From Gluconobacter japonicus (lineage in GTDB: Bacteria; Pseudomonadota; Alphaproteobacteria; Acetobacterales; Acetobacteraceae): DNA of 64,000 nucleotides. How positions within the stretch are numbered: position 1 is the stretch's first letter; each line of letters opens with the position of its first letter. Made by a program: the position numbers and the translations under genes. Shown here one piece after another: positions 1-64,000 of this stretch. The stretch spans positions 62,001-126,000 of the forward strand of contig NZ_BEWO01000002.1 in assembly GCF_002723975.1 (NCBI RefSeq), read 5' to 3'. The notes beneath the pieces are model-generated. The model ran no database searches and was not told the origin of the DNA. It saw nothing but the letters and a program-made list of their open reading frames with translations.

Positions 1-142
1 TGGAAACAGGCTTCGGCGGCGGTGGCGGAACGGGAATGACTGTGGGCTCATCCGCCGCATGAGACGTTCCTGCAACACCGGCTGCAACGGCACCAGCAGC
101 AAGTCCAAGCGCAAAATCGCGACGGGAAACGGGGTGGGACAT
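1..142 (-). CDS. Tat-exported protein, N-terminal fragment (runs off window)
   Basis: The first 47 codons of a gene that continues beyond the left edge. It starts with ATG at 142. The N-terminus has a twin-arginine motif (SRRDFAL, Arg 7 and 8), an alanine/glycine-rich hydrophobic stretch and a likely cleavage site after SHA (about residue 29), followed by a proline-rich mature start (VPPPPKP). This is a classic Tat signal, so the product is probably exported folded, perhaps with a cofactor. The catalytic part is not in the window and no function can be given. Confidence 0.6.
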   Translation of the reverse strand, partial: MSHPVSRRDFALGLAAGAVAAGVAGTSHAADEPTVIPVPPPPPKPVS

Positions 143-246
143 AGTGGTTCCACGGTCCTTTCAGTTTGGCGGATGCCAAGGCCACATCGGACCTGCACAT
201 TCCTGAAAGACCATATCAGAAGGATACGGTCTGCCATGATAGTTTC

Positions 247-732
247 TCAGTGAGGCTGCGGAGGCATCTTGCACTGCGCGCCAAAGGCGCCACCGGTATA
301 CCGGGTCCAGGTCTCGGTTTTCCCCAACAAAGGCATTCCCAGAACATAGCCCCGCAGCTTCAGGACATTCGGCTCTGAAAGCCAGATGTAGGCCTGATAA
401 ACACGTCCGCTCCGTGGATCAAGAATGTGACCACCCCATTTGTGGTCTTCAACTGGTACAAAGTCTGTCAACATCCATAAGCCGCACTCAGCTCGACCCC
501 AGGTGTCTTTCGGCATTTCCCCATCATAGTCCATGCCGACCAGCTTGCCACACAGGGCATTCCCGTTGCTTCCACAGCGTTCGATCGAGAAGACACCATC
601 CTTCCCGCCGGACAACCAAAGACCCAGTTCAGTAGGACCCGCAGCCGAAGAGACATCAGCGGTTGCCGCGGCCCGCCCCATTGAAGGAGACAGACACGCC
701 AGCAGACCCGACAGGATCAATCCCCACCGCAC
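247..732 (-). CDS. DUF2147 family exported protein
   Basis: A 161-residue protein with a short signal peptide (hydrophobic core at residues 4-20; an LLAC sequence there makes lipidation possible but the lipobox is poor). The mature part has the DUF2147 pattern: GLWLSGGKDGV, CGNALCGKLVG-like Cys pair, a WGGHILDPRSG segment and a C-terminal LRGYVLG..LLGKTETWTR block. Family members are small periplasmic beta-rich proteins of unknown function. It starts with GTG directly after the TGA of the upstream glutaredoxin gene, so the two are probably translated together. Confidence 0.75.
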   Translation of the reverse strand: MRWGLILSGLLACLSPSMGRAAATADVSSAAGPTELGLWLSGGKDGVFSIERCGSNGNALCGKLVGMDYDGEMPKDTWGRAECGLWMLTDFVPVEDHKWGGHILDPRSGRVYQAYIWLSEPNVLKLRGYVLGMPLLGKTETWTRYTGGAFGAQCKMPPQPH

Positions 733-990
733 TCAGACACCGCCAAGCAGGGAATCAAGCCGCCCTGCTCGATCCAACGCCACAATATCATCGCACCCGC
801 CGAGAGGCGTTCCGTTCACGAAGACCTGCGGAACAGTTCGGCGTCCCGACCGCGCAATAGCCTCCTCCCGCTCCGGCGTGCCATGGGGCGCATTGATCTC
901 TTGGAAAGCTACACCCTTCGATCTGAGGAGATCGACAGCATGAACACAGTATGGGCATCCCGGCTGCGTGAAAATTTCAATTTTTGACAT
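733..990 (-). CDS. grxC: Glutaredoxin 3 (GrxC type)
   Basis: An 85-residue dithiol glutaredoxin. The CPYC redox motif lies at residues 12-15 after a beta strand (KIEIFTQPG), and the TVPQVFVNG cis-proline glutathione-binding motif and the GGCDD helix start follow as in the GrxC/GRX_GRXb_1_3 family. It reduces protein disulfides and glutathionylated proteins in the cytoplasm using glutathione. The ATG at 990 was chosen because the reading frame upstream lacks domain homology and overlaps the end of the comF-like gene. It lies seven bases downstream of that gene and abuts the DUF2147 gene, suggesting one transcript. Confidence 0.92.
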   Translation of the reverse strand: MSKIEIFTQPGCPYCVHAVDLLRSKGVAFQEINAPHGTPEREEAIARSGRRTVPQVFVNGTPLGGCDDIVALDRAGRLDSLLGGV

Positions 991-997
991 ATTGTTT

Positions 998-1780
998 TTA
1001 CTCCTCGGGATACGGAACATCCCGTTCATCGCCCTTGCCGGTCCGGGCTGCAACGAGAATATCCACCGATAATGCTCCCGCCTTCAAGAGTGCATCCGCG
1101 CAGACAGACGCCGTTGCTCCGGTTGTCAGCACATCGTCCACCAATAGAACGGCCTGCCCCGCAATTCGTTTTTCACGCCCTGGCCGAACAACAATCGTAT
1201 CTGCAATTTCAGCATAACGTTCTTTTGGAGAAAGCCGAGCAAGCGCTCTGGTTGCCCGCCTGCGCTCAAGCCCATCCAGCAAAGCAGGCACCTTATTGCG
1301 ACGCGCCAGTCCATGAGCGAGAAGCGCAGCCTGATTGTAACGACGCCTCCACAGTTTCCCCCGGTACATCGGCACAGGCACCAATACTGTTGCCTGCTCC
1401 AGCAAGGCTTTTCCGGCCCTTCCCATTTCCTGGGAAAGAACGGCTGCATTTTCCGTTCTGTCAGAATATTTCAGAGGAAGGATCATCCGCCGCGACCAAT
1501 CATCATAAACAAAGGCCGCACGCCCCTGACGCCAGACGGGAGGCTTCAGTTGACAGGAAACGCAGATTCTTCTGGCACCCCCATAAGTTTCATTGATCAG
1601 TGGCGTCCCGCACCGGTCACAACAAGGGGGAATAATGCGCTGGGCCGACGAAAAACAGTCAGAGCAGAATGCTCCCTCTGTCACGACATCGGCTCCACAC
1701 CCGGAACACACCGGCGGAAGCGCCAAATCGAGAAGCATTCTGCAGCAGCGGGAGAAAAGTGGCGGCAGTATGTTTCGCAA
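998..1780 (-). CDS. ComF family protein (phosphoribosyltransferase-like)
   Basis: A 260-residue ComF-family protein. The N-terminus carries two zinc-ribbon-like Cys pairs (CSGCG near residue 24 and CDRCG near 53), and the C-terminal half is a phosphoribosyltransferase fold with the PRPP loop VLLVDDVLTTGAT. ComF proteins are linked to DNA uptake in some bacteria, but in Alphaproteobacteria the role is undefined. The frame opens with TTG right after the TGA of the DUF3553 gene; an ATG at 1738 (giving MLLDLALPPVCSGCG) is the alternative start and neither has a strong ribosome binding site. Confidence 0.82.
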   Translation of the reverse strand: MRNILPPLFSRCCRMLLDLALPPVCSGCGADVVTEGAFCSDCFSSAQRIIPPCCDRCGTPLINETYGGARRICVSCQLKPPVWRQGRAAFVYDDWSRRMILPLKYSDRTENAAVLSQEMGRAGKALLEQATVLVPVPMYRGKLWRRRYNQAALLAHGLARRNKVPALLDGLERRRATRALARLSPKERYAEIADTIVVRPGREKRIAGQAVLLVDDVLTTGATASVCADALLKAGALSVDILVAARTGKGDERDVPYPEE

Positions 1781-1957
1781 TCAGGACTGAACCAACTTTA
1801 GCGTCACCCGGGAAGCATCAATCAGAACCTTACCCTCGTTCTGAAAATTGACAGTCACGCGTTCCGCAATTGCAGACTGAACCTGCCCCCAACCCCATTC
1901 CGGATAGTCAGGATGCTGCACGATCTGGCCGGGCTCTAGAAAAGACTGAAATGGCAT
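1781..1957 (-). CDS. DUF3553 small protein
   Basis: A 58-residue protein with the DUF3553 pattern: EPGQIVQHPDYPEWGWGQVQS, then VTVNFQNEGKVLID. The fold resembles the small beta-barrel of CarD-like/UvrD C-terminal domains, a family often found near DNA repair proteins; its job here is unknown. The ATG at 1957 sits seven bases after a GGAGA Shine-Dalgarno sequence; an ATG at 1963 is too close to it. The ribosome binding site is displayed in the loop of a perfect hairpin (1951-1980). It lies between the phosphohexomutase and comF genes on one strand. Confidence 0.8.
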   Translation of the reverse strand: MPFQSFLEPGQIVQHPDYPEWGWGQVQSAIAERVTVNFQNEGKVLIDASRVTLKLVQS

Positions 1958-1980
1958 GGACATTCTCCTGTCCATGCCAT
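1951..1980 (-). promoter_or_regulatory. Perfect 12-bp hairpin with Shine-Dalgarno in its loop
   Basis: Positions 1951-1962 and 1969-1980 are perfect reverse complements with a six-base loop. On the transcribed strand the loop reads GGAGAA, which is the ribosome binding site of the DUF3553 gene, and the ATG at 1957 lies inside the 3' arm. No run of T follows, so it is not an intrinsic terminator. It could control translation of DUF3553 and comF or be an RNase site between them and the upstream gene. Confidence 0.75.
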
Positions 1981-1990
1981 GAAAGCCGCT

Positions 1991-3397
1991 TCAGTGCCCA
2001 GCGTTTTCGCCAGAAAAATCTGGCGCCACAAGACCTGACGCCTCAAGCTGAAATGCCAAAGCACCCTTCAGACGATCAAGCCCTTCGTGGGTCAAAGCCT
2101 CTGCCCGGGCAACCAGAACCGCCTGGGTATTGGATGCGCGCAAAAGCCACCACCCATCTTCAGTATTGACGCGCACGCCGTCAATTTCAGAAACGTCAGC
2201 GCCTTCACTCCGAAGGCGCTTTGCAACCTCAGCTATCACGTCAAATTTTCGCGTATCGGCACAATCAAAACGCAGCTCAGGCGTGCTGACTGTTTCTGGC
2301 AATGCACGTCTAACCTGTGAAAGCGGCTGCCCCAGTCGAGAGACAATCCCTATAAACCGTACTGCCGCATAAAGTGCATCATCGAAGCCGTACCACTTGT
2401 CGGCAAAGAAGATATGCCCCGACATTTCGCCCGCCAAAGGGGCCTTTGTCTCAGCCATTTTGGTTTTTACCAAAGAATGGCCGGTCTTCCACATCAGCGG
2501 CTGACCACCTGCTTTCTCGACTTCATCAAAGAAAACCTTGCTGGCCTTCACATCCGCAATAATTGTCGCGCCGGGATACTCCCGAAGCACATCACGGGCC
2601 AGAAGCACCAAAATCTGGTCCCCCCAGAGAATTTGCCCCTGATCATCCACCACACCGATCCGATCTGCGTCACCATCAAAGGCGATGCCAAGATCCGCAC
2701 CTGTGTCCTTAACCTTAAGAATCAGTTCCTGAAGGTTTTTGGGAACGGTAGGATCGGGGTGATGATTCGGGAAATGACCGTCAATTTCCGGAAACAAGAC
2801 CGTATGTTCACCTGGCAATTTTTCAACCAGCCGACACAGCACGTCGCCCGCAGCAGAGTTACCATTATCCCACACGACCTTGAGCGGGCGTGACCCATCG
2901 TAATCCTGAAGGAGGCGGGCAATATAAGCACAGGAAATGTCTTCACTGCGCGACGTTCCCTCAGTCGCGGGAACAACATTTCCTGCTGCAGCCAGATGCC
3001 CCAGTTCACGAATCTGATCTCCGTAAAACGGCTTACCAGCACTCATCATCTTGAAGCCGTTATAATCCGGCGGGTTATGGCTTCCCGTAACCATAATCGC
3101 GCCGTCAGCCTTCAGGGCAACGGACGCAAAATAGAGCATGGGCGTCGGGCCGCAGCCGATGCGGATAACATCCGCACCAGATTCTACGGCGCCTTTGACA
3201 AGGGCATCTTCAAGAGCAGGAGAAGACAACCTTCCGTCAAAACCAATGACAACGCTGCGCCCACCCTGCCGGATGACCATGCTCGCAAAAGTACGACCAA
3301 TCGCAAAAGCGTCTTCAGGGTGAAGCGTTTTTCCAACAATCCCGCGAATATCATATTCGCGGAGACTGGTTGGATCAAAATCATGTCTGAAAGACAT
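1991..3397 (-). CDS. Phosphomannomutase/phosphoglucomutase
   Basis: A 468-residue alpha-D-phosphohexomutase that interconverts hexose 1- and 6-phosphates. Visible landmarks are the phosphoserine loop TGSHNP (about residue 105), the metal-binding loop DGDADR (about 245), the sugar-specificity GEMSGH segment and the phosphate-binding RASNTQ loop near the C-terminus. Length fits the AlgC/ManB group, where one enzyme serves mannose and glucose phosphates. The ATG at 3397 overlaps the TGA of galU by one base (TGATG), implying translational coupling. With GalU it would supply UDP-glucose or GDP-mannose precursors for polysaccharide and LPS. Confidence 0.9.
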
Positions 3398-4275
3398 CAA
3401 ACAGCGTCGACATACTTCTTGAGGAATGCCTTCACCGCATCACCCAGATCAGGGCGATCAATCGAGAAGGCAATCTGTGCTTCCAGGAAGCCCGCCTTGT
3501 CACCACAGTCATAGCGCGTGCCTTCGTAGCGAAGACCATGGAACGGAACATGCCCGATCATCTTGGCCATGGCATCCGTCAGCTGCACTTCGTTACCAGC
3601 GCCACGCTCCAGCTTGGAAAGGTGCTTCATCACATCAGCCGTCAGCACGTAACGACCAATGATCGACAGATTGGACGGCGCATCTTCAGGATTTGGCTTC
3701 TCAACCAGACCCTTCACTTCCACGAGGCGGCCGTCGTCCGCACCAACATCCAGAATACCGTAACGGTTGGTATGCTCACGCGGCACTTCCGTTACGGCAA
3801 CGACATTGCCGCCCGTCTGATTGTAGGCATCGACAAGCTGGGCAACGCAGCTGCGGCCGCTCTTTACGATGTCATCCGGGAGAAGGATAGCGAATGGATC
3901 GTTACCGATAAAGGACCGGGCACACCAGATGGCATGACCGAGGCCCAGTGGCTCCTGCTGACGGACAGCCACAAGTGAGCCAGCCTGCACACTGCTGGGC
4001 TGCAGGGCTTCAAGCGCACTCTTCTTGCCACGCTCTTTCAGCGTTGCCTCAAGCTCGTAAGCGATATCGAAATAATCGATCAGGCTGTCTTTACCGCGTC
4101 CAGTGACGAGGCAGAATTCTTCGATGCCAGCTTCGCGCGCTTCATCGATGGCGTACTGGATCAGCGGCTTGTCAACGACAGGAAGCATTTCCTTTGGCAT
4201 AGCCTTGGTCGCCGGAAGGAACCGCGTTCCAAGTCCTGCAACGGGAAGGACTGCTTTCTTTAGGGGCTTGATCAC
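3397..4275 (-). CDS. galU: UTP--glucose-1-phosphate uridylyltransferase
   Basis: A 292-residue GalU. It makes UDP-glucose from UTP and glucose 1-phosphate. The nucleotide-binding start ([16 protein letters not shown], residues 11-26) and [18 protein letters not shown] are diagnostic, as are GLGHA and LLPDD further on. It begins with GTG at 4275 preceded by a GAGG ribosome binding site five bases away. A candidate promoter is at 4353-4381. It is followed by the phosphohexomutase with a one-base overlap, which couples hexose-phosphate isomerisation to UDP-glucose supply for cellulose/exopolysaccharide and LPS. Confidence 0.94.
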
Positions 4276-4352
4276 GAAACCTCACACATCAGCCAGAACA
4301 ATCATCCGACCGCCGAGCCGAAGCTCACAACGCTCTGATGAAAACATAGAAA

Positions 4353-4381
4353 GGCATAACGGTGGATTAGCAGTCTGGCAA
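4353..4381 (-). promoter_or_regulatory. Candidate sigma-70 promoter of galU
   Basis: On the minus strand a TTGCCA -35 box (4376-4381) and a TATGCC -10 box (4353-4358) are separated by 17 bases, about 70 bases upstream of the galU start. The match is moderate and no experimental start is known. The rest of 4276-4493 is non-coding, with an A/T-rich tract at 4440-4475. Confidence 0.4.
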
Positions 4382-4472
4382 TAAAATGGCACAGACGCAA
4401 AACACCACTCTGGATGCCTTAACTCTGGCATTCAGGAGGAGTTTTATTTTTGTGATTTTTTCGAGATTTTTT

Positions 4473-4496
4473 CCATTTCCCTCAAAAGGGAAATGG
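4473..4496 (-). other. Perfect 10-bp hairpin that includes the CCA end of tRNA-Leu
   Basis: Positions 4473-4482 and 4487-4496 form a perfect 10-bp stem with a four-base loop. The 5' arm in the transcript begins with the encoded CCA of the tRNA. What follows is A-rich rather than T-rich, so it is not a standard intrinsic terminator; it could affect 3' processing or protect the transcript end. Confidence 0.6.
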
Positions 4497-4579
4497 TGCG
4501 GCCGAGAAGACTCGAACTTCCACGGGGTTGCCCCCACAAGCACCTCAAGCTTGCGCGTCTACCATTCCGCCACGGCCGC
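4494..4579 (-). tRNA. tRNA-Leu (anticodon GAG)
   Basis: An 86-base class II tRNA with encoded CCA. The acceptor stem GCGGCCG pairs with CGGCCGC, the anticodon arm is a CAAGC/GCTTG stem around a TTGAGGT loop (anticodon GAG), there is a long variable arm, and the T arm contains GTTCGAGTC. It decodes CUC/CUU leucine codons. It is transcribed away from lipB, whose start overlaps its promoter. Confidence 0.95.
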
Positions 4580-4626
4580 CCCGTGACAAACCGTCTTGTG
4601 TAGTGCAAGACCGTCCGGTGAGGGGC

Positions 4627-4655
4627 GATATAGCCGAAGCCTGAAGCGAGAGCAA
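4627..4655 (-). promoter_or_regulatory. Candidate promoter of tRNA-Leu(GAG)
   Basis: On the minus strand a TTGCTC -35 box (4650-4655) and TATATC -10 box (4627-4632) are separated by 17 bases. Between it and the tRNA lies a six-base inverted repeat (GTCTTG/CAAGAC). The -35 box overlaps the first base of the lipB start codon on the other strand. Confidence 0.5.
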
Positions 4656-5338
4656 TGACCAGAAACGATATTTGTGAAGAAATTTTGTGGAAAAAATCAG
4701 ACGGGCTGACACCTTATCCTGAAGCTCTGGATTTCATGGCAACGCATTCTCGCCAAATCCATGAGGGCACTGCCAGCCCTCTCGTCTGGTTGGTGGAACA
4801 TCCTCCGATCTTTACTGCGGGAACATCTGCCCGCCCGGAAGACCTCTACAACCCTCATGGATACCCGACCTACAGCGCAGGCCGTGGCGGACAATGGACC
4901 TATCATGGACCTGGCCAGAGATTGGCCTATGTCATGCTAAATCTTGGCCAGCAGAACGGCACCATCCCTCCCCGTGATCTAAGAGCGTTCGTCAAAGGGC
5001 TGGAACACTGGATCATCGAGACGCTGGCACGTCTCGGTGTGGAAGCCTTCACCCGTGACGGACGCATCGGCGTCTGGACCGTTGATCCTTTGAGCGGTCA
5101 GGAAGCAAAAATTGCTGCGCTTGGCATCCGCGTCAGCCGCTGGGTCAGCTGGCACGGTGTCTCGATTAATCTTGACCCGGCTCTGGACGATTTCGATGGA
5201 ATTGTTCCCTGCGGCATCCGGGAATTTGGCGTCACGAGTCTTCGCCGCTTCAATCCAGCCCTGACCATGCAGGATCTGGACGAGGCGCTGGCCGCAGCAT
5301 GGCCAGCGCATTTCGGATCTATCCCCCAGGAGGAGTGA
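4655..5338 (+). CDS. lipB: Octanoyltransferase
   Basis: A 227-residue LipB. It moves octanoyl from acyl carrier protein to lipoyl domains of 2-oxoacid dehydrogenases and the glycine cleavage H protein, the first step of lipoate synthesis in the cytoplasm. The [12 protein letters not shown] block (residues 77-88), catalytic Lys 152 (EAKIAALG) and acyl-carrying Cys 186 (GIVPCGI) are all present. The gene diverges from tRNA-Leu and converges with the LolA-like gene, overlapping its 3' end by 20 bases. LipA is not in the window. Confidence 0.95.
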
Positions 5339-5912
5339 AAACCGTGGGGGTAAACGCCACCCCCTCCTCCACGCTGTTCAATGACACGCTGAAACGGTTC
5401 TGACGGGCATCCACGCCCTGAAGACCCATGAGGGACAACTTACCGTCTATATCAGAGAACTGAAGCGTGAGAAGCCCCTGAGACGGGTTGTTTGCCTTAG
5501 CCACGGAAATCTGAAGCGATCCCTGCCCTCGCCTCACATCCGTGACCTGAATATCCCGATCAAAGCGGATCGGATGATGCAGAAGCAGGCCCAGCGGATT
5601 CCGCTTCAGAGACAGATGCGTCACGGCCCCACTGTCCATGTCATCCAGCACAAGATGACCGTCACCCGCGACAAGCTCCATGATGTGTGGAGTTACATAG
5701 TCGAGGCGCAGATGCCCAGGCATGTAAACGAATCGTCCAGAACTATGCCCCTCATCCGGACCAATCTGGTTGAATGACGCCCGCATCCCGGTCACACCGT
5801 TCATGTAGGTTTCAATGCGATGTACATCTGCCTGTTGATCAGCAGGAAGATGGCCATAGCCGCTCGTGGCGCAGCCAGACAGAAACAGAAGAGCCAGAAG
5901 AGCACGCTTCAT
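5319..5912 (-). CDS. LolA-family outer-membrane lipoprotein carrier homologue, itself a predicted lipoprotein
   Basis: A 197-residue LolA-like protein. The family pattern is visible: [41 protein letters not shown], and a [14 protein letters not shown] strand pair, which build the half-barrel that binds acyl chains of lipoproteins. Unlike enteric LolA it has a very short n-region and a perfect lipobox (LSGC, Cys 14), so it should be acylated and membrane anchored rather than a free periplasmic shuttle. The start overlaps the bolA stop (ATGA). LolC and LolD are encoded elsewhere in this window. Confidence 0.85.
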
Positions 5913-6199
5913 GGAGTGGTTTCTCCGTGGAGAACAAGAGACAGGGCGTGTAGTCCCGTTTCAAACTCCCCGGCGAGCAATCCGTTCACCAGACGATGCC
6001 GGGCAATCCGGTTCAGACCATCAAACTTCGCACTGGTGATAGCGATATTGAAATGCGTTTCCCCCGGATTACCAAGAGCTTTTGCCCCGGCATGATGAGC
6101 GTGACGGGCACTGTCGTCATGAATTTCCAGAGCACTGGGCGCCAGTTCCCGCGTGAGAATTTCGGCAATTCTGTCCCGTCTTGTAAGGGGCTGTGTCAT
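5909..6199 (-). CDS. bolA: BolA family protein
   Basis: A 96-residue BolA/IbaG-type protein. It has the class II KH-like fold signature: a conserved SALEIHDDSARHAHHAGA stretch, GETHFNIAITSAKFDG, and RHRLVNGLL. The histidines in the first block are the usual ligands when BolA pairs with a monothiol glutaredoxin to hold an Fe-S cluster. The ATG at 6199 was chosen over a TTG six bases upstream. It is coupled to the LolA-like gene by a four-base overlap; the bolA, J-protein, cobS, cobT order is common in Alphaproteobacteria. Confidence 0.9.
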   Translation of the reverse strand: MTQPLTRRDRIAEILTRELAPSALEIHDDSARHAHHAGAKALGNPGETHFNIAITSAKFDGLNRIARHRLVNGLLAGEFETGLHALSLVLHGETTP

Positions 6200-6266
6200 G
6201 GTCAATTAAATCCGACTTGGTTTGTCCGCTTGCATCAGGCGGCTCACATTGCCCATATCAGACACC

Positions 6267-6881
6267 ATGCAGCGTAAATCTACCAGACATCGGGCCTTTG
6301 ACCCCGATCCAGAGGCACCGGACCAGACCTGCGACCATCCGGGCTGCACGGAACGTGCCGGCTATCGCGCACCCCGCGGGCGGGATGCCCTGCGATCCTA
6401 CTTCTGGTTCTGCCTTGATCATGTGCGCGAATATAATTCCCGCTGGGATTTCTACCGTGGCATGACACCCGGCCAGATCGAGGCCCATCTGCGGGCCGAT
6501 ACGTCCTGGCAACGCCCTTCATGGAAACTCGGTACCGGCACGGCCAACAAGGCTGAGTTCAACGAAGAGGATATTCTCGACCCGTTGGATATTCTTGGCG
6601 CCAGCCGTCGGAATCGTGCCGAACGGGCCAAGGAAACCGCCAGACAGCGTGCCGCCGCCAGTGGTCCACCAGAACCACTTCGCCAACCATTGGCCACACT
6701 GGATTTGTCCTGGCCTGTGTCCCTTGATGACGTGAAGACCCGCTATCGCGCGCTAGCGCGTCGTCATCACCCCGATGCGAATATCGGTGACCAGAAAGCT
6801 GAAGAGCGTTTTAAAGCCATTGGATCCGCGTATGCGGTGCTGAAAACGCATTTCAGTCGCGAGTCAGAGTTCGTTTCCTGA
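6267..6881 (+). CDS. J-domain (DnaJ-like) protein
   Basis: A 204-residue protein with a C-terminal J domain. The N-terminal half has a Cys/His-containing segment (CDHPGC and [10 protein letters not shown]), a basic linker rich in Arg/Ala around residues 120-145, and then the J domain with the HPD signature (RRHHPDAN, about residue 172). It should stimulate DnaK ATPase; the client is not known. It lacks the G/F and zinc-finger regions of true DnaJ. The ATG at 6267 was chosen over an upstream TTG because homologous sequence starts there. Confidence 0.85.
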
Positions 6882-6959
6882 TTTTCTCTCTGGAAGAATA
6901 TGGCCCAAAGGCCCATCTTTTCAGAACATTCCTGAATTCAATGAAAGTCCGTCAGACCC

Positions 6960-7976
6960 ATGAGTGATTTCGCGACGATCGACGCCCCGGAAACTGTCAC
7001 CACCGCCGAGAGTTCAACTGTGCCAACCAGCGTTCTCGGTGCGCCTGACCTCATGGTGTCTTCGCGTGAGGTGTTTGGCATCAAGACGGATATTCAGGTG
7101 CCCGCCTACTCGGTGCGGACCGAGCACGTCCCCGATATCGACGAGTCCTACAAGTTCGATGAAGACACAACCCGCGCCATTCTTGCAGGCTTCGCGTACA
7201 ACCGCCGCGTCATGGTGCAGGGCTTCCACGGTACCGGCAAGTCATCCCACATTGAGCAGATTGCAGCACGCCTGAACTGGCCCTGCGTCCGCATCAACCT
7301 CGACAGCCATGTGTCGCGTATCGACCTGATCGGCAAAGACGCCATCGTCCTGCGAGACGGCAAGCAAGTAACGGAATTCCGTGAAGGTCTGCTGCCATGG
7401 TGCCTCCAGCATCCCTGCGCGCTGATCTTTGACGAGTACGATGCTGGCCGCCCGGACGTGATGTTTGTGATCCAGCGTGTTCTGGAAGCCGAAGGTCACC
7501 TGACCCTGCTCGACCAGAACCGCGTGATCCGCCCGAACCCGGCGTTCCGTTTGTTCTCCACGGCCAACACGGTTGGTCTTGGGGATACGACCGGTCTGTA
7601 TCACGGCACCCAGCAGATCAATCAGGGTCAGATGGACCGCTGGAACATCGTCGCCACTTTGAACTATCTGCCGCTGGAGCAGGAAGTCGCCATTGTCACG
7701 TCCAAACTTAAAATTGGCGCGGACGATAAGGACCGGACGAAGATGGTTGAGCGTATGGTGGCTCTTGCCAACCTGACGCGTTCCGGCTTCATGGCTGGAG
7801 ACATTTCCACAGTCATGTCTCCCCGCTCCGTCATTGCCTGGGCAGAGAACGTTCAGATTTTCAATGACGTCGCTTTCGCCTTCCGCCTCACCTTCCTGAA
7901 CAAGTGTGACGAAGCGGAGCGCGGGATTGTGGCCGAGTACTATCAGCGCTGCTTCAACGCCTCCCCGGTGGAGTAA
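6960..7976 (+). CDS. cobS: Aerobic cobaltochelatase subunit CobS
   Basis: A 338-residue AAA+ ATPase of the CobS type. The Walker A GFHGTGKS (about residues 88-95) and Walker [11 protein letters not shown] (about 145) are intact, as is the conserved N-terminal block around [14 protein letters not shown]. With CobT and CobN it forms the ATP-driven complex that inserts cobalt into hydrogenobyrinic acid diamide. CobT follows five bases downstream; CobN is not in the window. A short GC-rich repeat (GGCC/GGCC) in the 78-base gap before it may be a weak terminator of the J-domain gene. Confidence 0.95.
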
Positions 7977-7981
7977 AAGCC

Positions 7982-9856
7982 TTGTCAGCGCCCAAGAACT
8001 CCCCCCCTGATGAGAACCGTCAGGAGGGCTTCCGCCGCGCCACCATCGCGACCCTTCGCGCTCTGGGCGGTACGCCTGACCAGAACGTTGACTTTCAGGG
8101 CGTGGTCGTGGGCAACCGACTGCCAGCCCCTCCGGCACCAGACTCGATTCAGTTGCCTTACATGTCGCGCAGCATGCACGACCGGGAAATCCAGAAAGTC
8201 CGTGGTGCAGCCGATGCCGCGGCCCTGAAACTCCGCCACCACAAAGATGGTCTGGACACGCATTTTCCCGAGCCACAGGCTCAGGAAGCGTTCAGCGCGC
8301 TTGAGCAGGTCCGCTGCGAGGTTTACGGCTCCCGGCATATGGCAGGCGTCCGCGCCAATCTGGACCAGCGCGTCATCCAGCAATGCGCCGAGGCTGGCTG
8401 CAACCGCATGGCCACCAAGGACGATATGCCCGCAGCCATGGCACTTGGCCTTCTGGCCCGCGAGGCCATGTCCGGCGAACATGCGCCTTCACAGGCAGGC
8501 CCGGCTCTCGATGCATGGCGCTCCTCCCTTTCGCCATCTGCGCGTAGCGCTCTGGCTGAAATGGCCGAAACACAGGGCGATCAGACAGCATTCGCCAAGG
8601 CGATCACGCATCTTCTGGGTGCCTGTCAGCTTACCGAACTGCCGGAAGAGATTGAGCAGCAGGCTCCGTCTGATGATTTTTCAGAAGACGAGCAACAATC
8701 TGAAGACGATGCAGCCGTCCCACAGGAAGACGAACAGACGCCCGCAGGCGAAGAGCCGGATCAGGAAGACGGGTATCAACCCGAGAGCGGCGAAAGCGGC
8801 GTCACAGGTGAGACGGAAATGTCTTCCGACGCGCTCGATTCCCCTGAAACCGGCTCGGAAGAAGCCGCTGGCCCCTCCGATCAGACGGGCGATGGCACAA
8901 GTGCGGGCATAGCGTCGTCCTACAAGGCCTATACGACGAAGTTCGACGAGGAAGTCGGGGCGGCTGATCTGTGCGATCCGGATGAACTGGACCGTCTCCG
9001 GCAGCAACTTGACCAGCAGCTTGTTCAGCTTCAGGGCCTTGTGTCCCGGCTGGCACACCGTCTGCAACGCCGCCTCATGGCGCAGCAGCAGCGCCGCTGG
9101 GAGTTTGAGCAGGAAGAAGGCATTATCGACGCCGGACGCCTCTCCCGCGTCGTGACCAATCCGACCCTGCCGCTGTCCTATAAGTATGAAACCGAAATGG
9201 AGTTCCGCGATACGGTCGTGACGCTCCTGATCGACAATTCAGGCTCCATGCGTGGTCGCCCAATTGGTACAGCAGCCATCTGCGGCGACATTCTGGCGCG
9301 CACGCTGGAACGCTGTGGCGTCAAAGTGGAGGTTTTGGGCTTTACCACCCGTCAATGGAAAGGTGGTCAAAGCCGGGAACAATGGGTCAAAAACGGGCGC
9401 CCACCTGAGCCAGGCCGCCTGAATGATCTGCGGCATATCATTTACAAGGACGCGGATACCCCTTGGCGTCGGGCTCGGAAAAATCTGGGCCTGATGCTGC
9501 GTGATGGTCTTCTTAAGGAGAACATTGACGGGGAATCGCTGCTCTGGGCCTGGAAACGCCTGAAACGGCGCCCAGAGCACCGCCATATCCTGATGGTGAT
9601 TTCAGATGGTGCGCCGGTAGATGACAGCACGTTCTCTGCCAATCCGCACAACTATCTTGAGAACCACCTGCGTGAGGTCATCAAGCGGATCGAGAGCGAT
9701 CGCAACACGGAACTTCTGGCTATCGGGATCGGCCATGACGTAACGCGGTACTATCGACACAGCGTGACCATCAGCTCCGCCGAAGACCTGGGCGGAACCA
9801 TGATGGCTCAGCTGAGCGAACTTTTTACGCCCGTCGGTCAGCGGCGAGCGCGATAA
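7982..9856 (+). CDS. cobT: Aerobic cobaltochelatase subunit CobT
   Basis: A 624-residue CobT. A helical N-terminal part is followed by a long acidic linker (about residues 220-310, mostly Asp/Glu/Ser/Gln) and a C-terminal von Willebrand A domain whose MIDAS begins DNSGS (about residue 417). It is the adaptor that couples the CobS AAA+ ring to CobN. The only plausible start is TTG at 7982, placed eight bases after GGTGGAG inside the cobS tail, which suggests coupled translation at reduced efficiency. The end overlaps the decarboxylase gene by 32 bases, tail to tail. Confidence 0.93.
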
Positions 9857-11237
9857 CCGCGTCAAGCATACGGTCGGTATCGGCGGTCGTGGTGCGGTGA
9901 TTGACGATCGCCGCCCTCACCGCCAGCCGACCGTTGATCCGTGTCGTGGACGGCGCTGCCACACCGCTTTCATGCAGGTCCTGCACAAGTTCGGACACGT
10001 CCTGATCTAACAGGCCATCAATCCCGAAACAGACAATATTCAGCGTCACTGGCGCCAGAAGAATAAGACCCGGTGTCATCTGGACACGATGTGCCAAGTT
10101 CGTCGCCACGCCGCAGCATTCTTCAACCATTTGCCCCATACGTTCGGAGCCATAATGGCCCAGCGTCATCCAGACCTTGAGCGCCCGAAATCCGCGAGAC
10201 AGATCCGGCCCAAAATCACAGAACCATGGCGCACCGCTCGCCAGGCCACGCGGTTCGCGGGTCAGGTAATCAAGGGACTGAGCAAAAGCAGCCGCATGCG
10301 CTTTTCGATCCCGCACAAGAACACATCCCGCGTCATAGGGAACCTGTGCCCATTTGTGGAAATCGAAAGCCAGACTATCCGCTTTCTCAATACCGGAGAG
10401 CGCCTTCTGAAACCGGAACGACAGACAAGCCAGAGCCCCAAACGCTGCATCGACGTGAAACCAGAGCCCGTTCTCACGGGCAATCGCTTCGATCCCGGCA
10501 AGATCGTCAATCGCGCCACAATCCACGGTTCCAGCCGTTCCGGCCACCATGAACGGGATATAGCCCGCTTCACGATCTTCCCTGATCATACGCTTCAATG
10601 CGATCAGATCCATCCTGTGATCTGCGAGAACCGGAACTCGTCTGAGGGCATCGCTGCCAAAACCCGCCAGATCGAACGCTCTCGGAAGGCAACCATGAGC
10701 AGTCGTCGCGGCATAGCCGACCATCTTACGGCCCCCCGTGCCTTGGGAGCGCAAGGAAATATCCTGCGCGCGACTGGCTGTGATGATGCTGATGAAATTG
10801 GCCATGGAAGACCCGGTCACCAGACAACCAGAGCCGTCTTCCGGCATGCCCACCATCGAAAGAGCCCAGCGAATGACTTCGCGCTCGACTTCATTGGCAG
10901 CATGACTGCGCCCACCACAGTTAGCGTTCATACCGCCAGCCAGCATCTCCGCCAGCATCCCTACGGGCGTTCCGGCACCATGCACCCAGCCCATGAAACC
11001 CGGATGGGTGTTTCCGTTGCCATACGGAACAACAAAATCCGTGAAGCGACCATGCAGTTCTTCGAGAGACTGCCCCTGTTCGGGGAAACCGGTTCTGAGA
11101 GCGTCACGGGCGTCATGCGGCATAGACTGCCAGACGGGCCCTTCCCCCACATGCTCCATACGATCAAACAGGGCATCGAGCATCTGGTGCCCCATCGCGC
11201 GGATGCCGCTCCAGTCTTCAGGGTCCAGTCCCGCCAC
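9825..11237 (-). CDS. PLP-dependent group II amino-acid decarboxylase
   Basis: A 470-residue fold-type I decarboxylase. The cofactor lysine is Lys 295 in DFHKW, the cofactor-stacking and aspartate region is FHVDAAFGA (Asp 263), and [13 protein letters not shown] near residue 77 matches the substrate-entry loop of aromatic-L-amino-acid decarboxylases. The substrate cannot be fixed from sequence; aromatic amino acids are likely. Start is GTG at 11237 with AAGGA nearby; the frame is closed by a TAG just upstream. It converges on cobT and has no obvious functional neighbour. Confidence 0.85.
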
Positions 11238-11311
11238 AAAGAGATCCTTTTTCGCTGCCAGATGTCTCTAGCCGCGATACAGACCTCCCGCTGCGATGTC
11301 ACGCAGCAGGC

Positions 11312-12130
11312 TCAGAAAAGCGCTGAATAGAGGTTAGATGATGTTGAAGAGCTGCCGCCCGTAAACAGGGACAGAACGCCATCAGAAGATCCGCTGCTGC
11401 CGTAGAGGGTCAGCATGCTCGCCGGGGTTGTAGTCTTGTCTGGATTGACCTGAAGAAGCGCCAGATACTGCTCTGCAAACCGTTGCACACCACTCGATGT
11501 GCTCAGCCGCGACAGATCCAGCTTGTCACTCAGCAGACGCACCTGTTGATCATAATCCAGTGCACCGAACTGAGTAGTGTCAAACCCGGCTACCTTCTCA
11601 GCCACCTTGAGAAGCTTCGGGTCCGCCATGATATTCGTGAGCTTCGTGTCAGACGTCACGGTCCGGGTAAAATAGAGCGCATCGCCCAGACCCGGCGTCT
11701 CTTCCTGAACGCTGCTTTCATAGCCATTCGTCAGATAATTCTGCGTAATGGTGGAGACTGTATCGGCCGAGGCCAGCGGCGACGTGGACCAGTCTGAAAA
11801 AGCCTTGGCAAATGCCTTCCAGGAAGCATTGCCACTTCTCTGCGCCAGCGACGTGGAAGATGTCGGATCCTGCGTCATAAGCTGTTTCAGAACAGCCGTC
11901 TGATCAATGTTTGACGACATGTTGTAAGCGCCAAGAACAACTTTCAGCGCCTTGTAATTCTTAAGCAGCTGATCGGGCGTCGTAATCGAGGACGCCTCAC
12001 TCGCGAATGTTGCAAGCCCCTGCCGGGAGTCGGAGCTTGTCTTCTCCCATTTATTCACGGCTGTCTGTTCGTCTTTGACGATGGACAGATACTGCGGCAC
12101 CGCTGGCATGGCGGAAATGGACGAAGACAT
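11312..12130 (-). CDS. DUF1217 protein (flagellum-associated family)
   Basis: A 272-residue protein rich in Ser, Thr, Leu and Gln, matching the DUF1217 pattern: an early VKDEQTAVNKW segment, repeated helical blocks, and TRTVTSDTKLTNIMADPKL then FGALDYDQQVRLL. Members are usually encoded in alphaproteobacterial flagellar clusters. There is no signal peptide. Here it stands alone, 74 bases upstream of the decarboxylase gene and divergent from an exported-protein gene. The ATG at 12130 was preferred over a GTG six bases upstream. Confidence 0.7.
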   Translation of the reverse strand: MSSSISAMPAVPQYLSIVKDEQTAVNKWEKTSSDSRQGLATFASEASSITTPDQLLKNYKALKVVLGAYNMSSNIDQTAVLKQLMTQDPTSSTSLAQRSGNASWKAFAKAFSDWSTSPLASADTVSTITQNYLTNGYESSVQEETPGLGDALYFTRTVTSDTKLTNIMADPKLLKVAEKVAGFDTTQFGALDYDQQVRLLSDKLDLSRLSTSSGVQRFAEQYLALLQVNPDKTTTPASMLTLYGSSGSSDGVLSLFTGGSSSTSSNLYSALF

Positions 12131-12251
12131 GCACACTCACCCGCAAGAAAGGATATTGGGGAACCATTGTCTCTCCATAATCCTAAGAGAGTCTTAACGA
12201 TCTTGAAGCAACACGTTGTCCAAGAGACCGGACACCACCAGCACCGAGGGC

Positions 12252-13124
12252 ATGATGTCTTTCCGCACCCTTCTTCTGACGGCCATCGCGACGGCTCTTC
12301 CAGCCTTCGCATCCTCCGCTTTCGCAGACACACTGCCCAATATCCCCGCCTCGTGCTTCACGTATTCGCTCAGCGGCCACCAGGCTGCATCACATGCGTT
12401 CTCCGCCTCAGGAATGCACGCAACCCTGACCGGCACCGGCATCGGGCTGGACATCGGCCCTGTCAGCCTGAAAGACCCAAAAGGGGCAGTTGAAGAATCA
12501 AAACTCGAACAGTTCAATGCGACTGCGGCCTATGCAGCCCTCAGCGCCTTCCGCGGCGGCCTAAGCCCGGCGTGTCAGGGTCAGGACGCAACCATCACGG
12601 TCCGCAATATCCATGAGGGTACCCCGGAAGCATCCTGGAGCAGCGTGAAGCTGTCTCGCCCCGGCCATACGATGACGATTCAGCACGCGACCATCAATGC
12701 CGTTGAGACCAATCCCGACCTCCGCATGAAGGTCAACGGGACCGGCATCCACGATTCGAAGCAGCCACTTATTCCCTCTGCACTCTCGGCTGATCTGACC
12801 GTTCACGGACTTTCCGGCGCGTCACAGCAGATCACCATCAACGCCCTGCACGCTATCTCCGGCAGCAGCACGGTCGATGGAACCGGAACCATCCAGATCG
12901 GATCTTCCGCAGCCACATCAACTGCCGACACGCATGTCAGCATCACAAACATTGCTGACCTGATCGAGAAAATTCACCAGACAGCACCGACCAAGGTCGT
13001 GACTGCCCTGACAATCGCCCGCCTGATGGGCCGCCAGAATGGCGACACCACCAGCTGGGACATTGCCCTTCAAGGTGGCGTTGTAACGGTTAATCGTATC
13101 CCGCTTCCAATCGCCGTTCCTTAA
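12252..13124 (+). CDS. Exported protein of unknown function
   Basis: A 290-residue protein with a clear signal peptide (hydrophobic core at residues 5-19, cleavage predicted after SAFA near residue 25). The mature part is rich in Thr, Ser, Ile and Gly with alternating hydrophobic residues (for example TITVRNIHEGTP and ADTHVSITNIADLI), suggesting a repetitive beta-rich periplasmic or cell-surface protein. I recognise no family. The start follows a GAGGG ribosome binding site; an ATG three bases later is also possible. It converges on mfd with 19 bases between stop codons. Confidence 0.75.
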   Translation: MMSFRTLLLTAIATALPAFASSAFADTLPNIPASCFTYSLSGHQAASHAFSASGMHATLTGTGIGLDIGPVSLKDPKGAVEESKLEQFNATAAYAALSAFRGGLSPACQGQDATITVRNIHEGTPEASWSSVKLSRPGHTMTIQHATINAVETNPDLRMKVNGTGIHDSKQPLIPSALSADLTVHGLSGASQQITINALHAISGSSTVDGTGTIQIGSSAATSTADTHVSITNIADLIEKIHQTAPTKVVTALTIARLMGRQNGDTTSWDIALQGGVVTVNRIPLPIAVP

Positions 13125-13143
13125 AAAGAACCGGAAGGCGCGT

Positions 13144-16100
13144 TCAGTCCACGTCTTCCATCTTCCGCACCAGTTTGCACAGAACGGTCGTCACCTTCTT
13201 TGCAAAACCAATCCGGGTGGCGTTCGTCATTTCCCGGATCACGGCCAGCTTGTGGTCCGGGCGAATCTTCACACCCGAGTCCTTCTTCCGGGTCGCCCAG
13301 TCGATCAGCCCGGCGGGATTGCGGAACCGGTTCTTGCGGAACTGAAGCACCATGCCCTTCGGCCCGGCTTCCAGACGCTCCACACCCGCTTCACGGCACA
13401 GCCGCTTGATGAGCACCACGTCCAGCAGATTGCCGACTTCTGGCGGCAAGGATCCGAAACGGTCCACAAGTTCAGCGCGCATGGCTTCGACTTCCGCTTC
13501 CCCATTCAGAGATGCAATGCGGCGATAAAGCCCCAGTCGAACAGGCAGGTCAGCAACATAAGTTTCCGGGATCAGAACCGGCAGACCCAGAATGATATTG
13601 GGCGTCCAGCTCTCATCCTCTTCAGCCTTGCGACCCCGCTCGCGACGCAGATCCAGAACCGCGTCTTCCAGCATCTGCTGATACAGCTCAATGCCAACTT
13701 CCTTGATGTGACCGGACTGCTCATCACCCAGCAGATTGCCAGCACCACGCAGATCCAGGTCATGAGAGGCCAGCGTAAACCCTGCGCCCAGCGAATCCAG
13801 CGTCTGCATAATTTCCAGACGCTTCTCGGAAGCCGCCGAAAGCGGGTTCGTCTGCGGCCAGGTTAGATAGGCATAACCACGCTGCTTGCCACGACCCACG
13901 CGCCCACGAAGCTGGTAAAGCTGCCCCAGTCCGAACATATCCGCCCGATGGATGATGATCGTGTTCACGCTGGGCATATCCAACCCGCTTTCCACGATAT
14001 TAGTGGAGAGAAGGATATCGTACTTCCCATCCGCAAACTCGGTCATGACCCGTTCGAGTTCCGTAGGCGTCAGACGGCCATGGGCCTGAACGACCTTGGC
14101 GTCCGGTACGATCTCGGCCAGACGGTCCGCCATCCGGTCCAGATCCGCCAGACGCGGCAGGACGCAGAAGACCTGACCGCCCCGGAAACGCTCGCGCTGA
14201 ATGGCCTCACGGATCATCACGCTATCGAACGGCGTAATAAACGTGCGGACAGCCAGACGATCCGTCGGTGGCGTGGCGATCAAGCTCATTTCACGCACGC
14301 CGGACAGGGATAGCTGAAGCGTGCGCGGCAATGGCGTGGCGGACAGCGTCAGGACATGCACGTCTTCACGCAGAGCCTTGAGCTTCTCCTTATGAGCCAC
14401 ACCGAAATGCTGTTCTTCATCGATAATGAGAAGGCCTAGGCGATTGAAGGACACTGTCTTGGCGAGCAACGCATGCGTTCCAATGACAATATCAAGACGG
14501 CCATCAGCCATCTCTTCGCGCACCTTCGTTGCTTCCTTGGGCGTCACCATACGCGACAACTGGGCAATCCGGACGGGCAGCCCTTCAAAGCGGGCGACGA
14601 ACCCCCGATAATGCTGACGCGCCAGCAAAGTCGTCGGGACGACAACAGCCACCTGCATGCCAGACAAAGCGGCCACGAAGGCTGCCCGCAGTGCCACTTC
14701 CGTCTTTCCGAACCCGACGTCGCCACAAATCAGACGATCCATCGGACGTCCGGAACTCATATCTTCCAGAACATCCGCAATGGCGCGGGACTGATCTTCA
14801 GTCTCCACAAATGCAAAGCGCGCACAAAATTCGTCCCACAGACCTTCAGCAGGTGCCAGCGTCGGTGCTTCGCGCATCGCACGGGCGGCAGCGGTTCGGA
14901 TCAGTTCACCCGCCATAACGCGGATGCGCGACTTCATCTTGGCCTTGCGGGCCTGCCACGCCGTACCGCCCAATTTATCAAGCTGAACACTGGCCTGCTC
15001 AGAGCCGAATCGGCTCAGAAGCTCAATATTCTCAACCGGGAGAAGAAGCCGCTGCTCTCCATCATAGAAAATGGAGAGGTAATCATGCGCCACCCGACCT
15101 TCGCGAATGGTCTGCAAACCCACATAGCGCCCGATGCCGTAGTCCTGATGAACAACCAGATCGCCTTCCGCGATTTCCCCAACCTGGGAAATAAACTGCT
15201 CGCCGCGCTTCTTGCGACGGGGTGGACGGGAGATACGCTCACCCAGTAGATCCTGCTCAGAAACGAAACACAGCCGGTCTGAGACAAACCCGCGCTCCAC
15301 TCCAAGCACCAGCAGTCCAACCGTTCCGCGTGATATCCCCGCAGCCGACGGCCAGTCATCGTAGCTTTCCGTGGTCAGGCCATGTTCCTGAAGCAGATGG
15401 GCAATCCGCTCCCGCGAACCGCGGCTCCAGGCCGTCACATAGGTTCGTCGGCCAGACTGCGCCCAGTCTTCTACCTGCTTGCCGAACGCCTCGAACACGC
15501 CATCACGCGACCCATCCTTGGCTCGTGCGAAAAGCGGGCCTGGACGATTGCCCGCATCAATGCCGTCACCAAGGTCTGGTTTTGCAAAAGCGTTGAGCAG
15601 CACAGATGGCGTACGGGAGAGCATCGCGTCCCAGCCATGCCGATCCAGATATAGCCGATGTGGCGGAAGTGCCCGATATGGCATTTCCCCTTCACGAACG
15701 GGGACACGACGGGCCTCATAATGGTCCGCAATCATATCCAGCCGGGCTTTCAAAATATCTGGAGCGTGGCTGTCAAAACTGACGGCTGCATCAGGAAGAT
15801 AATCCAAAAGCGTTTCCATCTGATGGCCATCGCCATCATGGAACAGTGGCAGATAATGCTCCAGGCCCGGATAGCGGCGACCGTCCGAAACGTTTTCGTA
15901 AATCGTATCCGATGCGGCAGTCGGGCCGAACGTATCGCGCCAGCCTGTCCGAAAGCGGCTGATGCTGTCCGGGCCCAGCGAAAATTCGGAAACGGGGCGG
16001 AGTTCGAACCGGGCAAGCTTTTCGGTCGAACGCTGCGTCCCGACGTCAAAAGCACGAATATTTTCGACTTCATCGCCAAACAGATCGAGACGGATCGGGT

Positions 16101-16644
16101 CCGGCGCACCCGACGGGAACAGATCGAAAATTCCGCCACGCGTTGCGAATTCGCCAGCTTCCATGACGGTATCCGTCCGGGTGTAGCCATTGGCGACCAG
16201 AACTTCGATCAGCATGGACTGGTCCAGCATTTCGCCGGTGGCCACGCTGATGGACTGCCCTTTGAAGGCTGAACGCGGGGGGACGCGCTGCAGAAGGCTG
16301 TGAACTGTCGTCAGAACAATCCGGCGCGCCTTGATCGGCTCCAGAAGACGACAGAGCGTTCCAACGCGCTCGGCCACAATGACGGAGTTCGGAGAGACGC
16401 GGTCATAAGGCAGGCAGTCCCACGCAGGCAGACGCAGGACTTCGACTTCGGGCATCAGATAGGCCAGCATGTCCGCAAGGGAGGCTACTGCAGCATCATC
16501 CCGGGCAACATGTAAAAGCGGCCCGTCATGTTCAGACAGTCTCTGGCGCAGCAGGAGGGCTACGCTTCCATCAGGTACACCCCAGACGGTTGGACCAAAG
16601 GATGCAAGTGGGATTTCACGGGTCATGGTTTCGTTTTGTTCCAT
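13144..16644 (-). CDS. mfd: Transcription-repair coupling factor
   Basis: An 1166-residue Mfd, full length for the family. In order: a UvrB-like N-terminal region, the RNA-polymerase-interacting CarD-like domain (VHQDYGIGRYVGL), RecG-like helicase domains with Walker A GDVGFGKT and DEEQHFGV, HRADMFGLGQLYQLRGRVGR, and a C-terminal regulatory domain. It removes RNA polymerase stalled at lesions and recruits UvrA. It is divergent from recG with 70 bases between starts. A second ATG six codons downstream (MTREIPL) is also possible. The sdhE gene often found beside mfd/recG in related bacteria is absent here. Confidence 0.96.
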   Translation of the reverse strand: MEQNETMTREIPLASFGPTVWGVPDGSVALLLRQRLSEHDGPLLHVARDDAAVASLADMLAYLMPEVEVLRLPAWDCLPYDRVSPNSVIVAERVGTLCRLLEPIKARRIVLTTVHSLLQRVPPRSAFKGQSISVATGEMLDQSMLIEVLVANGYTRTDTVMEAGEFATRGGIFDLFPSGAPDPIRLDLFGDEVENIRAFDVGTQRSTEKLARFELRPVSEFSLGPDSISRFRTGWRDTFGPTAASDTIYENVSDGRRYPGLEHYLPLFHDGDGHQMETLLDYLPDAAVSFDSHAPDILKARLDMIADHYEARRVPVREGEMPYRALPPHRLYLDRHGWDAMLSRTPSVLLNAFAKPDLGDGIDAGNRPGPLFARAKDGSRDGVFEAFGKQVEDWAQSGRRTYVTAWSRGSRERIAHLLQEHGLTTESYDDWPSAAGISRGTVGLLVLGVERGFVSDRLCFVSEQDLLGERISRPPRRKKRGEQFISQVGEIAEGDLVVHQDYGIGRYVGLQTIREGRVAHDYLSIFYDGEQRLLLPVENIELLSRFGSEQASVQLDKLGGTAWQARKAKMKSRIRVMAGELIRTAAARAMREAPTLAPAEGLWDEFCARFAFVETEDQSRAIADVLEDMSSGRPMDRLICGDVGFGKTEVALRAAFVAALSGMQVAVVVPTTLLARQHYRGFVARFEGLPVRIAQLSRMVTPKEATKVREEMADGRLDIVIGTHALLAKTVSFNRLGLLIIDEEQHFGVAHKEKLKALREDVHVLTLSATPLPRTLQLSLSGVREMSLIATPPTDRLAVRTFITPFDSVMIREAIQRERFRGGQVFCVLPRLADLDRMADRLAEIVPDAKVVQAHGRLTPTELERVMTEFADGKYDILLSTNIVESGLDMPSVNTIIIHRADMFGLGQLYQLRGRVGRGKQRGYAYLTWPQTNPLSAASEKRLEIMQTLDSLGAGFTLASHDLDLRGAGNLLGDEQSGHIKEVGIELYQQMLEDAVLDLRRERGRKAEEDESWTPNIILGLPVLIPETYVADLPVRLGLYRRIASLNGEAEVEAMRAELVDRFGSLPPEVGNLLDVVLIKRLCREAGVERLEAGPKGMVLQFRKNRFRNPAGLIDWATRKKDSGVKIRPDHKLAVIREMTNATRIGFAKKVTTVLCKLVRKMEDVD

Positions 16645-16714
16645 CCTGCTCTTGCCCTATACCTGCCGTTTCATAGCCTGACACATCAAGAGGAGCCGGG
16701 GAGCGCCCGTTGCA

Positions 16715-18817
16715 ATGCAGTCCGAACAGCCGTCTCCAGATCTTCTTGCCCCGCTCTTTGCACCCCTGACGTCCCTGCCCGGTATCGGGCCGCGACACGC
16801 CAGTCTGCTGGAAAAGATCGCAGGCGGACGGCGCGTCCTGGACCTGCTGTTCACTCTTCCCGAGCGGATCGTTGATCGTCGTATTCTGCGCACAGTTGCC
16901 GCCGGACACAATCTCGCGCCCGGAGAAATCCTGACAACGCGTGTCCGTGTCGTTTCGATGCGCAAAGCTGCACGCCCCGGACAGCCCTCCGTCATCCGCA
17001 CAGAAGACGATACGGGACGGCTGGATCTGGTCTTCTTCCAGCAGAAGAATATGCCAGCTCCGACTGTCGGTGCGGAACTTCTTGTGTCCGGCAAAACCAG
17101 CCGGTTTCAGGGCGAACTGACCATGCCGCAGCCGGATCACGTTACAAGCTGGAGTAAGCGGGATAGTTTTCCTCGACTTGAGCCCGTCTGGCCCCTGACG
17201 GCTGGCCTGTTTCCCTACACGGTGCGCAAGGCCATGAAGGCTGCTCTTGCCCTCCTGCCTGATTTTCCCGAATGGCAGGACCCCGCTCTTGTTCACAAAC
17301 GACGTTGGCTGTCCTTTTCACAAGCCCTCAGGCTCATACAGGCGCCGGAAAACAGTCCTGCTGATGTGGAATGGGCGCCTCTGCGTGAGAGAGCTTTGAC
17401 CCGCCTTGCAGCCGACGAACTTCTAGCTGACCAGCTCTGTTTTGGCCTCGCACGCCTCAAAGCCCGCAGCCGGTCGGGCCGAAGCATGCCGGGAGATGGC
17501 ACACTCCGCGCCGAACTCAGCCGTCGCTTTGGTTACCCCCCCACGGAGGCACAATCACGCGCCATCGCGGAAATCCTGAAAGACATGGCGTCGCCCACGC
17601 CCATGATGCGCCTTCTTCAGGGCGATGTGGGAGCGGGTAAGACATTCGTCGCCATGAATGCCATGCTTCAAGCTGTGGAATCCGGCGCTCAGGCTGCGCT
17701 TATGGCTCCAACGGAAATTTTGGCCCGCCAGCATTTCGAGACCCTTTCCCGCCTTTGTCCGACCGAATGCGTGTATCTGAGCGGGACCATCAAGAGTGCA
17801 GCACGCCGGGAAACGCTGGCCGCAATCGCCGATGGAACGGCCAAAATCGTTATCGGGACACATGCCCTTTTTCAGGACGGCGTCACTTTCGCGGATCTCG
17901 GGCTGGCAGTCATCGACGAGCAGCATCGGTTTGGCGTTGAACAGCGGATGAACCTCAGCGCCAAGGGCGAGGCCACAGACATTCTGGTCATGACGGCTAC
18001 GCCTATTCCCCGAACACTCCAGTTGATGGAATGGGGGGAGATGAGCGTGAGCCGACTGGATTCAAAACCGGCAGGACGTCAGCCAATCCGCACAACGCTG
18101 CACAGCATGGATGCCATGCCGGAAATTCTCGCGGCCATTTCTCGCGCGATTGCAGATAATGTGCAGGTTTTCTGGGTCTGCCCGTTGATTGAGAACAGCG
18201 AAACCCAGTCCGCTGCTGCTGCCGAAGAGCGCTGGGCCATGTTGAGCGAACGCTTTCCCGGTATCGTCGGGCTAGCGCATGGCAAACAGGATATCGCAAT
18301 CCGCCAGGCCGCTCTTGAAGCTTTCCGCCTGGGAGAAACCCGCATTCTTGTCGCAACCACTGTAATCGAAGTGGGTGTGGACATCCCGAATGCCTCCGTC
18401 ATGGTGATCGAACAGGCCGAACGATTTGGGTTGGCTCAGCTTCATCAATTGCGCGGACGCGTCGGAAGGGGGGCAAAAAAATCGTTCTGCTTGCTGCTTC
18501 ATGATGGCATGGCTACGCCAACTGCCGTCAAACGCCTCACCCTTTTACGCGACACAAACGATGGATTTATGATTGCTGACGAAGATTACCGGATTCGCGG
18601 CGGTGGAGACCTTGCAGGAAATCGCCAATCCGGCCTTCCCGGCTTTCGTCTGGCTCAAGGTGCACGCCTGTCTCTTCTGGTAACCGCCATGCAGCAGGAC
18701 TCCGAACGAGAACTCGGCCGAAACCCTCACCTTGAAGGATCTCGAGGAGCGGCGCTTCGGACCCTTCTGTTTCTTTTTGATCGCAACGAACCAGACCGAC
18801 TTTTGATCTCTGGTTAG
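16715..18817 (+). CDS. recG: ATP-dependent DNA helicase RecG
   Basis: A 700-residue RecG, the translocase that remodels stalled replication forks and Holliday junctions. The N-terminal wedge/OB region includes TLPERIVDRR, followed by the helicase core with Walker A GDVGAGKT (about residue 303), DEQHRFGVEQR, TATPIPRT, and the C-terminal HQLRGRVGRG motif. It is divergent from mfd, with which it shares the helicase module. The ribosome binding site is weak: an AAGAGGAG lies too far upstream (about 22 bases). Confidence 0.96.
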   Translation: MQSEQPSPDLLAPLFAPLTSLPGIGPRHASLLEKIAGGRRVLDLLFTLPERIVDRRILRTVAAGHNLAPGEILTTRVRVVSMRKAARPGQPSVIRTEDDTGRLDLVFFQQKNMPAPTVGAELLVSGKTSRFQGELTMPQPDHVTSWSKRDSFPRLEPVWPLTAGLFPYTVRKAMKAALALLPDFPEWQDPALVHKRRWLSFSQALRLIQAPENSPADVEWAPLRERALTRLAADELLADQLCFGLARLKARSRSGRSMPGDGTLRAELSRRFGYPPTEAQSRAIAEILKDMASPTPMMRLLQGDVGAGKTFVAMNAMLQAVESGAQAALMAPTEILARQHFETLSRLCPTECVYLSGTIKSAARRETLAAIADGTAKIVIGTHALFQDGVTFADLGLAVIDEQHRFGVEQRMNLSAKGEATDILVMTATPIPRTLQLMEWGEMSVSRLDSKPAGRQPIRTTLHSMDAMPEILAAISRAIADNVQVFWVCPLIENSETQSAAAAEERWAMLSERFPGIVGLAHGKQDIAIRQAALEAFRLGETRILVATTVIEVGVDIPNASVMVIEQAERFGLAQLHQLRGRVGRGAKKSFCLLLHDGMATPTAVKRLTLLRDTNDGFMIADEDYRIRGGGDLAGNRQSGLPGFRLAQGARLSLLVTAMQQDSERELGRNPHLEGSRGAALRTLLFLFDRNEPDRLLISG

Positions 18818-18831
18818 AAGATCGTTAAAGA
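18803..18831 (+). promoter_or_regulatory. Candidate promoter of the GGDEF-EAL gene
   Basis: A TTGATC -35 box (18803-18808, inside the end of recG) and TAAAGA -10 box (18826-18831) with 17-base spacing. A GAAG/CTTC-type inverted repeat follows around 18854-18877 in the leader. Confidence 0.3.
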
Positions 18832-18915
18832 TAAGTGTGTAATCCAAGCGTCTGAAGAAGGAACTTTTTCTACTTCAGATGGTTACAACGGCTTCAGAAT
18901 ACTGGGCATTAAAGT

Positions 18916-20583
18916 ATGACGTTAACTGGTACAGATCGGCATGCGGCCTCTCTTTCAACTGGAAACATGCCTGCCAGTTATCAACCCATTCTCAGAGTGG
19001 CTCTCGCTATTACCGGAGTATCATCGGCAGCCGTCTACAATTTTTCCACTACTACAGCTTTGCCTGTAGAGATTTCCCGTATTGGTCCATCTTTTTCGGA
19101 TCAGGTTCAAAATTTCCCATTTTCTGACCTATTTCATTCTTCTTCAGTCGTGAAATTCAAAGCCGAGGGCGGCTACAGTATCCACGGTGTAGCCATCGGT
19201 AATCCTGCGTCTCCGCGACAGATAGCTCTTTTGATATTCGCGAATGATGAAACCAAATTTCATTCTTCCAGCGACGCTGTACTCGAGGACATGGCCAAAC
19301 TGATACGTAGCCCTGTCGAAAACTCCCCTTTCGCCATGCCTAATCGACTACAAACCCTCGAAGCCATTCAATCCCATATTGACCGAACAAAAGATCTTAC
19401 GAAGCGCGCAAACTTTGGACTGATCTGGTTCAATCTCGATCACCTGTCTTTCATCAACGAAAGATATGGCTGGGATACCGCGGATCACATGCTGGAAGAG
19501 ATTATCAGCCGTGTTGCTAATCTTCTCCCTCAAGGCAGTTTTTTCGGCAGCATGGGCGGAGGTAATTTCGTCGTTCTCACACCACCGGGTCACACAGCAG
19601 TGACGACGCGGTCTCTTATGACATCGATCCTGCACATATCAGACAAACCCATCTGTCTTGCAGAAATGTCCCTTCCTTTCTCTCTTTCCGTCGGCTGGGG
19701 CATGTTTCCCGAAGATGGAAAATCCGTTGAAGATCTGCTGACAGGTGCCAAGGCAGCATTGGTCGAAGCACAGAGAACTGGTGGCGGACATGAAAGACGC
19801 GCCTCAACAGAAAAAACAGAACTCCATCTTCAATCCTCCAGTCTTGAGCAGGACCTCGCCCAAGCCGCCGAGAAAAATGCCCTGTTCCTGAAATGGATGC
19901 CGATCGTCGATACAGCGTCCCAGAGAGTGATTGCCCATGAGGCTCTACTCAGATGGAACAGACCCGGTCATGGTGAGGTTTCGCCTGAACTTTTCATTCG
20001 ATGCGCTGAAGAAGCCGGAATGGTAGAGGTTTTGGATACCTGGAGTCTTCGATATGCGTGCAAGGCAGCGGCACAGTGGGAAAAGCCTTACCGGGTCTGC
20101 GTCAATATTTCTCCCGTCTGGCTGGCAAGCGAAAGGCTTTCGAAACTCATTGCAGAAATCCTGCAGGAGACTGGTCTTGCCCCTAACCGTCTTCAGATAG
20201 AAATGTCTGAATCTCGCTTTTTTGGGCCAGAAGACATTACATTCCGCGAATTAGCGCGTGTTCGTGCACTCGGTGTAAGGCTTGCTCTGGATGACTTTGG
20301 CTCAGGCCATTCTTCTCTGGAGCGCCTACGATTTTATCCACTTGATCAGATCAAGCTCGACAGAGGCTTCATCAAGGGGCTGGGTGAAAATGATCGCGCC
20401 AATGACGTGATGTCTTCTGTTCTGGCTCTGGCTCGCGCCCTGAACATCACAACCTGCGCAAAAGGCGTGGAAACCGAATACCAGATGGCGTTTCTGGACG
20501 CCTACGGCTGCGAGGAAGTACAGGGATACCTGCTAGGCTCACCCGTTCTGGACCAGACACAGCCTCTCTCTCGCCCCGCATAA
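18916..20583 (+). CDS. GAF-like/degenerate GGDEF/EAL protein
   Basis: A 555-residue soluble composite protein. Residues 20-130 resemble a GAF sensor domain, 140-300 a GGDEF domain and 315-555 an EAL domain. The GGDEF signature reads GGGNF (214-218), losing the catalytic acidic residues, and no RxxD inhibitory site precedes it. The EAL domain keeps EAL (342-344), Asn 398, Glu 429/432, DDFGSG (459-464), Lys 480 and Gln 536, but the EGVE loop reads KGVE with Lys 516. It is thus not a cyclase and may be a weak or inactive c-di-GMP phosphodiesterase, or a sensor. Base composition appears more AT-rich than its neighbours. Confidence 0.88.
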   Translation: MTLTGTDRHAASLSTGNMPASYQPILRVALAITGVSSAAVYNFSTTTALPVEISRIGPSFSDQVQNFPFSDLFHSSSVVKFKAEGGYSIHGVAIGNPASPRQIALLIFANDETKFHSSSDAVLEDMAKLIRSPVENSPFAMPNRLQTLEAIQSHIDRTKDLTKRANFGLIWFNLDHLSFINERYGWDTADHMLEEIISRVANLLPQGSFFGSMGGGNFVVLTPPGHTAVTTRSLMTSILHISDKPICLAEMSLPFSLSVGWGMFPEDGKSVEDLLTGAKAALVEAQRTGGGHERRASTEKTELHLQSSSLEQDLAQAAEKNALFLKWMPIVDTASQRVIAHEALLRWNRPGHGEVSPELFIRCAEEAGMVEVLDTWSLRYACKAAAQWEKPYRVCVNISPVWLASERLSKLIAEILQETGLAPNRLQIEMSESRFFGPEDITFRELARVRALGVRLALDDFGSGHSSLERLRFYPLDQIKLDRGFIKGLGENDRANDVMSSVLALARALNITTCAKGVETEYQMAFLDAYGCEEVQGYLLGSPVLDQTQPLSRPA

Positions 20584-20606
20584 AAAAACCCCGGAGAACC
20601 GGGGCT
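20582..20606 (-). terminator. Intrinsic terminator of the LpxR-like gene
   Basis: On the minus strand a CCCCGG/CCGGGG stem (20589-20594 with 20599-20604) and four-base loop is followed by seven T. It lies 21 bases after the lpxR-like stop codon and also abuts the stop of the convergent GGDEF-EAL gene. Confidence 0.88.
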
Positions 20607-20626
20607 TCAAAATGATCTAAATCAGA

Positions 20627-21631
20627 TCAGAATTTCACGGACAGTTTCAGTGATCCGTAATTGAACAGTCCTGCCTTCTGAGTCTTGAATTGAGCCGTCT
20701 GCCAGTTCTGGCTGTAGGACAGTCGAACGCCGTGCCACATCACAGCCACACCGGCATGAATTTCACCCACATCCCAGACCTTGTCGACATGCGGGGCATT
20801 CGCACGCACTGTGCTGCCCTGAAGGCTGGAGTCGTACCCTACAGCCTGACCTTCGACACCACCGTAGAAATACCACGCCAAAGGACGGGTTGCACGGAAG
20901 GCATCCGTTCCATCCGTTCCTGGGCCAATTGTCGAGTTTCCAAAATCACTGTTCAGACCCTGACCGATACGGAAGGTCGCGGCCGCATCAGCATACGTAC
21001 GATAGTCACCTGCTGCGCCAGATACGGCGGGAAGAACATCCATCCCGACGCCATAGAGATCCACGATCGGCAAACGCCAGATACGTCCTGCCTGAATCTG
21101 CATGATCGGCTGGTTGGCCAACTGGTGGCTCCAGCCTTTGTTCGGCGTATCACTGATCAGATTGTGGAAACCGTTCTGAACCTGGCGCCCCAAACCTGCC
21201 GGGCCCATGACACCAAACTGGATTCCCATAACCGTACGGGACAGATCCGTATCGTTAATGAGATTAACAGTTCCCAACAGAAGACCGGCGTATGGACGGT
21301 CTCCCTGCGGTGGCTGAGCCATCTGGGTTTCACGGGGCGTCATGATCAACTGCTGCAGCCCGATACTGATGCGCTGCTGACCATTACCCATCAGGAAGTG
21401 ATTCAGATTCGCAAACGGAAGCGGCAGATTGTCCGTGCCCGATGTCCAGTTGATACGCAGACCCGAGGTGTAATACTGATCCGACGTTCCCTTGAGCGTT
21501 GAAACTGCATCGTTTTCACCTTGGATCGTCCAGGTCCCGTAGGGATCCTGAAGAGGGGTCGCCATGGCGGACGAAGAGGCCAGTGCAAGCAGGGCTGTGG
21601 CCCCGAGGGAAAGAGTCAGTCGGGTCTGCAT
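20627..21631 (-). CDS. LpxR-like lipid A 3'-O-deacylase (DUF2219)
   Basis: A 334-residue outer-membrane barrel candidate with a signal peptide (cleavage after AMA, residue 24). The LpxR hallmarks are GEND (Asn 40, Asp 41), DQYYTSG, DRPYAG (about 111) and QVQNGFH with His 156, matching the calcium-dependent esterase active site of Salmonella LpxR. It would remove the 3' acyloxyacyl chain from lipid A at the cell surface. The ATG at 21631 follows AGAGGTG; a GTG six bases upstream is less likely. A TATAAA sequence on this strand near 21672-21677 could be its -10 box. Confidence 0.82.
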   Translation of the reverse strand: MQTRLTLSLGATALLALASSSAMATPLQDPYGTWTIQGENDAVSTLKGTSDQYYTSGLRINWTSGTDNLPLPFANLNHFLMGNGQQRISIGLQQLIMTPRETQMAQPPQGDRPYAGLLLGTVNLINDTDLSRTVMGIQFGVMGPAGLGRQVQNGFHNLISDTPNKGWSHQLANQPIMQIQAGRIWRLPIVDLYGVGMDVLPAVSGAAGDYRTYADAAATFRIGQGLNSDFGNSTIGPGTDGTDAFRATRPLAWYFYGGVEGQAVGYDSSLQGSTVRANAPHVDKVWDVGEIHAGVAVMWHGVRLSYSQNWQTAQFKTQKAGLFNYGSLKLSVKF

Positions 21632-21796
21632 AGGCACCTCTGTTCTCGCGAACGATCAGGATCTGGGGCATTTATAATGCGTCTGTATGTCATCTCCGGG
21701 CTGTGAAGCAAAGCCTTCCAGCAGGCGTGACAATCTTAAAATCCGCGCGAGTTGGGCGCTTCTCTCACTTTCGTTGTGGCAGGAGGGCAAAAAACC

Positions 21797-21904
21797 ATGC
21801 TAGTGATTCTCTTAGAGGAAGGCGCTGGCGCTGAACTCACCTTTTTTGAAATACGTCACGACAGGGAATTGACCCCCTCCGTGGCGCCCCAGTCTCGGGA
21901 TTAG
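21797..21904 (+). CDS. Candidate 35-codon leader ORF of the cold-shock gene
   Basis: An ATG at 21797 lies ten bases after a perfect AGGAGG (21781-21786) and opens 35 codons ending in TAG four bases before the TTG start of the cold-shock gene, in a different frame. The peptide begins MLVILLEEGAG and matches nothing I know. A TAAAAT box at 21737-21742 could be the -10 of the transcript. Its strong ribosome binding site contrasts with the weak one of the main gene, so it could feed ribosomes to it. It may also be a chance ORF. Confidence 0.35.
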   Translation: MLVILLEEGAGAELTFFEIRHDRELTPSVAPQSRD

Positions 21905-21908
21905 ACCG

Positions 21909-22613
21909 TTGAGAAACAACAGAACCGACCGCAGCTTTAACTCACCTCGCCGCGGCGGGTTTGACGGGGACTATTCGTCCCAGCCGTCCTATGGTGACCG
22001 TGGTGGCTTCGGTGGCGGCGGTGGTGGTGGCTTCGGCGCCCCTCGCCGTGGCGGCGCTGGCAGCAGCTTCGTCACAGCATCCGGCCCAGAAATCAGCTCA
22101 CGCGTTAAGTGGTTCAACACGGAGAAGGGCTTCGGCTTCGTGGAACTCGCTGACGGCTCCGGGGATGTGTTCCTGCACGCCAACGCTCTTGGCAACGCTG
22201 GCGTAAGCAGCGTCAACCCGAGCGCAACCGTTGTTGTTCGCATCGGTCAGGGCCCGAAGGGTCGTCAGGTTGCGGAAGTTCTTTCCGTTGACGAAAGCAC
22301 GGCTGAAGCACCGCGTCCGCGCGCTCAGTTCGGCGCTCCGCAGCAGCCGCGCTTTGGTGGTCCGTCCGCTCGTCCGGGCCGTCCGGCTCCTGACCTGTCC
22401 GACGCACAGGACATCCGCGGCACCGTGAAGTGGTACAACTCCACGAAGGGCTTCGGCTTCATCACACCTGACTCCGGTGGCAAGGACATCTTCGTCCACG
22501 CTTCCGCTCTCGAGCGTTCCCAGCTTGCAACCCTCGACGAAGGCCAGACGATTAACGTCAAGGTTGTTCAGGGTCAGAAGGGTCCGGAAGCTGCTGTCAT
22601 CAGCGCTGACTGA
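21909..22613 (+). CDS. Double cold-shock-domain RNA-binding protein
   Basis: A 234-residue protein with two cold-shock domains. Each carries the RNP1-type core (KGFGFVEL and KGFGFITP) and RNP2-type core (DVFLHANAL and DIFVHASAL): residues about 62-127 and 167-233. The first 55 residues are Gly/Arg-rich (RRGGF, RGGFGGGG, RRGG), resembling disordered RGG segments. It should bind single-stranded RNA or DNA and act as an RNA chaperone. No ATG exists in the frame before the domains; TTG at 21909 is the best start and has a poor ribosome binding site. A strong terminator follows. Confidence 0.85.
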   Translation: MRNNRTDRSFNSPRRGGFDGDYSSQPSYGDRGGFGGGGGGGFGAPRRGGAGSSFVTASGPEISSRVKWFNTEKGFGFVELADGSGDVFLHANALGNAGVSSVNPSATVVVRIGQGPKGRQVAEVLSVDESTAEAPRPRAQFGAPQQPRFGGPSARPGRPAPDLSDAQDIRGTVKWYNSTKGFGFITPDSGGKDIFVHASALERSQLATLDEGQTINVKVVQGQKGPEAAVISAD

Positions 22614-22643
22614 TCGCCCTTCAGCGCTTTGCTGAACGAATAG

Positions 22644-22680
22644 AAAAACCGCTGTGGACTTAGTCCACAGCGGTTTTTTT
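22644..22680 (+). terminator. Intrinsic terminator of the cold-shock gene
   Basis: A perfect 11-bp stem (22649-22659 with 22663-22673, three-base loop) extended by A/T pairs is followed by seven T. It lies about 30 bases after the stop codon; the flanking A-tract would let it also stop transcription from the other side, although nothing is annotated to need that except readthrough from smpB. Confidence 0.93.
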
Positions 22681-22759
22681 GTTTCTGTCTAATATGCTGT
22701 TTAGCGAGACAAAAAAGTAATTTGGTTAGTGTTTCAAAAAAACTGGCGCTACCGAAGAT

Positions 22760-23254
22760 TTAATAATCCCTGCCCTTGCTGCGGATCAGGCGCGCCTTGT
22801 CACGCTGCCAGTCACGCTCTGCAATCGCGTGACGCTTGTCCTCTTTCTTGCGGCCCTGCCCTAATCCGATCGTTACTTTCGCGACTCCACGGTCGTTGAA
22901 GTGAATATCCAGAGGCACGAGAGAAGCGCCCGCCCGCGTTACAGCAGACAGGTAATGGGCAATCTGCTTTTTGTGCATCAGAAGCTTACGAGGTGCTCTT
23001 GGCTCAAAACGAGACAGAACACCGCCCTGATATTCAGGAATATAGGCATTGAAGAGCCAGATCTCGCCGTCACGTTCAGCAGCATAGGCTTCCGTGATCG
23101 TTGAACGACCTAATCTGAGGCTTTTCACCTCAGGACCTTTCAGAACGATACCCGCTTCCGTCGTTTCAAGAATCGTATAATCGAACCGGCCTTTACGGTT
23201 CTGAGCGACGATCCCATGAGAGATCATGCCACTCTTCTCTTTTTTTCCGGCCAT
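22760..23254 (-). CDS. smpB: SsrA-binding protein
   Basis: A 164-residue SmpB. It binds tmRNA and brings it to stalled ribosomes for trans-translation; the tagged products are substrates of ClpXP and Lon, both encoded in this window. Typical blocks are AQNRKGRFDYTILET, GIVLKGPEVKSLR, the AYIPEYQGG segment, MHKKQI, and a basic C-terminal tail (KRHAIAERDWQRDKAR) that probes the empty A-site channel. It lies nine bases after dapA in the kdsB-pheA-dapA-smpB operon. tmRNA itself is not seen. Confidence 0.95.
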   Translation of the reverse strand: MAGKKEKSGMISHGIVAQNRKGRFDYTILETTEAGIVLKGPEVKSLRLGRSTITEAYAAERDGEIWLFNAYIPEYQGGVLSRFEPRAPRKLLMHKKQIAHYLSAVTRAGASLVPLDIHFNDRGVAKVTIGLGQGRKKEDKRHAIAERDWQRDKARLIRSKGRDY

Positions 23255-23263
23255 TTAGAAATA

Positions 23264-24214
23264 TCAGTCCAATAGATCGAGAGAACGCAGGGCTGCGTCG
23301 ATTGCCTTGCGCGTTGCATCCTGAGGCTCAACCAGCGGCAAACGCAGCGTGGCTGTGCACAGTCCCAGTCTGGACATAGCGTATTTCACTGGCCCCGGGT
23401 TGCTTTCCATAAACATGGCATCATGCAGCGGAGAGAGGCGATCCTGAAGAGCGATCGCGTCCTGCACGCGACCTTCATTCCAGGCTGCATGCATTTGTGC
23501 GCACAGATCCGGCACAACATTGGACGTCACGCCGATGCAGCCATCACCACCAGCAGCAAGGAACGAAACAACCGTATTGTCGTCACCAGACAACTGGTTA
23601 AGCGGCTTCTTCACGTTCCGACGCACAGCAATCGGCCGTGCCATGTTGGCCGTAGCGTCCTTCACACCCACGATATTCTGATGCTCGCCCAGACGGCCAA
23701 GTGTTTCTGGCGTCAGATCCACGACGGAACGACCGGGAATGCAATACAGGTACATCGGCAGTGGCGTTGCATCCGCAATCGTCATGAAATGGCGGTAAAG
23801 CCCTTCCTGCGTCGGCTTATTGTAATAGGGCACGACAACCAGCAGGCTATTCGCGCCCACCGAGTGAGCATGCTTTGCCATCTGCACAGCTTCGGAGGTG
23901 CTGTTTGAACCCGCACCCGCCATAACAGGCACGCGCCCATTGGATGTCTCGACGCAGTGCGCGATGATCTGACCATGCTCTTCATGAGACAAAGTCGGGC
24001 TTTCACCGGTGGTCCCAGCGGGAACAAGACCACTGGTACCGGCTTTGATCTGGCGCTCGATGAGCTTTGTCGCCACACCGAAATCGATACGTCCATCCGT
24101 ATCCATCGGGGTAACCAGAGCCGTCAGCGACCCCTTGTACATGCCCGTCTCCACCATCGTCTCGCCTCTGCTCATCATGCGTTCCATCCTGCTCTTCCGA
24201 TCCGTCAGCGTCAT
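23264..24214 (-). CDS. dapA: 4-hydroxy-tetrahydrodipicolinate synthase
   Basis: A DapA of the lysine/diaminopimelate pathway, condensing pyruvate with aspartate semialdehyde. The GTTGESPTL pyruvate-binding loop, YYNKPTQEG, the tyrosine region YCIPGRS and the Schiff-base lysine in VGVKDAT are present. The frame opens with an ATG that overlaps the pheA stop (ATGA), giving 316 residues; family members usually begin near MYKGSLTALVTP, so the ATG at 24142 (292 residues, GGAG seven bases upstream) is probably the true start. Diaminopimelate feeds peptidoglycan. Confidence 0.92.
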   Translation of the reverse strand: MTLTDRKSRMERMMSRGETMVETGMYKGSLTALVTPMDTDGRIDFGVATKLIERQIKAGTSGLVPAGTTGESPTLSHEEHGQIIAHCVETSNGRVPVMAGAGSNSTSEAVQMAKHAHSVGANSLLVVVPYYNKPTQEGLYRHFMTIADATPLPMYLYCIPGRSVVDLTPETLGRLGEHQNIVGVKDATANMARPIAVRRNVKKPLNQLSGDDNTVVSFLAAGGDGCIGVTSNVVPDLCAQMHAAWNEGRVQDAIALQDRLSPLHDAMFMESNPGPVKYAMSRLGLCTATLRLPLVEPQDATRKAIDAALRSLDLLD

Positions 24215-25047
24215 GTGCCGGAACGAGCAAGACTGCGTGGGTATGCACCCAGAATCTTCAAATTGTTGCTGGTCTGCTCCAGTTCTTTCAAAGCGGCTGC
24301 AAGCGCAGGCTGGTCCGGATGTCCTTCGACATCCATCAGGAACTGCGTCGCCGTGAAAGAGCCGTTCAGCATGTAGCTCTCAATTCGGGTCATGTTTATA
24401 CCATGCCGCGAAAATCCACCCAATGCCGCGTAAAGCGCACCTGCCGTATTTCCGACCCGCATCAGAAGCGTGGTCAGCGTGTCGTTCCGGCTCACATCTG
24501 GAAAATTCGGTACAGGCGCCACTCGGTAAAATCGCGTGGTGTTATGTGCCGCATCTTCCACATTCCGCCTTAGAACGGTCAAGCCGTTGAGTTCACCGGC
24601 AAGGGAGGACGCAATTGCTGCATCCTCTTTGCGGCCCCATTTGGCCACCAGTTCGGCAGCTCCAGCGGTGTCAAACTCCGGCACGGCTTCCAGATTCAGC
24701 TCACGAATGAGCTTGCGAACCTGCCCAAGTGCCACGGGATGCGTATGCAAGCGGCGGATATCTGAAATTTCAGTCCCCGGAACAGCAAGAAGGCAGTGCT
24801 CAACGCGCTGGAAATGCTCTCCCACAATGTGCAGGCCAGCCTCTGGCAGCAGGGAGTGAATGTCCGGCACACGCCCGGCGAGCGAGTTCTCACAAGCCAG
24901 CAGAGCTTCGTCTGCGCGTCCATCATGAACAGCCTCAATCGCAGCTGCGAAACTTGCGCATGGGAGCGTGATCCAGCCCGGACAGGCCTGACGGCACGCG
25001 AGGTCTGAATAGGCGCCAGGCTGCCCCTGAAAAGCAATGACCGGCAT
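24211..25047 (-). CDS. pheA: Prephenate dehydratase
   Basis: A 278-residue monofunctional PheA without a chorismate mutase domain. It converts prephenate to phenylpyruvate. The catalytic segment has FQGQPGAYSD, ENSLAGRVPD and the TTRF motif, followed by a C-terminal ACT domain with GINMTRIESYM (the ESRP-like phenylalanine-binding motif). It overlaps kdsB by one base and dapA by four, so the three genes form a coupled operon. The kdsB-pheA pairing is typical of Alphaproteobacteria. Confidence 0.94.
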   Translation of the reverse strand: MPVIAFQGQPGAYSDLACRQACPGWITLPCASFAAAIEAVHDGRADEALLACENSLAGRVPDIHSLLPEAGLHIVGEHFQRVEHCLLAVPGTEISDIRRLHTHPVALGQVRKLIRELNLEAVPEFDTAGAAELVAKWGRKEDAAIASSLAGELNGLTVLRRNVEDAAHNTTRFYRVAPVPNFPDVSRNDTLTTLLMRVGNTAGALYAALGGFSRHGINMTRIESYMLNGSFTATQFLMDVEGHPDQPALAAALKELEQTSNNLKILGAYPRSLARSGT

Positions 25048-25772
25048 CAGACCAACTCCCTCACTCGTTCCAGATCTTGTGGCGTATCAACGCCCTGTGG
25101 CGCATGTTCAATACGTGCGCATCCAATGGTCATCCCGGCTTCCAGCGCCCGAAGCTGCTCAAGGCTTTCCCGGCGCTCAAGCGCCGATGGAGGCAAAGAC
25201 ACAAAGCGTTCAAGCGCCTGCCGTCGCCACGCGTAAACTCCAACATGGTGCCAGTGCAGACCAGCGCCCCATGGGATCGGCAGACGTGAAAAATAGAGAG
25301 CCCGTGCGACAGAAGCGGTCCCAAAATCACAGGCGATTTTCACCACCTGCTCGGCATTCCGCTCCCATTCACTTTGGACAGGCGCGGCCAATGTCCCGAT
25401 ATCGAAATCGCCCTGTTTGAGAGGCTCAAGAACAGCCGTGAGGCTGGCAGGCTCAATGAGAGGCAAATCGCCCTGAAGATTGATGACAACATCATGCTCG
25501 CCATCGGGGTCCACCTGCTGAAGCGCGGCGTGGACACGGTCCGAACCGCTGGCCAGAGACGAGTCGGTCAGGACACCCTGAACGCCTTCCAGTTTACTGA
25601 CTGCATCGAGAATCTCCTGATCCCCAGCGGCGACCACTACTTTCCCGATTTTTGCTTCAAGAGCCCGTTTCGCAACACGGACAATCATGGGAAGACCGCC
25701 AATATCCGCAAGGGGCTTGCGTGGAAGACGGGTCGAGGCAAGTCTGGAGGGAATGACGATGATCGGACGCAT
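25047..25772 (-). CDS. kdsB: 3-deoxy-manno-octulosonate cytidylyltransferase
   Basis: A 241-residue KdsB. It activates Kdo as CMP-Kdo for the inner core of LPS. SRLASTRLPRKPL (residues 9-21), the SGSDRVHAA segment and NLQGDLPLI are diagnostic. The ATG at 25772 was chosen over a longer frame because the domain begins there. It is divergent from hisN, with an 83-base shared upstream region, and its TGA overlaps the pheA ATG by one base. Confidence 0.95.
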   Translation of the reverse strand: MRPIIVIPSRLASTRLPRKPLADIGGLPMIVRVAKRALEAKIGKVVVAAGDQEILDAVSKLEGVQGVLTDSSLASGSDRVHAALQQVDPDGEHDVVINLQGDLPLIEPASLTAVLEPLKQGDFDIGTLAAPVQSEWERNAEQVVKIACDFGTASVARALYFSRLPIPWGAGLHWHHVGVYAWRRQALERFVSLPPSALERRESLEQLRALEAGMTIGCARIEHAPQGVDTPQDLERVRELV

Positions 25773-25855
25773 GGCCCTTCTGATGCCGCCCACCTGATCG
25801 GGCGTCAATCTCACTCTGGGTTTTCTGTGAGTATTACTGAAAGAAATTGGAAAAT

Positions 25856-26650
25856 ATGACTGAAACAGTTCTGAACAAGGCGCTTGCCGTCGCCGAAGCC
25901 TGTGCTGATGCTGCCCGCAGGACTGTCATCCCCCATTTCCGGACATCTTTACAGGCCGATGCGAAGTCCGACGACAGCCCCGTCACCGTGGCCGATCGTG
26001 CTGCGGAAAAGGTCATGCGAACCATTCTGGAAGATGCTCTTCCAGACCATGCCATCCTTGGCGAAGAAAGCGGCATGAGTGGACATGCAAGCGACTGGCT
26101 CTGGGTTCTCGACCCGATTGACGGAACACGCGCTTTCCTGACGGGGCGCCCAACCTTCGGCACCCTGATTTCGCTTTTTCATCAAGGCCGTCCGGTATTG
26201 GGTCTGATTGACCAGCCACTGACCGGAGAACGCTGGATTGGTGTTGCAGGACAGGAAACTCGCTTCGTCTCAGATCGCCTTCCTGGAGAAATCGGAACAC
26301 GCCTCTGCCCGGAATTGAAAGAGGCCGAACTGTCCTGCACCTCTCCGGAAATCATGACCCCTGCCCATACGCCGCGCTTTACCAATCTCCAGAAGCACGT
26401 CCGCCGCACCTCCTGGGGCGGAGACTGCTACGCCTACGGATTGCTGGCGCTCGGACAGATTGACGTCATTGCGGAATGCACGATGAACCCTTGGGACTGG
26501 GGCGCTCTGGTGCCCGTTATCGAGGGTGCGGGCGGTAGCATCACGGACTGGCAGGGCCAGCCCCTCAGCCTGGAGAGCGATGGAACGGTTCTGGCCTGTG
26601 GCAACCCTGCTCTGCTTCCAGAGATCGTGAGCCACCTTTCCCATTTGTGA
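25856..26650 (+). CDS. hisN: Histidinol-phosphatase of the inositol monophosphatase family
   Basis: A 264-residue member of the IMPase superfamily. Metal ligands lie in GEESG (about residue 72), DPIDGTRAF (about 88) and WDWGALVPVIEGAGG (about 214). The GGDCYAYGLLALGQIDVIAE block is characteristic of the HisN subgroup that dephosphorylates histidinol phosphate, rather than of SuhB or CysQ; that substrate is an inference. The ATG at 25856 was chosen over a TTG nine bases upstream. Confidence 0.85.
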   Translation: MTETVLNKALAVAEACADAARRTVIPHFRTSLQADAKSDDSPVTVADRAAEKVMRTILEDALPDHAILGEESGMSGHASDWLWVLDPIDGTRAFLTGRPTFGTLISLFHQGRPVLGLIDQPLTGERWIGVAGQETRFVSDRLPGEIGTRLCPELKEAELSCTSPEIMTPAHTPRFTNLQKHVRRTSWGGDCYAYGLLALGQIDVIAECTMNPWDWGALVPVIEGAGGSITDWQGQPLSLESDGTVLACGNPALLPEIVSHLSHL

Positions 26651-26742
26651 ACGATGCGTTAGGCATGACGCCCCGGTGATCATGGGCCGGGACAGGTTGG
26701 AATGAGAGCCGGAGCCTTCCGGTTCAGGACCGGGATGGAAAT
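26651..26742 (+). promoter_or_regulatory. serA leader with five CCGG elements and alternative hairpins
   Basis: The 92 bases before serA contain CCGG at 26673, 26687, 26709, 26719 and 26730. Neighbouring copies can pair as CCCGG/CCGGG, CCGGA/TCCGG or CCGGT/ACCGG, and the fourth copy is shared by the last two options, so they exclude each other. The last pairing sits just before the ribosome binding region. This could be a cis-regulatory leader for serine synthesis; I cannot assign it to a known riboswitch class. Confidence 0.35.
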
Positions 26743-27990
26743 ATGGACGCGCAATTCTCTCTCCCCAAGAACAAGATCCGCATTCTCCTGCTTGAAGGCA
26801 TCCATGAGAGTGCTGTCGAGCATTTCAATGTGCAGGGTTATGCAGAGGTCACACGCCTGAAAGGCGCCCTTGAAGGCGATGCTCTCAAGGAAGCACTCCA
26901 GGGCGTGCATATGGTCGGCATCCGGAGCCGCACGCAGCTAACGAGAGAGGTTCTTGAATCCGCTGATCGCCTCATGGCGATTGGCTGCTTCTGCATCGGA
27001 ACGAACCAGGTTGATCTGGAAGCCGCTCGCATGGCCGGTATCCCGGTCTTCAACGCCCCCTATAGCAATACACGTTCTGTCGCCGAACTGGTGATGGGCG
27101 AAGTTGTCATGCTAATGCGCCGCATCCCCTCCCGTTCCGAACAGTGCCATCAGGGTGGCTGGGACAAGTCTGCCATCAACGCCTGGGAAGTCCGCGGAAA
27201 GACGCTCGGTATTGTCGGTTACGGTTCGATCGGCTCGCAGCTTTCCGTTCTGGCCGAAGCCTTCGGTATGCGCGTCCTGTACTACGATATCATGCCACGC
27301 CTTCCCCATGGCAATGCAGTTGCTGTGGCCACGCTAAAAGACCTGTTGGCCCAGTCGGATGTCGTGACGCTCCATGTTCCGCAGACACCGGACACGGATC
27401 TGCTGATTGGCGAAGCTGAAATCCGAGCCATGAAGCCCAACTCCATCCTGCTCAACAACGCGCGCGGTAATGTCGTGGACCTGGAGGCGCTGGCTGCTGC
27501 TCTCAAGGACGGCCACCTCATGGGCGCAGGTGTAGACGTTTTCCCGGTCGAACCGAAGATTGCTGGCGAGCGTTTTGTTTCCCCGCTTCAGGGTCTGAAA
27601 AACGTGCTTCTCACCCCGCATATCGGCGGCTCCACCATGGAAGCGCAGGAGCGGATTGGCGTTGAAGTCGCTCGTAAGCTGGTGGACTATTCGGATGTTG
27701 GCTCCACCATTGGTGCCGTAAATTTTCCGAGCGTACAGCTTCCGGAGCGGCCACGTGGCACGCGTTTCATGCACGTTCATGCCAACCGTCCCGGCATCAT
27801 GCGGCAGATCAACGAGCTATTCGCAGCCGAGAACTGCAATGTGACGGCACAGTATCTGCAAACGGATGGTGAAGTCGGATACGTCGTCGTTGAAGCCGAA
27901 TCGACCGGCCCTGACATGGACCAGCAGCTTCTGGACGGTCTGCGCGCTATGGACGGTACGCTCCGTGCACGCCTGATTTACCAGCGTTAA
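26743..27990 (+). CDS. serA: D-3-phosphoglycerate dehydrogenase
   Basis: A 415-residue SerA of the E. coli type. It catalyses the first committed step of serine synthesis. The NAD-binding loop is GIVGYGSIGSQ (about residue 160), the catalytic histidine lies in LTPHIGGST (about 292), and the C-terminal 75 residues form an ACT domain (MHVHANRPGIMRQINELF) expected to bind serine as feedback inhibitor. The family's intervening large domain found in some actinobacteria is absent. comM follows 12 bases later on the same strand. Confidence 0.95.
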   Translation: MDAQFSLPKNKIRILLLEGIHESAVEHFNVQGYAEVTRLKGALEGDALKEALQGVHMVGIRSRTQLTREVLESADRLMAIGCFCIGTNQVDLEAARMAGIPVFNAPYSNTRSVAELVMGEVVMLMRRIPSRSEQCHQGGWDKSAINAWEVRGKTLGIVGYGSIGSQLSVLAEAFGMRVLYYDIMPRLPHGNAVAVATLKDLLAQSDVVTLHVPQTPDTDLLIGEAEIRAMKPNSILLNNARGNVVDLEALAAALKDGHLMGAGVDVFPVEPKIAGERFVSPLQGLKNVLLTPHIGGSTMEAQERIGVEVARKLVDYSDVGSTIGAVNFPSVQLPERPRGTRFMHVHANRPGIMRQINELFAAENCNVTAQYLQTDGEVGYVVVEAESTGPDMDQQLLDGLRAMDGTLRARLIYQR

Positions 27991-28002
27991 CCATCTAGTA
28001 AT

Positions 28003-29544
28003 ATGTTCTGGCTACGATCTCGTCCCATGACGACATCCGGCCAGAACACACCTCCCAAGACCACCCCCACTCTCGCCCGTATCCAGAGCTTCGCCTTCTC
28101 AGGCATCGAAGCTGTTCCGGTCACGGTCGAAGTTCAGGTTTCTACCGGTTTGCCTGCGTTTTTGGTTGTCGGCATGGCCGATAAATCTGTTGGAGAAGCG
28201 CGCGAACGTGTTCGCGCTGCTCTGACGGCAATGGGCTTGGCGCTTCCACCCAAACGTATTCTGGTCAATCTGGTGCCTGCCGACCTCATCAAGGAAGGCG
28301 CACATTTTGACCTTCCCATTGCCCTGGGTCTGCTGGTGGCGATGGGACTTTTGCCGTTCGAAGCCGTGTCTGCTTATGCCGCCGTTGGTGAATTGTCTCT
28401 GGATGGGCGTGTTAATCCAATCAACGGTGTTCTGTCAGCCGCTCTGGGTGCCGCGACAGAGGGGCTAGGCCTGATCTGTCCTTCGCTTCAGGGTACGGAA
28501 GCACGTTGGGGCAATCCCGATCATGACATTCTGGCTCCAGAAACATTGCTCGCGCTTGTTTCCCATTTTCGAGGCGAACAGGTTCTGACGCCTGTTCTAC
28601 CGGCGCAGGGCTACACGCCCGATTACGGGCCAGACCTTGCAGACGTCAAAGGTATGGCATTGGGTCGGCGCGCTCTGGAGATTGCCGCCGCCGGTGGACA
28701 TTCCGTTCTCATGAGTGGGCCGCCCGGCGCAGGAAAATCCATGCTGGCATGTCGTTTGCCAAGTATTCTGCCGGACCTCACAACGGAAGAAATGCTGGAA
28801 ACCAGCCGTATTCATAGTGTCTCCGGTCTTTTGAAAGAGGGACGCCTGACGGTTCGGCCGCCTTATCGTGCTCCGCATCACAGTGCGAGCCTCCCTGCCA
28901 TGGTCGGCGGGGGTGCAAAAGCGAAGCCTGGTGAAGTCAGTCTGGCGCATAACGGGGTGCTGTTCCTTGATGAACTCCCCGAATTCTCCCGCTCCTGTCT
29001 GGAATCGCTGCGTCAGCCTATTGAGACGGGTTCCATCTCCATCGCGCGTGCGGCCCAGCACACGACTTATCCAGCCCGTTTCCAGTTTATTGCCGCGATG
29101 AATCCCTGCCGGTGCGGCTATCTGGGAGACCCGGAACGCAGTTGTCGCAAAGCGCCACGCTGCGGTGAGGATTACAGTGCCAAAATCTCAGGCCCCATGC
29201 TCGATCGCATGGATATCTGCGTACAGATTGACCCGCTTTCGCCTGTCGAAATCAGCCGGGCACCGCGAGGCGAAGATAGTGCGACGGTTCGGGCCCGCGT
29301 TGAAAAAGCGCGGGCACGACAGATCGAACGGCAGGGTGCTTGCAATGCTCAGGTCTCACCAGACCTGTTCGTCATGGATGATGACGCCCGCTCCCTTGCT
29401 GAACAGGCCGCCGAGAAAATGCGCCTCTCCAATCGGGGACTGACACGCCTGATGCGGGTTTCCCGAACCATTGCGGATCTGGAAGGCACACAGCAGATTC
29501 AACGCCATCACGTTGCCGAAGCCTTAGGGTTTCGGCGGCGTTGA
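28003..29544 (+). CDS. comM: YifB/ComM family Mg-chelatase-like AAA+ ATPase
   Basis: A 513-residue ComM. An N-terminal Lon-protease-like domain (GLPAFLVVGMADKSVGEARERVR) precedes a Mg-chelatase-type AAA+ ATPase with Walker A GPPGAGKS (about residue 240), VLFLDELPEF and the Cys-containing insert NPCRCGYLGD, then a C-terminal domain (SNRGLTRLMRVSRTIADLEG). ComM helicases promote branch migration during natural transformation. The ATG at 28003 or one at 28027 may be used. The 3' end overlaps a small membrane-protein gene by 21 bases, tail to tail. Confidence 0.93.
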   Translation: MFWLRSRPMTTSGQNTPPKTTPTLARIQSFAFSGIEAVPVTVEVQVSTGLPAFLVVGMADKSVGEARERVRAALTAMGLALPPKRILVNLVPADLIKEGAHFDLPIALGLLVAMGLLPFEAVSAYAAVGELSLDGRVNPINGVLSAALGAATEGLGLICPSLQGTEARWGNPDHDILAPETLLALVSHFRGEQVLTPVLPAQGYTPDYGPDLADVKGMALGRRALEIAAAGGHSVLMSGPPGAGKSMLACRLPSILPDLTTEEMLETSRIHSVSGLLKEGRLTVRPPYRAPHHSASLPAMVGGGAKAKPGEVSLAHNGVLFLDELPEFSRSCLESLRQPIETGSISIARAAQHTTYPARFQFIAAMNPCRCGYLGDPERSCRKAPRCGEDYSAKISGPMLDRMDICVQIDPLSPVEISRAPRGEDSATVRARVEKARARQIERQGACNAQVSPDLFVMDDDARSLAEQAAEKMRLSNRGLTRLMRVSRTIADLEGTQQIQRHHVAEALGFRRR

Positions 29545-29733
29545 TCCATTCTTACGTCGACCCAGATCCCGAAAAGACGGGATCATGGCGACCATGATGA
29601 ACAGCGTGATCCAGAAATTGATCTGGTGGAACATCGCCGTTCCATACAGCCAGAAACCGTACAGCAGGGTTGCGGTCATGACGGTATAACCCACCAGCAT
29701 GACCCACCAGATAATCCATTCCTTGCTTGGCAT
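29524..29733 (-). CDS. Small two-helix membrane protein coupled to metC
   Basis: A 69-residue protein with two predicted membrane helices (about residues 6-30 and 36-54; aromatic-rich, WIIWWVMLVGY) and a basic, proline-ending tail (LGRRKNGSTPPKP). I recognise no family. Its ATG overlaps the metC stop (TAATG), so it is probably translated by reinitiation after metC, and its 3' end runs 21 bases into comM on the other strand. The coupling suggests a role near sulfur amino-acid metabolism or simply opportunistic placement. Confidence 0.65.
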   Translation of the reverse strand: MPSKEWIIWWVMLVGYTVMTATLLYGFWLYGTAMFHQINFWITLFIMVAMIPSFRDLGRRKNGSTPPKP

Positions 29734-30950
29734 TACTGATCCACCCCTGCCAGACCATCCAGTCCGCGCGCCAGATCTGCCTTGAGATCCTCTACGTTCT
29801 CCAGACCAATATGCAGGCGGAAAGTTGCCGCTTTTGGCCCACCGTCTCCCGTCACGCGGCGAACATGTCCGGTCGTGGGCAGCACAAGGCTTTCGTAGCC
29901 TCCCCAGGAGGCCCCGATCCCGAACATGCTCAGATTATCGATCATGCGTTCCGCGGCCTCGACACTGATATTCGGCTGAAGCTCAACGCCAAACAGCCCG
30001 CACGCACCGGTAAAATCACGCTTCCAGATATTGTGCCCCGGACAGTCTTCCAGAGCCGGATGCAGCACACGCGCCACTTCCGGACGTGTCTTCAGCCACT
30101 GAGCAATCTCAAGTGCAGAACGGGACTGATGAGCGAGACGCACACCCATGGTTCGCAGACCACGAAGAGTCAGCCAGCAGTCATCCGGGCTGGCACACTG
30201 GCCAAGCTGGATGGAGGCATCCCGCAAGGTCTTCCAATGCGTCTCATCATTGACCGTGATGGAGCCGATAATGACGTCCGAATGGCCCCCGGGATATTTC
30301 GTCAGGGCCTGGATCGACACGTCTACCCCATGCTCGAAGGGTTGGAATACGCCGATTCCCCATGTGTTATCGAGGAACAGCAGCGCCCCTGCCTGATGGG
30401 CCACATCCGCCAGCATTGGCACGTCCTGCACTTCGAATGTGTGGCTACCGGGGCTTTCAGCAAAAATGATGCGCGTTTCAGGCCGGGTCAGGACTTCAAT
30501 TTCTGCGCGTGTCGTCATTGGCGCGTAGTACGTTGTGCTGACGCCCAGACGTTTGAGCATGGTGTCAGCAAAGCGGCGCGTTGGCCCATAAACCGAGTCG
30601 GGAAGAAGCAGATGGTCGCCCTGCCCCAGAAACGCCACCAGCGGCGTTGTACAGGCACTTAGACCGGAATTGACAACCTGTGTGTGGGTCCCGCCCTCAA
30701 TGGCCGATAACAGCACTTCAAGTTCGTGCTGGATCGGTGTTCCCATTGCGCCATAAACCGCCTTGTGGGCATGGCTGCGGCCATCCATCCGGTTCATGGA
30801 TTCAAGCGTGGGAAACAAGACCGTCGAACCGCGCGAGACAGGCAGGTTCACCAGTGTTCCGCCCTCGCTGGCCTCTGCACGCCCACCCTGTACAAGGGTT
30901 GACGCCAAGCGGTTCCAGCCCGCGCTGACACGTGTTTCGAGATCGCTCAT
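29733..30950 (-). CDS. metC: Cystathionine beta-lyase or related Cys/Met PLP enzyme
   Basis: A 405-residue member of the Cys/Met metabolism PLP family. The cofactor lysine is in ALTKYPGGHSD, the phosphate-binding turn is SGLSACT, and WGGYESLV and the C-terminal LHIGLEN match cystathionine beta-lyases, which split cystathionine into homocysteine, pyruvate and ammonia. A gamma-lyase or MetB role cannot be excluded. It overlaps the sulfurtransferase gene by four bases (ATGA) upstream and the small membrane protein by one base downstream, giving a three-gene sulfur-related operon. Confidence 0.88.
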   Translation of the reverse strand: MSDLETRVSAGWNRLASTLVQGGRAEASEGGTLVNLPVSRGSTVLFPTLESMNRMDGRSHAHKAVYGAMGTPIQHELEVLLSAIEGGTHTQVVNSGLSACTTPLVAFLGQGDHLLLPDSVYGPTRRFADTMLKRLGVSTTYYAPMTTRAEIEVLTRPETRIIFAESPGSHTFEVQDVPMLADVAHQAGALLFLDNTWGIGVFQPFEHGVDVSIQALTKYPGGHSDVIIGSITVNDETHWKTLRDASIQLGQCASPDDCWLTLRGLRTMGVRLAHQSRSALEIAQWLKTRPEVARVLHPALEDCPGHNIWKRDFTGACGLFGVELQPNISVEAAERMIDNLSMFGIGASWGGYESLVLPTTGHVRRVTGDGGPKAATFRLHIGLENVEDLKADLARGLDGLAGVDQ

Positions 30951-31780
30951 GCCTGTTCTCCCGTCACAATCGGCGCATCCGGATCACTCCCCCATTCCGC
31001 CCAGGAACCATCATAAAGTGCGCCATCCGGCAGCCCGGCGATTGCCAGCCCAGCCAGAAGTGTTGCGGCTGTCAGTCCTGATCCACAGCTTGTAATCACC
31101 CTCCGCCCGGCAACCGGTGCGAACAAGGAGCGAAGCGTTTCCGGCGGAAGGAAATGACCATGCTCGTCGACAAGTCGTGTCCAGTCCATGCTGATAGCGC
31201 CCGCCATATGGCCGCCACGCACACCCGGTCTCGGCTCTGGCACAGACCCCGCAAAACGCCCATGACTGCGGGCATCCAGAACAACCGTCTGAGAAGGTGC
31301 GTTCAGAATATCACCGCTCCCTGCCAGCAGACCGTAACGCGGACGCGTTCTGTACTGAGCAGGCTCCACACCCACAGGGTCTCCGCGTTCAACCGAACCA
31401 CCAGCTTCCCGCCATGCAGCCAGACCGCCATCCAGAATCCTGACATTCCGGTGCCCAAACAGGCGCGCCAGCCACCAGCCCCGACAGGCTCCGACGCTTC
31501 CCTTTCCGTCATAAAAAACGATTGGCGTGTCTTCGGTCAGACCGAGTTCGCCCATCAGACGCGCAAACCGGGCGGCACCCGGAACAGTATGCGGCAGGCG
31601 GCTCTCCGGATCAGCAAAGATATCAATGTCGAATCGACGTGCACCCGGAATATGGGCCTCACGGAACGCAGCGTCCGGATTCCCGTTCTGACCGGGCAGG
31701 AGAACGCTGGCATCCAGCGGAACGTAAGCCGTTGTCCCTGCAAGGAGGTCCTGTGCGGCAAGAAGCGGTGAATTCGTCAT
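30947..31780 (-). CDS. sseA: 3-mercaptopyruvate sulfurtransferase (tandem rhodanese)
   Basis: A 277-residue protein with two rhodanese domains. The N-terminal one is inactive-like (DARRFDIDIF, YDGKGSVGACRGWWL), and the C-terminal one holds the catalytic Cys in CGSGLTA, the six-residue loop typical of mercaptopyruvate sulfurtransferases (CGSGVTA). It transfers sulfur to thiophilic acceptors. The ATG at 31780 was chosen because the frame upstream runs antisense into the permease gene. It is coupled to metC by an ATGA overlap. Confidence 0.88.
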   Translation of the reverse strand: MTNSPLLAAQDLLAGTTAYVPLDASVLLPGQNGNPDAAFREAHIPGARRFDIDIFADPESRLPHTVPGAARFARLMGELGLTEDTPIVFYDGKGSVGACRGWWLARLFGHRNVRILDGGLAAWREAGGSVERGDPVGVEPAQYRTRPRYGLLAGSGDILNAPSQTVVLDARSHGRFAGSVPEPRPGVRGGHMAGAISMDWTRLVDEHGHFLPPETLRSLFAPVAGRRVITSCGSGLTAATLLAGLAIAGLPDGALYDGSWAEWGSDPDAPIVTGEQA

Positions 31781-31891
31781 CCCTCTACCATAGGTCGAGG
31801 GATGCGCGGGACGCCAGAGCGTGGCAGACTGTTCAGCCATGAATATGCAGGTCCCTGCCTTGAAGCCATTGACCCCCCGGAAATCTGTTCC

Positions 31892-32968
31892 ATGACAACA
31901 GAGCGGATCATTCTGGGCTTCGTCCTTGTTGGCGTAGCCTATGGATGCGGCGTCATCCTCTGGCCGTTCCTTTCGGCCATCCTCTGGGCGGCTATCCTCA
32001 CTTTTTCCAGTTGGCCCATCTACCGATGGCTGAGACGCCATATCCGGCCGTCGCTTGCCGCGCTGGGCATGATGTTTCTCAGTGCCGTGACCATTATCGT
32101 TCCCCTGTCGGTTCTCACATCCGCTGGAATCAGTGACATCCCGGAAACGATTGGCACCCTCGATACGCTCCTTCTCAGGGCAGGCTCGGCCGGACCGCCT
32201 CCAGCCTGGATGGCTCATATCCCGCTGGCAGGGCCCCATCTGGTCGAATGGTGGCACCATCTGACCCATGACGTTGGCGCGGCCACGGAAATGCTGCGTC
32301 CCTATTTCGGCCAGATCGCTCACTACACGCTTGCCATCCTGATGAAGCTGGCCAGTGGTCTGGTGGAACTTGTCATGGCTTTGTTTGTGGCATTCTTCCT
32401 CTGGCTGAACGGCGATTCGCTGGGTCTCACCATTACCGCGCTAATCGCCCGGATCGCTGGCCCTCGTGCCACCCCCCGTCTCATCAATGTCATCGGACGG
32501 ACAATCCGGGGAACGGTGTACGGGGTACTGGGTACGGCAATCATTCAGGGTGTTCTGACAGGGATCGGCCTCATGATTGCAGGCGTTCCTTCCCCGGTTC
32601 TTCTGGCGGGTATTGCAGCGTTTGTTGCGGTCTTTCCCATTGGCGCGCCTCTGATCTGGATACCCGCGGCCATCTGGCTTGGCATGACCCACCATGTGGG
32701 GCATGGGCTGTTTCTGGCGGCTTACGGCGTCATCGTTATTTCCGGTGCAGACCATCTGATCCGACCGATCTTCATCTCACGTGGCGCGCAGTTACCCTAT
32801 CTGCTGACCGTTTTGGGTGTTCTTGGCGGCGTTGTGGCTTTTGGCGGCCTCGGGATTTTCCTTGGCCCCGTCCTGCTGGCTGTTGGATACACGCTTACCA
32901 GTGAATTCGCTGCTGGCCCTCACCGACCTGAACCACGGCATCTTTATATTTCGGAGTCTTCCAAGTGA
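31892..32968 (+). CDS. AI-2E family transporter (UPF0118 permease)
   Basis: A 358-residue polytopic inner-membrane protein with about eight hydrophobic segments, including paired helices at the N-terminus and a C-terminal group with GVLGGVVAFGGLGIFLGPVLLAVGY-like glycine-rich packing. This is the UPF0118/AI-2E exporter family, whose members have been linked to autoinducer-2 export or sodium/proton antiport; the substrate here is unknown. The ATG at 31892 gives a start close to the first helix. The stop overlaps the GTG of the next gene (GTGA). Confidence 0.85.
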   Translation: MTTERIILGFVLVGVAYGCGVILWPFLSAILWAAILTFSSWPIYRWLRRHIRPSLAALGMMFLSAVTIIVPLSVLTSAGISDIPETIGTLDTLLLRAGSAGPPPAWMAHIPLAGPHLVEWWHHLTHDVGAATEMLRPYFGQIAHYTLAILMKLASGLVELVMALFVAFFLWLNGDSLGLTITALIARIAGPRATPRLINVIGRTIRGTVYGVLGTAIIQGVLTGIGLMIAGVPSPVLLAGIAAFVAVFPIGAPLIWIPAAIWLGMTHHVGHGLFLAAYGVIVISGADHLIRPIFISRGAQLPYLLTVLGVLGGVVAFGGLGIFLGPVLLAVGYTLTSEFAAGPHRPEPRHLYISESSK

Positions 32969-33591
32969 CGGCATCGCTTCTGTCCGGCTCACCTTTTCGC
33001 ATTCTGAGCTGGAACCTTCTTCGCTGGGACGGCGCATCGCTGGAAGACGTTCTGACCGTGATTCGTGCGGAAGACCCGGACGTCGTTCTGATGCAGGAAG
33101 CACAGGAACCAGTTGATGTCCTGCCTGAAATTCTGGGCGGCTATTATGATCGTATTCCGCTTCCCGGTCGCCCGCATGGCACGGCATGCTGGAGTCGTCT
33201 GCCGTTCACGCGACCGCCGTCTTTCTGCCATCTCCCGCGTGGACTGGTTGTGAAGCGCACGGCACAGATCATTGATTTCGGAAGTTTTTCCCTGGCCAAC
33301 GTGCATCTGTCCCACGGACAGATCCTCAACCGCCGACAGCTTCGCAGCCTGACGACCAGCATGCATCGACGCGCTGTCATCATGGGGGATTTCAATCTTG
33401 TGGGTCCAGTCATGCTCCCCGGATTTCATGACGTTGGCCCCAAGGAGAAAACCCACCGGATGCTGGACCGTCTTCCCCTGCGACTGGACCGTTGTCTTGT
33501 CCGCGGTGTGAACCGTCTGGAAGCCCGTGCACTCCCGCGTTTCGGCTCGGATCATCGTCCGATTTCCGTCACGCTGCGGCTCACGCCCTAA
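32965..33591 (+). CDS. Endonuclease/exonuclease/phosphatase (EEP) family protein
   Basis: A 208-residue EEP-fold protein. Motifs in order: ILSWNLLRWD, VVLMQEAQ (metal-binding Glu), a central HGTACWSRLP segment, MGDFNL and the C-terminal FGSDHRPI with the catalytic histidine. It should be a Mg-dependent phosphodiesterase acting on nucleic acid, lipid or sugar phosphates. No signal peptide is evident. It begins with GTG overlapping the permease stop, with GGAG eight bases upstream, and ends three bases from the convergent cardiolipin synthase stop. Confidence 0.85.
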   Translation: MTASLLSGSPFRILSWNLLRWDGASLEDVLTVIRAEDPDVVLMQEAQEPVDVLPEILGGYYDRIPLPGRPHGTACWSRLPFTRPPSFCHLPRGLVVKRTAQIIDFGSFSLANVHLSHGQILNRRQLRSLTTSMHRRAVIMGDFNLVGPVMLPGFHDVGPKEKTHRMLDRLPLRLDRCLVRGVNRLEARALPRFGSDHRPISVTLRLTP

Positions 33592-33594
33592 GCC

Positions 33595-35007
33595 TTACAG
33601 ATAGGGCAGGAACAGCCTGAGCGCTGCGTTACGGATCTGGATCAGATAAGGCGTCCGATCAATGTCGTGGTGGGTCAGTCGGTTTTTGCGATGCGTATCC
33701 ATAAAGGCCGACAGATCCCGAGCCACTTCCCGATCGTAAATCTCCAGATTGATTTCGAAGTTCAGGCGTAGGGAGCGGACGTCCAGATTGGTGCTCCCAA
33801 CAAAGCTCCATTCCTCATCCACGACCATCAGCTTGGAATGATTGAACGGCGGATTGGCCATCCAGACCCGGCATCCCGCATCCAGAAAAGGTCTCAGGTT
33901 GGCGTCGCGTGCAAAATCAATAATCGCGTGATTGCTGCTTTTCGGCACAACAATATCAATCACGACGCCGCGTAAGGCTGCCAGATTGAGAGCCGAGGTA
34001 AACCGGTCATCCGGCAGGAAATAGGGTGTCATGAGACGCACATGTTTCTTGGCCAGAGTAATGGCCTGCAACATGCCATATTCAATCTTCTCAAGGTCGG
34101 CATCCGGGCCGGACGTAACGATCCGCATGGGAATATCGCCGACGGGCAGCGGTTCGGGCAGATAAGGTTCGCCCTTGAGTTCTTCTCCTGTCGTGAAAGA
34201 CCAGTCCCATGCAAATGCCACGGACAACTGATGCACGACCGGGCCGCGCAGCTCGAAATGTGTATCCGCTACAGGGAGTTTTGTCCGTAGGCGAAGCATG
34301 TTTTCTTCACCAATGTTCAGGCCGCCCATGAAACCGACCCGACCATCCACAACAAGGATCTTGCGATGGTTGCGGAGATTGATGAACGGCATGCGCCATG
34401 GCCATACGGAATGCATGAACCGGGAACATTTCACGCCATCGCGTCTAAGCCGTCGCTCTATCGCACAGCGGAAATAGCCGCTCCCGATTCCATCCACCAG
34501 AACACGGACTTCCACACCGCGTCTGTGTGCGTCCACCAGAGCTTCAGCAAACTGCTCACCAATCCGGTCTGCCCGGAAAATATAAGAGCAGAGAATAACC
34601 GATGTTTTCGCCTGCCGGATGGCGTCTATCATGACAGGATAGGCATTATCCCCATCGTGCAGAACCTTCACGGAGTTCCCGCGCATCAAGGGGCGCTCTG
34701 TAAGACGACCCAGCATTTTTGCAAGCGGGGCCAGGTCCCCTTCCATCACCTGCCGGTACTTGGCGAGGAGTTCGCGCCCTTCCCAGGAGTGATGGTCGAT
34801 CATCTTGCGCGCCCGGCGATGAACACGGTTGATACCGAACATCAGGTAAAGTGCGGTTCCAAGAAATGGCCCGATCCAACAGACGCCAATCCACGCAGCG
34901 CACGCAGACGTGTTGCGTTTGTGGCGCAAGGCATGGAGTGTGACCATAATGGGAAGTGCCCAGCGAAGGCACGTCAGAACGAAATCCAGAACAGGCCAGT
35001 GCCTCAT
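33595..35007 (-). CDS. cls: Cardiolipin synthase (PLD superfamily)
   Basis: A 470-residue cardiolipin synthase. Two N-terminal membrane helices (residues about 8-24 and 36-56) and a short cytoplasmic region precede two PLD catalytic domains with HxK(x)4D motifs: HRKILVVDG with GGLN, and HSKLMVVDE with GSTNLD. It condenses two phosphatidylglycerol molecules (or related donors) into cardiolipin at the inner membrane. Length and topology fit ClsA. It is divergent from bpt with 115 bases between them. Confidence 0.92.
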   Translation of the reverse strand: MRHWPVLDFVLTCLRWALPIMVTLHALRHKRNTSACAAWIGVCWIGPFLGTALYLMFGINRVHRRARKMIDHHSWEGRELLAKYRQVMEGDLAPLAKMLGRLTERPLMRGNSVKVLHDGDNAYPVMIDAIRQAKTSVILCSYIFRADRIGEQFAEALVDAHRRGVEVRVLVDGIGSGYFRCAIERRLRRDGVKCSRFMHSVWPWRMPFINLRNHRKILVVDGRVGFMGGLNIGEENMLRLRTKLPVADTHFELRGPVVHQLSVAFAWDWSFTTGEELKGEPYLPEPLPVGDIPMRIVTSGPDADLEKIEYGMLQAITLAKKHVRLMTPYFLPDDRFTSALNLAALRGVVIDIVVPKSSNHAIIDFARDANLRPFLDAGCRVWMANPPFNHSKLMVVDEEWSFVGSTNLDVRSLRLNFEINLEIYDREVARDLSAFMDTHRKNRLTHHDIDRTPYLIQIRNAALRLFLPYL

Positions 35008-35122
35008 AAAACTCCTTGGCAGACCGAGACTGTGCTCTTTCCGCGAAGATGATGGATGCGTCAGCCGGATGTCTGAGCTACGCTAGGCAATCAATCCGGT
35101 ATTTTCCAAGAGGAGCGACCCT

Positions 35123-35839
35123 GTGCAGCATCGTCCTCAGCTCTTCTATACGACAGAGCCAGCTCCCTGCCCGTACCTGCCCAACCGCATGGAGCGCAAG
35201 GTACTGACAGATCTTTCTGGCCCCGATGCTGCCTCCCTGCATGACCGTCTTTCCCAGGCCGGGTTCAGACGCAGCCATACGATTGCCTATGCCCCCGTCT
35301 GCGTGGACTGCCGGGCCTGCAAACCGATGCGCCTGCCTGTGGCTCTTTTCCGGCCGTCCCGCACACAACAGCGCATCTGGAAACGCCATCAGGACGTCAA
35401 GGCTGCCATTACAGCGCCAATTCCAACGCAGGAACAGTTTGCACTGTTTCAGGCGTATCAGAAAAGCCGCCATACAGATGGGGATATGGCCCATATGTCC
35501 TGGCAGGACTACGCCGATCTGATCTCAAACACTCCGGTCGAAACGATTGTCATAGAGTTTCGCACGTCGGCAGACCAACTCGTCTGTGTGTCTCTTGTCG
35601 ATGTCATGTCGGACGGACTGTCCGCCGTGTACACCTTTTACGACCCCACGACCCCTGCTGCATCCTGGGGAACATTCTCGATCCTGTGGTTACTCCACTT
35701 GGCCAAACAGCGCGGACATCTTCACCTCTATCTGGGGTATTATGTCCCGGGCAGTCAGAAAATGGCTTACAAAGCCACCTTCCAGCCTGCCGAGATTTTT
35801 CAGGGTGGTCACTGGACCTCCCTGATTCTCTCCGCCTGA
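35123..35839 (+). CDS. bpt: Aspartate/glutamate leucyltransferase
   Basis: A 238-residue Bpt, related to arginyl-tRNA-protein transferases. It adds leucine to N-terminal Asp or Glu, making N-degrons that ClpS/ClpAP read. The N-terminal Cys motif CPYLP, the CVDCRACKPMRLPV cluster, DGDMAHMSWQDY, and LHLYLGYYVPGSQKMAYKA are typical. It begins with GTG at 35123, eight bases after AGAGGAG. The stop lies four bases from the parC stop on the opposite strand. Confidence 0.93.
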   Translation: MQHRPQLFYTTEPAPCPYLPNRMERKVLTDLSGPDAASLHDRLSQAGFRRSHTIAYAPVCVDCRACKPMRLPVALFRPSRTQQRIWKRHQDVKAAITAPIPTQEQFALFQAYQKSRHTDGDMAHMSWQDYADLISNTPVETIVIEFRTSADQLVCVSLVDVMSDGLSAVYTFYDPTTPAASWGTFSILWLLHLAKQRGHLHLYLGYYVPGSQKMAYKATFQPAEIFQGGHWTSLILSA

Positions 35840-35843
35840 AAGG

Positions 35844-38054
35844 TTAGGTCGGTTTGCGCAGCATCCATTGCGGTGCAGCCTTCCCGACCGCCCCACGGCG
35901 CCCTTCCAGCGGTGCCAGATCGGCAGCCGGACGGACGCGCTGTCCCTCCTGCCACAGGAGTCCATCCTCAAGCGTGAAAGCCCGGAGATCACGCAGTGTG
36001 CTCTCTCCAAGCTTCTGGAAGGAGACGCCCGATCCACGGCTCATCTCCGGCACCTGCTCCATTGGGAAGATCAGAGCACGTTTGTTTTGTCCCAGAGCCA
36101 GCACATGCGTTCCAACAGCCGGGATGCAGGCGAAGATGCTTTCGCCCTCCTTGACGTTGAAGACCTGCTTGCCGGTGCGCTTCTCCGCCACGATCCCAGC
36201 TTCAGAAACGATCATGCCACGCCCGCTCTCAGACGCGATCAGGCGCTTGCCGTCTTCCATGACGGGGAACATCGCAACCACACGCTCTTCCTGTGCAATA
36301 TCCACAAGCGTCCGAACAGGCTGACCAAATCCACGTCCACGGGGCAGATCCGCGGCTTTGAGCGTGAACGCCTTGCCTCCACTGGCAATCAGACAGATCC
36401 GATCCGTGCTCTGACATTCCGCCATGAGACCGGCTTCGTCCCCTTCTTTGAAGCGATGCCCCTGTGGGTCCAGCCCATGTCCCTTCATGGCCCTGATCCA
36501 GCCCTCGCGAGACAGAAGAATGGTCAGTGGCTCGCGATCCACTTCAAGCGCTGCCGAAATATCGATAGCTTTAGGGGGCTGTGCAATCTGCGTCCGTCGA
36601 TCGCCCAGCGGGCCACTTCCGAACTTCTTGATCGTCGCATCCAGATCCTTGCCAATCCGGGTCCAGCGGCGCTTTTCAGATCCCAGAAGGGTCTCAAGAG
36701 ATTTGCGTTCATCCGCAAGGGCATCACGCTCCTTGCGGATCTCCATTTCTTCCAGCCTGCGCAGCGAACGCAGACGCATGTTGAGAACGGCTTCCGCCTG
36801 AATATCCGTCAGGGTGAAGGTCTTCATCAGGCTGACCTTCGGCTCATCCTCTTCCCGGATGATGCGAATGACTTCATCCAGATTGAGATAAACCGCCAGA
36901 AAACCATCCAGGATTTCCAGACGGCGCATGACAGCCGCAAGACGATGGTTTGACCGACGCACCAGCACTTCATGGACATGCGCCAGCCACGCCTGAATAA
37001 CCTGCTTGATTGACAGCACACCCGGCACGCGGTCTCCGCCGAGAACATTCATGTTCAGGCTGAAGCGGTTTTCCAGCGCCGTATTGCGGAACATCGTCTC
37101 CATCAGGACTTCAGGGTCACACCCCTTGGTCTTGGGTTCCAGCACCAGACGGATATCCATCGTGCTCTCATCCCGCACGTCTCCAAGTAGCGGGAGCTTA
37201 CGCTGCTCCATCAACTCGGCGATCTGTTCGATCAGACGGGACTTCTGAACCTGATAAGGAATTTCCGTGACAACGATGCACCAGGTTCCAAACCTGCCCT
37301 GCTCCACTTCCCAGCGCGCACGCGTCCTGAAGCTGCCACGACCGGTTTCATAGGAACGAATGATCGACTCGCGATCTTCAACCAGAATACCGCCGGTCGG
37401 GAAATCCGGACCGGGAATGAAATCGACCAGTTCCGCTACGGTCGCATCCGGCTTTTCAATCAGATACTTCGCCGCACGACAGATTTCCGCGGCGTTATGC
37501 GGCGGAATACTCGTCGCCATACCGACGGCAATACCAGCCGCTCCATTAGCCAGCAGGTTCGGGAATGTGCCTGGCAGGACGACAGGTTCGTGGTCTTCGT
37601 TATCGTAAGTCGGGCGGAAATCCACGGCATCATCATTGATACCGTCCAGCAGCGTCTGCGCGATCTCGGTCAGGCGGCTTTCCGTATAACGCATGGCCGC
37701 TGCGCCATCGCCGTCGATGGAGCCGAAATTGCCCTGACCTTCGACGAGCGGATATCGAACGGCAAAATCCTGCGCCAGACGCACGAGTGCTTCGTAAACG
37801 GACGCATCACCGTGCGGGTGAAACTTACCGATCACGTCGCCGACGACACGTGCACACTTTTTAAACCCTGATGTGGGATCAAGGCGTAACTGCTGCATCG
37901 CATAGAGGAGGCGCCGGTGCACCGGCTTGAGACCATCACGCACATCCGGAAGGGACCGCGACATGATCGTCGACATCGCATACGCAATATATCGCTCGCT
38001 CAGAGCCTCCGCGAGCTTGGTATCCTCAATATGACCCGCCAGATCAACGCCCAT
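35844..38054 (-). CDS. parC: DNA topoisomerase IV subunit A
   Basis: A 736-residue ParC. With ParE it decatenates daughter chromosomes. The catalytic tyrosine is Tyr 123 in [10 protein letters not shown], and the quinolone-determining loop reads [12 protein letters not shown], with Ala 84 where E. coli ParC has Ser 80 and Glu 88 kept. The C-terminal beta-pinwheel is represented by [11 protein letters not shown] and following repeats. parE is not adjacent. Its first 24 bases overlap, head to head, the start of a lipoprotein gene. Confidence 0.95.
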
Positions 38055-38507
38055 GCACTTCCCCTTTTCTCAGCAGGACTTAGACACTGCCGCCCGCTCC
38101 TGTCCAGCGTTGCGCTCGTTCTTCTTTCAGCCTGTTCGCCGTACCGGCCGATCCTTCATGAAGAAGATACGCTGGCCCGTAACGGCTTTGTCGCCCATGA
38201 GGCTAATACCACAGCCCGATGGCAGATGATGAACCTGCTGCCTCCAAACACCATGACCTATCGCATGCAGGGCAATGTAGCCGTGATGCTCTATGCGGAC
38301 CCGACCGCATGCGGATGCGTCTATATGGGCAATATGGTGGCCTATCATGCCTATCAACTCAGCCACCCTGTTTCCGCCGATGATGAGCAGCGCATGACAG
38401 CGGAAATCAACCAGCATCCGGGATGGGACTGGTCCGTCTGGAACTGGACTGCCGACCCGGATGTCGTCAGCGGAGTTCGTCCGGGTCCTGTGCAGGTTCG
38501 ATATTGA
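38031..38507 (+). CDS. Predicted lipoprotein of unknown function
   Basis: A 158-residue protein with a long n-region, a hydrophobic core and a good lipobox (LLSAC, Cys about 35), so it should be a lipoprotein. The mature part contains a Cys-rich CGCVYMG segment and W-rich C-terminus (WDWSVWNW). I recognise no family. The ATG at 38031 lies inside parC on the other strand (24-base head-to-head overlap); no later in-frame ATG precedes the signal peptide core. The 3' end overlaps recO by 41 bases. Confidence 0.68.
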   Translation: MTRQINAHALPLFSAGLRHCRPLLSSVALVLLSACSPYRPILHEEDTLARNGFVAHEANTTARWQMMNLLPPNTMTYRMQGNVAVMLYADPTACGCVYMGNMVAYHAYQLSHPVSADDEQRMTAEINQHPGWDWSVWNWTADPDVVSGVRPGPVQVRY

Positions 38508-39261
38508 GATCTTCGATGATCTCATCTTTTCCGGTCAGCCTGCGAATACGTTCGAACAGCCTTTCGCGCGCCGCAGGCAAGGGCTGGTGCCGCACGCCAA
38601 AAACCCACCGTGAAAGAAAGTGGCCGGTCAGCGTCATTCCTGCCAGCCAGTCTTCGGGGCTACCCTCTTCCGTTTCATTGGCCAGAAACGCAGGAAGCAC
38701 CAACAGCCGATCGCGCCAGGCACCAGCACCCTCGTCGCTCACGGCGCGCCCGGACTTTGGGGAGACAAAATTCAGGTTGTCACACCCTCCGGTGACGGCA
38801 CAGGCAGAAAGATCCAGTCCGTAACCCAGTTCGCCCAGTAATTCTCGTTCCCAGCGCAGATAGGCCGCTATAGGAGGCGGCTTAGGCGCGATTCCTATCA
38901 ACGTCAGAAGCCGGATCAGGCGCATGAAAAGTTCGGGATGAGCTTCCCCTTGGGGTAGAGCACCATCCGCCAGAGCGCACGCACTACTCACCATGGCCAG
39001 TTGAAGAGGAAGATCAAGCAGTCTTGCCCCTACACTCTGAACAGGTTCAGCCGTAACGGCACCAAGCTGATCTGACAGTCTGGCACGCCAGCGCGCCATG
39101 ACAAGATTACCTGTTTGCCAAAGAGGGGCCTGTTTTCTGGACCCGCCACCGCGCACCATTCCGTGTGAAACGCCATGCTCTTCGCTCAGCAGATGAACAA
39201 GAGCACTGCCTTCTCCGTAAGGACGAACAGACAGGACCAGTGCAGCCGCTTCCCACTCCAT
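38467..39261 (-). CDS. recO: DNA repair protein RecO
   Basis: A 264-residue RecO, which with RecR loads RecA onto SSB-coated single-stranded DNA. The N-terminal OB fold starts MEWEAAALVLSVRPYGEGSALVHLL-like with the LSEEHGVSHGMVRGG segment, followed by a helical domain with CDNLNFVSPKSG near residue 165 (part of the usual zinc site region). The ATG at 39261 is where homology begins. It follows tsf after a terminator and overlaps the convergent lipoprotein gene by 41 bases. Confidence 0.9.
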   Translation of the reverse strand: MEWEAAALVLSVRPYGEGSALVHLLSEEHGVSHGMVRGGGSRKQAPLWQTGNLVMARWRARLSDQLGAVTAEPVQSVGARLLDLPLQLAMVSSACALADGALPQGEAHPELFMRLIRLLTLIGIAPKPPPIAAYLRWERELLGELGYGLDLSACAVTGGCDNLNFVSPKSGRAVSDEGAGAWRDRLLVLPAFLANETEEGSPEDWLAGMTLTGHFLSRWVFGVRHQPLPAARERLFERIRRLTGKDEIIEDLNIEPAQDPDELR

Positions 39262-39287
39262 CACAGCACGATGCTCCCGACAAAGAC

Positions 39288-39331
39288 CAAAAACAGAAAA
39301 ACTCCCGCACGAGTACCGTGCGGGAGTTTCC
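39288..39331 (-). terminator. Intrinsic terminator of tsf
   Basis: A perfect 11-bp stem (39300-39310 with 39318-39328, seven-base loop) is followed on the minus strand by TTTTCTGTTTTT. It lies about 60 bases after the tsf stop and before recO. Confidence 0.9.
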
Positions 39332-39388
39332 AATCTCTTTCAGTTTCAACCAGGCAGACAAGCCTGCCTGGTCAAATGGAAAAAGATC

Positions 39389-40297
39389 TTACTTGGTGCC
39401 AGCAGCAGCAGCCACTTCGGCAGCGAAGTCGTTTTCTTCCTTCTCGATGCCTTCACCAAGCTGGAAGCGCTCGAAGCCAACCAGCTTCGCGCCAGACTTT
39501 TCCACAACCTTTGCCACGCGGCTTTCGCCATCGAGAACCCAGACCTGCTCCAGAAGAACAACTTCTTCATAGAACTTGCGGATACGACCTTCGACCATCT
39601 TCTCGATGATGGCTTCCGGCTTGCCGGAATCACGGGCCTGTTCGATCAGAACCGTACGCTCACGCTCCAGAGACTCCGGATCGACGCTTGCAACATCCAG
39701 AGCAGCCGGACGGGTTGCAGCAACATGCATGCCAATCTGGCGGCCGAGCGTCAGGAGAGCGTCGGACTCGGACGGAGCCTGAAGAGCGGCGAGAACACCG
39801 ATCTTCCCAATGCCCGGGCGCAGTGCGCTGTGGACGTAGCTGGCGACAACACCGGACTCAACAGACAGAACGCGAGCGCGACGGATCGACATGTTCTCGC
39901 CGATCGTAGCGATCAGATGCGTCAGTTCGTCGGCAACCGTACGGCCGGACGGAACCTTGGCTGCCTTGATGGCTTCCAGATCTTCGCCAACTTCCAGAGC
40001 AACCTGAGCAACCTGCTCGACGAATGCCTGGAATGCTTCGTTACGGCCAACGAAGTCCGTCTCAGCGTTGACTTCAACCATAGCGGCGCGGTTCGGACCG
40101 GAGACAACGCCAACCAGACCTTCAGCCGTTGTACGGCCGGACTTCTTGGCAGCCTGGGACAGACCCTTGGTGCGAAGCCAGTCGATGGCTGCTTCCATGT
40201 CAGCAGCAGCTTCCGTCAGAGCCTTCTTGCAATCCATCATGCCTGCGCCGGTCTTCTCGCGCAGTTCGCGAACCAGGGCTGCGGTGATTTCTGCCAT
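39389..40297 (-). CDS. tsf: Elongation factor Ts
   Basis: A 302-residue EF-Ts, the nucleotide exchange factor for EF-Tu. The N-terminal UBA-like module [24 protein letters not shown] (residues 4-27) and [10 protein letters not shown] are diagnostic, followed by the two-part dimerisation core. It lies downstream of rpsB with a hairpin between, as in the widely conserved rpsB-tsf operon, and is closed by a strong terminator. Confidence 0.97.
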
Positions 40298-40318
40298 GTT
40301 CTCTTATCCCTCGAAAAG

Positions 40319-40354
40319 ATCATGCGGCCGAGCGTAAACGCCCGACCGCATGCA
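40319..40354 (-). promoter_or_regulatory. Hairpin between rpsB and tsf (possible attenuator)
   Basis: A seven-base stem (40321-40327 with 40346-40352) continues inward with a shorter GCG/CGC pairing around a four-base loop, followed on the minus strand by ATCTTTTC. It resembles the partial terminator known between rpsB and tsf in other bacteria, which sets their expression ratio. Confidence 0.5.
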
Positions 40355-40402
40355 TGTTTCTTCCAGTTACCGCATCTTCAGATGATGACACGGCACGCTG
40401 TC

Positions 40403-41188
40403 TCAGTTGGCGGCTGGAGCCTGCTCTTCAGCGGCTTCCAGAACAGCCGTCTCAGCCGGCAGTTCTTCTTCAGCACCGATGTCATGACCCGAAGCAGCCA
40501 GTTCAGCGGAAATACCGTCCAGAACTGCGCCGGAGATCAGGTCGCAATACAGCGTGATCGCACGGATTGCATCGTCGTTGCCCGGGATCGGGAACGTAAC
40601 GCCAGCCGGGTTGGAGTTGCTGTCCAGAATGCCGATGACCGGGATACCCAGCTTGTTGGCTTCTTCAACAGCCAGCTTTTCCTTGTTCGTGTCGATCACG
40701 AAAATCAGGTCCGGCAGGCCGCCCATTTCCTTGATGCCGCCGAGGGAACGCTCGAGCTTCTCGCGGTCACGCGTGATGTCGAGAACTTCCTTCTTCGTCA
40801 GACCAGCCGTGTCACCAGCAAGCATTTCATCGATCTGGCGCAGACGCTTGATGGAGCCCGTGATGGTCTTCCAGTTCGTCAGCATGCCGCCGAGCCAGCG
40901 ATGGTTCACATAGTACTGACCGCAACGCTGTGCAGCTTCAGCAACGTGCTCAGCAGCAGCGCGCTTCGTGCCAACGAACAGAACGCGGCCACCGTTGGCA
41001 ACCGTCTCGCGGACCAGCTTCAGAGCGCGGTCGAGCAGCGGAACCGTCTGCTGCAGGTCGATGATGTGGACCTGGTTGCGAACACCGAACAGGTACGGCG
41101 CCATAGCCGGGTTCCAGCGACGGGTATGGTGACCGAAGTGAACACCGGCTTCGAGCAGCTGGCGCATGGTGAATTCTGGCATTGCCAT
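40403..41188 (-). CDS. rpsB: 30S ribosomal protein S2
   Basis: A 261-residue S2 with the usual starting block [41 protein letters not shown] and [12 protein letters not shown], plus a C-terminal Ala/Glu-rich tail typical of Alphaproteobacteria. It is the first gene of the rpsB-tsf operon, downstream of dnaE on the same strand but with its own likely promoter (41316-41344) and a leader of over 100 bases. An ATG two codons in is also possible. Confidence 0.97.
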
Positions 41189-41315
41189 GATTCAAATTCC
41201 TAGCATCTGGTTGGACCTCCGCATGGCGACGTCCCTTGCGGAACACCAGAAAACCTCAGGGCCATGCGTGCGGATTGACCGCTTTCTCCCACGAGGGATG
41301 CCAGCGGACGAGCGC

Positions 41316-41344
41316 GATATGGCCGATCTTTGGTCAGATTGCAA
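41316..41344 (-). promoter_or_regulatory. Candidate promoter of rpsB-tsf
   Basis: On the minus strand TTGCAA (41339-41344) and CATATC (41316-41321) with 17-base spacing. The -35 box lies 16 bases after the dnaE stop. The resulting leader of about 120 bases could carry S2 autoregulation, as known in other bacteria. Confidence 0.5.
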
Positions 41345-41359
41345 GGGTTTTCCGCCAGA

Positions 41360-44300
41360 TCAGCGCTGTTCAGCCTTCTCGACCCCCCGAACAGTCCGTA
41401 GGCGTTCAGCCAGACGTGGTGTGACCCGATATGTGCCCGGAAGTGCGATTTCCACATCTCTCGTTTCTTCGAGAGAGGGCAGGAAAACAACTTTCCCGTG
41501 TCCTCCCCGCATTTCCGCCAACATTTCAGAAAGCGTGGGAAGCGCATCCATCTGCTTCAGCCATACGCGCATTTCAGACCGTTCAGCCGCAGCAGCGGTT
41601 TCGAGATCCATGACGCTTTGCGCCGTAATCCGCAGTGCATCTCCATCCAGTTTAAGCTCTGCTGTCACCAGAATAGCCTGTCCAGCCACCAGAAGATCCC
41701 GGCACGAAATCAGAGTTTCCGCGAAAAGCGTAACTTCACATCCGCCGCCGCTGTCCGAAAGGTTGACCCAGGCCATCTTTTTGCCAGTGCGGGTCGGACG
41801 CTCTTTCTTATCAACAACGCACCCCGCTATCTTGACGCGCATAGTGCCTGTTTTTGCAGCATTTTCCAGAGCGTTAGAGGGTGTGACACCCAGCCTTCTG
41901 AGAACCGTACGATAAGCATCCAACGGGTGAGCGCTCATATGAAAGCCAATGGCCGAGGCCTCAAGCGACAGGCGCTCGAAATCCGGCCACGGGCGCCCTT
42001 CATTCAACCGCAAAATCTCACGATCCTGACCGCTACCGCCAAACAATCCTGACTGGCCCATCTGCTGCTCCTGAGCCCGCGACTGCGCCCGACGTAACAG
42101 AATATCTGCACTCGAAAAAACGGTATGGCGATCCTTAAGAAGACTGTCAAAAGCTCCTGATTTTGCAAGACTTTCTATCTGTATTTTATTCAGGCTTTTG
42201 GGATCACAACGCTCTGCAAAATCCGTTAGATCCTGGAAAGGCTTATTACCGCGGGCGGCAACGACAGAGTCCATTGCGGCTGCACCAACACGCTTGATGG
42301 CGGATAGGGCGTATCGAATTCCTTGACGACCGTCCTCAAGTGTCTCGATCGAGAAATCTGCCATGGACTTGTTGATGTCGACAGGGAGAACTTTAATGTT
42401 CATCCGCCGCGCTTCCTGACAGAGGGCTGCCAGCTTATCCGTCTTTTCGCGTGCCAGTGACATGCAGCCCGCAAGGAAAGCAACAGGATGGTTCGCCTTC
42501 ATCCATGCTGTTTGATACGAAACCAGCGCATAGGCTGCAGCGTGAGACTTGTTGAACCCATAATCAGCAAAACGAGCCATAAGATCAAAGACTTCAACGG
42601 CTTTGTCTTGGGGGATTCCTCTGGCTGTTGCACCTTCCGTAAAGATCTCGCGCTGCTTCTCCATTTCGGACGCGATCTTTTTGCCCATGGCGCGTCTTAG
42701 AAGATCAGCGCCACCCAGACTGTAGCCGGCCATCTTCTGGGCGATCTGCATGACCTGTTCCTGATAGACCATGATGCCATAGGTCTCTTCAAGGATGTCA
42801 CGGATCTCTTCGTGCGGCGGCTCCCATGGTTCACCATGTTTGCGGCGGCAGTAATCCGGAATGTTGGCCATTGGCCCCGGACGATACAGAGACACGCCCG
42901 CAATCAGATCTTCCAGACGGCTGGCAGCCATCTGCTTGAGCATGTCCCGCATACCCGCGCCTTCGAACTGGAAGACACCGGCCGTATCCCCTTTGGCAAG
43001 CATTTCGAAGGTCTTGGTGTCATCCAGAGGAATACGTGAGAGATCGACGATAACACCTTGTTCTTTAAGGAAATCCAGACCTCTTTTCAAAATTGTCAGG
43101 GTCGTCAGGCCAAGGAAGTCGAACTTTACAAGACCGGCCTGTTCCACAAACTTCATGTTGTACTGGGTAACCAGCATATCGCTCTTTGGATCGCGATAGA
43201 GCGGTACAAGTTCGACCAGTTCACGATCCCCGATCACCACACCCGCAGCATGGGTTGAGGCATGGCGGTAGAGTCCCTCAAGCTGGAGCGCGATTTCCAA
43301 AAGACGCTTCAGGGCTTCATCACTGTCCCGCATTTCCTGCAGGCGCGGCTCTCCGTCGATCGCCTGCGCCAGCGTAACAGGCTTCGCGGGATTGTTCGGG
43401 ATAAGCTCGGCAACGCGATTAACCATGCCGTAAGGCAGACCCAGCACACGCCCGACATCCCGGACAGCCGCCTTCGCCTGCAGCTTTCCAAAAGTAATGA
43501 TCTGAGCGACGCGACTGCCGCCGTATTCTTCGCGGACATACCGGATCACTTCGTCACGGCGGTCCTGACAGAAGTCGATATCAAAGTCAGGCATCGAGAC
43601 GCGTTCCGGGTTCAGGAAGCGCTCGAACAGGAGCCCGAAAGGAAGCGGATCGATATCGGTAATGGTCAGGGCGTAAGCGACCAGTGAGCCAGCGCCCGAT
43701 CCACGTCCTGGCCCCACGGGAATATCATGAGCCTTGGCCCATTGGATAAAGTCGGCAACGATCAGGAAGTAACCTGGGAATCCCATCTTCGCGATGATGT
43801 CGAGTTCCGTCTGAAGACGTTCGGAATAGATTTTCCGTTTATCTTTATCGGCATTGATCGCCTCAAGCCGCTTTTCCAGCCCTTCCCACGCCATGGCCCG
43901 CAGCGTTTCTTCTTCCGTTGAACCTTCGCGAACCTTGGGACAGATGGGCAGCAGTGGCTTGCGGGTACAGGCGGCCACGGCGCATTTCTGCGCAATAATC
44001 AGCGTGTTATCGCAGGCTTCCGGAAGATCCTTGAAAAGCTCCCGCATTTCGGCAGGCGTCTTGAACCATGCCTGCGGTGAAACATGCCAGCGGTCAGCCT
44101 CCGCCATGGTCCGCCCCTGTGCGATACAGATCAGCGCATCATGCGCTTCATGCATCTGCGGCGTGGGAAAGAAGCATTCATTGGTCGCGACAAGAGGAAT
44201 GTCGAGCTTATCGGCCAGAGGCACAAGAATACTCTCAATTTCCTGCTCGCCAGCCTCACCCAGACGATTCAGTTCGACTGCAATGTTCTGGGGAAATGCC

Positions 44301-44782
44301 TCCATCAAACGGCGCAGAAGAACTTCCGCCTCGTCTTTCTGTTCATCATAAATCAGGCGATTGATCGGCCCACGATTACCCCCGGTGAGCAGAAAAAGAC
44401 CATCCGCATGCTGGCACAGAACATCTACGGCAACGGTGGGGTCAGCCGGATCACCGTTCAGGAAGCCATGCGAGGACAGGATCTGCAGATTGGCAAGACC
44501 CGTTTCGTTCCGTGCCAGAACCACCAGCGGCTCGGAAGGCGCGCCGGGTTTTGTGCTCCGCGATGGTAGGGAGAGCTGGCAGCCAACGATAGGTTGAACA
44601 CCGGCATTGCGACAGTACAGGGAAAATTCCAACGCCCCGAAAAGATTGCCACTATCCGTCAGGGCGACGGCAGGCATGGCATTTTTGGTGGCGAGCCCGA
44701 CAAGATCTGCAATGCGAATGGCTCCCTGACTCAGGGAGTATGCGGAGTGATTGCGAAGATGAACGAAATCGGCATGAGACAT
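41360..44782 (-). CDS. dnaE: DNA polymerase III subunit alpha
   Basis: A 1140-residue DnaE1-type replicative polymerase. It has an N-terminal PHP domain (FVHLRNHSAYSLSQG), the polymerase active site with GPGRGSGAGSLVAY and PDFDIDFCQDRRDEVI (catalytic aspartates), the HxH region ASTHAAGVV, YQEQVMQIA, the tandem helix-hairpin-helix and a C-terminal OB fold (VKIAGCVVDKKERPTRTGKKM in part). It ends the birA-coaX-rnj-proS-lolC-lolD-dnaE run, starting 61 bases after lolD. Confidence 0.97.
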   Translation of the reverse strand: MSHADFVHLRNHSAYSLSQGAIRIADLVGLATKNAMPAVALTDSGNLFGALEFSLYCRNAGVQPIVGCQLSLPSRSTKPGAPSEPLVVLARNETGLANLQILSSHGFLNGDPADPTVAVDVLCQHADGLFLLTGGNRGPINRLIYDEQKDEAEVLLRRLMEAFPQNIAVELNRLGEAGEQEIESILVPLADKLDIPLVATNECFFPTPQMHEAHDALICIAQGRTMAEADRWHVSPQAWFKTPAEMRELFKDLPEACDNTLIIAQKCAVAACTRKPLLPICPKVREGSTEEETLRAMAWEGLEKRLEAINADKDKRKIYSERLQTELDIIAKMGFPGYFLIVADFIQWAKAHDIPVGPGRGSGAGSLVAYALTITDIDPLPFGLLFERFLNPERVSMPDFDIDFCQDRRDEVIRYVREEYGGSRVAQIITFGKLQAKAAVRDVGRVLGLPYGMVNRVAELIPNNPAKPVTLAQAIDGEPRLQEMRDSDEALKRLLEIALQLEGLYRHASTHAAGVVIGDRELVELVPLYRDPKSDMLVTQYNMKFVEQAGLVKFDFLGLTTLTILKRGLDFLKEQGVIVDLSRIPLDDTKTFEMLAKGDTAGVFQFEGAGMRDMLKQMAASRLEDLIAGVSLYRPGPMANIPDYCRRKHGEPWEPPHEEIRDILEETYGIMVYQEQVMQIAQKMAGYSLGGADLLRRAMGKKIASEMEKQREIFTEGATARGIPQDKAVEVFDLMARFADYGFNKSHAAAYALVSYQTAWMKANHPVAFLAGCMSLAREKTDKLAALCQEARRMNIKVLPVDINKSMADFSIETLEDGRQGIRYALSAIKRVGAAAMDSVVAARGNKPFQDLTDFAERCDPKSLNKIQIESLAKSGAFDSLLKDRHTVFSSADILLRRAQSRAQEQQMGQSGLFGGSGQDREILRLNEGRPWPDFERLSLEASAIGFHMSAHPLDAYRTVLRRLGVTPSNALENAAKTGTMRVKIAGCVVDKKERPTRTGKKMAWVNLSDSGGGCEVTLFAETLISCRDLLVAGQAILVTAELKLDGDALRITAQSVMDLETAAAAERSEMRVWLKQMDALPTLSEMLAEMRGGHGKVVFLPSLEETRDVEIALPGTYRVTPRLAERLRTVRGVEKAEQR

Positions 44783-44843
44783 GCCATCATTCTATCAGGA
44801 CCGACGAGCAGATACAGCGTTCTTCTCGTCAGTTCAGGGCAAT

Positions 44844-45533
44844 TCAGAAAGGAACGAGCTTTCCATCCCGCAACGTAACCGTGCGATCCATGCGTGCTGC
44901 GAGTTCCTTGTTGTGGGTTGCGATAAGGGCTGCAACGCCTTCCTCACGCACCACACGCAGGAGTTCGTCAAAAACATGGTCGGAAGTCGCGATATCCAGA
45001 TTGCCCGTCGGTTCATCCGCCAGAAGAAGCTTCGGGCGATTGGCAAGCGCACGGGCAATCGCCGTGCGCTGCTGCTCTCCACCAGAAAGACGTCCAGGCA
45101 GGGAGTTGAGGCGATGAGACAGACCAAAACGACCTAGCAGATCCTCTGCACGCACTTTTGCAGCTTTTGCCGAAACGCCAGCCACCAACTGAGGCAGCAT
45201 CACGTTCTCACAAGCCGTGAATTCACCAAGAAGATGATGAAACTGGTACACGAAGCCGATCTGATCCCGGCGCACAGCCGTTCGCACGGTATCGCTCAAA
45301 CCGCTGACCGGCTTCTCGCCAATATAGACAGTACCTTCCGTTGGTGCTTCCAACAATCCTGCCAAATGAAGCAGCGTGGATTTACCAGTACCGCTTGGCG
45401 CCACAAGGGCTACAATTTCACCTGGATAAAGAGAAAACGATGCTCCAGAGAGAATCTCCAGAGTCTCTTCACCAGATTTGAAGCGACGGGTCAGATTTTC
45501 CAGCCGTAGAGCCGTCATTCGGGCTTCACTCAT
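44844..45533 (-). CDS. lolD: Lipoprotein-releasing ABC transporter ATPase LolD
   Basis: A 229-residue ABC ATPase. Walker A is APSGTGKST, the Q-loop region [20 protein letters not shown] carries the LolD-type sequence, the signature is LSGGEQQR and Walker [12 protein letters not shown]. With LolC/E it extracts mature lipoproteins from the inner membrane and hands them to LolA. The ATG at 45533 overlaps the lolC stop by eight bases; an ATG five codons later is possible. Confidence 0.94.
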
Positions 45534-46773
45534 GACGCAGAGCCTCGATCGGGTCAGTCCTTGCGGCTCTCCAGGACGGATACAGTGTAGCCAGCAGCGA
45601 CAACACCAGTGACATGGCAATCACCTCTCCAACCTGCGACCAGACAAGTTTGGCTGGCAGCCGCTCAAGAAAATAGACTTCCGGATTGAAAAGATTGGTT
45701 CCCGTCAAAGACTGGAGCCACTGGCGGATACGCTCAATATTGAGCGCAAACGCGATACCCAGTGCTGACCCTGCCGCGGTTCCAACAATCCCGACAAATG
45801 CACCATTCATCAGGAAGATTCTCATGATCGCGCCGCGGCTTGCACCAAGCGTACGAAGCACAGCGATATCGCGCGTCTTATCCTTCACCATCATGATGAG
45901 GGACGAAATCACATTGAAGGCCGCAACCAGAATGATGAGCGTCAGGATAAGGAACATGACGTTCTGCTCGACCGTGACGGCATCGAGAAAACCATTCGCG
46001 CTCTGCGTCCAGTCCAGAACCCGCAGACGTGGGTCATCAAGGCGCTGCACAATGGCCTGACGTGTAGGCTGGACGTTCGAGGGGTCGTTGGTCGAGACCT
46101 GAATCAAGGAAACGGCATTCCCAAGCATCAGAAATTTCTGTGCAGCAGGAAGCGGTACCAGAACGATGTTTGAATTATAGTCGTTCCAGTTGGCATCGAA
46201 GATCGCGGCCACATGATACGTTTTCACACGCGGCATTGTGCCAAACGGCGTTGCCTGACCATCCGGGGACAGGAGCGTAATGGGGGAGCCGATCGTCAAG
46301 CCAGCACGATCTGCCATCGTCGTCCCGATGGCAACCGCGTCGTCTCCAGTAAAGCGATCAATCGAGCCGGCGATGACACCACTACTCAGAGCACGCCAGT
46401 CCCGAAGATCCTGCTGGGCGACACCCTGAACCTCTGCGCCAGTCGAATACCGACCAGCTTCGACAAGAACGGTTCCCTGCGCCATGGGAATGACTGACTT
46501 CACGCCCGGCACAGAACGAATAGCCTCGACGTCATTCTGATAGGCCTCGATAGGGCGCCCGTAGCCAAACACGGTGAGATCCCCGTGCAAGCCAAGGATA
46601 CGCCCCATCAGATCAGCCTTGAACCCGTTCATCACCGACATGACGATGATGAGCGTGGCCACCCCGAGCGCAATGCCGACCAATGAGAAAACTGCAATGA
46701 TCGAGGCGAAGCGTTCGCCACGACGGGCGCGCAGATAGCGCCCCGCCACCATACGCTCGAAGCGGCCGAACAT
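45526..46773 (-). CDS. lolC: Lipoprotein-releasing ABC transporter permease LolC/E
   Basis: A 415-residue permease with an N-terminal helix ([27 protein letters not shown] in part), a large periplasmic MacB-like domain and three C-terminal helices ending in [20 protein letters not shown]. As in most Alphaproteobacteria a single LolC/E-like permease probably forms a homodimer with LolD. It overlaps proS by one base (TGATG) and lolD by eight, so the three genes are translationally coupled. Confidence 0.93.
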
Positions 46774-48089
46774 CAGGCTGCTCCGATCTTGGCCAGCGCT
46801 TCAGCCACCGGCAGTTCGAACCGCTCGCCGTCTGCACGACGCTTCAGTTCAACCTTGCCTTCCTTGGCACCGCGCGGACCAACGATGATCTGCCAGGGAT
46901 GACCCATCAGATCAGCATCATTGAACTTCACACCTGCACGCTCGGAGCGGTCATCGTACATGAAGTTCTCAGAATCTGTTCCGTAGATCTCTTCGCAGAT
47001 TGCATCGCAGGCTTCGTCGCCCGGGCGCAGATTCAGGATCGCAGCTTTGTATGGCGCGACGGAAGCAGGCCAGATGATCCCAGCCTCGTCATGCGAGGCC
47101 TCGATGATCGCGCCGACCAGTCGGGACACACCGACGCCATAGGAGCCCATATGAGGCGAGAACTTCGCCCCATCGGCGCCGCTGACTTCGATCCCCATGG
47201 ATTCCGTGTATTTGGTGCCGAAGTAGAAGATGTGGCCCACTTCAATGCCACGCCCTTCCCGCTTCCGGTCATCCGGCACTTCTGCCCAGGCAGCCTCATC
47301 ATGCTTCTCATCCGTTGCGGCGTAGTGATCCGTTACGGAAGAGAAGAATGCAGCGAGATCTTCCTCGTTGTCACAGTCCACCGGACGGCCCAGCCAGTCC
47401 TGCTCTTCAAGAGCCGCGTCAAAGAACACGCCGCTTTCACCTGTCGGGGCCAGAACCAGAAACTCATGGCTGAGATCGCCACCGATCGGTCCCGTATCTG
47501 CAACCATTGGCACAGCGCGAACGCCAAGACGCTGGAAAATCCGCAGATAGGACAGCATCATGCGGCGATAGCTGTTAACCGCGCCCTGATAGTCTGCATC
47601 GAAGGAGTAGGCATCCTTCATGAGGAATTCACGACCACGCATCACACCGAAGCGCGGGCGAACCTCATCACGGAACTTCCACTGGATGTGATATAGCGCC
47701 TTCGGAAGCTGCTTGTAGGAACTGACGGACGATCCGAAGATATCCGTGATCATTTCCTCATTGGTCGGCCCATACAGCAGCTCACGGCCATGACGGTCCT
47801 GAATACGGAGCATTTCCGGACCGTAAGCGTCATAACGCCCCGAACGGCGCCACAGATCAGCAGACTGAAGCGTCGGCATCAGGACTTCCTGAGCACCAAT
47901 GGCATCCTGCTCTTCGCGGATGATCTTCTCGATGTTCCGCAGGACGCGCAGACCAGCTGGCAGCCAGGCGTAAATACCGGACGATGTCTGACGAACCAGA
48001 CCTGCACGCAGCATAAGGCGATGAGACGCAATCTGCGCCTCCGCCGGGACTTCCTTCAGCGTCGGCTGAAAGGCTTTACTCAGACGCAT
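46773..48089 (-). CDS. proS: Prolyl-tRNA synthetase
   Basis: A 438-residue class II synthetase of the short alphaproteobacterial type without the INS editing domain of the enteric enzyme. Motif 1 region [18 protein letters not shown], the [10 protein letters not shown] loop, motif 2 [27 protein letters not shown] in part, and a motif 3-like [16 protein letters not shown] are seen. Prolyl-tRNA proofreading would have to be supplied by a separate protein. It lies between rnj and lolC in the conserved cluster. Confidence 0.95.
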
Positions 48090-48104
48090 ACTCTATTTCT
48101 TCTC

Positions 48105-49763
48105 TTAGACGCGCAGCAGATGAACATCGACAAGCGGACGCTTCTGAAGCTTGCGCCCCAGAGCACGGCGCAGGGCCGTCTTGGCTGCGTCACGGAATGC
48201 CGTGTCGTCCTGTCGCAGCTCATCCGGGATTTCGTCAATGGAATCAGCGAATTCTTCCTGAATGCGAATGCTTTCCGGATCTTCCGCCTCAAGCAGACCA
48301 GGTGCACTGATCTTGGGCTCGCCAATGACATAGCCTTCGTCATCTACAGCGAAACTCGCAATGACCATGCCGTTAAACAGCATCTTGCGGCGGGCAGCCA
48401 GAACGCCACCCGTCATCGGCAGAAGGCGCCCACCATCCAGTGCCAGACGACCAGTCGGCGCCGTGTCAACAACCCGGACATCACCTGGAGACAGATTCAG
48501 AATGTCACCATCTTCCAGCAGGATCGGCTCAGAACCCATCTCGTGCGCCAGAGCGGCATGAGCCGTCAGATGACGCCATTCACCATGGGTCGGAATGCTG
48601 TATTTCGGGCGGACAATCCCGTACAGCACACGAATGTCATCGCCCGTTGCGTGGCCAGACGTATGGACCTTCGCGTCCTTGTCCGTCAGAACCGTCACGC
48701 CACGACGGGACAAATTGTCCTGCACGGCCATGACAGCCTGCTCATTCCCCGGAATGACGCGTGAGCTGTAAATAACCGTATCGCCTTCGCCGAGCGAAAT
48801 ATTCGGATGCGTATCCGAGGCGATGCGAGACAGCGCAGAACGAGGTTCGCCCTGACTTCCCGTGATGATCATCAGAAGATTATCATCATGGATATCGCGT
48901 GCATCCTGCTCCGTCAGGAACGGCGGCAGATCACTGAAATAGCCGCACTCACGGGCAGCCGTTTCAAGATTACGCAGGGATCGCCCCACGATCATGACCG
49001 CACGACCGGCGGACATGGCAGCCTTCGCAATACTCTCAACGCGCGCCACGTTACTGGCAAAGCACGTCACGGCAACGCGGCCATGAAGGCTCGTAATCAG
49101 ATCCGTCAGGCCCTTGCGAACATCAGCCTCAGACTCTGAACGCCCTTCCTTCATGACGTTGGTGCTGTCACCCACCATCGCCAGAACGCCCTCGTCTCCA
49201 AGGCGACCGAATTCTTCAAGATCCGTCTTAGGGCCGACCAGCGGGTTCTCGTCGAGCTTCCAGTCGCCCGTATGGACAATGAGACCATGCGGCGTACGAA
49301 GCGCAACAGCCTGCGCTTCAGCCACAGAGTGGGTGACAGCGACAAACTGAAGATCGAAAGGTCCGACGTGAAACCGCGAGCTTGGCATCACGACATGGAT
49401 CTTTACCTGATTGACCAGATGAGCCTCATGCAGCTTCCGACGCAGAACAGCCGCAGCAAACGGGGTCGCATAAACCGGGCAACGCAGATACGGCCACAGA
49501 TGTGCAACAGCACCAAGGTGATCTTCGTGCGCATGGGTAATCACGAGGCCGCAGAGGTCTTTTGCTCGATCCGCAATAAATGTCGGGTCCGGCATCAGGA
49601 CTTCGGCTTCAGGCGTATCATTGCCCGAAAAGCCAATGCCACAGTCGATGGCGAGCCAGGTTTCCTTGTTGTTTTTCGTGAGACGATAAAGATTGAAATT
49701 CATGCCGATTTCGCCCGTCCCACCCAGAGGCAGGAAGGACAAACCGTCAGATGTATCCGTCAT
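48105..49763 (-). CDS. rnj: Ribonuclease J
   Basis: A 552-residue RNase J, a metallo-beta-lactamase/beta-CASP ribonuclease with 5'-3' exo and endo activity. The zinc ligands HAHEDH are at residues 77-82, with HTGDWKLDENP and GDSTN further on, the beta-CASP HTSGHATGDD region around 375, and a C-terminal dimerisation domain. It probably works beside RNase E in mRNA and rRNA processing. It follows coaX after 51 bases and precedes proS. Confidence 0.94.
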   Translation of the reverse strand: MTDTSDGLSFLPLGGTGEIGMNFNLYRLTKNNKETWLAIDCGIGFSGNDTPEAEVLMPDPTFIADRAKDLCGLVITHAHEDHLGAVAHLWPYLRCPVYATPFAAAVLRRKLHEAHLVNQVKIHVVMPSSRFHVGPFDLQFVAVTHSVAEAQAVALRTPHGLIVHTGDWKLDENPLVGPKTDLEEFGRLGDEGVLAMVGDSTNVMKEGRSESEADVRKGLTDLITSLHGRVAVTCFASNVARVESIAKAAMSAGRAVMIVGRSLRNLETAARECGYFSDLPPFLTEQDARDIHDDNLLMIITGSQGEPRSALSRIASDTHPNISLGEGDTVIYSSRVIPGNEQAVMAVQDNLSRRGVTVLTDKDAKVHTSGHATGDDIRVLYGIVRPKYSIPTHGEWRHLTAHAALAHEMGSEPILLEDGDILNLSPGDVRVVDTAPTGRLALDGGRLLPMTGGVLAARRKMLFNGMVIASFAVDDEGYVIGEPKISAPGLLEAEDPESIRIQEEFADSIDEIPDELRQDDTAFRDAAKTALRRALGRKLQKRPLVDVHLLRV

Positions 49764-49814
49764 AGTTGTTCCTTACATTTGTTAACATCATCAGTGATAT
49801 TCATTGCCGAAAGC

Positions 49815-50612
49815 CTACATGCCTTCAGGGGAATGGGTGTGCTGAGCCATCGCATTACGATCAGCCAGAAGACGGAGGCCATCCAGGGTCAGATCAGGGG
49901 CCATCACGTCAAACAGGTTGGTGCCCTCTGAAAACAGAGGCGCGAGACCACCTGTTGCAATAATCTTGGGGCGACCGCCCATTTCTTCGGAAATTCTTCC
50001 TACGATCCCTTCAACCAGGCCAACATAGCCCCAGAAGAGTCCGGAACGCATGGCAACGCTTGTGCTTCGGCCAATCGCGTTCAGAGGACGCCCGATGCTC
50101 ATACGTGGCAAACGGGCAGCAGCTCTGTGCAAAGCGTCGATGGAAAGATTAACGCCCGGAGCAATCGCTCCACCGCAGTACTGGCCATGTTCATTCACGA
50201 CATCAAACGTCGTTGCCGTGCCAAAATCAACAACAATGAGAGGGCCGCCATAAAAGTGCTGGGCTGCAAGACCGTTCAAACGGCGGTCTGCTCCAAGTTC
50301 GGAAGGATTATCAACCAGCGCTTCAATGCCCCACTCCAGACCTGCATTGGCTACAAGCGGCTCAACATCCAGCCACTGCCTGCAGAAACGACGTAAATCG
50401 TAAAGCGCCGCAGGAACAACCGTTCCGATGATAGCACGTGTGATGGAGCCAGCATTCAGCCCAATGCGATCAAACAGGCCCAGAAGCCAGACAGCGTATT
50501 CGTCAGCAGTACGGGAGTCGCTCGTGGACATGCGCCATTGACCGACCCACGACGATCCATCGTGAACTGCAAACACAACATTCGTGTTGCCAGCATCAAT
50601 GACGAGAAGCAC
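49815..50612 (-). CDS. coaX: Type III pantothenate kinase
   Basis: A 265-residue CoaX, the first enzyme of coenzyme A synthesis. The ATP-binding start [10 protein letters not shown] (residues 2-11), [21 protein letters not shown] and the TGGLAPLF segment are typical. It starts with GTG at 50612, sixteen bases after the birA stop. Unlike type I enzymes it is not inhibited by CoA. Confidence 0.94.
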
Positions 50613-50628
50613 GTTTCAATCCGGTCCT

Positions 50629-51351
50629 TCAGTCCAGCAAGATATCGCCGGTTACAACCGGTATGATTTCACCACTTGGAAGCGCAAGAAGCAGACGTCC
50701 CTGCTCGTCCAATCCTGAAAATGAACCTGATATATATGTTTCACGGCGCTGAACCGCAAGATGACGTCCGACAGGATGCGCACGGTCAAGCCACGCTTCC
50801 CGAATTGGAGCAAATCCTGCAGCTTCCCAGACACCGACCCAATGATCCATCTGCAAGGTCAGGTTACGACCAAAAACCACGGGATCAGGGGGCGCAGCCA
50901 CTTCGGACAACGCGGACAATTTGCGGCCCTCAATTTCGGGAGCTTGCCGGAGATTAGCTCCAATGCCAACGACGATCCATTTGTGATCTGCACGTCCCCC
51001 TGCTTCGATCAGAACGCCTGCCATCTTGCGTTCAGAGAGCAGAAGATCATTCGGCCATTTCAACATGAAATCAGCTTCACCCGTACTGAACTGCCGCGCA
51101 GTCTCGTAGAGGCTCAGAGCCGTCAGAAAAGGAATAGCAGCCAGAAAATCTGTTGCATTCACAGGTCGGAAAAGAAGAGATATTGCCAGATTACCGCCAG
51201 GATCGACCCAGCTTCTACCACGAGTTCCGCGCCCAGAGGTTTGGGCAAAAGCTTGAATGGCGAGCTTTTCTTGCGCTCCAGCCTCAGCTTTTTCTTTACA
51301 GAGATCGGAAGTCGATCCCAACGTCTCATACAATTCGAAACGCCAGGCCAT
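50629..51351 (-). CDS. birA: Biotin--[acetyl-CoA-carboxylase] ligase
   Basis: A 240-residue monofunctional biotin protein ligase without the N-terminal DNA-binding domain of enteric BirA. The STSDLCKE start, the GRGTRGRSW biotinyl-AMP loop, the LKWPNDLLL lysine motif and a C-terminal SH3-like barrel are visible. It begins 20 bases after the 3' end of tRNA-Val, leaving no room for its own promoter, so it is probably transcribed with the tRNA. In many Alphaproteobacteria nuoN precedes birA. Confidence 0.94.
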   Translation of the reverse strand: MAWRFELYETLGSTSDLCKEKAEAGAQEKLAIQAFAQTSGRGTRGRSWVDPGGNLAISLLFRPVNATDFLAAIPFLTALSLYETARQFSTGEADFMLKWPNDLLLSERKMAGVLIEAGGRADHKWIVVGIGANLRQAPEIEGRKLSALSEVAAPPDPVVFGRNLTLQMDHWVGVWEAAGFAPIREAWLDRAHPVGRHLAVQRRETYISGSFSGLDEQGRLLLALPSGEIIPVVTGDILLD

Positions 51352-51371
51352 ATGTACAGTCAGTCTTCATG

Positions 51372-51446
51372 TGGTGGGCGATGACAGGATTGAACTGCCG
51401 ACCCTCTCGGTGTAAACGAGACGCTCTACCGCTGAGCTAATCGCCC
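51372..51446 (-). tRNA. tRNA-Val (anticodon UAC)
   Basis: A 75-base tRNA with encoded CCA. The acceptor stem GGGCGAT pairs with ATCGCCC, the anticodon arm has a TCTCG/CGAGA stem around a TTTACAC loop (anticodon TAC), and the T arm contains GTTCAATCC. It lies between hup and birA on the same strand. Confidence 0.95.
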
Positions 51447-51463
51447 TCAGAAAACACGTGGCC

Positions 51464-51491
51464 TATATACACGGTTCTGAGCGCCCGTAAA
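51464..51491 (-). promoter_or_regulatory. Candidate promoter of tRNA-Val and the birA cluster
   Basis: On the minus strand TTTACG (51486-51491) and TATATA (51464-51469) with 16-base spacing, placing the start about ten bases before the tRNA. Since birA follows the tRNA by 20 bases with no terminator, this promoter may serve birA and later genes. Confidence 0.5.
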
Positions 51492-51504
51492 GACACCCAG
51501 AACC

Positions 51505-51529
51505 ATAAAAGCGAATTTTTATTCGCTTA
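51505..51529 (-). terminator. Terminator of hup overlapping its stop codon
   Basis: An 8-bp stem (51509-51516 with 51521-51528, loop AAAA on the transcript) begins inside the last codons of hup and includes its TAA in the loop region; the transcript continues TTTTATGG, a short U-tract. It separates hup from tRNA-Val. Confidence 0.65.
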
Positions 51530-51806
51530 CGGCGTCCTTAAGACCCTTGCCCGGCTTGAAACGGACAGAGGTGGATGCCGGAATGTCGATCTCTTCGCCC
51601 GTGCGCGGGTTGCGGCCCTTGGCAGCCTTACGCGTAGCGGTCACGAAGCTACCGAAGCCCACGAGACGGACTTCCTGCTTCTTGGCGAGCGTCTTCTCGA
51701 TCGTGCTGAACACCGCATCGACAACTTCGCTGGCCTTTGCCTTCGGAAGATCGGCGGCGTCTGCAACGGCGGCGATCAGTTCCTGCTTGTTGAGGGGCTT
51801 CTCCAT
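51519..51806 (-). CDS. hup: HU-family DNA-binding protein
   Basis: A 95-residue HU. Typical blocks are LNKQELIAAVADAADLPKAKA, EVRLVGFGSF and the DNA-binding arm RKAAKGRNPRTGEEIDIPAS with the conserved proline, ending VRFKPGKGLKDAV. It is an abundant nucleoid protein. The ATG at 51806 fits the family length. Its leader carries an 11-bp hairpin (51829-51869) downstream of a good promoter. The lon-hup order is conserved in Alphaproteobacteria. Confidence 0.95.
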   Translation of the reverse strand: MEKPLNKQELIAAVADAADLPKAKASEVVDAVFSTIEKTLAKKQEVRLVGFGSFVTATRKAAKGRNPRTGEEIDIPASTSVRFKPGKGLKDAVSE

Positions 51807-51828
51807 GATGTGCCTTTCTGGTGTTAGA

Positions 51829-51869
51829 GCACCCGAGCCATCCTCCGAAGAGTCTTGCGGCTCAGGTGC
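51829..51869 (-). promoter_or_regulatory. Stable hairpin in the hup leader
   Basis: Positions 51829-51839 and 51859-51869 form an 11-bp stem with a single G-U pair; the enclosed 19 bases can form a CTC/GAG mini-stem closed by a TTCG tetraloop. It lies about 20 bases before the hup start and is not followed by a T-run, so it is likely a stability or translation element. Confidence 0.5.
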
Positions 51870-51887
51870 TTGTTCGATCTGCGGCCG

Positions 51888-51916
51888 CACTATGAAGCGC
51901 TTTTTGGCCGCGTCAA
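51888..51916 (-). promoter_or_regulatory. Candidate promoter of hup
   Basis: On the minus strand TTGACG (51911-51916) and ATAGTG (51888-51893) with 17-base spacing, just after the lon stop codon. Confidence 0.5.
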
Positions 51917-51944
51917 CTGTAAGAATCGCAGAAGGACCCAACCG

Positions 51945-54497
51945 TTAGTGTGGAAGTGCCGCCGGAGAGGCTTTCTCGCCAGCAATTCCACCTATTGGGT
52001 CCACACTTTCATCCCATTCAATTGCCTCAGGCATGCGCGTGAGGGCAATTTTCAGAACCTCATCGACATGGGCGACTGGAATGATCTTGAGCGCATGACG
52101 GACATTTTCAGGAACCTCTGCAAGATCCTTTTCATTGTCCTTCGGAATGAGAACCGTCTTGATTCCAGCTCGCAATGCAGCCAGCAGCTTCTCTTTCAGG
52201 CCGCCAATCTCCAGCACACGCCCACGAAGCGTAATTTCGCCCGTCATCGCAACATCCCGGCGAATGGGGATCTGCGTCATGATGCTGACGAGAGACGTTG
52301 CAAGCGCAATACCCGCGGACGGACCATCCTTCGGGGTTGCTCCCTCCGGAAGATGAACGTGAATATCCCGCTTTTCAAAGAGCGGCGGCCGGATACCGAA
52401 ATCCTGTGCCCGTGAGCGGACATAAGACAGGGCTGCTGCAATGCTTTCCTGCATCACATCACCCAGTTTACCCGTCTGCTTCACCTGCCCCTTACCGGGA
52501 ACCATAACGCTTTCGATGGTCAGGATCTCACCGCCAACCTGTGTCCAGGCCAAGCCGGTTACGACACCAACCATATCCTCCGTCTCGGTTTCTCCGTGAC
52601 GGAAACGACGCACGCCTGCGTATTTACCAAGATTCTCTGGTGTGATTTCAACGTGCGTTACGCCAGTCGTGATGATTTCCTTCACAACCTTACGGGCCAG
52701 ACGAGCAATTTCGCGCTCGAGATTTCTGACCCCTGCCTCACGAGTATAAGACCGGATCAACTCAAGAAGCGTCTCGTCAGAAACAGTCCACTCATCAGGC
52801 TTGAGATTATGAGCCTCCGCCTGCTTGGAGAGCAGATGTCGACGCGCAATCTGTACCTTCTCGTCTTCCGTGTAGCCCGAGAGATTGATGATCTCCATGC
52901 GGTCCAGAAGTGGCTGCGGCATATTGAGGCTGTTGGCCGTTGTCACGAACATGACGTCTGAAAGATCGTAATCAACCTCCAGATAATGATCGGCGAAGGT
53001 GGAGTTCTGCTCCGGATCCAGCACTTCAAGAAGCGCGGAAGACGGATCACCTCTCCAGTCAGCCCCCAGCTTGTCGATCTCATCCAGCAGGAACAACGGA
53101 TTGGACGTCTTCGCCTTTTTCATGCCCTGAATGATTTTCCCAGGCATGGAACCGATATATGTCCGGCGATGACCGCGGATTTCCGATTCGTCACGCACAC
53201 CACCAAGGGACATACGAACGTACTGACGGCCCGTTGCCTTGGCGATCGAGCGTGCCAGAGACGTTTTACCGACACCCGGCGGCCCAACGAGGCACAGGAT
53301 TGGTCCCTTGATCTTCTGGGAACGCGTCTGCACGGCAAGATATTCAAGGATGCGCTCCTTGACCTTCTCAAGACCGTAATGTTCGGCTTCAAGCACACCT
53401 TCAGCGTGCGTGAACTCCTTGGTGATCTTGGAGCGCTTTTTCCACGGAATACCCAGCAGCCAGTCCAGATAATTCCGGACGACTGTGCTCTCTGCGGACA
53501 TCGGGCTCATACCGCGCAGCTTCTTCAGCTCGGCATGGGCCTTTTCCTTGGCTTCACGGCTCAGACGGGTCTTGTTGATCTTCTCTTCAAGCTCGGCAAG
53601 TTCATCCTTGCCGTCTTCGCCTTCTCCAAGTTCCTTCTGGATCGCCTTGAGCTGCTCGTTGAGATAATACTCACGCTGCGTCTTCTCCATCTGCCGCTTC
53701 ACACGGTTTCGGATGCGCTTCTCAACCTGCAGAACCCCGATTTCCGTCTCGATATGAGCAAACACGCGCTCGAGACGCTGCTCGGCGGAAGGCATCTCAA
53801 GAATTTCCTGCTTTTCAGAAATCTTGAGATTCAGATGGCTCGCAATCGTATCCGCAAGCTTGGAGAGATCATCGATCTGATTGATCGAGACCATGACCTC
53901 AGGCGGGATCTTCTTATTGAGCTTTATATATTGCTCGAACTGGGAAACCGTCGAGCGCCCAAGTGCTTCGAGATCACTGCCTGGCGTCGCGGAGAGCGGC
54001 GCATCTGCAATTTCTTCAACCTCGGCCTCGAAATGCCCGTCCACGTCAAACAGTCGCGTGATGTGAACCCGGCGCGTGCCTTCAACGAGAACCTTTACTG
54101 TTCCATCTGGCAGCTTGAGAAGCTGCAGAATGGTGGAGACCGTCCCGTAGCGATAGATATCGTCCACAGATGGATCATCCTGCGAGACGTCTTTCTGCGC
54201 GACAAGAAGGATCTGTTTGCTGTCCCGCGTAACTGCCTCAAGAGCCTTTACAGATTTCTCACGGCCAACGAAGAGCGGAACAATCATATGCGGGAAAACG
54301 ACAATGTTCCGCAGCGGAAGAACCGCCATGACATCGTGACGAGCAGCCGGAGCGGCCTCCGTCACAACTTCTGCAGGCACAGCTTCTTTGGGAGCTTTTG
54401 TCGCACGAGGTCTGCGGACGGTCTTTTTTTCAACGACCGCAGCATCGTCCACTTTTTTTGTGCGGCGACGCGTCTTGGGTTTTGTATCGTCAGTCAT
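51945..54497 (-). CDS. lon: Lon protease
   Basis: An 850-residue Lon (LonA). An unusual basic/acidic N-terminal extension of about 55 residues (KTRRRTKKVDD, RRPRATKAPKE) precedes the substrate-binding LAN domain (VLPLRNIVVFPHMIVPL), a coiled coil, the AAA+ module with Walker A GPPGVGKT, and the protease domain with the catalytic Ser in DGPSAG (about residue 725) and Lys in LRAGIKTVLIPK. It degrades misfolded and regulatory proteins. It sits between clpX and hup, with a terminator upstream. Confidence 0.97.
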   Translation of the reverse strand: MTDDTKPKTRRRTKKVDDAAVVEKKTVRRPRATKAPKEAVPAEVVTEAAPAARHDVMAVLPLRNIVVFPHMIVPLFVGREKSVKALEAVTRDSKQILLVAQKDVSQDDPSVDDIYRYGTVSTILQLLKLPDGTVKVLVEGTRRVHITRLFDVDGHFEAEVEEIADAPLSATPGSDLEALGRSTVSQFEQYIKLNKKIPPEVMVSINQIDDLSKLADTIASHLNLKISEKQEILEMPSAEQRLERVFAHIETEIGVLQVEKRIRNRVKRQMEKTQREYYLNEQLKAIQKELGEGEDGKDELAELEEKINKTRLSREAKEKAHAELKKLRGMSPMSAESTVVRNYLDWLLGIPWKKRSKITKEFTHAEGVLEAEHYGLEKVKERILEYLAVQTRSQKIKGPILCLVGPPGVGKTSLARSIAKATGRQYVRMSLGGVRDESEIRGHRRTYIGSMPGKIIQGMKKAKTSNPLFLLDEIDKLGADWRGDPSSALLEVLDPEQNSTFADHYLEVDYDLSDVMFVTTANSLNMPQPLLDRMEIINLSGYTEDEKVQIARRHLLSKQAEAHNLKPDEWTVSDETLLELIRSYTREAGVRNLEREIARLARKVVKEIITTGVTHVEITPENLGKYAGVRRFRHGETETEDMVGVVTGLAWTQVGGEILTIESVMVPGKGQVKQTGKLGDVMQESIAAALSYVRSRAQDFGIRPPLFEKRDIHVHLPEGATPKDGPSAGIALATSLVSIMTQIPIRRDVAMTGEITLRGRVLEIGGLKEKLLAALRAGIKTVLIPKDNEKDLAEVPENVRHALKIIPVAHVDEVLKIALTRMPEAIEWDESVDPIGGIAGEKASPAALPH

Positions 54498-54613
54498 TCA
54501 CTTGATCTCCGTAGGGACGATCTTACGGCCCCCGCCCGCCTGGCAGCGCGAGCACCGTAATGTCTCTTCATGCAGAAAAGGCACGAATTCAGACAGCGTC
54601 TGTCTTCAATGTT

Positions 54614-54648
54614 GTGACAAAAAGGCCGACTGACAAGACGGCCTTTTC
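54614..54648 (-). terminator. Intrinsic terminator of clpX
   Basis: An 8-bp stem AAAGGCCG/CGGCCTTT (54621-54628 with 54639-54646) with a ten-base loop, followed on the minus strand by TTGTC. It lies ten bases after the clpX stop. The remaining 110 bases before lon hold no ORF I can support and presumably carry its promoter. Confidence 0.75.
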
Positions 54649-54655
54649 GACATCA

Positions 54656-55921
54656 TCAAGCAGACTGTTCTGTCGGTTCGCTTTTGCCCTTCCCGTACAC
54701 ATAAACCGGGTTGGCCTTGCTCTCCGCCACTTCACGGTTGATGACGACTTCCTCAACGCCTTCCAGTCCTGGAAGATCGAACATCGTCCCAAGCAGGATG
54801 TTCTCCATAATGGAACGAAGGCCACGGGCACCGGTCTTGCGTTCGATAGCCCGCTTGGCGATGCCGGAAAGTGCGTCTTCCGTGAAGGACAGTTTGACCC
54901 CTTCCATCTCGAAAAGGCGCCCATACTGCTTTGTCAAAGCATTTTTCGGCTTGCTGAGAATCTGGATCAGGGCAGCTTCATCAAGATCATTCAGCGCTGC
55001 GATAACCGGCAGACGACCAATGAACTCCGGAATAAGACCGAACTTGAGCAGATCTTCAGGCTCTACTGTCTGAAGAATTGCCCCCAGACGACGCTCATCC
55101 TCAGAACGCACATCCGCGCCAAAGCCGATGCCTGATCCTTTGCCACGAGCCGAAATGATCTTGTCCAGCCCCGCAAAAGCACCACCACAGATGAACAGCA
55201 TGTTCGTGGTGTCAACCTGCAGGAACTCCTGCTGCGGATGCTTGCGACCACCCTGCGGCGGCACGGACGCAACCGTCCCTTCCATAAGCTTCAGAAGCGC
55301 CTGCTGTACGCCTTCGCCTGAAACATCACGGGTGATGGACGGATTGTCGGACTTCCGCGAGATCTTGTCGATTTCGTCGATATAGACAATGCCGCGCTGC
55401 GCACGCTCGACGTTATAGTCAGCAGCCTGAAGCAGCTTCAGGATGATGTTCTCAACGTCTTCACCCACATAACCGGCTTCGGTCAGCGTTGTGGCATCTG
55501 CCATCGTGAATGGGACATCAAGAATACGAGCCAGCGTCTGCGCAAGCAGCGTCTTACCCGAACCTGTAGGACCAATCAGAAGAATGTTGGATTTCGCGAT
55601 CTCGATATCGCTGTTCTTCTGCGCATGGGCCAGCCGCTTATAATGGTTGTGAACGGCGACCGACAGCGCGCGCTTGGCCTCGAACTGCCCAATGACATAA
55701 TCGTCCAGAACCTTGCAGATTTCCTTGGGCGTCGGAACACCGTCGCGGGATTTCACAAGGTGCGTCTTATGCTCCTCGCGAATGATATCCATGCAGAGTT
55801 CAACACACTCATCACAGATGAAAACTGTTGGACCAGCGATCAGCTTGCGAACTTCGTGCTGGGATTTCCCACAGAACGAGCAATACAGGGTGTTCTTTGA
55901 ATCGCCGGATTTGTTGCTCAT
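54656..55921 (-). CDS. clpX: ATP-dependent Clp protease ATP-binding subunit ClpX
   Basis: A 421-residue ClpX. The zinc-binding domain has Cys 14, 17, 36 and 39; the AAA+ core has [12 protein letters not shown] (Walker A), IVYIDEIDK (Walker B), the GYVGED pore loop and the IGF-type loop involved in ClpP docking, here GSGIGFG. It unfolds SsrA-tagged and other substrates for ClpP. It follows clpP with a 197-base gap that contains a terminator-like hairpin, so it probably has its own promoter as well. Confidence 0.97.
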
Positions 55922-56045
55922 CGCTGTTCCTCTTTCCCCTCACACACGCACCGACCGCTTTTCGGCAGCAGACATGCTGAAGCACTTAAAACTCTAGGCC
56001 GAGGTCTCAGCCTTCGGCAACCCCGGAGCACGTAACTCCAAGACA

Positions 56046-56078
56046 TGAAAAGCGGCATATCGGGATGCCGCTTTTCTT
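56046..56078 (-). terminator. Terminator-like hairpin between clpP and clpX
   Basis: An 11-bp perfect stem (56048-56058 with 56065-56075, six-base loop) whose outer pairs form the U-run TTTT on the minus strand. The plus-strand side is followed by CTTTTC, so it may work in both directions. The remaining bases up to clpX (55922-56045) contain no ORF I can support. Confidence 0.75.
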
Positions 56079-56118
56079 TTCCAAGAGGAGCAAAACTCCT
56101 CTTGCGTTCTGAAACCGG

Positions 56119-56763
56119 TCAGTCCTGAGCAGACTGAACTGCCGGATGACGGCGCACGACCGCATCAATCAGACCAAACTCTTTAGCTTCTTCAGCAGAC
56201 AGATAGCTGTCGCGTTCGAGCTTGCGCTCAATCTCTTCCAGCGTCTGCCCGGTATGCTCACGATAGATTTCATTCAAGCGCTGACGAATCAGCAGAATTT
56301 CACGAGCTTGAATTTCAATATCGGACGCCTGACCTTGCGCACCACCAGAAGGCTGATGCACCATCACGCGCGCATTTGGCAGACAGTACCGATGCCCCTT
56401 CTCACCACCGGCCAGAAGCAGCGACCCCATGGACGCCGCCTGACCAATACAAACCGTGCTCACCGGGCAACGGATGTACTGCATCGTGTCATAGATCGCG
56501 AGACCAGCAGAAACGACACCGCCTGGGCTGTTGATATAGAAAGAAATTTCCTTGGTCGGGTTCACGCTCTCAAGATAAAGGAGCTGCGCACTGATCAGAG
56601 AAGCAACCTGATCGTAAACCGGGCCGGTCAGGAAGATGATACGCTCCTGAAGGAGACGTGAAAAAATGTCGAAAGCTCGCTCTCCGCGGGCAGTCTGCTC
56701 GACTACCATCGGCACCAGAGAGTTGTTGAACACCTCGACGGGATCGCGGTCCCCAATGGTCAT
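56119..56763 (-). CDS. clpP: ATP-dependent Clp protease proteolytic subunit
   Basis: A 214-residue ClpP. The catalytic triad is Ser 111 (GQAASMGS), His 136 (VMVHQPSGG) and Asp 185 (ERDSYLS). It forms the tetradecameric peptidase chamber that works with ClpX here and with ClpA elsewhere. It lies between tig and clpX, each junction carrying a terminator-like hairpin. Confidence 0.97.
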
Positions 56764-56846
56764 ACTGTCTGTTCCTCAATGCCCGATGGGCTGTCTGTAT
56801 TCTTTAACATGGACCCGGCAGAGCGTTCCGTCAAAGGGAGCAGACA

Positions 56847-56876
56847 GCAAAACGGGCACTCCGAAGAGTGCCCGCC
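56847..56876 (-). terminator. Intrinsic terminator of tig
   Basis: A perfect 9-bp stem CGGGCACTC/GAGTGCCCG (56853-56861 with 56866-56874) with a four-base loop, followed on the minus strand by TTTTGCTG. It starts 20 bases after the tig stop. Confidence 0.85.
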
Positions 56877-56894
56877 TTTTCTGCGTCAGTACTC

Positions 56895-58226
56895 TCAGAG
56901 CTCTGCAGGCGGGATTTCTGCGAGTTCTTCCGGTGTGACTTCCTTTTCGGTGACATCAGCCAGCTCGATCAGATAATCGACAACCTTGTTTTCCAGGATC
57001 GGGCCACGAAGACCTTCAACAGCCTGCGGGTTCTTGGAGAAGAACTCGAAAACCATCTTTTCCTGGCCTGGGTAACGCTGCGCTTCCTGCTGCATCGCAC
57101 CCAGAAGTTCCTCGCGGGAGACCTGGATTTCCTGCTTGCGGCCGATTTCAGCCAGCAGCAGACCCAGTTTCACACGACGCTCTGCAATACGACGGTAGTC
57201 TGCACGCAGGGTCTCTTCGTCCTTGCCTGCGTCTTCTTCGTCCATACGGCCAGCTTCACGGTCCTGCTCGACGCGGGCCCAGATCTGAGCGAACTCGGCA
57301 TCAACCATGCTCTGAGGAGCTTCAAAGTCTGTCTTCTCGGACAGGGCGTCCAGAAGTTCACGCTTGATGCGCAGACGGGAGAGCTGCTTGTACTCGCCTT
57401 CAGCCTGCTCCGTGATCAGGGAACGGATCTGCTCGATGCTGTCGAGACCAATGTCCTTGGCCAGATCGTCGTTGATTTCCGGATCAACAGGCTTCTTCAG
57501 GGACTTCGCCTTGATGTCGAATGTCACGGCCTTACCGGCCAGTTCTTCCGCCTGATAGTCTTCCGGGAACGTCACGTTGATGACGCGCTCTTCCCCGGCC
57601 TTCATGCCTTCCATCTGCTCGGCAAAACCCGGGATGAAGCCTTCGCCGCCGATTTCGACGTTCACGTCTTCAGCCGTGCCGCCGTCAAACGGCGTGCCAT
57701 CCAGCTTACCCACGAAGTCAACGCAGACCACGTCGCCCTTTACGGCTGCACGATCTTCTTCGATGGCTTCGAACTTGCGGCTGCGACGGGCGAGATCAGC
57801 CAGAGCCTTGTTAACGACCTCTTCATCAACCTTGGAAGTCAGGCGCGTCAGCTTCAGACCGGACAGATCCGGAACTTCGATTTCCGGCAGAACTTCCATC
57901 TCAACCTTGAACTCAAGATCGCCTTCGGAATCAGGAGCAGAAACCAGCTCGACCTTCGGCTGCATGGCCGGACGAACGTCCTGTTCCTGAACCAGCTTGC
58001 CAACCGTATCGTTGATGACTTCTTCCACCAGCTCTGCGTTGACGGCAGCGCCGTGACGCTGCTTGACGAGAGAAGCCGGAACCTTGCCCGGACGGAAACC
58101 CGGAAGCTTGATCGTGCGCGCAACTTCAGCGAGTCGGGCTGCACGACGGGCCTGCAGGTCCGCAGAAGGAACAACGACAGTGAAGGCGCGCTTAAGTCCT
58201 TCGTTGAGCGTGGGCGTAACCTGCAT
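56895..58226 (-). CDS. tig: Trigger factor
   Basis: A 443-residue trigger factor, the ribosome-bound chaperone and prolyl isomerase. The ribosome-binding signature GFRPGKVPASLVKQRHG (residues about 44-60), the FKBP-like PPIase domain (VCVDFVGKLDGTPFDGGTAED in part, about 165-185) and the long helical arms are present. It follows tRNA-Leu by 56 bases on the same strand and leads the tig-clpP-clpX-lon-hup series. Confidence 0.96.
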   Translation of the reverse strand: MQVTPTLNEGLKRAFTVVVPSADLQARRAARLAEVARTIKLPGFRPGKVPASLVKQRHGAAVNAELVEEVINDTVGKLVQEQDVRPAMQPKVELVSAPDSEGDLEFKVEMEVLPEIEVPDLSGLKLTRLTSKVDEEVVNKALADLARRSRKFEAIEEDRAAVKGDVVCVDFVGKLDGTPFDGGTAEDVNVEIGGEGFIPGFAEQMEGMKAGEERVINVTFPEDYQAEELAGKAVTFDIKAKSLKKPVDPEINDDLAKDIGLDSIEQIRSLITEQAEGEYKQLSRLRIKRELLDALSEKTDFEAPQSMVDAEFAQIWARVEQDREAGRMDEEDAGKDEETLRADYRRIAERRVKLGLLLAEIGRKQEIQVSREELLGAMQQEAQRYPGQEKMVFEFFSKNPQAVEGLRGPILENKVVDYLIELADVTEKEVTPEELAEIPPAEL

Positions 58227-58282
58227 GAGCCAGGCGATCCTCTCGGTCGGGTAAGTTAAAATCTCTTCTCAGGAAACCGGGT

Positions 58283-58367
<85 letters not shown>

Positions 58368-58413
58368 TCAGCCCCGTCTCCGGGGTTCGTGTTACCGAAC
58401 CTTGGAAGCGCGG

Positions 58414-58442
58414 CCTTTAGCGCATGACACGCTACTTCACAA
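58414..58442 (-). promoter_or_regulatory. Candidate promoter of tRNA-Leu(UAG)
   Basis: On the minus strand TTGTGA (58437-58442, overlapping the nnr stop codon) and TAAAGG (58414-58419) with 17-base spacing. Between it and the tRNA lie two small inverted repeats (GGTTCG/CGAACC and CCCC/GGGG), which could be processed leader structure. Confidence 0.35.
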
Positions 58443-59906
58443 CAGGGCGGCCACCGGGTTTTTGCTTAAATTGTCCTTGGAAAGCTCTGTTGCAAGCTTT
58501 CTGGCAGCACCGAGTGGCAGGTCCAGATCCTCTGCTACGGGCCACCCGCCATGCTGCCTCGCCGCCTGCATCCCGGCCTCTCCATGCAGCCAGACACCTG
58601 CACAGCAGGCCTCCCAGACCTCCATTCCCGCAGCCAGAAGCGTTGCAATAACTCCTGTCAGCGTGTCTCCGGAACCAGCTGTAGCCAGCGCGGACGTCGC
58701 ATGAGCATTGATCGCAATACGTCCATCCGGGGCGGCAATGATGGTATCCGGCCCCTTCATGACCATGACTGCATTGAGTTTCTGCGCGGCAGCAAGAGCA
58801 GCATCCGGGCGACTACCCTCAACCGGGCCGAACAGTTTTTTGAACTCACCAATATGAGGCGTAACGGCAGCAACCCCTTTCAGGCGTGACAGATCCTCAG
58901 CTCCCCAGGCGAGCGCCCCAGCATCTGCAAGAACGGTTCGATCAGCACCCAGCAACTCAGGCAGCACGGCAGAAACTTCATTAGGCGCAAGCCCCGGCCC
59001 ACAGATCCAGACTTTCCGTCGTTGATCTTTCAGCAAGTCTGACAGCAGCCCATCATCAACAATCAGCCCGGGATCACCGAGTCGGTATGACTCCGCAGCG
59101 TGGCCCGCAGCAATCCTCACAAGTCCCGCACCTGTCCGACGCGCTGCTTTGGCGGCCAACCGCGTTGCTCCCGGCATGACCGCTCCGCCGCAGACACTCA
59201 CAACACCCCGGCGATATTTGTAATCCCCGTCACCGGAAACAGGGAGCATCCAAAGCCCTGGCCAGTTCAGAGTGATTTTCGGAGCAAGGCCGTCCCAGGC
59301 CTCGGCGGGCATACCAATGTCTGCACAAACCAGCTCGCCACACAGCCCTTTGCCGGGCTCAAGCAAATGCCCCGGGCGCGGACGCACAAACGTTATCGTC
59401 AAAGCACAGGCCTGCGCGTGCCCAAGCACACACCCCGTCAACCCGGACACGCCACTCGGCATATCAATGGCAACCCGAAGCGGAACAGCCCCCAAAACTG
59501 TTACCACATCATCCTGAACAGGCCGCTTGAGACCTGAACCAAAAACGGCATCCACAATCATATCCACCCCTTCAACAGAGCGGACATCGAACGGCAGTAC
59601 CGGCCCATTCCAGTGACTGGCAGCATCATGGGCAGGGCTACCCTCCCTGGGAGCCGCCATGGCCACAACACGCACTGACCATCCCCATTGCGCAAGAAAA
59701 CGGGCAGCAACATAGCCATCCCCCCCGTTATTTCCCGGGCCGCACACCACTGCGACACGGCAGGGTGCGAACCGCTTGCGAATGGCACGTGCGACTGCCC
59801 ATCCCGCCCTTTCCATGAGCTGTGAAACAGGAACAACGGCTGAAGCCGCATGATCCATCCTATCGCTTTCCTGTGGTGTCAGAAGGGCAAGTGGATATGA
59901 AGACAC
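58437..59906 (-). CDS. nnr: Bifunctional NAD(P)HX epimerase/ADP-dependent dehydratase
   Basis: A 489-residue fusion of the two NAD(P)HX repair enzymes. The N-terminal YjeF-type epimerase carries GPGNNGGDGYVAAR (about residue 55), and the C-terminal YjeF-type kinase fold carries WICGPGLAPNE, TPHIGEF and the catalytic TAGSGDTLTGVI (about 420). Together they return hydrated NADH/NADPH to usable form. Start is GTG at 59906, ten bases after AGGAG. It is followed by tRNA-Leu. In some relatives this gene is next to glnB; here it is not. Confidence 0.93.
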   Translation of the reverse strand: MSSYPLALLTPQESDRMDHAASAVVPVSQLMERAGWAVARAIRKRFAPCRVAVVCGPGNNGGDGYVAARFLAQWGWSVRVVAMAAPREGSPAHDAASHWNGPVLPFDVRSVEGVDMIVDAVFGSGLKRPVQDDVVTVLGAVPLRVAIDMPSGVSGLTGCVLGHAQACALTITFVRPRPGHLLEPGKGLCGELVCADIGMPAEAWDGLAPKITLNWPGLWMLPVSGDGDYKYRRGVVSVCGGAVMPGATRLAAKAARRTGAGLVRIAAGHAAESYRLGDPGLIVDDGLLSDLLKDQRRKVWICGPGLAPNEVSAVLPELLGADRTVLADAGALAWGAEDLSRLKGVAAVTPHIGEFKKLFGPVEGSRPDAALAAAQKLNAVMVMKGPDTIIAAPDGRIAINAHATSALATAGSGDTLTGVIATLLAAGMEVWEACCAGVWLHGEAGMQAARQHGGWPVAEDLDLPLGAARKLATELSKDNLSKNPVAALL

Positions 59907-59922
59907 GGCGCTGTTTCTCCTG

Positions 59923-60066
59923 ATGGGATCACTGTTTGCAGAAAGCAGAGAGCTCTTCCGCGTTCCCTATGGCATTCTGCCGGTGGGGTCGGGTAATCTT
60001 GCAAAGATACGTCAGGGATACGCCCTGCCCTTCCTTTACGCACCTGACCATGATGAGGATCAATGA
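59923..60066 (+). CDS. Possible 47-residue protein overlapping the next gene
   Basis: An ATG at 59923 opens 47 codons ending in a TGA that overlaps the ATG of the membrane-protein gene (ATGA). The peptide (begins MGSLFAESREL, ends YAPDHDEDQ) matches no family I know. The exact stop-start overlap argues for a real gene, but there is no clear ribosome binding site and codon third positions are unremarkable. The open frame extends upstream of the ATG, so another start is possible. Confidence 0.3.
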   Translation: MGSLFAESRELFRVPYGILPVGSGNLAKIRQGYALPFLYAPDHDEDQ

Positions 60067-60515
60067 CCGGTTCAATTGTCTGGAGCCTCGTGCTCGCAAT
60101 CCATCTTCTCTGCATGACTTACTGGATCGGCGGATCGATATATTCGGCTCTGGTTGTCCGCTCCACGGTTGGCCTGCTCGACCCAGGCCCGCGCGCTTCG
60201 GTACTGCTCCAGAATTATACCCGGTTCTTCAAAGGACTCTGGCAGGTTGTTCCGTTTTCGCTGGTCAGTGGCTGGGCACTGGTCATCCATGAGGGCGGTT
60301 TTGGCGCCGTCAACTGGACGATTAACGCCATGCAGTTAATCGGCATTGCAATGGCGATCGTCTTCATCACAACAGCTCGTGGACCTTTCCTGCGTGCAAG
60401 ACGGGCCCTTCGGCCACAGCCAGCCGTTTTTGACACTCTGCGGAACCGGACCGTCCTGATGGCGGGACTGGGTCTTCTGAACATTCTGATTGCAGCCATG
60501 GCGCACGGCATGTGA
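60063..60515 (+). CDS. Small four-helix membrane protein, CopD-like
   Basis: A 150-residue integral membrane protein with four hydrophobic segments (about 5-25, 52-75, 83-102 and 128-148). The first helix contains HLLCMTYWIGGSIYSALV, with a His and Trp/Gly arrangement reminiscent of CopD/YqhA-type four-helix membrane proteins; the assignment is tentative. A GAGGA ribosome binding site lies five bases before the ATG. A stem AGCGATA/TATCGCT at about 60528-60557 follows and could be a weak terminator. Confidence 0.65.
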   Translation: MTGSIVWSLVLAIHLLCMTYWIGGSIYSALVVRSTVGLLDPGPRASVLLQNYTRFFKGLWQVVPFSLVSGWALVIHEGGFGAVNWTINAMQLIGIAMAIVFITTARGPFLRARRALRPQPAVFDTLRNRTVLMAGLGLLNILIAAMAHGM

Positions 60516-60604
60516 TTGTGGTAGCGATATGGCGCTCTATGGGCTGTATCGCTTGCCTTTCCAGCGTTTAGCCGATAACGCACCACTTTAAAGTTGCGGG
60601 ACAC

Positions 60605-63130
60605 GTGCCCGCCCTCAACTCCGGCGCAGTCTATCTGGCCTGTACCGTCAACGAGAGTCTCGAGAGTCATTTGAGCGCGAAAACGACCTCCGGTCCTTCC
60701 AAGTCCCGTACCTCTGCCCCTGCAAAGCGCGGCCGTCCCGCTGGCGTTCGTGCGAAGGCAACCAAGAATTCATCGACTGAACCAGAGAGCCTTGATGAGG
60801 CTGTCTCTCAACCAGTCGTTACAGAGAAGAAGACGCGAGGCCGTCGTTCTGCGGTAGAAAAGACTGCTATCGAGGCAGTTGCCACACCCGTTCGCCGACG
60901 CACCAAGGCTGCAGATCCGGCTGTGACCGAAGCAGAAGCTGAGTCTGCAAAGTCGACTCCAATTCGTCGTACCCGGCAGGCAAAAACACAAGACGCGGCT
61001 TCCGAACCTGCGCCTCCACCACGTCGTCGCAGTCGCAAAGTCGATAGCGTTGTGGAAGAGGTCGTCGAAACGACTCCGCAGGAGGCTGTCGATACTCCTG
61101 CACCCAAACGTCGCGGTCGTAAGCCCAAAGCTGTCGCTATCGAAACTGTAGCCGAAGAGCTCGTGGTTCCAACTCCGAAGAAGCGTGGGCGCAAACCTAA
61201 GGCCGTCGTCGAGGAAGCGCTAAAAGTCGAAGAAGCTGCTGTTGTTGAGGCCCCCAAACCGCGCCGTGGCCGGAAACCCAAAGCGGCAGCTGAAGTGGTG
61301 ACAGACAGCACCTCCATTCCGGCCCCTAAAAAACGCGGACGGAAACCAAAACTCCCATCTGAAGTCTTGCCGGTCACGAAAGAAACGACTTCTGACGCCC
61401 TCGAAAGCTCTGATCTTCTGACGACGCCTCCCGCTCAGCCCGTCAAAGTACCCTCACGTCGTGGGCGGCCTAGAAAAAATCCTCTCCCGGTCGAAATCGC
61501 CGTAGAAACGCCTGTGACAGATGTTGCAGTGGTCGTGGACACTGAAGCAGCACCGGCAGAAACGCCCGCTCTTTCCGAGACCTCCACATCATCTGCTGAT
61601 CAGCCCCGCTTTGCAGATCTGGGTCTTTCAGAGCCCATCATGCAGGCAATTCAGGAGTTGGGTTATGAACACCCGACGCCTATCCAGGCCCAGGCTATCC
61701 CGGAAGTCCTGAAAGGCCATGATGTATTGGGCGTTGCGCAGACAGGAACCGGTAAAACGGCGTCCTTCACACTCCCCATGCTTGAGAAGCTGTCAGGCTC
61801 CCGCGCGCGCGCAAGAATGCCGCGTTCGCTCATTCTTGAGCCAACACGGGAACTTGCCCTGCAGGTTGCAGATAACTTCAAGCTGTACGGCAAACATCTC
61901 CGGCTGACCCATGCACTGCTGATTGGCGGAGAAAGCATGGCTGAACAGCGGGATGTTCTGAACCGCGGCGTGGATGTTCTGATTGCAACTCCCGGTCGCC
62001 TTCTTGATCTTTTCAGTCGTGGCGGCCTGCTGCTGACGCAAACCAGCACGCTCGTGATCGACGAGGCAGACCGTATGCTGGACATGGGATTCATTCCAGA
62101 TATTGAGAAGATTGTCGGCCTTCTGCCCCGCAATCGTCAGACGCTATTTTTCTCCGCAACGATGGCTCCTGAAATCCGTCGACTCGCAGACGAATTTCTG
62201 AGAAATCCGGTGGAGATTACGGTCTCTCGCCCCTCTTCTGTCGCAACGACGATTGAAGAAGGTCTGATTATCGTCGACGAAGACGAGAAACGTCGAGCTC
62301 TTCGCAAATTGCTTCGCTCGCAGGATGTGCAGAGTGCAATCGTATTCTGCAATCGCAAGCGTGACGTGGACATGCTCCAGCGTTACCTGACAAAACATGG
62401 TTTCGCAGCAGGTCATTTACATGGTGATCTCGCGCAGTCATTGCGCTTTTCCACGCTGGACAAATTCAAATCAGGCGAATTGAAAATTCTCGTCTGCTCT
62501 GACGTTGCAGCACGCGGAATCGATATTGGCGGCCTGTCTCACGTCTTCAATTTTGATCTTCCGTTCAATGCAGAAGACTATGTACACCGTATCGGTCGCA
62601 CAGGCCGTGCCGGCAAACACGGTCATGCGTTCAGCATTGCTGGCCCTCGTGATCGTCGTCTGCTTGAGGCCATCGAGACTCTGACGGGAAAAACCATTGC
62701 ACGTCTTGATGCTCCGGAAATCCACTCTGTGGATTGGGCACAGGAAGACGAAAATGGTCGTCCGATTATGGCTCCAAAGCAGCCTCTCCCTCATCAGCAG
62801 CACGCAGTCGAAGCCGGGAATGACGACGAATCGGAAGGGCAGCGTAAAAAACGTCGTCGTGGTGGCCGCAAACGCAACCGCAACGGCCGGGATGAAACCA
62901 TTGAGACAGGGGTGACCATTATGGAAGCCCCCCCTGTTTCAGCGCCTGTTCAGAATCGCAAATCTGTTGAGCTGGCTCCAGCCTTTGAAAACGACGCGCC
63001 CAAAACTGGCTTTGGCGGGGATACTCCCGCATTCATGCTGGTGCCCCGTCGGCGCCGTCTGTCAGTCTCCGAAGAGACGGATCTGACTCTTCCAGTTCAG
63101 CATGACGCTCGTCATTACGGTGATGAATAA
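60605..63130 (+). CDS. DEAD-box RNA helicase with AT-hook-like N-terminal array
   Basis: Up to 841 residues. Residues 335-720 are a complete RhlE-type DEAD-box core: Q motif PTPIQAQ, AQTGTGKT (378-385), PTRELA, DEAD (486-489), SAT, and HRIGRTGR. The first 330 residues are low complexity with basic RGRKPK/RGRP cores at about 41-47, 169-175, 192-199, 220-226, 242-249 and 285-291, separated by acidic stretches. A basic KKRRRGGRKRNRN tail follows the core. No ATG lies before the helicase; GTG at 60605 or TTG at 60671 must be used. The stop overlaps the next gene by eight bases. Confidence 0.9.
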   Translation: MPALNSGAVYLACTVNESLESHLSAKTTSGPSKSRTSAPAKRGRPAGVRAKATKNSSTEPESLDEAVSQPVVTEKKTRGRRSAVEKTAIEAVATPVRRRTKAADPAVTEAEAESAKSTPIRRTRQAKTQDAASEPAPPPRRRSRKVDSVVEEVVETTPQEAVDTPAPKRRGRKPKAVAIETVAEELVVPTPKKRGRKPKAVVEEALKVEEAAVVEAPKPRRGRKPKAAAEVVTDSTSIPAPKKRGRKPKLPSEVLPVTKETTSDALESSDLLTTPPAQPVKVPSRRGRPRKNPLPVEIAVETPVTDVAVVVDTEAAPAETPALSETSTSSADQPRFADLGLSEPIMQAIQELGYEHPTPIQAQAIPEVLKGHDVLGVAQTGTGKTASFTLPMLEKLSGSRARARMPRSLILEPTRELALQVADNFKLYGKHLRLTHALLIGGESMAEQRDVLNRGVDVLIATPGRLLDLFSRGGLLLTQTSTLVIDEADRMLDMGFIPDIEKIVGLLPRNRQTLFFSATMAPEIRRLADEFLRNPVEITVSRPSSVATTIEEGLIIVDEDEKRRALRKLLRSQDVQSAIVFCNRKRDVDMLQRYLTKHGFAAGHLHGDLAQSLRFSTLDKFKSGELKILVCSDVAARGIDIGGLSHVFNFDLPFNAEDYVHRIGRTGRAGKHGHAFSIAGPRDRRLLEAIETLTGKTIARLDAPEIHSVDWAQEDENGRPIMAPKQPLPHQQHAVEAGNDDESEGQRKKRRRGGRKRNRNGRDETIETGVTIMEAPPVSAPVQNRKSVELAPAFENDAPKTGFGGDTPAFMLVPRRRRLSVSEETDLTLPVQHDARHYGDE

Positions 63131-64000
63131 CCCGGGGACCGGAGCATTCCCCCTCCGGATTGAAGGTCTTGGCGCCGCAGGTGACGGCGTTGCTCATCAT
63201 GATGGGCATGTTCTTTTTCTTCCCGGCACACTACCGGGAGAAGAAGTGCTTGCGCGCTTTTCAGGAACTCGTCCTGAACTGATCGAAGTTACTCATCCAT
63301 CTGCGGATCGCGTTGCTCCCCCATGTAGCCTTTTCGGCGAATGTGGCGGATGTGCGATTCAGGAAATGTCACTTCCAGCCCTCTTGGAATGGAAGACAGC
63401 CCGCGTTTCCGCTGCTCTGGATGCCGCAGGCTTCGAGGATATTCCGCCTCCCGGCCAGTACCAGACAGCACCCTATACGCGTCGCCGGATGGATCTTGCT
63501 ATTCAGCGTATTCCCGGAGGCATTATTCTGGGGTTACACCGCCGGAATGGTGATCCCGTTGATATGACGGAATGTCACCTTCTGCATCCGGAACTGTTTG
63601 CTCTTCTCTCGCCATTGCGAGAGGTCCTTGGAACTTTGGGTGCCTTGACGGGACGCGGCAGCCTGGTGCTGAACCTTCTGGACAGTGGCCCGGACCTGAC
63701 GCTCTCTACCCCTGCGGAACTGACGAGTGCTGATCGCAGCAAACTGGCGGCTTTTGGTCGGGCTTATAATCTTCCAAGAATATCGTGGCAGAATCCGAAA
63801 GACCGTTCGATTGAAACGGTTTCTCAGACAAAACCCGTCACGGAACGCTTTGGGGAGGTGGAAACATCTCCACCGCCTGCAGCTTTCCTTCAGGCAACAC
63901 GCGACGCTGAAAACGCTATTGTTCAAGCGGCTGTTGAGGGACTGCCATCCCTTAACAAAAAAGATATCACCGTAGAGCTTTTTGCTGGCTGCGGTACTCT
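63123..64000 (+). CDS. TrmA/RlmD family RNA (uracil-5) methyltransferase, partial
   Basis: The first 292 codons of a gene that continues past the right edge. A short TRAM-like N-terminus (IEGLGAAGDGVAHHDGHVLF in part, LPGEEV) is followed by the 4Fe-4S cysteines of the family: Cys 68, Cys 74, Cys 77 (CX5CX2C) and Cys 151, then a central insert and the beginning of the SAM-binding fold (VELFAGCGT). The family methylates U747/U1939 of 23S rRNA or U54 of tRNA; which one cannot be said without the C-terminus. The ATG at 63123 overlaps the helicase stop by eight bases, coupling two RNA-related proteins. Confidence 0.88.
   Translation, partial: MNNPGTGAFPLRIEGLGAAGDGVAHHDGHVLFLPGTLPGEEVLARFSGTRPELIEVTHPSADRVAPPCSLFGECGGCAIQEMSLPALLEWKTARVSAALDAAGFEDIPPPGQYQTAPYTRRRMDLAIQRIPGGIILGLHRRNGDPVDMTECHLLHPELFALLSPLREVLGTLGALTGRGSLVLNLLDSGPDLTLSTPAELTSADRSKLAAFGRAYNLPRISWQNPKDRSIETVSQTKPVTERFGEVETSPPPAAFLQATRDAENAIVQAAVEGLPSLNKKDITVELFAGCGT

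Follow-up and report, generated by a model that had tools for sequence, protein, structure and literature searches.

The question raised by this locus is what once lay between two genes that now almost touch. In the 64,000-nucleotide stretch of Gluconobacter japonicus DNA analyzed here (the window), birA starts 20 nt downstream of a tRNA-Val gene, and a sequence-only reading had taken this place for the site at which the complex I (nuo) operon was lost. We consider it highly probable that a single old deletion of the native complex I operon left its scar at the tRNA-Val/birA junction, that birA and the genes following it are now most likely expressed from the tRNA-Val promoter, and that the native nuoM was lost too. 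The genome that contains the window comprises 3,156,896 bases in 75 contigs and is listed as 99.99% complete. On the minus strand of the window, the order is clpX, lon, hup, tRNA-Val(TAC), the 20-nt spacer, birA, coaX, rnj, proS, a lolC/E-type gene, a lolD-like gene, and dnaE, with the individual features as follows.

54656 to 55921, minus strand: clpX (NF003745, over cut-off).
51945 to 54497, minus strand: lon (NF008053, over cut-off).
51519 to 51806 (start chosen by us), minus strand: hup, encoding an HU/IHF-like DNA-binding protein of 95 aa (best score 79.4 bits, under all cut-offs).
51372 to 51446, minus strand: tRNA-Val (TAC), called by ARAGORN, with an encoded CCA end.
51352 to 51371, minus strand: spacer of 20 nt, very probably the junction left by the nuo deletion (intact relatives have 13.3 to 16 kb at the same place).
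50629 to 51351, minus strand: birA, biotin protein ligase, 240 aa (TIGR00121, 111.5 bits; cut-off, 83.1).
49815 to 50612, minus strand: coaX, type III pantothenate kinase (NF009844, over cut-off).
48105 to 49763, minus strand: rnj, RNase J family (TIGR00649, 392.9 bits; cut-off, 400).
46773 to 48089, minus strand: proS (NF008979, over cut-off).
45526 to 46773, minus strand: lolC/E-type permease gene (TIGR02212, over cut-off).
44844 to 45620 (listed ORF start; the true start may differ), minus strand: lolD-like ATPase gene (TIGR02211, 253 bits, under the cut-off of 307.75).
41360 to 44782, minus strand: dnaE (NF004226, over cut-off).

The tRNA call and the family models confirm the arrangement as it was first described, with 20 bases between tRNA-Val and birA and no nuo gene among the ten main ORFs around the junction (tig and clpP lay outside this scanned set). 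Both flanks are intact and in the ancestral order, as had been claimed; the family models bear this out for clpX-lon-hup-like on one side and for birA-coaX-rnj-proS-lolC/E-lolD-like-dnaE on the other. The tRNA-Val(TAC) gene is present as a single full copy, a search of its own genome yielding one 100% match and a runner-up that is 75% identical. The RNase J of the window is 99% identical to that of G. thailandicus, 98% to that of G. frateurii, and 91% to that of G. oxydans NBRC 14819, which places the window genome closer to the first two species than to the third.

What do relatives hold at this place? NuoD, RNase J, and Lon were sought in 150 Acetobacteraceae genomes, each with a completeness of 90% or more, and the positions of the matches were compared. 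lon and rnj lay on one contig in 110 of them, with NuoD between the two in 86 and the site closed up in 24 (the closed genomes). The lon-rnj distance was 15.0 to 21.5 kb in 85 of the genomes with NuoD between and 79.6 kb in one; in the 24 closed genomes, it was 2.2 to 3.2 kb. In another 31 genomes the two genes lay on different contigs (NuoD beside one of them in 20, with 11 uninformative), and nine genomes had no match to rnj or lon. We then read the loci at all 24 closed sites and at 16 from a selection of 20 intact sites in closer relatives. All 16 intact loci run from tRNA-Val through 13.3 to 16.0 kb to birA, with nuoA starting about 210 to 480 nt after the tRNA gene (where readable) and the last nuo ORF ending 0 to 58 nt ahead of the estimated birA start (in the intact loci listed). 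In Acetobacter pomorum, family models confirmed NuoH, NuoL, and NuoN, the last immediately before birA; in other loci, the nuo genes before birA were identified by ORF reading. A NuoN-type ORF also adjoins birA in a locus of Rhodoblastus, a member of another order.

The comparison that the sequence-only reading had called for, with nuo-carrying Acetobacteraceae, therefore places nuo exactly between the two flanks (86/110 genomes and 16/16 loci read), and given this ancestral order and the absence of nuo here, its proposal of a deletion at this junction holds. That reading had attributed the order tRNA-Val-nuo-birA to many Alphaproteobacteria; it stands for the Acetobacteraceae, and beyond the family it is represented by the single Rhodoblastus locus, as NuoN-birA. 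In one Acetobacter locus (L104, genome G144; about 8100 to 11500), transposase-like ORFs seem by eye to split nuoG, an interruption that may represent complex I decay in progress.

The age of the loss was addressed with a tree of 60 rows built from five neighboring proteins of this locus, in which some rows represent the same genome twice (e.g., G049 and Neokomagataea anthophila). The 36 closed rows form one clade (UFBoot, 100), and the closed state is nested within the intact state; the position of G044 as the first branch in this clade has a support of only 71. The clade includes Gluconobacter, Neokomagataea, Bombella, Asaia, and Swaminathania. The earlier link to a lack of complex I in some G. 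oxydans strains was thus too narrow: since the closed rows form a single clade with support of 100, the closed junction is, as judged from these sequences, one old loss common to a clade and not a strain trait. The polarity could in principle be reversed, with the closed junction ancestral and nuo inserted behind tRNA-Val in the other lineages, and tRNA genes are indeed common sites of integration and insertion. We regard such an insertion as extremely improbable, given that most genomes (86/110), more distant genera among them, have nuo at this site, that the closed rows form an inner clade, and that Rhodoblastus, from a different order, has a NuoN-type ORF directly before birA.

Besides the window, the named closed loci comprised 20 from Gluconobacter, 2 from Neokomagataea, 10 of Bombella type, and 8 from Asaia or Swaminathania; another Neokomagataea locus (L018) was excluded because its sequence ends before birA. 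The spacer measures 19 to 22 nt in the 20 other Gluconobacter loci, 21 nt in the 2 Neokomagataea loci, and 18 to 22 nt in the 10 Bombella-type loci, and these similar lengths argue that the 20-nt spacing is not due to chance. All 33 loci of these three groups (window included) combine an 18- to 22-nt spacer with an encoded CCA end. The spacer sequences are diverse (14 distinct among 21 Gluconobacter, 1 in 2 Neokomagataea, and 10 in 10 Bombella-type loci), and none of the words AGGA, GGAG, GAGG, and GGAA occurs in the last 18 nt before birA in any of the 33. A Shine-Dalgarno-like word is present in all eight named Asaia/Swaminathania loci (with the first in-frame ATG taken as the start). Among the 24 closed genomes of the family survey, the spacer is 18 to 94 nt by alignment, or 4 to 55 nt to the first in-frame start; for 12 of them the alignment gives 27 to 94 nt (G090 being counted from its second tRNA), and 4 of the 24 have a Shine-Dalgarno-like word. 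Genome G090 (locus L079) carries two tandem tRNA-Val(TAC) genes before birA, at 3376 to 3450 and 3577 to 3651 on the minus strand.

This variety could be taken to mean that several independent deletions, rather than one, occurred at the same place: spacer sequences are unrelated between groups, their lengths by alignment spread widely, G090 has its tandem tRNA-Val copies, and complex I genes have been lost or gained more than once within the closed clade. Yet the divergence of short spacers requires no second event, and all closed rows fall into one fully supported clade (UFBoot, 100). We consider repeated deletion very unlikely and retain the single old loss.

How, then, is birA expressed? 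In the window, tRNA-Val and birA share a strand, and the gap between them has neither a terminator nor the space for a promoter (a scan of the 20-nt spacer found no terminator-like site). Three features precede the tRNA gene.

51509 to 51528, minus strand: terminator-like hairpin overlapping the hup stop (one found by the scan, 1.8 expected by chance).
51473 to 51504, minus strand: covarying 12-bp hairpin between hup and tRNA-Val, overlapping the promoter-like pair.
51464 to 51491, minus strand: promoter-like pair read from the sequence, TTTACG (51486 to 51491), 16 nt, TATATA (51464 to 51469).

The promoter-like pair lies where a promoter had been proposed upstream of tRNA-Val. The pattern TTTAC-N16..18-TATATA precedes tRNA-Val in 20 of the 21 Gluconobacter loci, window included (the exception is G. 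wancherniae), but the other named closed loci (Neokomagataea, 2; Bombella type, 10; Asaia/Swaminathania, 8) lack it, so that among these loci the candidate promoter is seen only in Gluconobacter. A consensus promoter scan found no minus-strand match in 41300 to 51600; it also missed the TTTACG/TATATA pair, since its second hexamer must end in T. In the 12-bp hairpin, 216 of 216 cells are paired, versus 34 to 55% in slid controls (21 aligned Gluconobacter loci, 18 of them distinct). Six of its 12 pairs have changed on both sides, a count that was reached by 7 of 500 shuffles and that relatedness inflates. Its loop contains the -35-like element, and it is without a U tract.

Taken together, the little room for a promoter, the upstream promoter-like pair, and the covarying hairpin behind hup suggest that tRNA-Val and birA are likely cotranscribed. 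Alternatively, birA may have a promoter of its own, in the tRNA gene or in the spacer, and not be cotranscribed with tRNA-Val. A promoter inside the tRNA gene or farther downstream may exist; however, 18 to 22 nt is too short for a full promoter, the spacer sequence is not conserved, and the consensus scan returned nothing on the minus strand from 41300 to 51600, so we think a separate birA promoter unlikely. Cotranscription has a parallel in the E. coli thrU-tyrU-glyT-thrT-tufB operon, a mixed tRNA-mRNA operon. In both cases, a tRNA gene is followed immediately, on one strand, by a protein gene, and the gap leaves scant space for a promoter. Unlike the tufB operon, the tRNA-Val/birA arrangement probably arose by deletion of an intervening operon, and the mixed transcript is predicted. 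birA does not appear in the main text of PMC5756330.

We propose the following course of events. Before the deletion, birA lay directly after nuoN, most likely as the cotranscribed tail of the nuo operon. A single old deletion would have removed the native complex I operon from between two retained genes, bringing birA and the genes behind it to about 20 nt after tRNA-Val, and they would now most likely be transcribed from the tRNA-Val promoter in a mixed tRNA-mRNA transcript. Once the tRNA 3′ end matures, a birA mRNA would presumably be released; its leader would measure about 20 nt and lack a Shine-Dalgarno-like sequence, and translation would proceed without one. Native nuoM, already detached from the operon, would have been lost as well, leaving no native complex I.

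The loss of nuoM concerns a second site. In 8 of the 10 intact loci listed, nuoN follows nuoL directly in the native operon; of the other two, G031 has an intervening ORF as long as a nuoM gene, and G077 was unreadable. A NuoM search of 26 intact genomes located the best match outside the native operon in 17 and within it in the remaining 9, which include G031 and other more distant genera. The detached gene lies between mutL and parE in four of six loci read (L155, L156, L157, and L160) and is not beside mutL in L158 and L159. A full-length example from the acetic acid bacteria is given here.

L155, 6227 to 7744: detached nuoM, between mutL and parE.

One genome (G089) has an operon copy of nuoM plus a detached copy. 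No NuoM match was found in the 12 closed genomes without NuoD, nor was nuoM present at mutL in 20 loci read of the 25 in the closed clade (the 24 closed genomes and G169). Of these 20 loci, 7 retain parE close to mutL, whereas in 13, window genome included, parE was not seen within the stretch, so that only the 7 show the empty nuoM site plainly. Judging by these searches, the native detached nuoM is gone as well, and the loss is two-part. The separation of nuoM from the nuo operon is already visible in A. pasteurianus gene lists of PMC5158111 and PMC3751514.

Is complex I absent from the genome as a whole? The genome-wide search for nuo genes that had been recommended gave no match in the window genome for NuoH (PF00146; the same search matches 11 of 14 control genomes), NuoF (TIGR01959; 10 of 14), or NuoM (TIGR01972; 13 of 14) and no true NuoD over cut-off, the one match scoring 59.3 bits against a cut-off of 459.35. 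As judged on these four subunits, no copy of the lost operon exists elsewhere in the genome, and the genes for NuoD, NuoF, and NuoH, by which we recognized a native or fused-NuoCD complex I (NDH-1), are lacking. The weak NuoD-like match, a 495-aa protein on contig C4, was considered as a surviving complex I and rejected, because its matches are only partial (Complex1_49kDa, 47 bits) and the genome has no NuoH or NuoF. It belongs to a minus-strand cluster (L002:8373-14004) with a 161-aa NuoB-like protein, the 495-aa divergent NuoC/D-like protein itself, and four ORFs of 173 to 415 aa for which no credible Pfam or NCBIfam match was found; we take the gene order of this cluster to recall that of hydrogenase-4. 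NuoD-like matches under cut-off occur in all 26 Gluconobacter-genus genomes. Only one of the 150 genomes (G061; closed junction, 2.0 Mb) is without any NuoD-like match at E 0.001, the divergent one included.

The closed junction by itself does not imply the absence of complex I, since a NuoD, one per genome, is encoded at another place in 12 of the 24 closed genomes; its frame spans about 600 aa and represents a fused NuoCD. Same-junction relatives with nuo elsewhere had been named in advance as evidence against the loss. Such relatives exist to the letter, but their fused NuoCD marks a different operon, so they qualify the loss and do not refute it. A second NuoD lies elsewhere in 9 of the 86 intact genomes, and one further genome with a single fused NuoD (G021) has lon and rnj on different contigs, with birA, coaX, and rnj on the 14 kb fetched and no tRNA called there. 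Three genomes (G020, G023, and G044) have a second NuoL-like and NuoM-like pair apart from the fused-NuoCD operon. Both types of complex I, with separate NuoC/NuoD and with fused NuoCD, thus occur in the Acetobacteraceae, and the window genome has neither. PMC12361115 describes clusters of the Nuo14 and Nuo13 types and, in Komagataeibacter saccharivorans, nuo genes on a plasmid.

In a NuoCD tree of 23 rows, the sequences of Asaia, Swaminathania, and their allies group in a single clade, in which G044 branches first and the branching agrees for the most part with the species tree; the exceptions are nodes of weak support and the position of Swaminathania. The upstream flank of the fused-NuoCD operon carries a gene family common to nine closed genomes that is not found in G044, G027, or G102. 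G027 and G102, both closed, have a distant NuoCD type, 54 to 59% identical to the other twelve rows compared. Within the genus Gluconobacter, a true NuoD occurs in 1 of 26 genomes (G169). Its NuoCD groups with those of G055 and G067 (support, 100), which by their place in the tree are probably Komagataeibacter, and on this ground we rejected the idea that the G169 nuo genes are an ancestral remnant. From the distant type in G027 and G102, together with the grouping of G169, it appears that complex I returned on two or more occasions. A 13-gene complex I operon is reported for G. thailandicus NBRC 3257 in PMC4149004; G. thailandicus F149-1 (L003) has the closed junction.

The sequence-only reading implied that the deletion at this junction directly made the organism free of complex I. 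The window genome, with neither a native nor an alternative complex I, is what one would expect in that case, but half of the closed genomes keep a fused-NuoCD complex I, and in nine of these it adjoins an upstream gene of one shared family. The deletion can therefore be told apart from the complex I-free state, and we consider the direct route possible although doubtful. One tentative scenario, which we find plausible while not rating it as probable, is a relay. Here, a fused-NuoCD complex I would have come before the split of Gluconacetobacter, Komagataeibacter, and Gluconobacter-Asaia and made the native enzyme dispensable; the native operon at tRNA-Val/birA and the detached nuoM would then have been lost; the Gluconobacter-Bombella line would later have dropped the newcomer, leaving birA and housekeeping genes under a single-copy tRNA promoter; and complex I would have come back from outside at least twice.

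The loss of nuo is already known; what is clearer here is its site, its age, and its two-part nature. According to PMC4596401, Go. oxydans has no nuo operon, having lost, with As. bogorensis, the one common among acetic acid bacteria, while a different one was acquired, perhaps through transfer, by As. bogorensis and Ga. diazotrophicus. The absence or loss of the operon in Gluconobacter oxydans also appears in PMC2765452, and PMC3751514 notes that it may relate to lower growth yields. The loss described in these three sources is the same as that in the window genome; the portions consulted give no site, junction, multigenus count, or separate nuoM loss. Among the literature matches listed, including those on orphan nuoM, no title concerned the tRNA-Val/birA junction. 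A site and an age can now be given to the loss that PMC3751514 links to the low growth yield of G. oxydans. That loss belongs to a clade and can be separated from the complex I-free state. Moreover, the 33 loci with an 18- to 22-nt spacer constitute a natural test of a protein gene placed behind a tRNA without a Shine-Dalgarno-like sequence.
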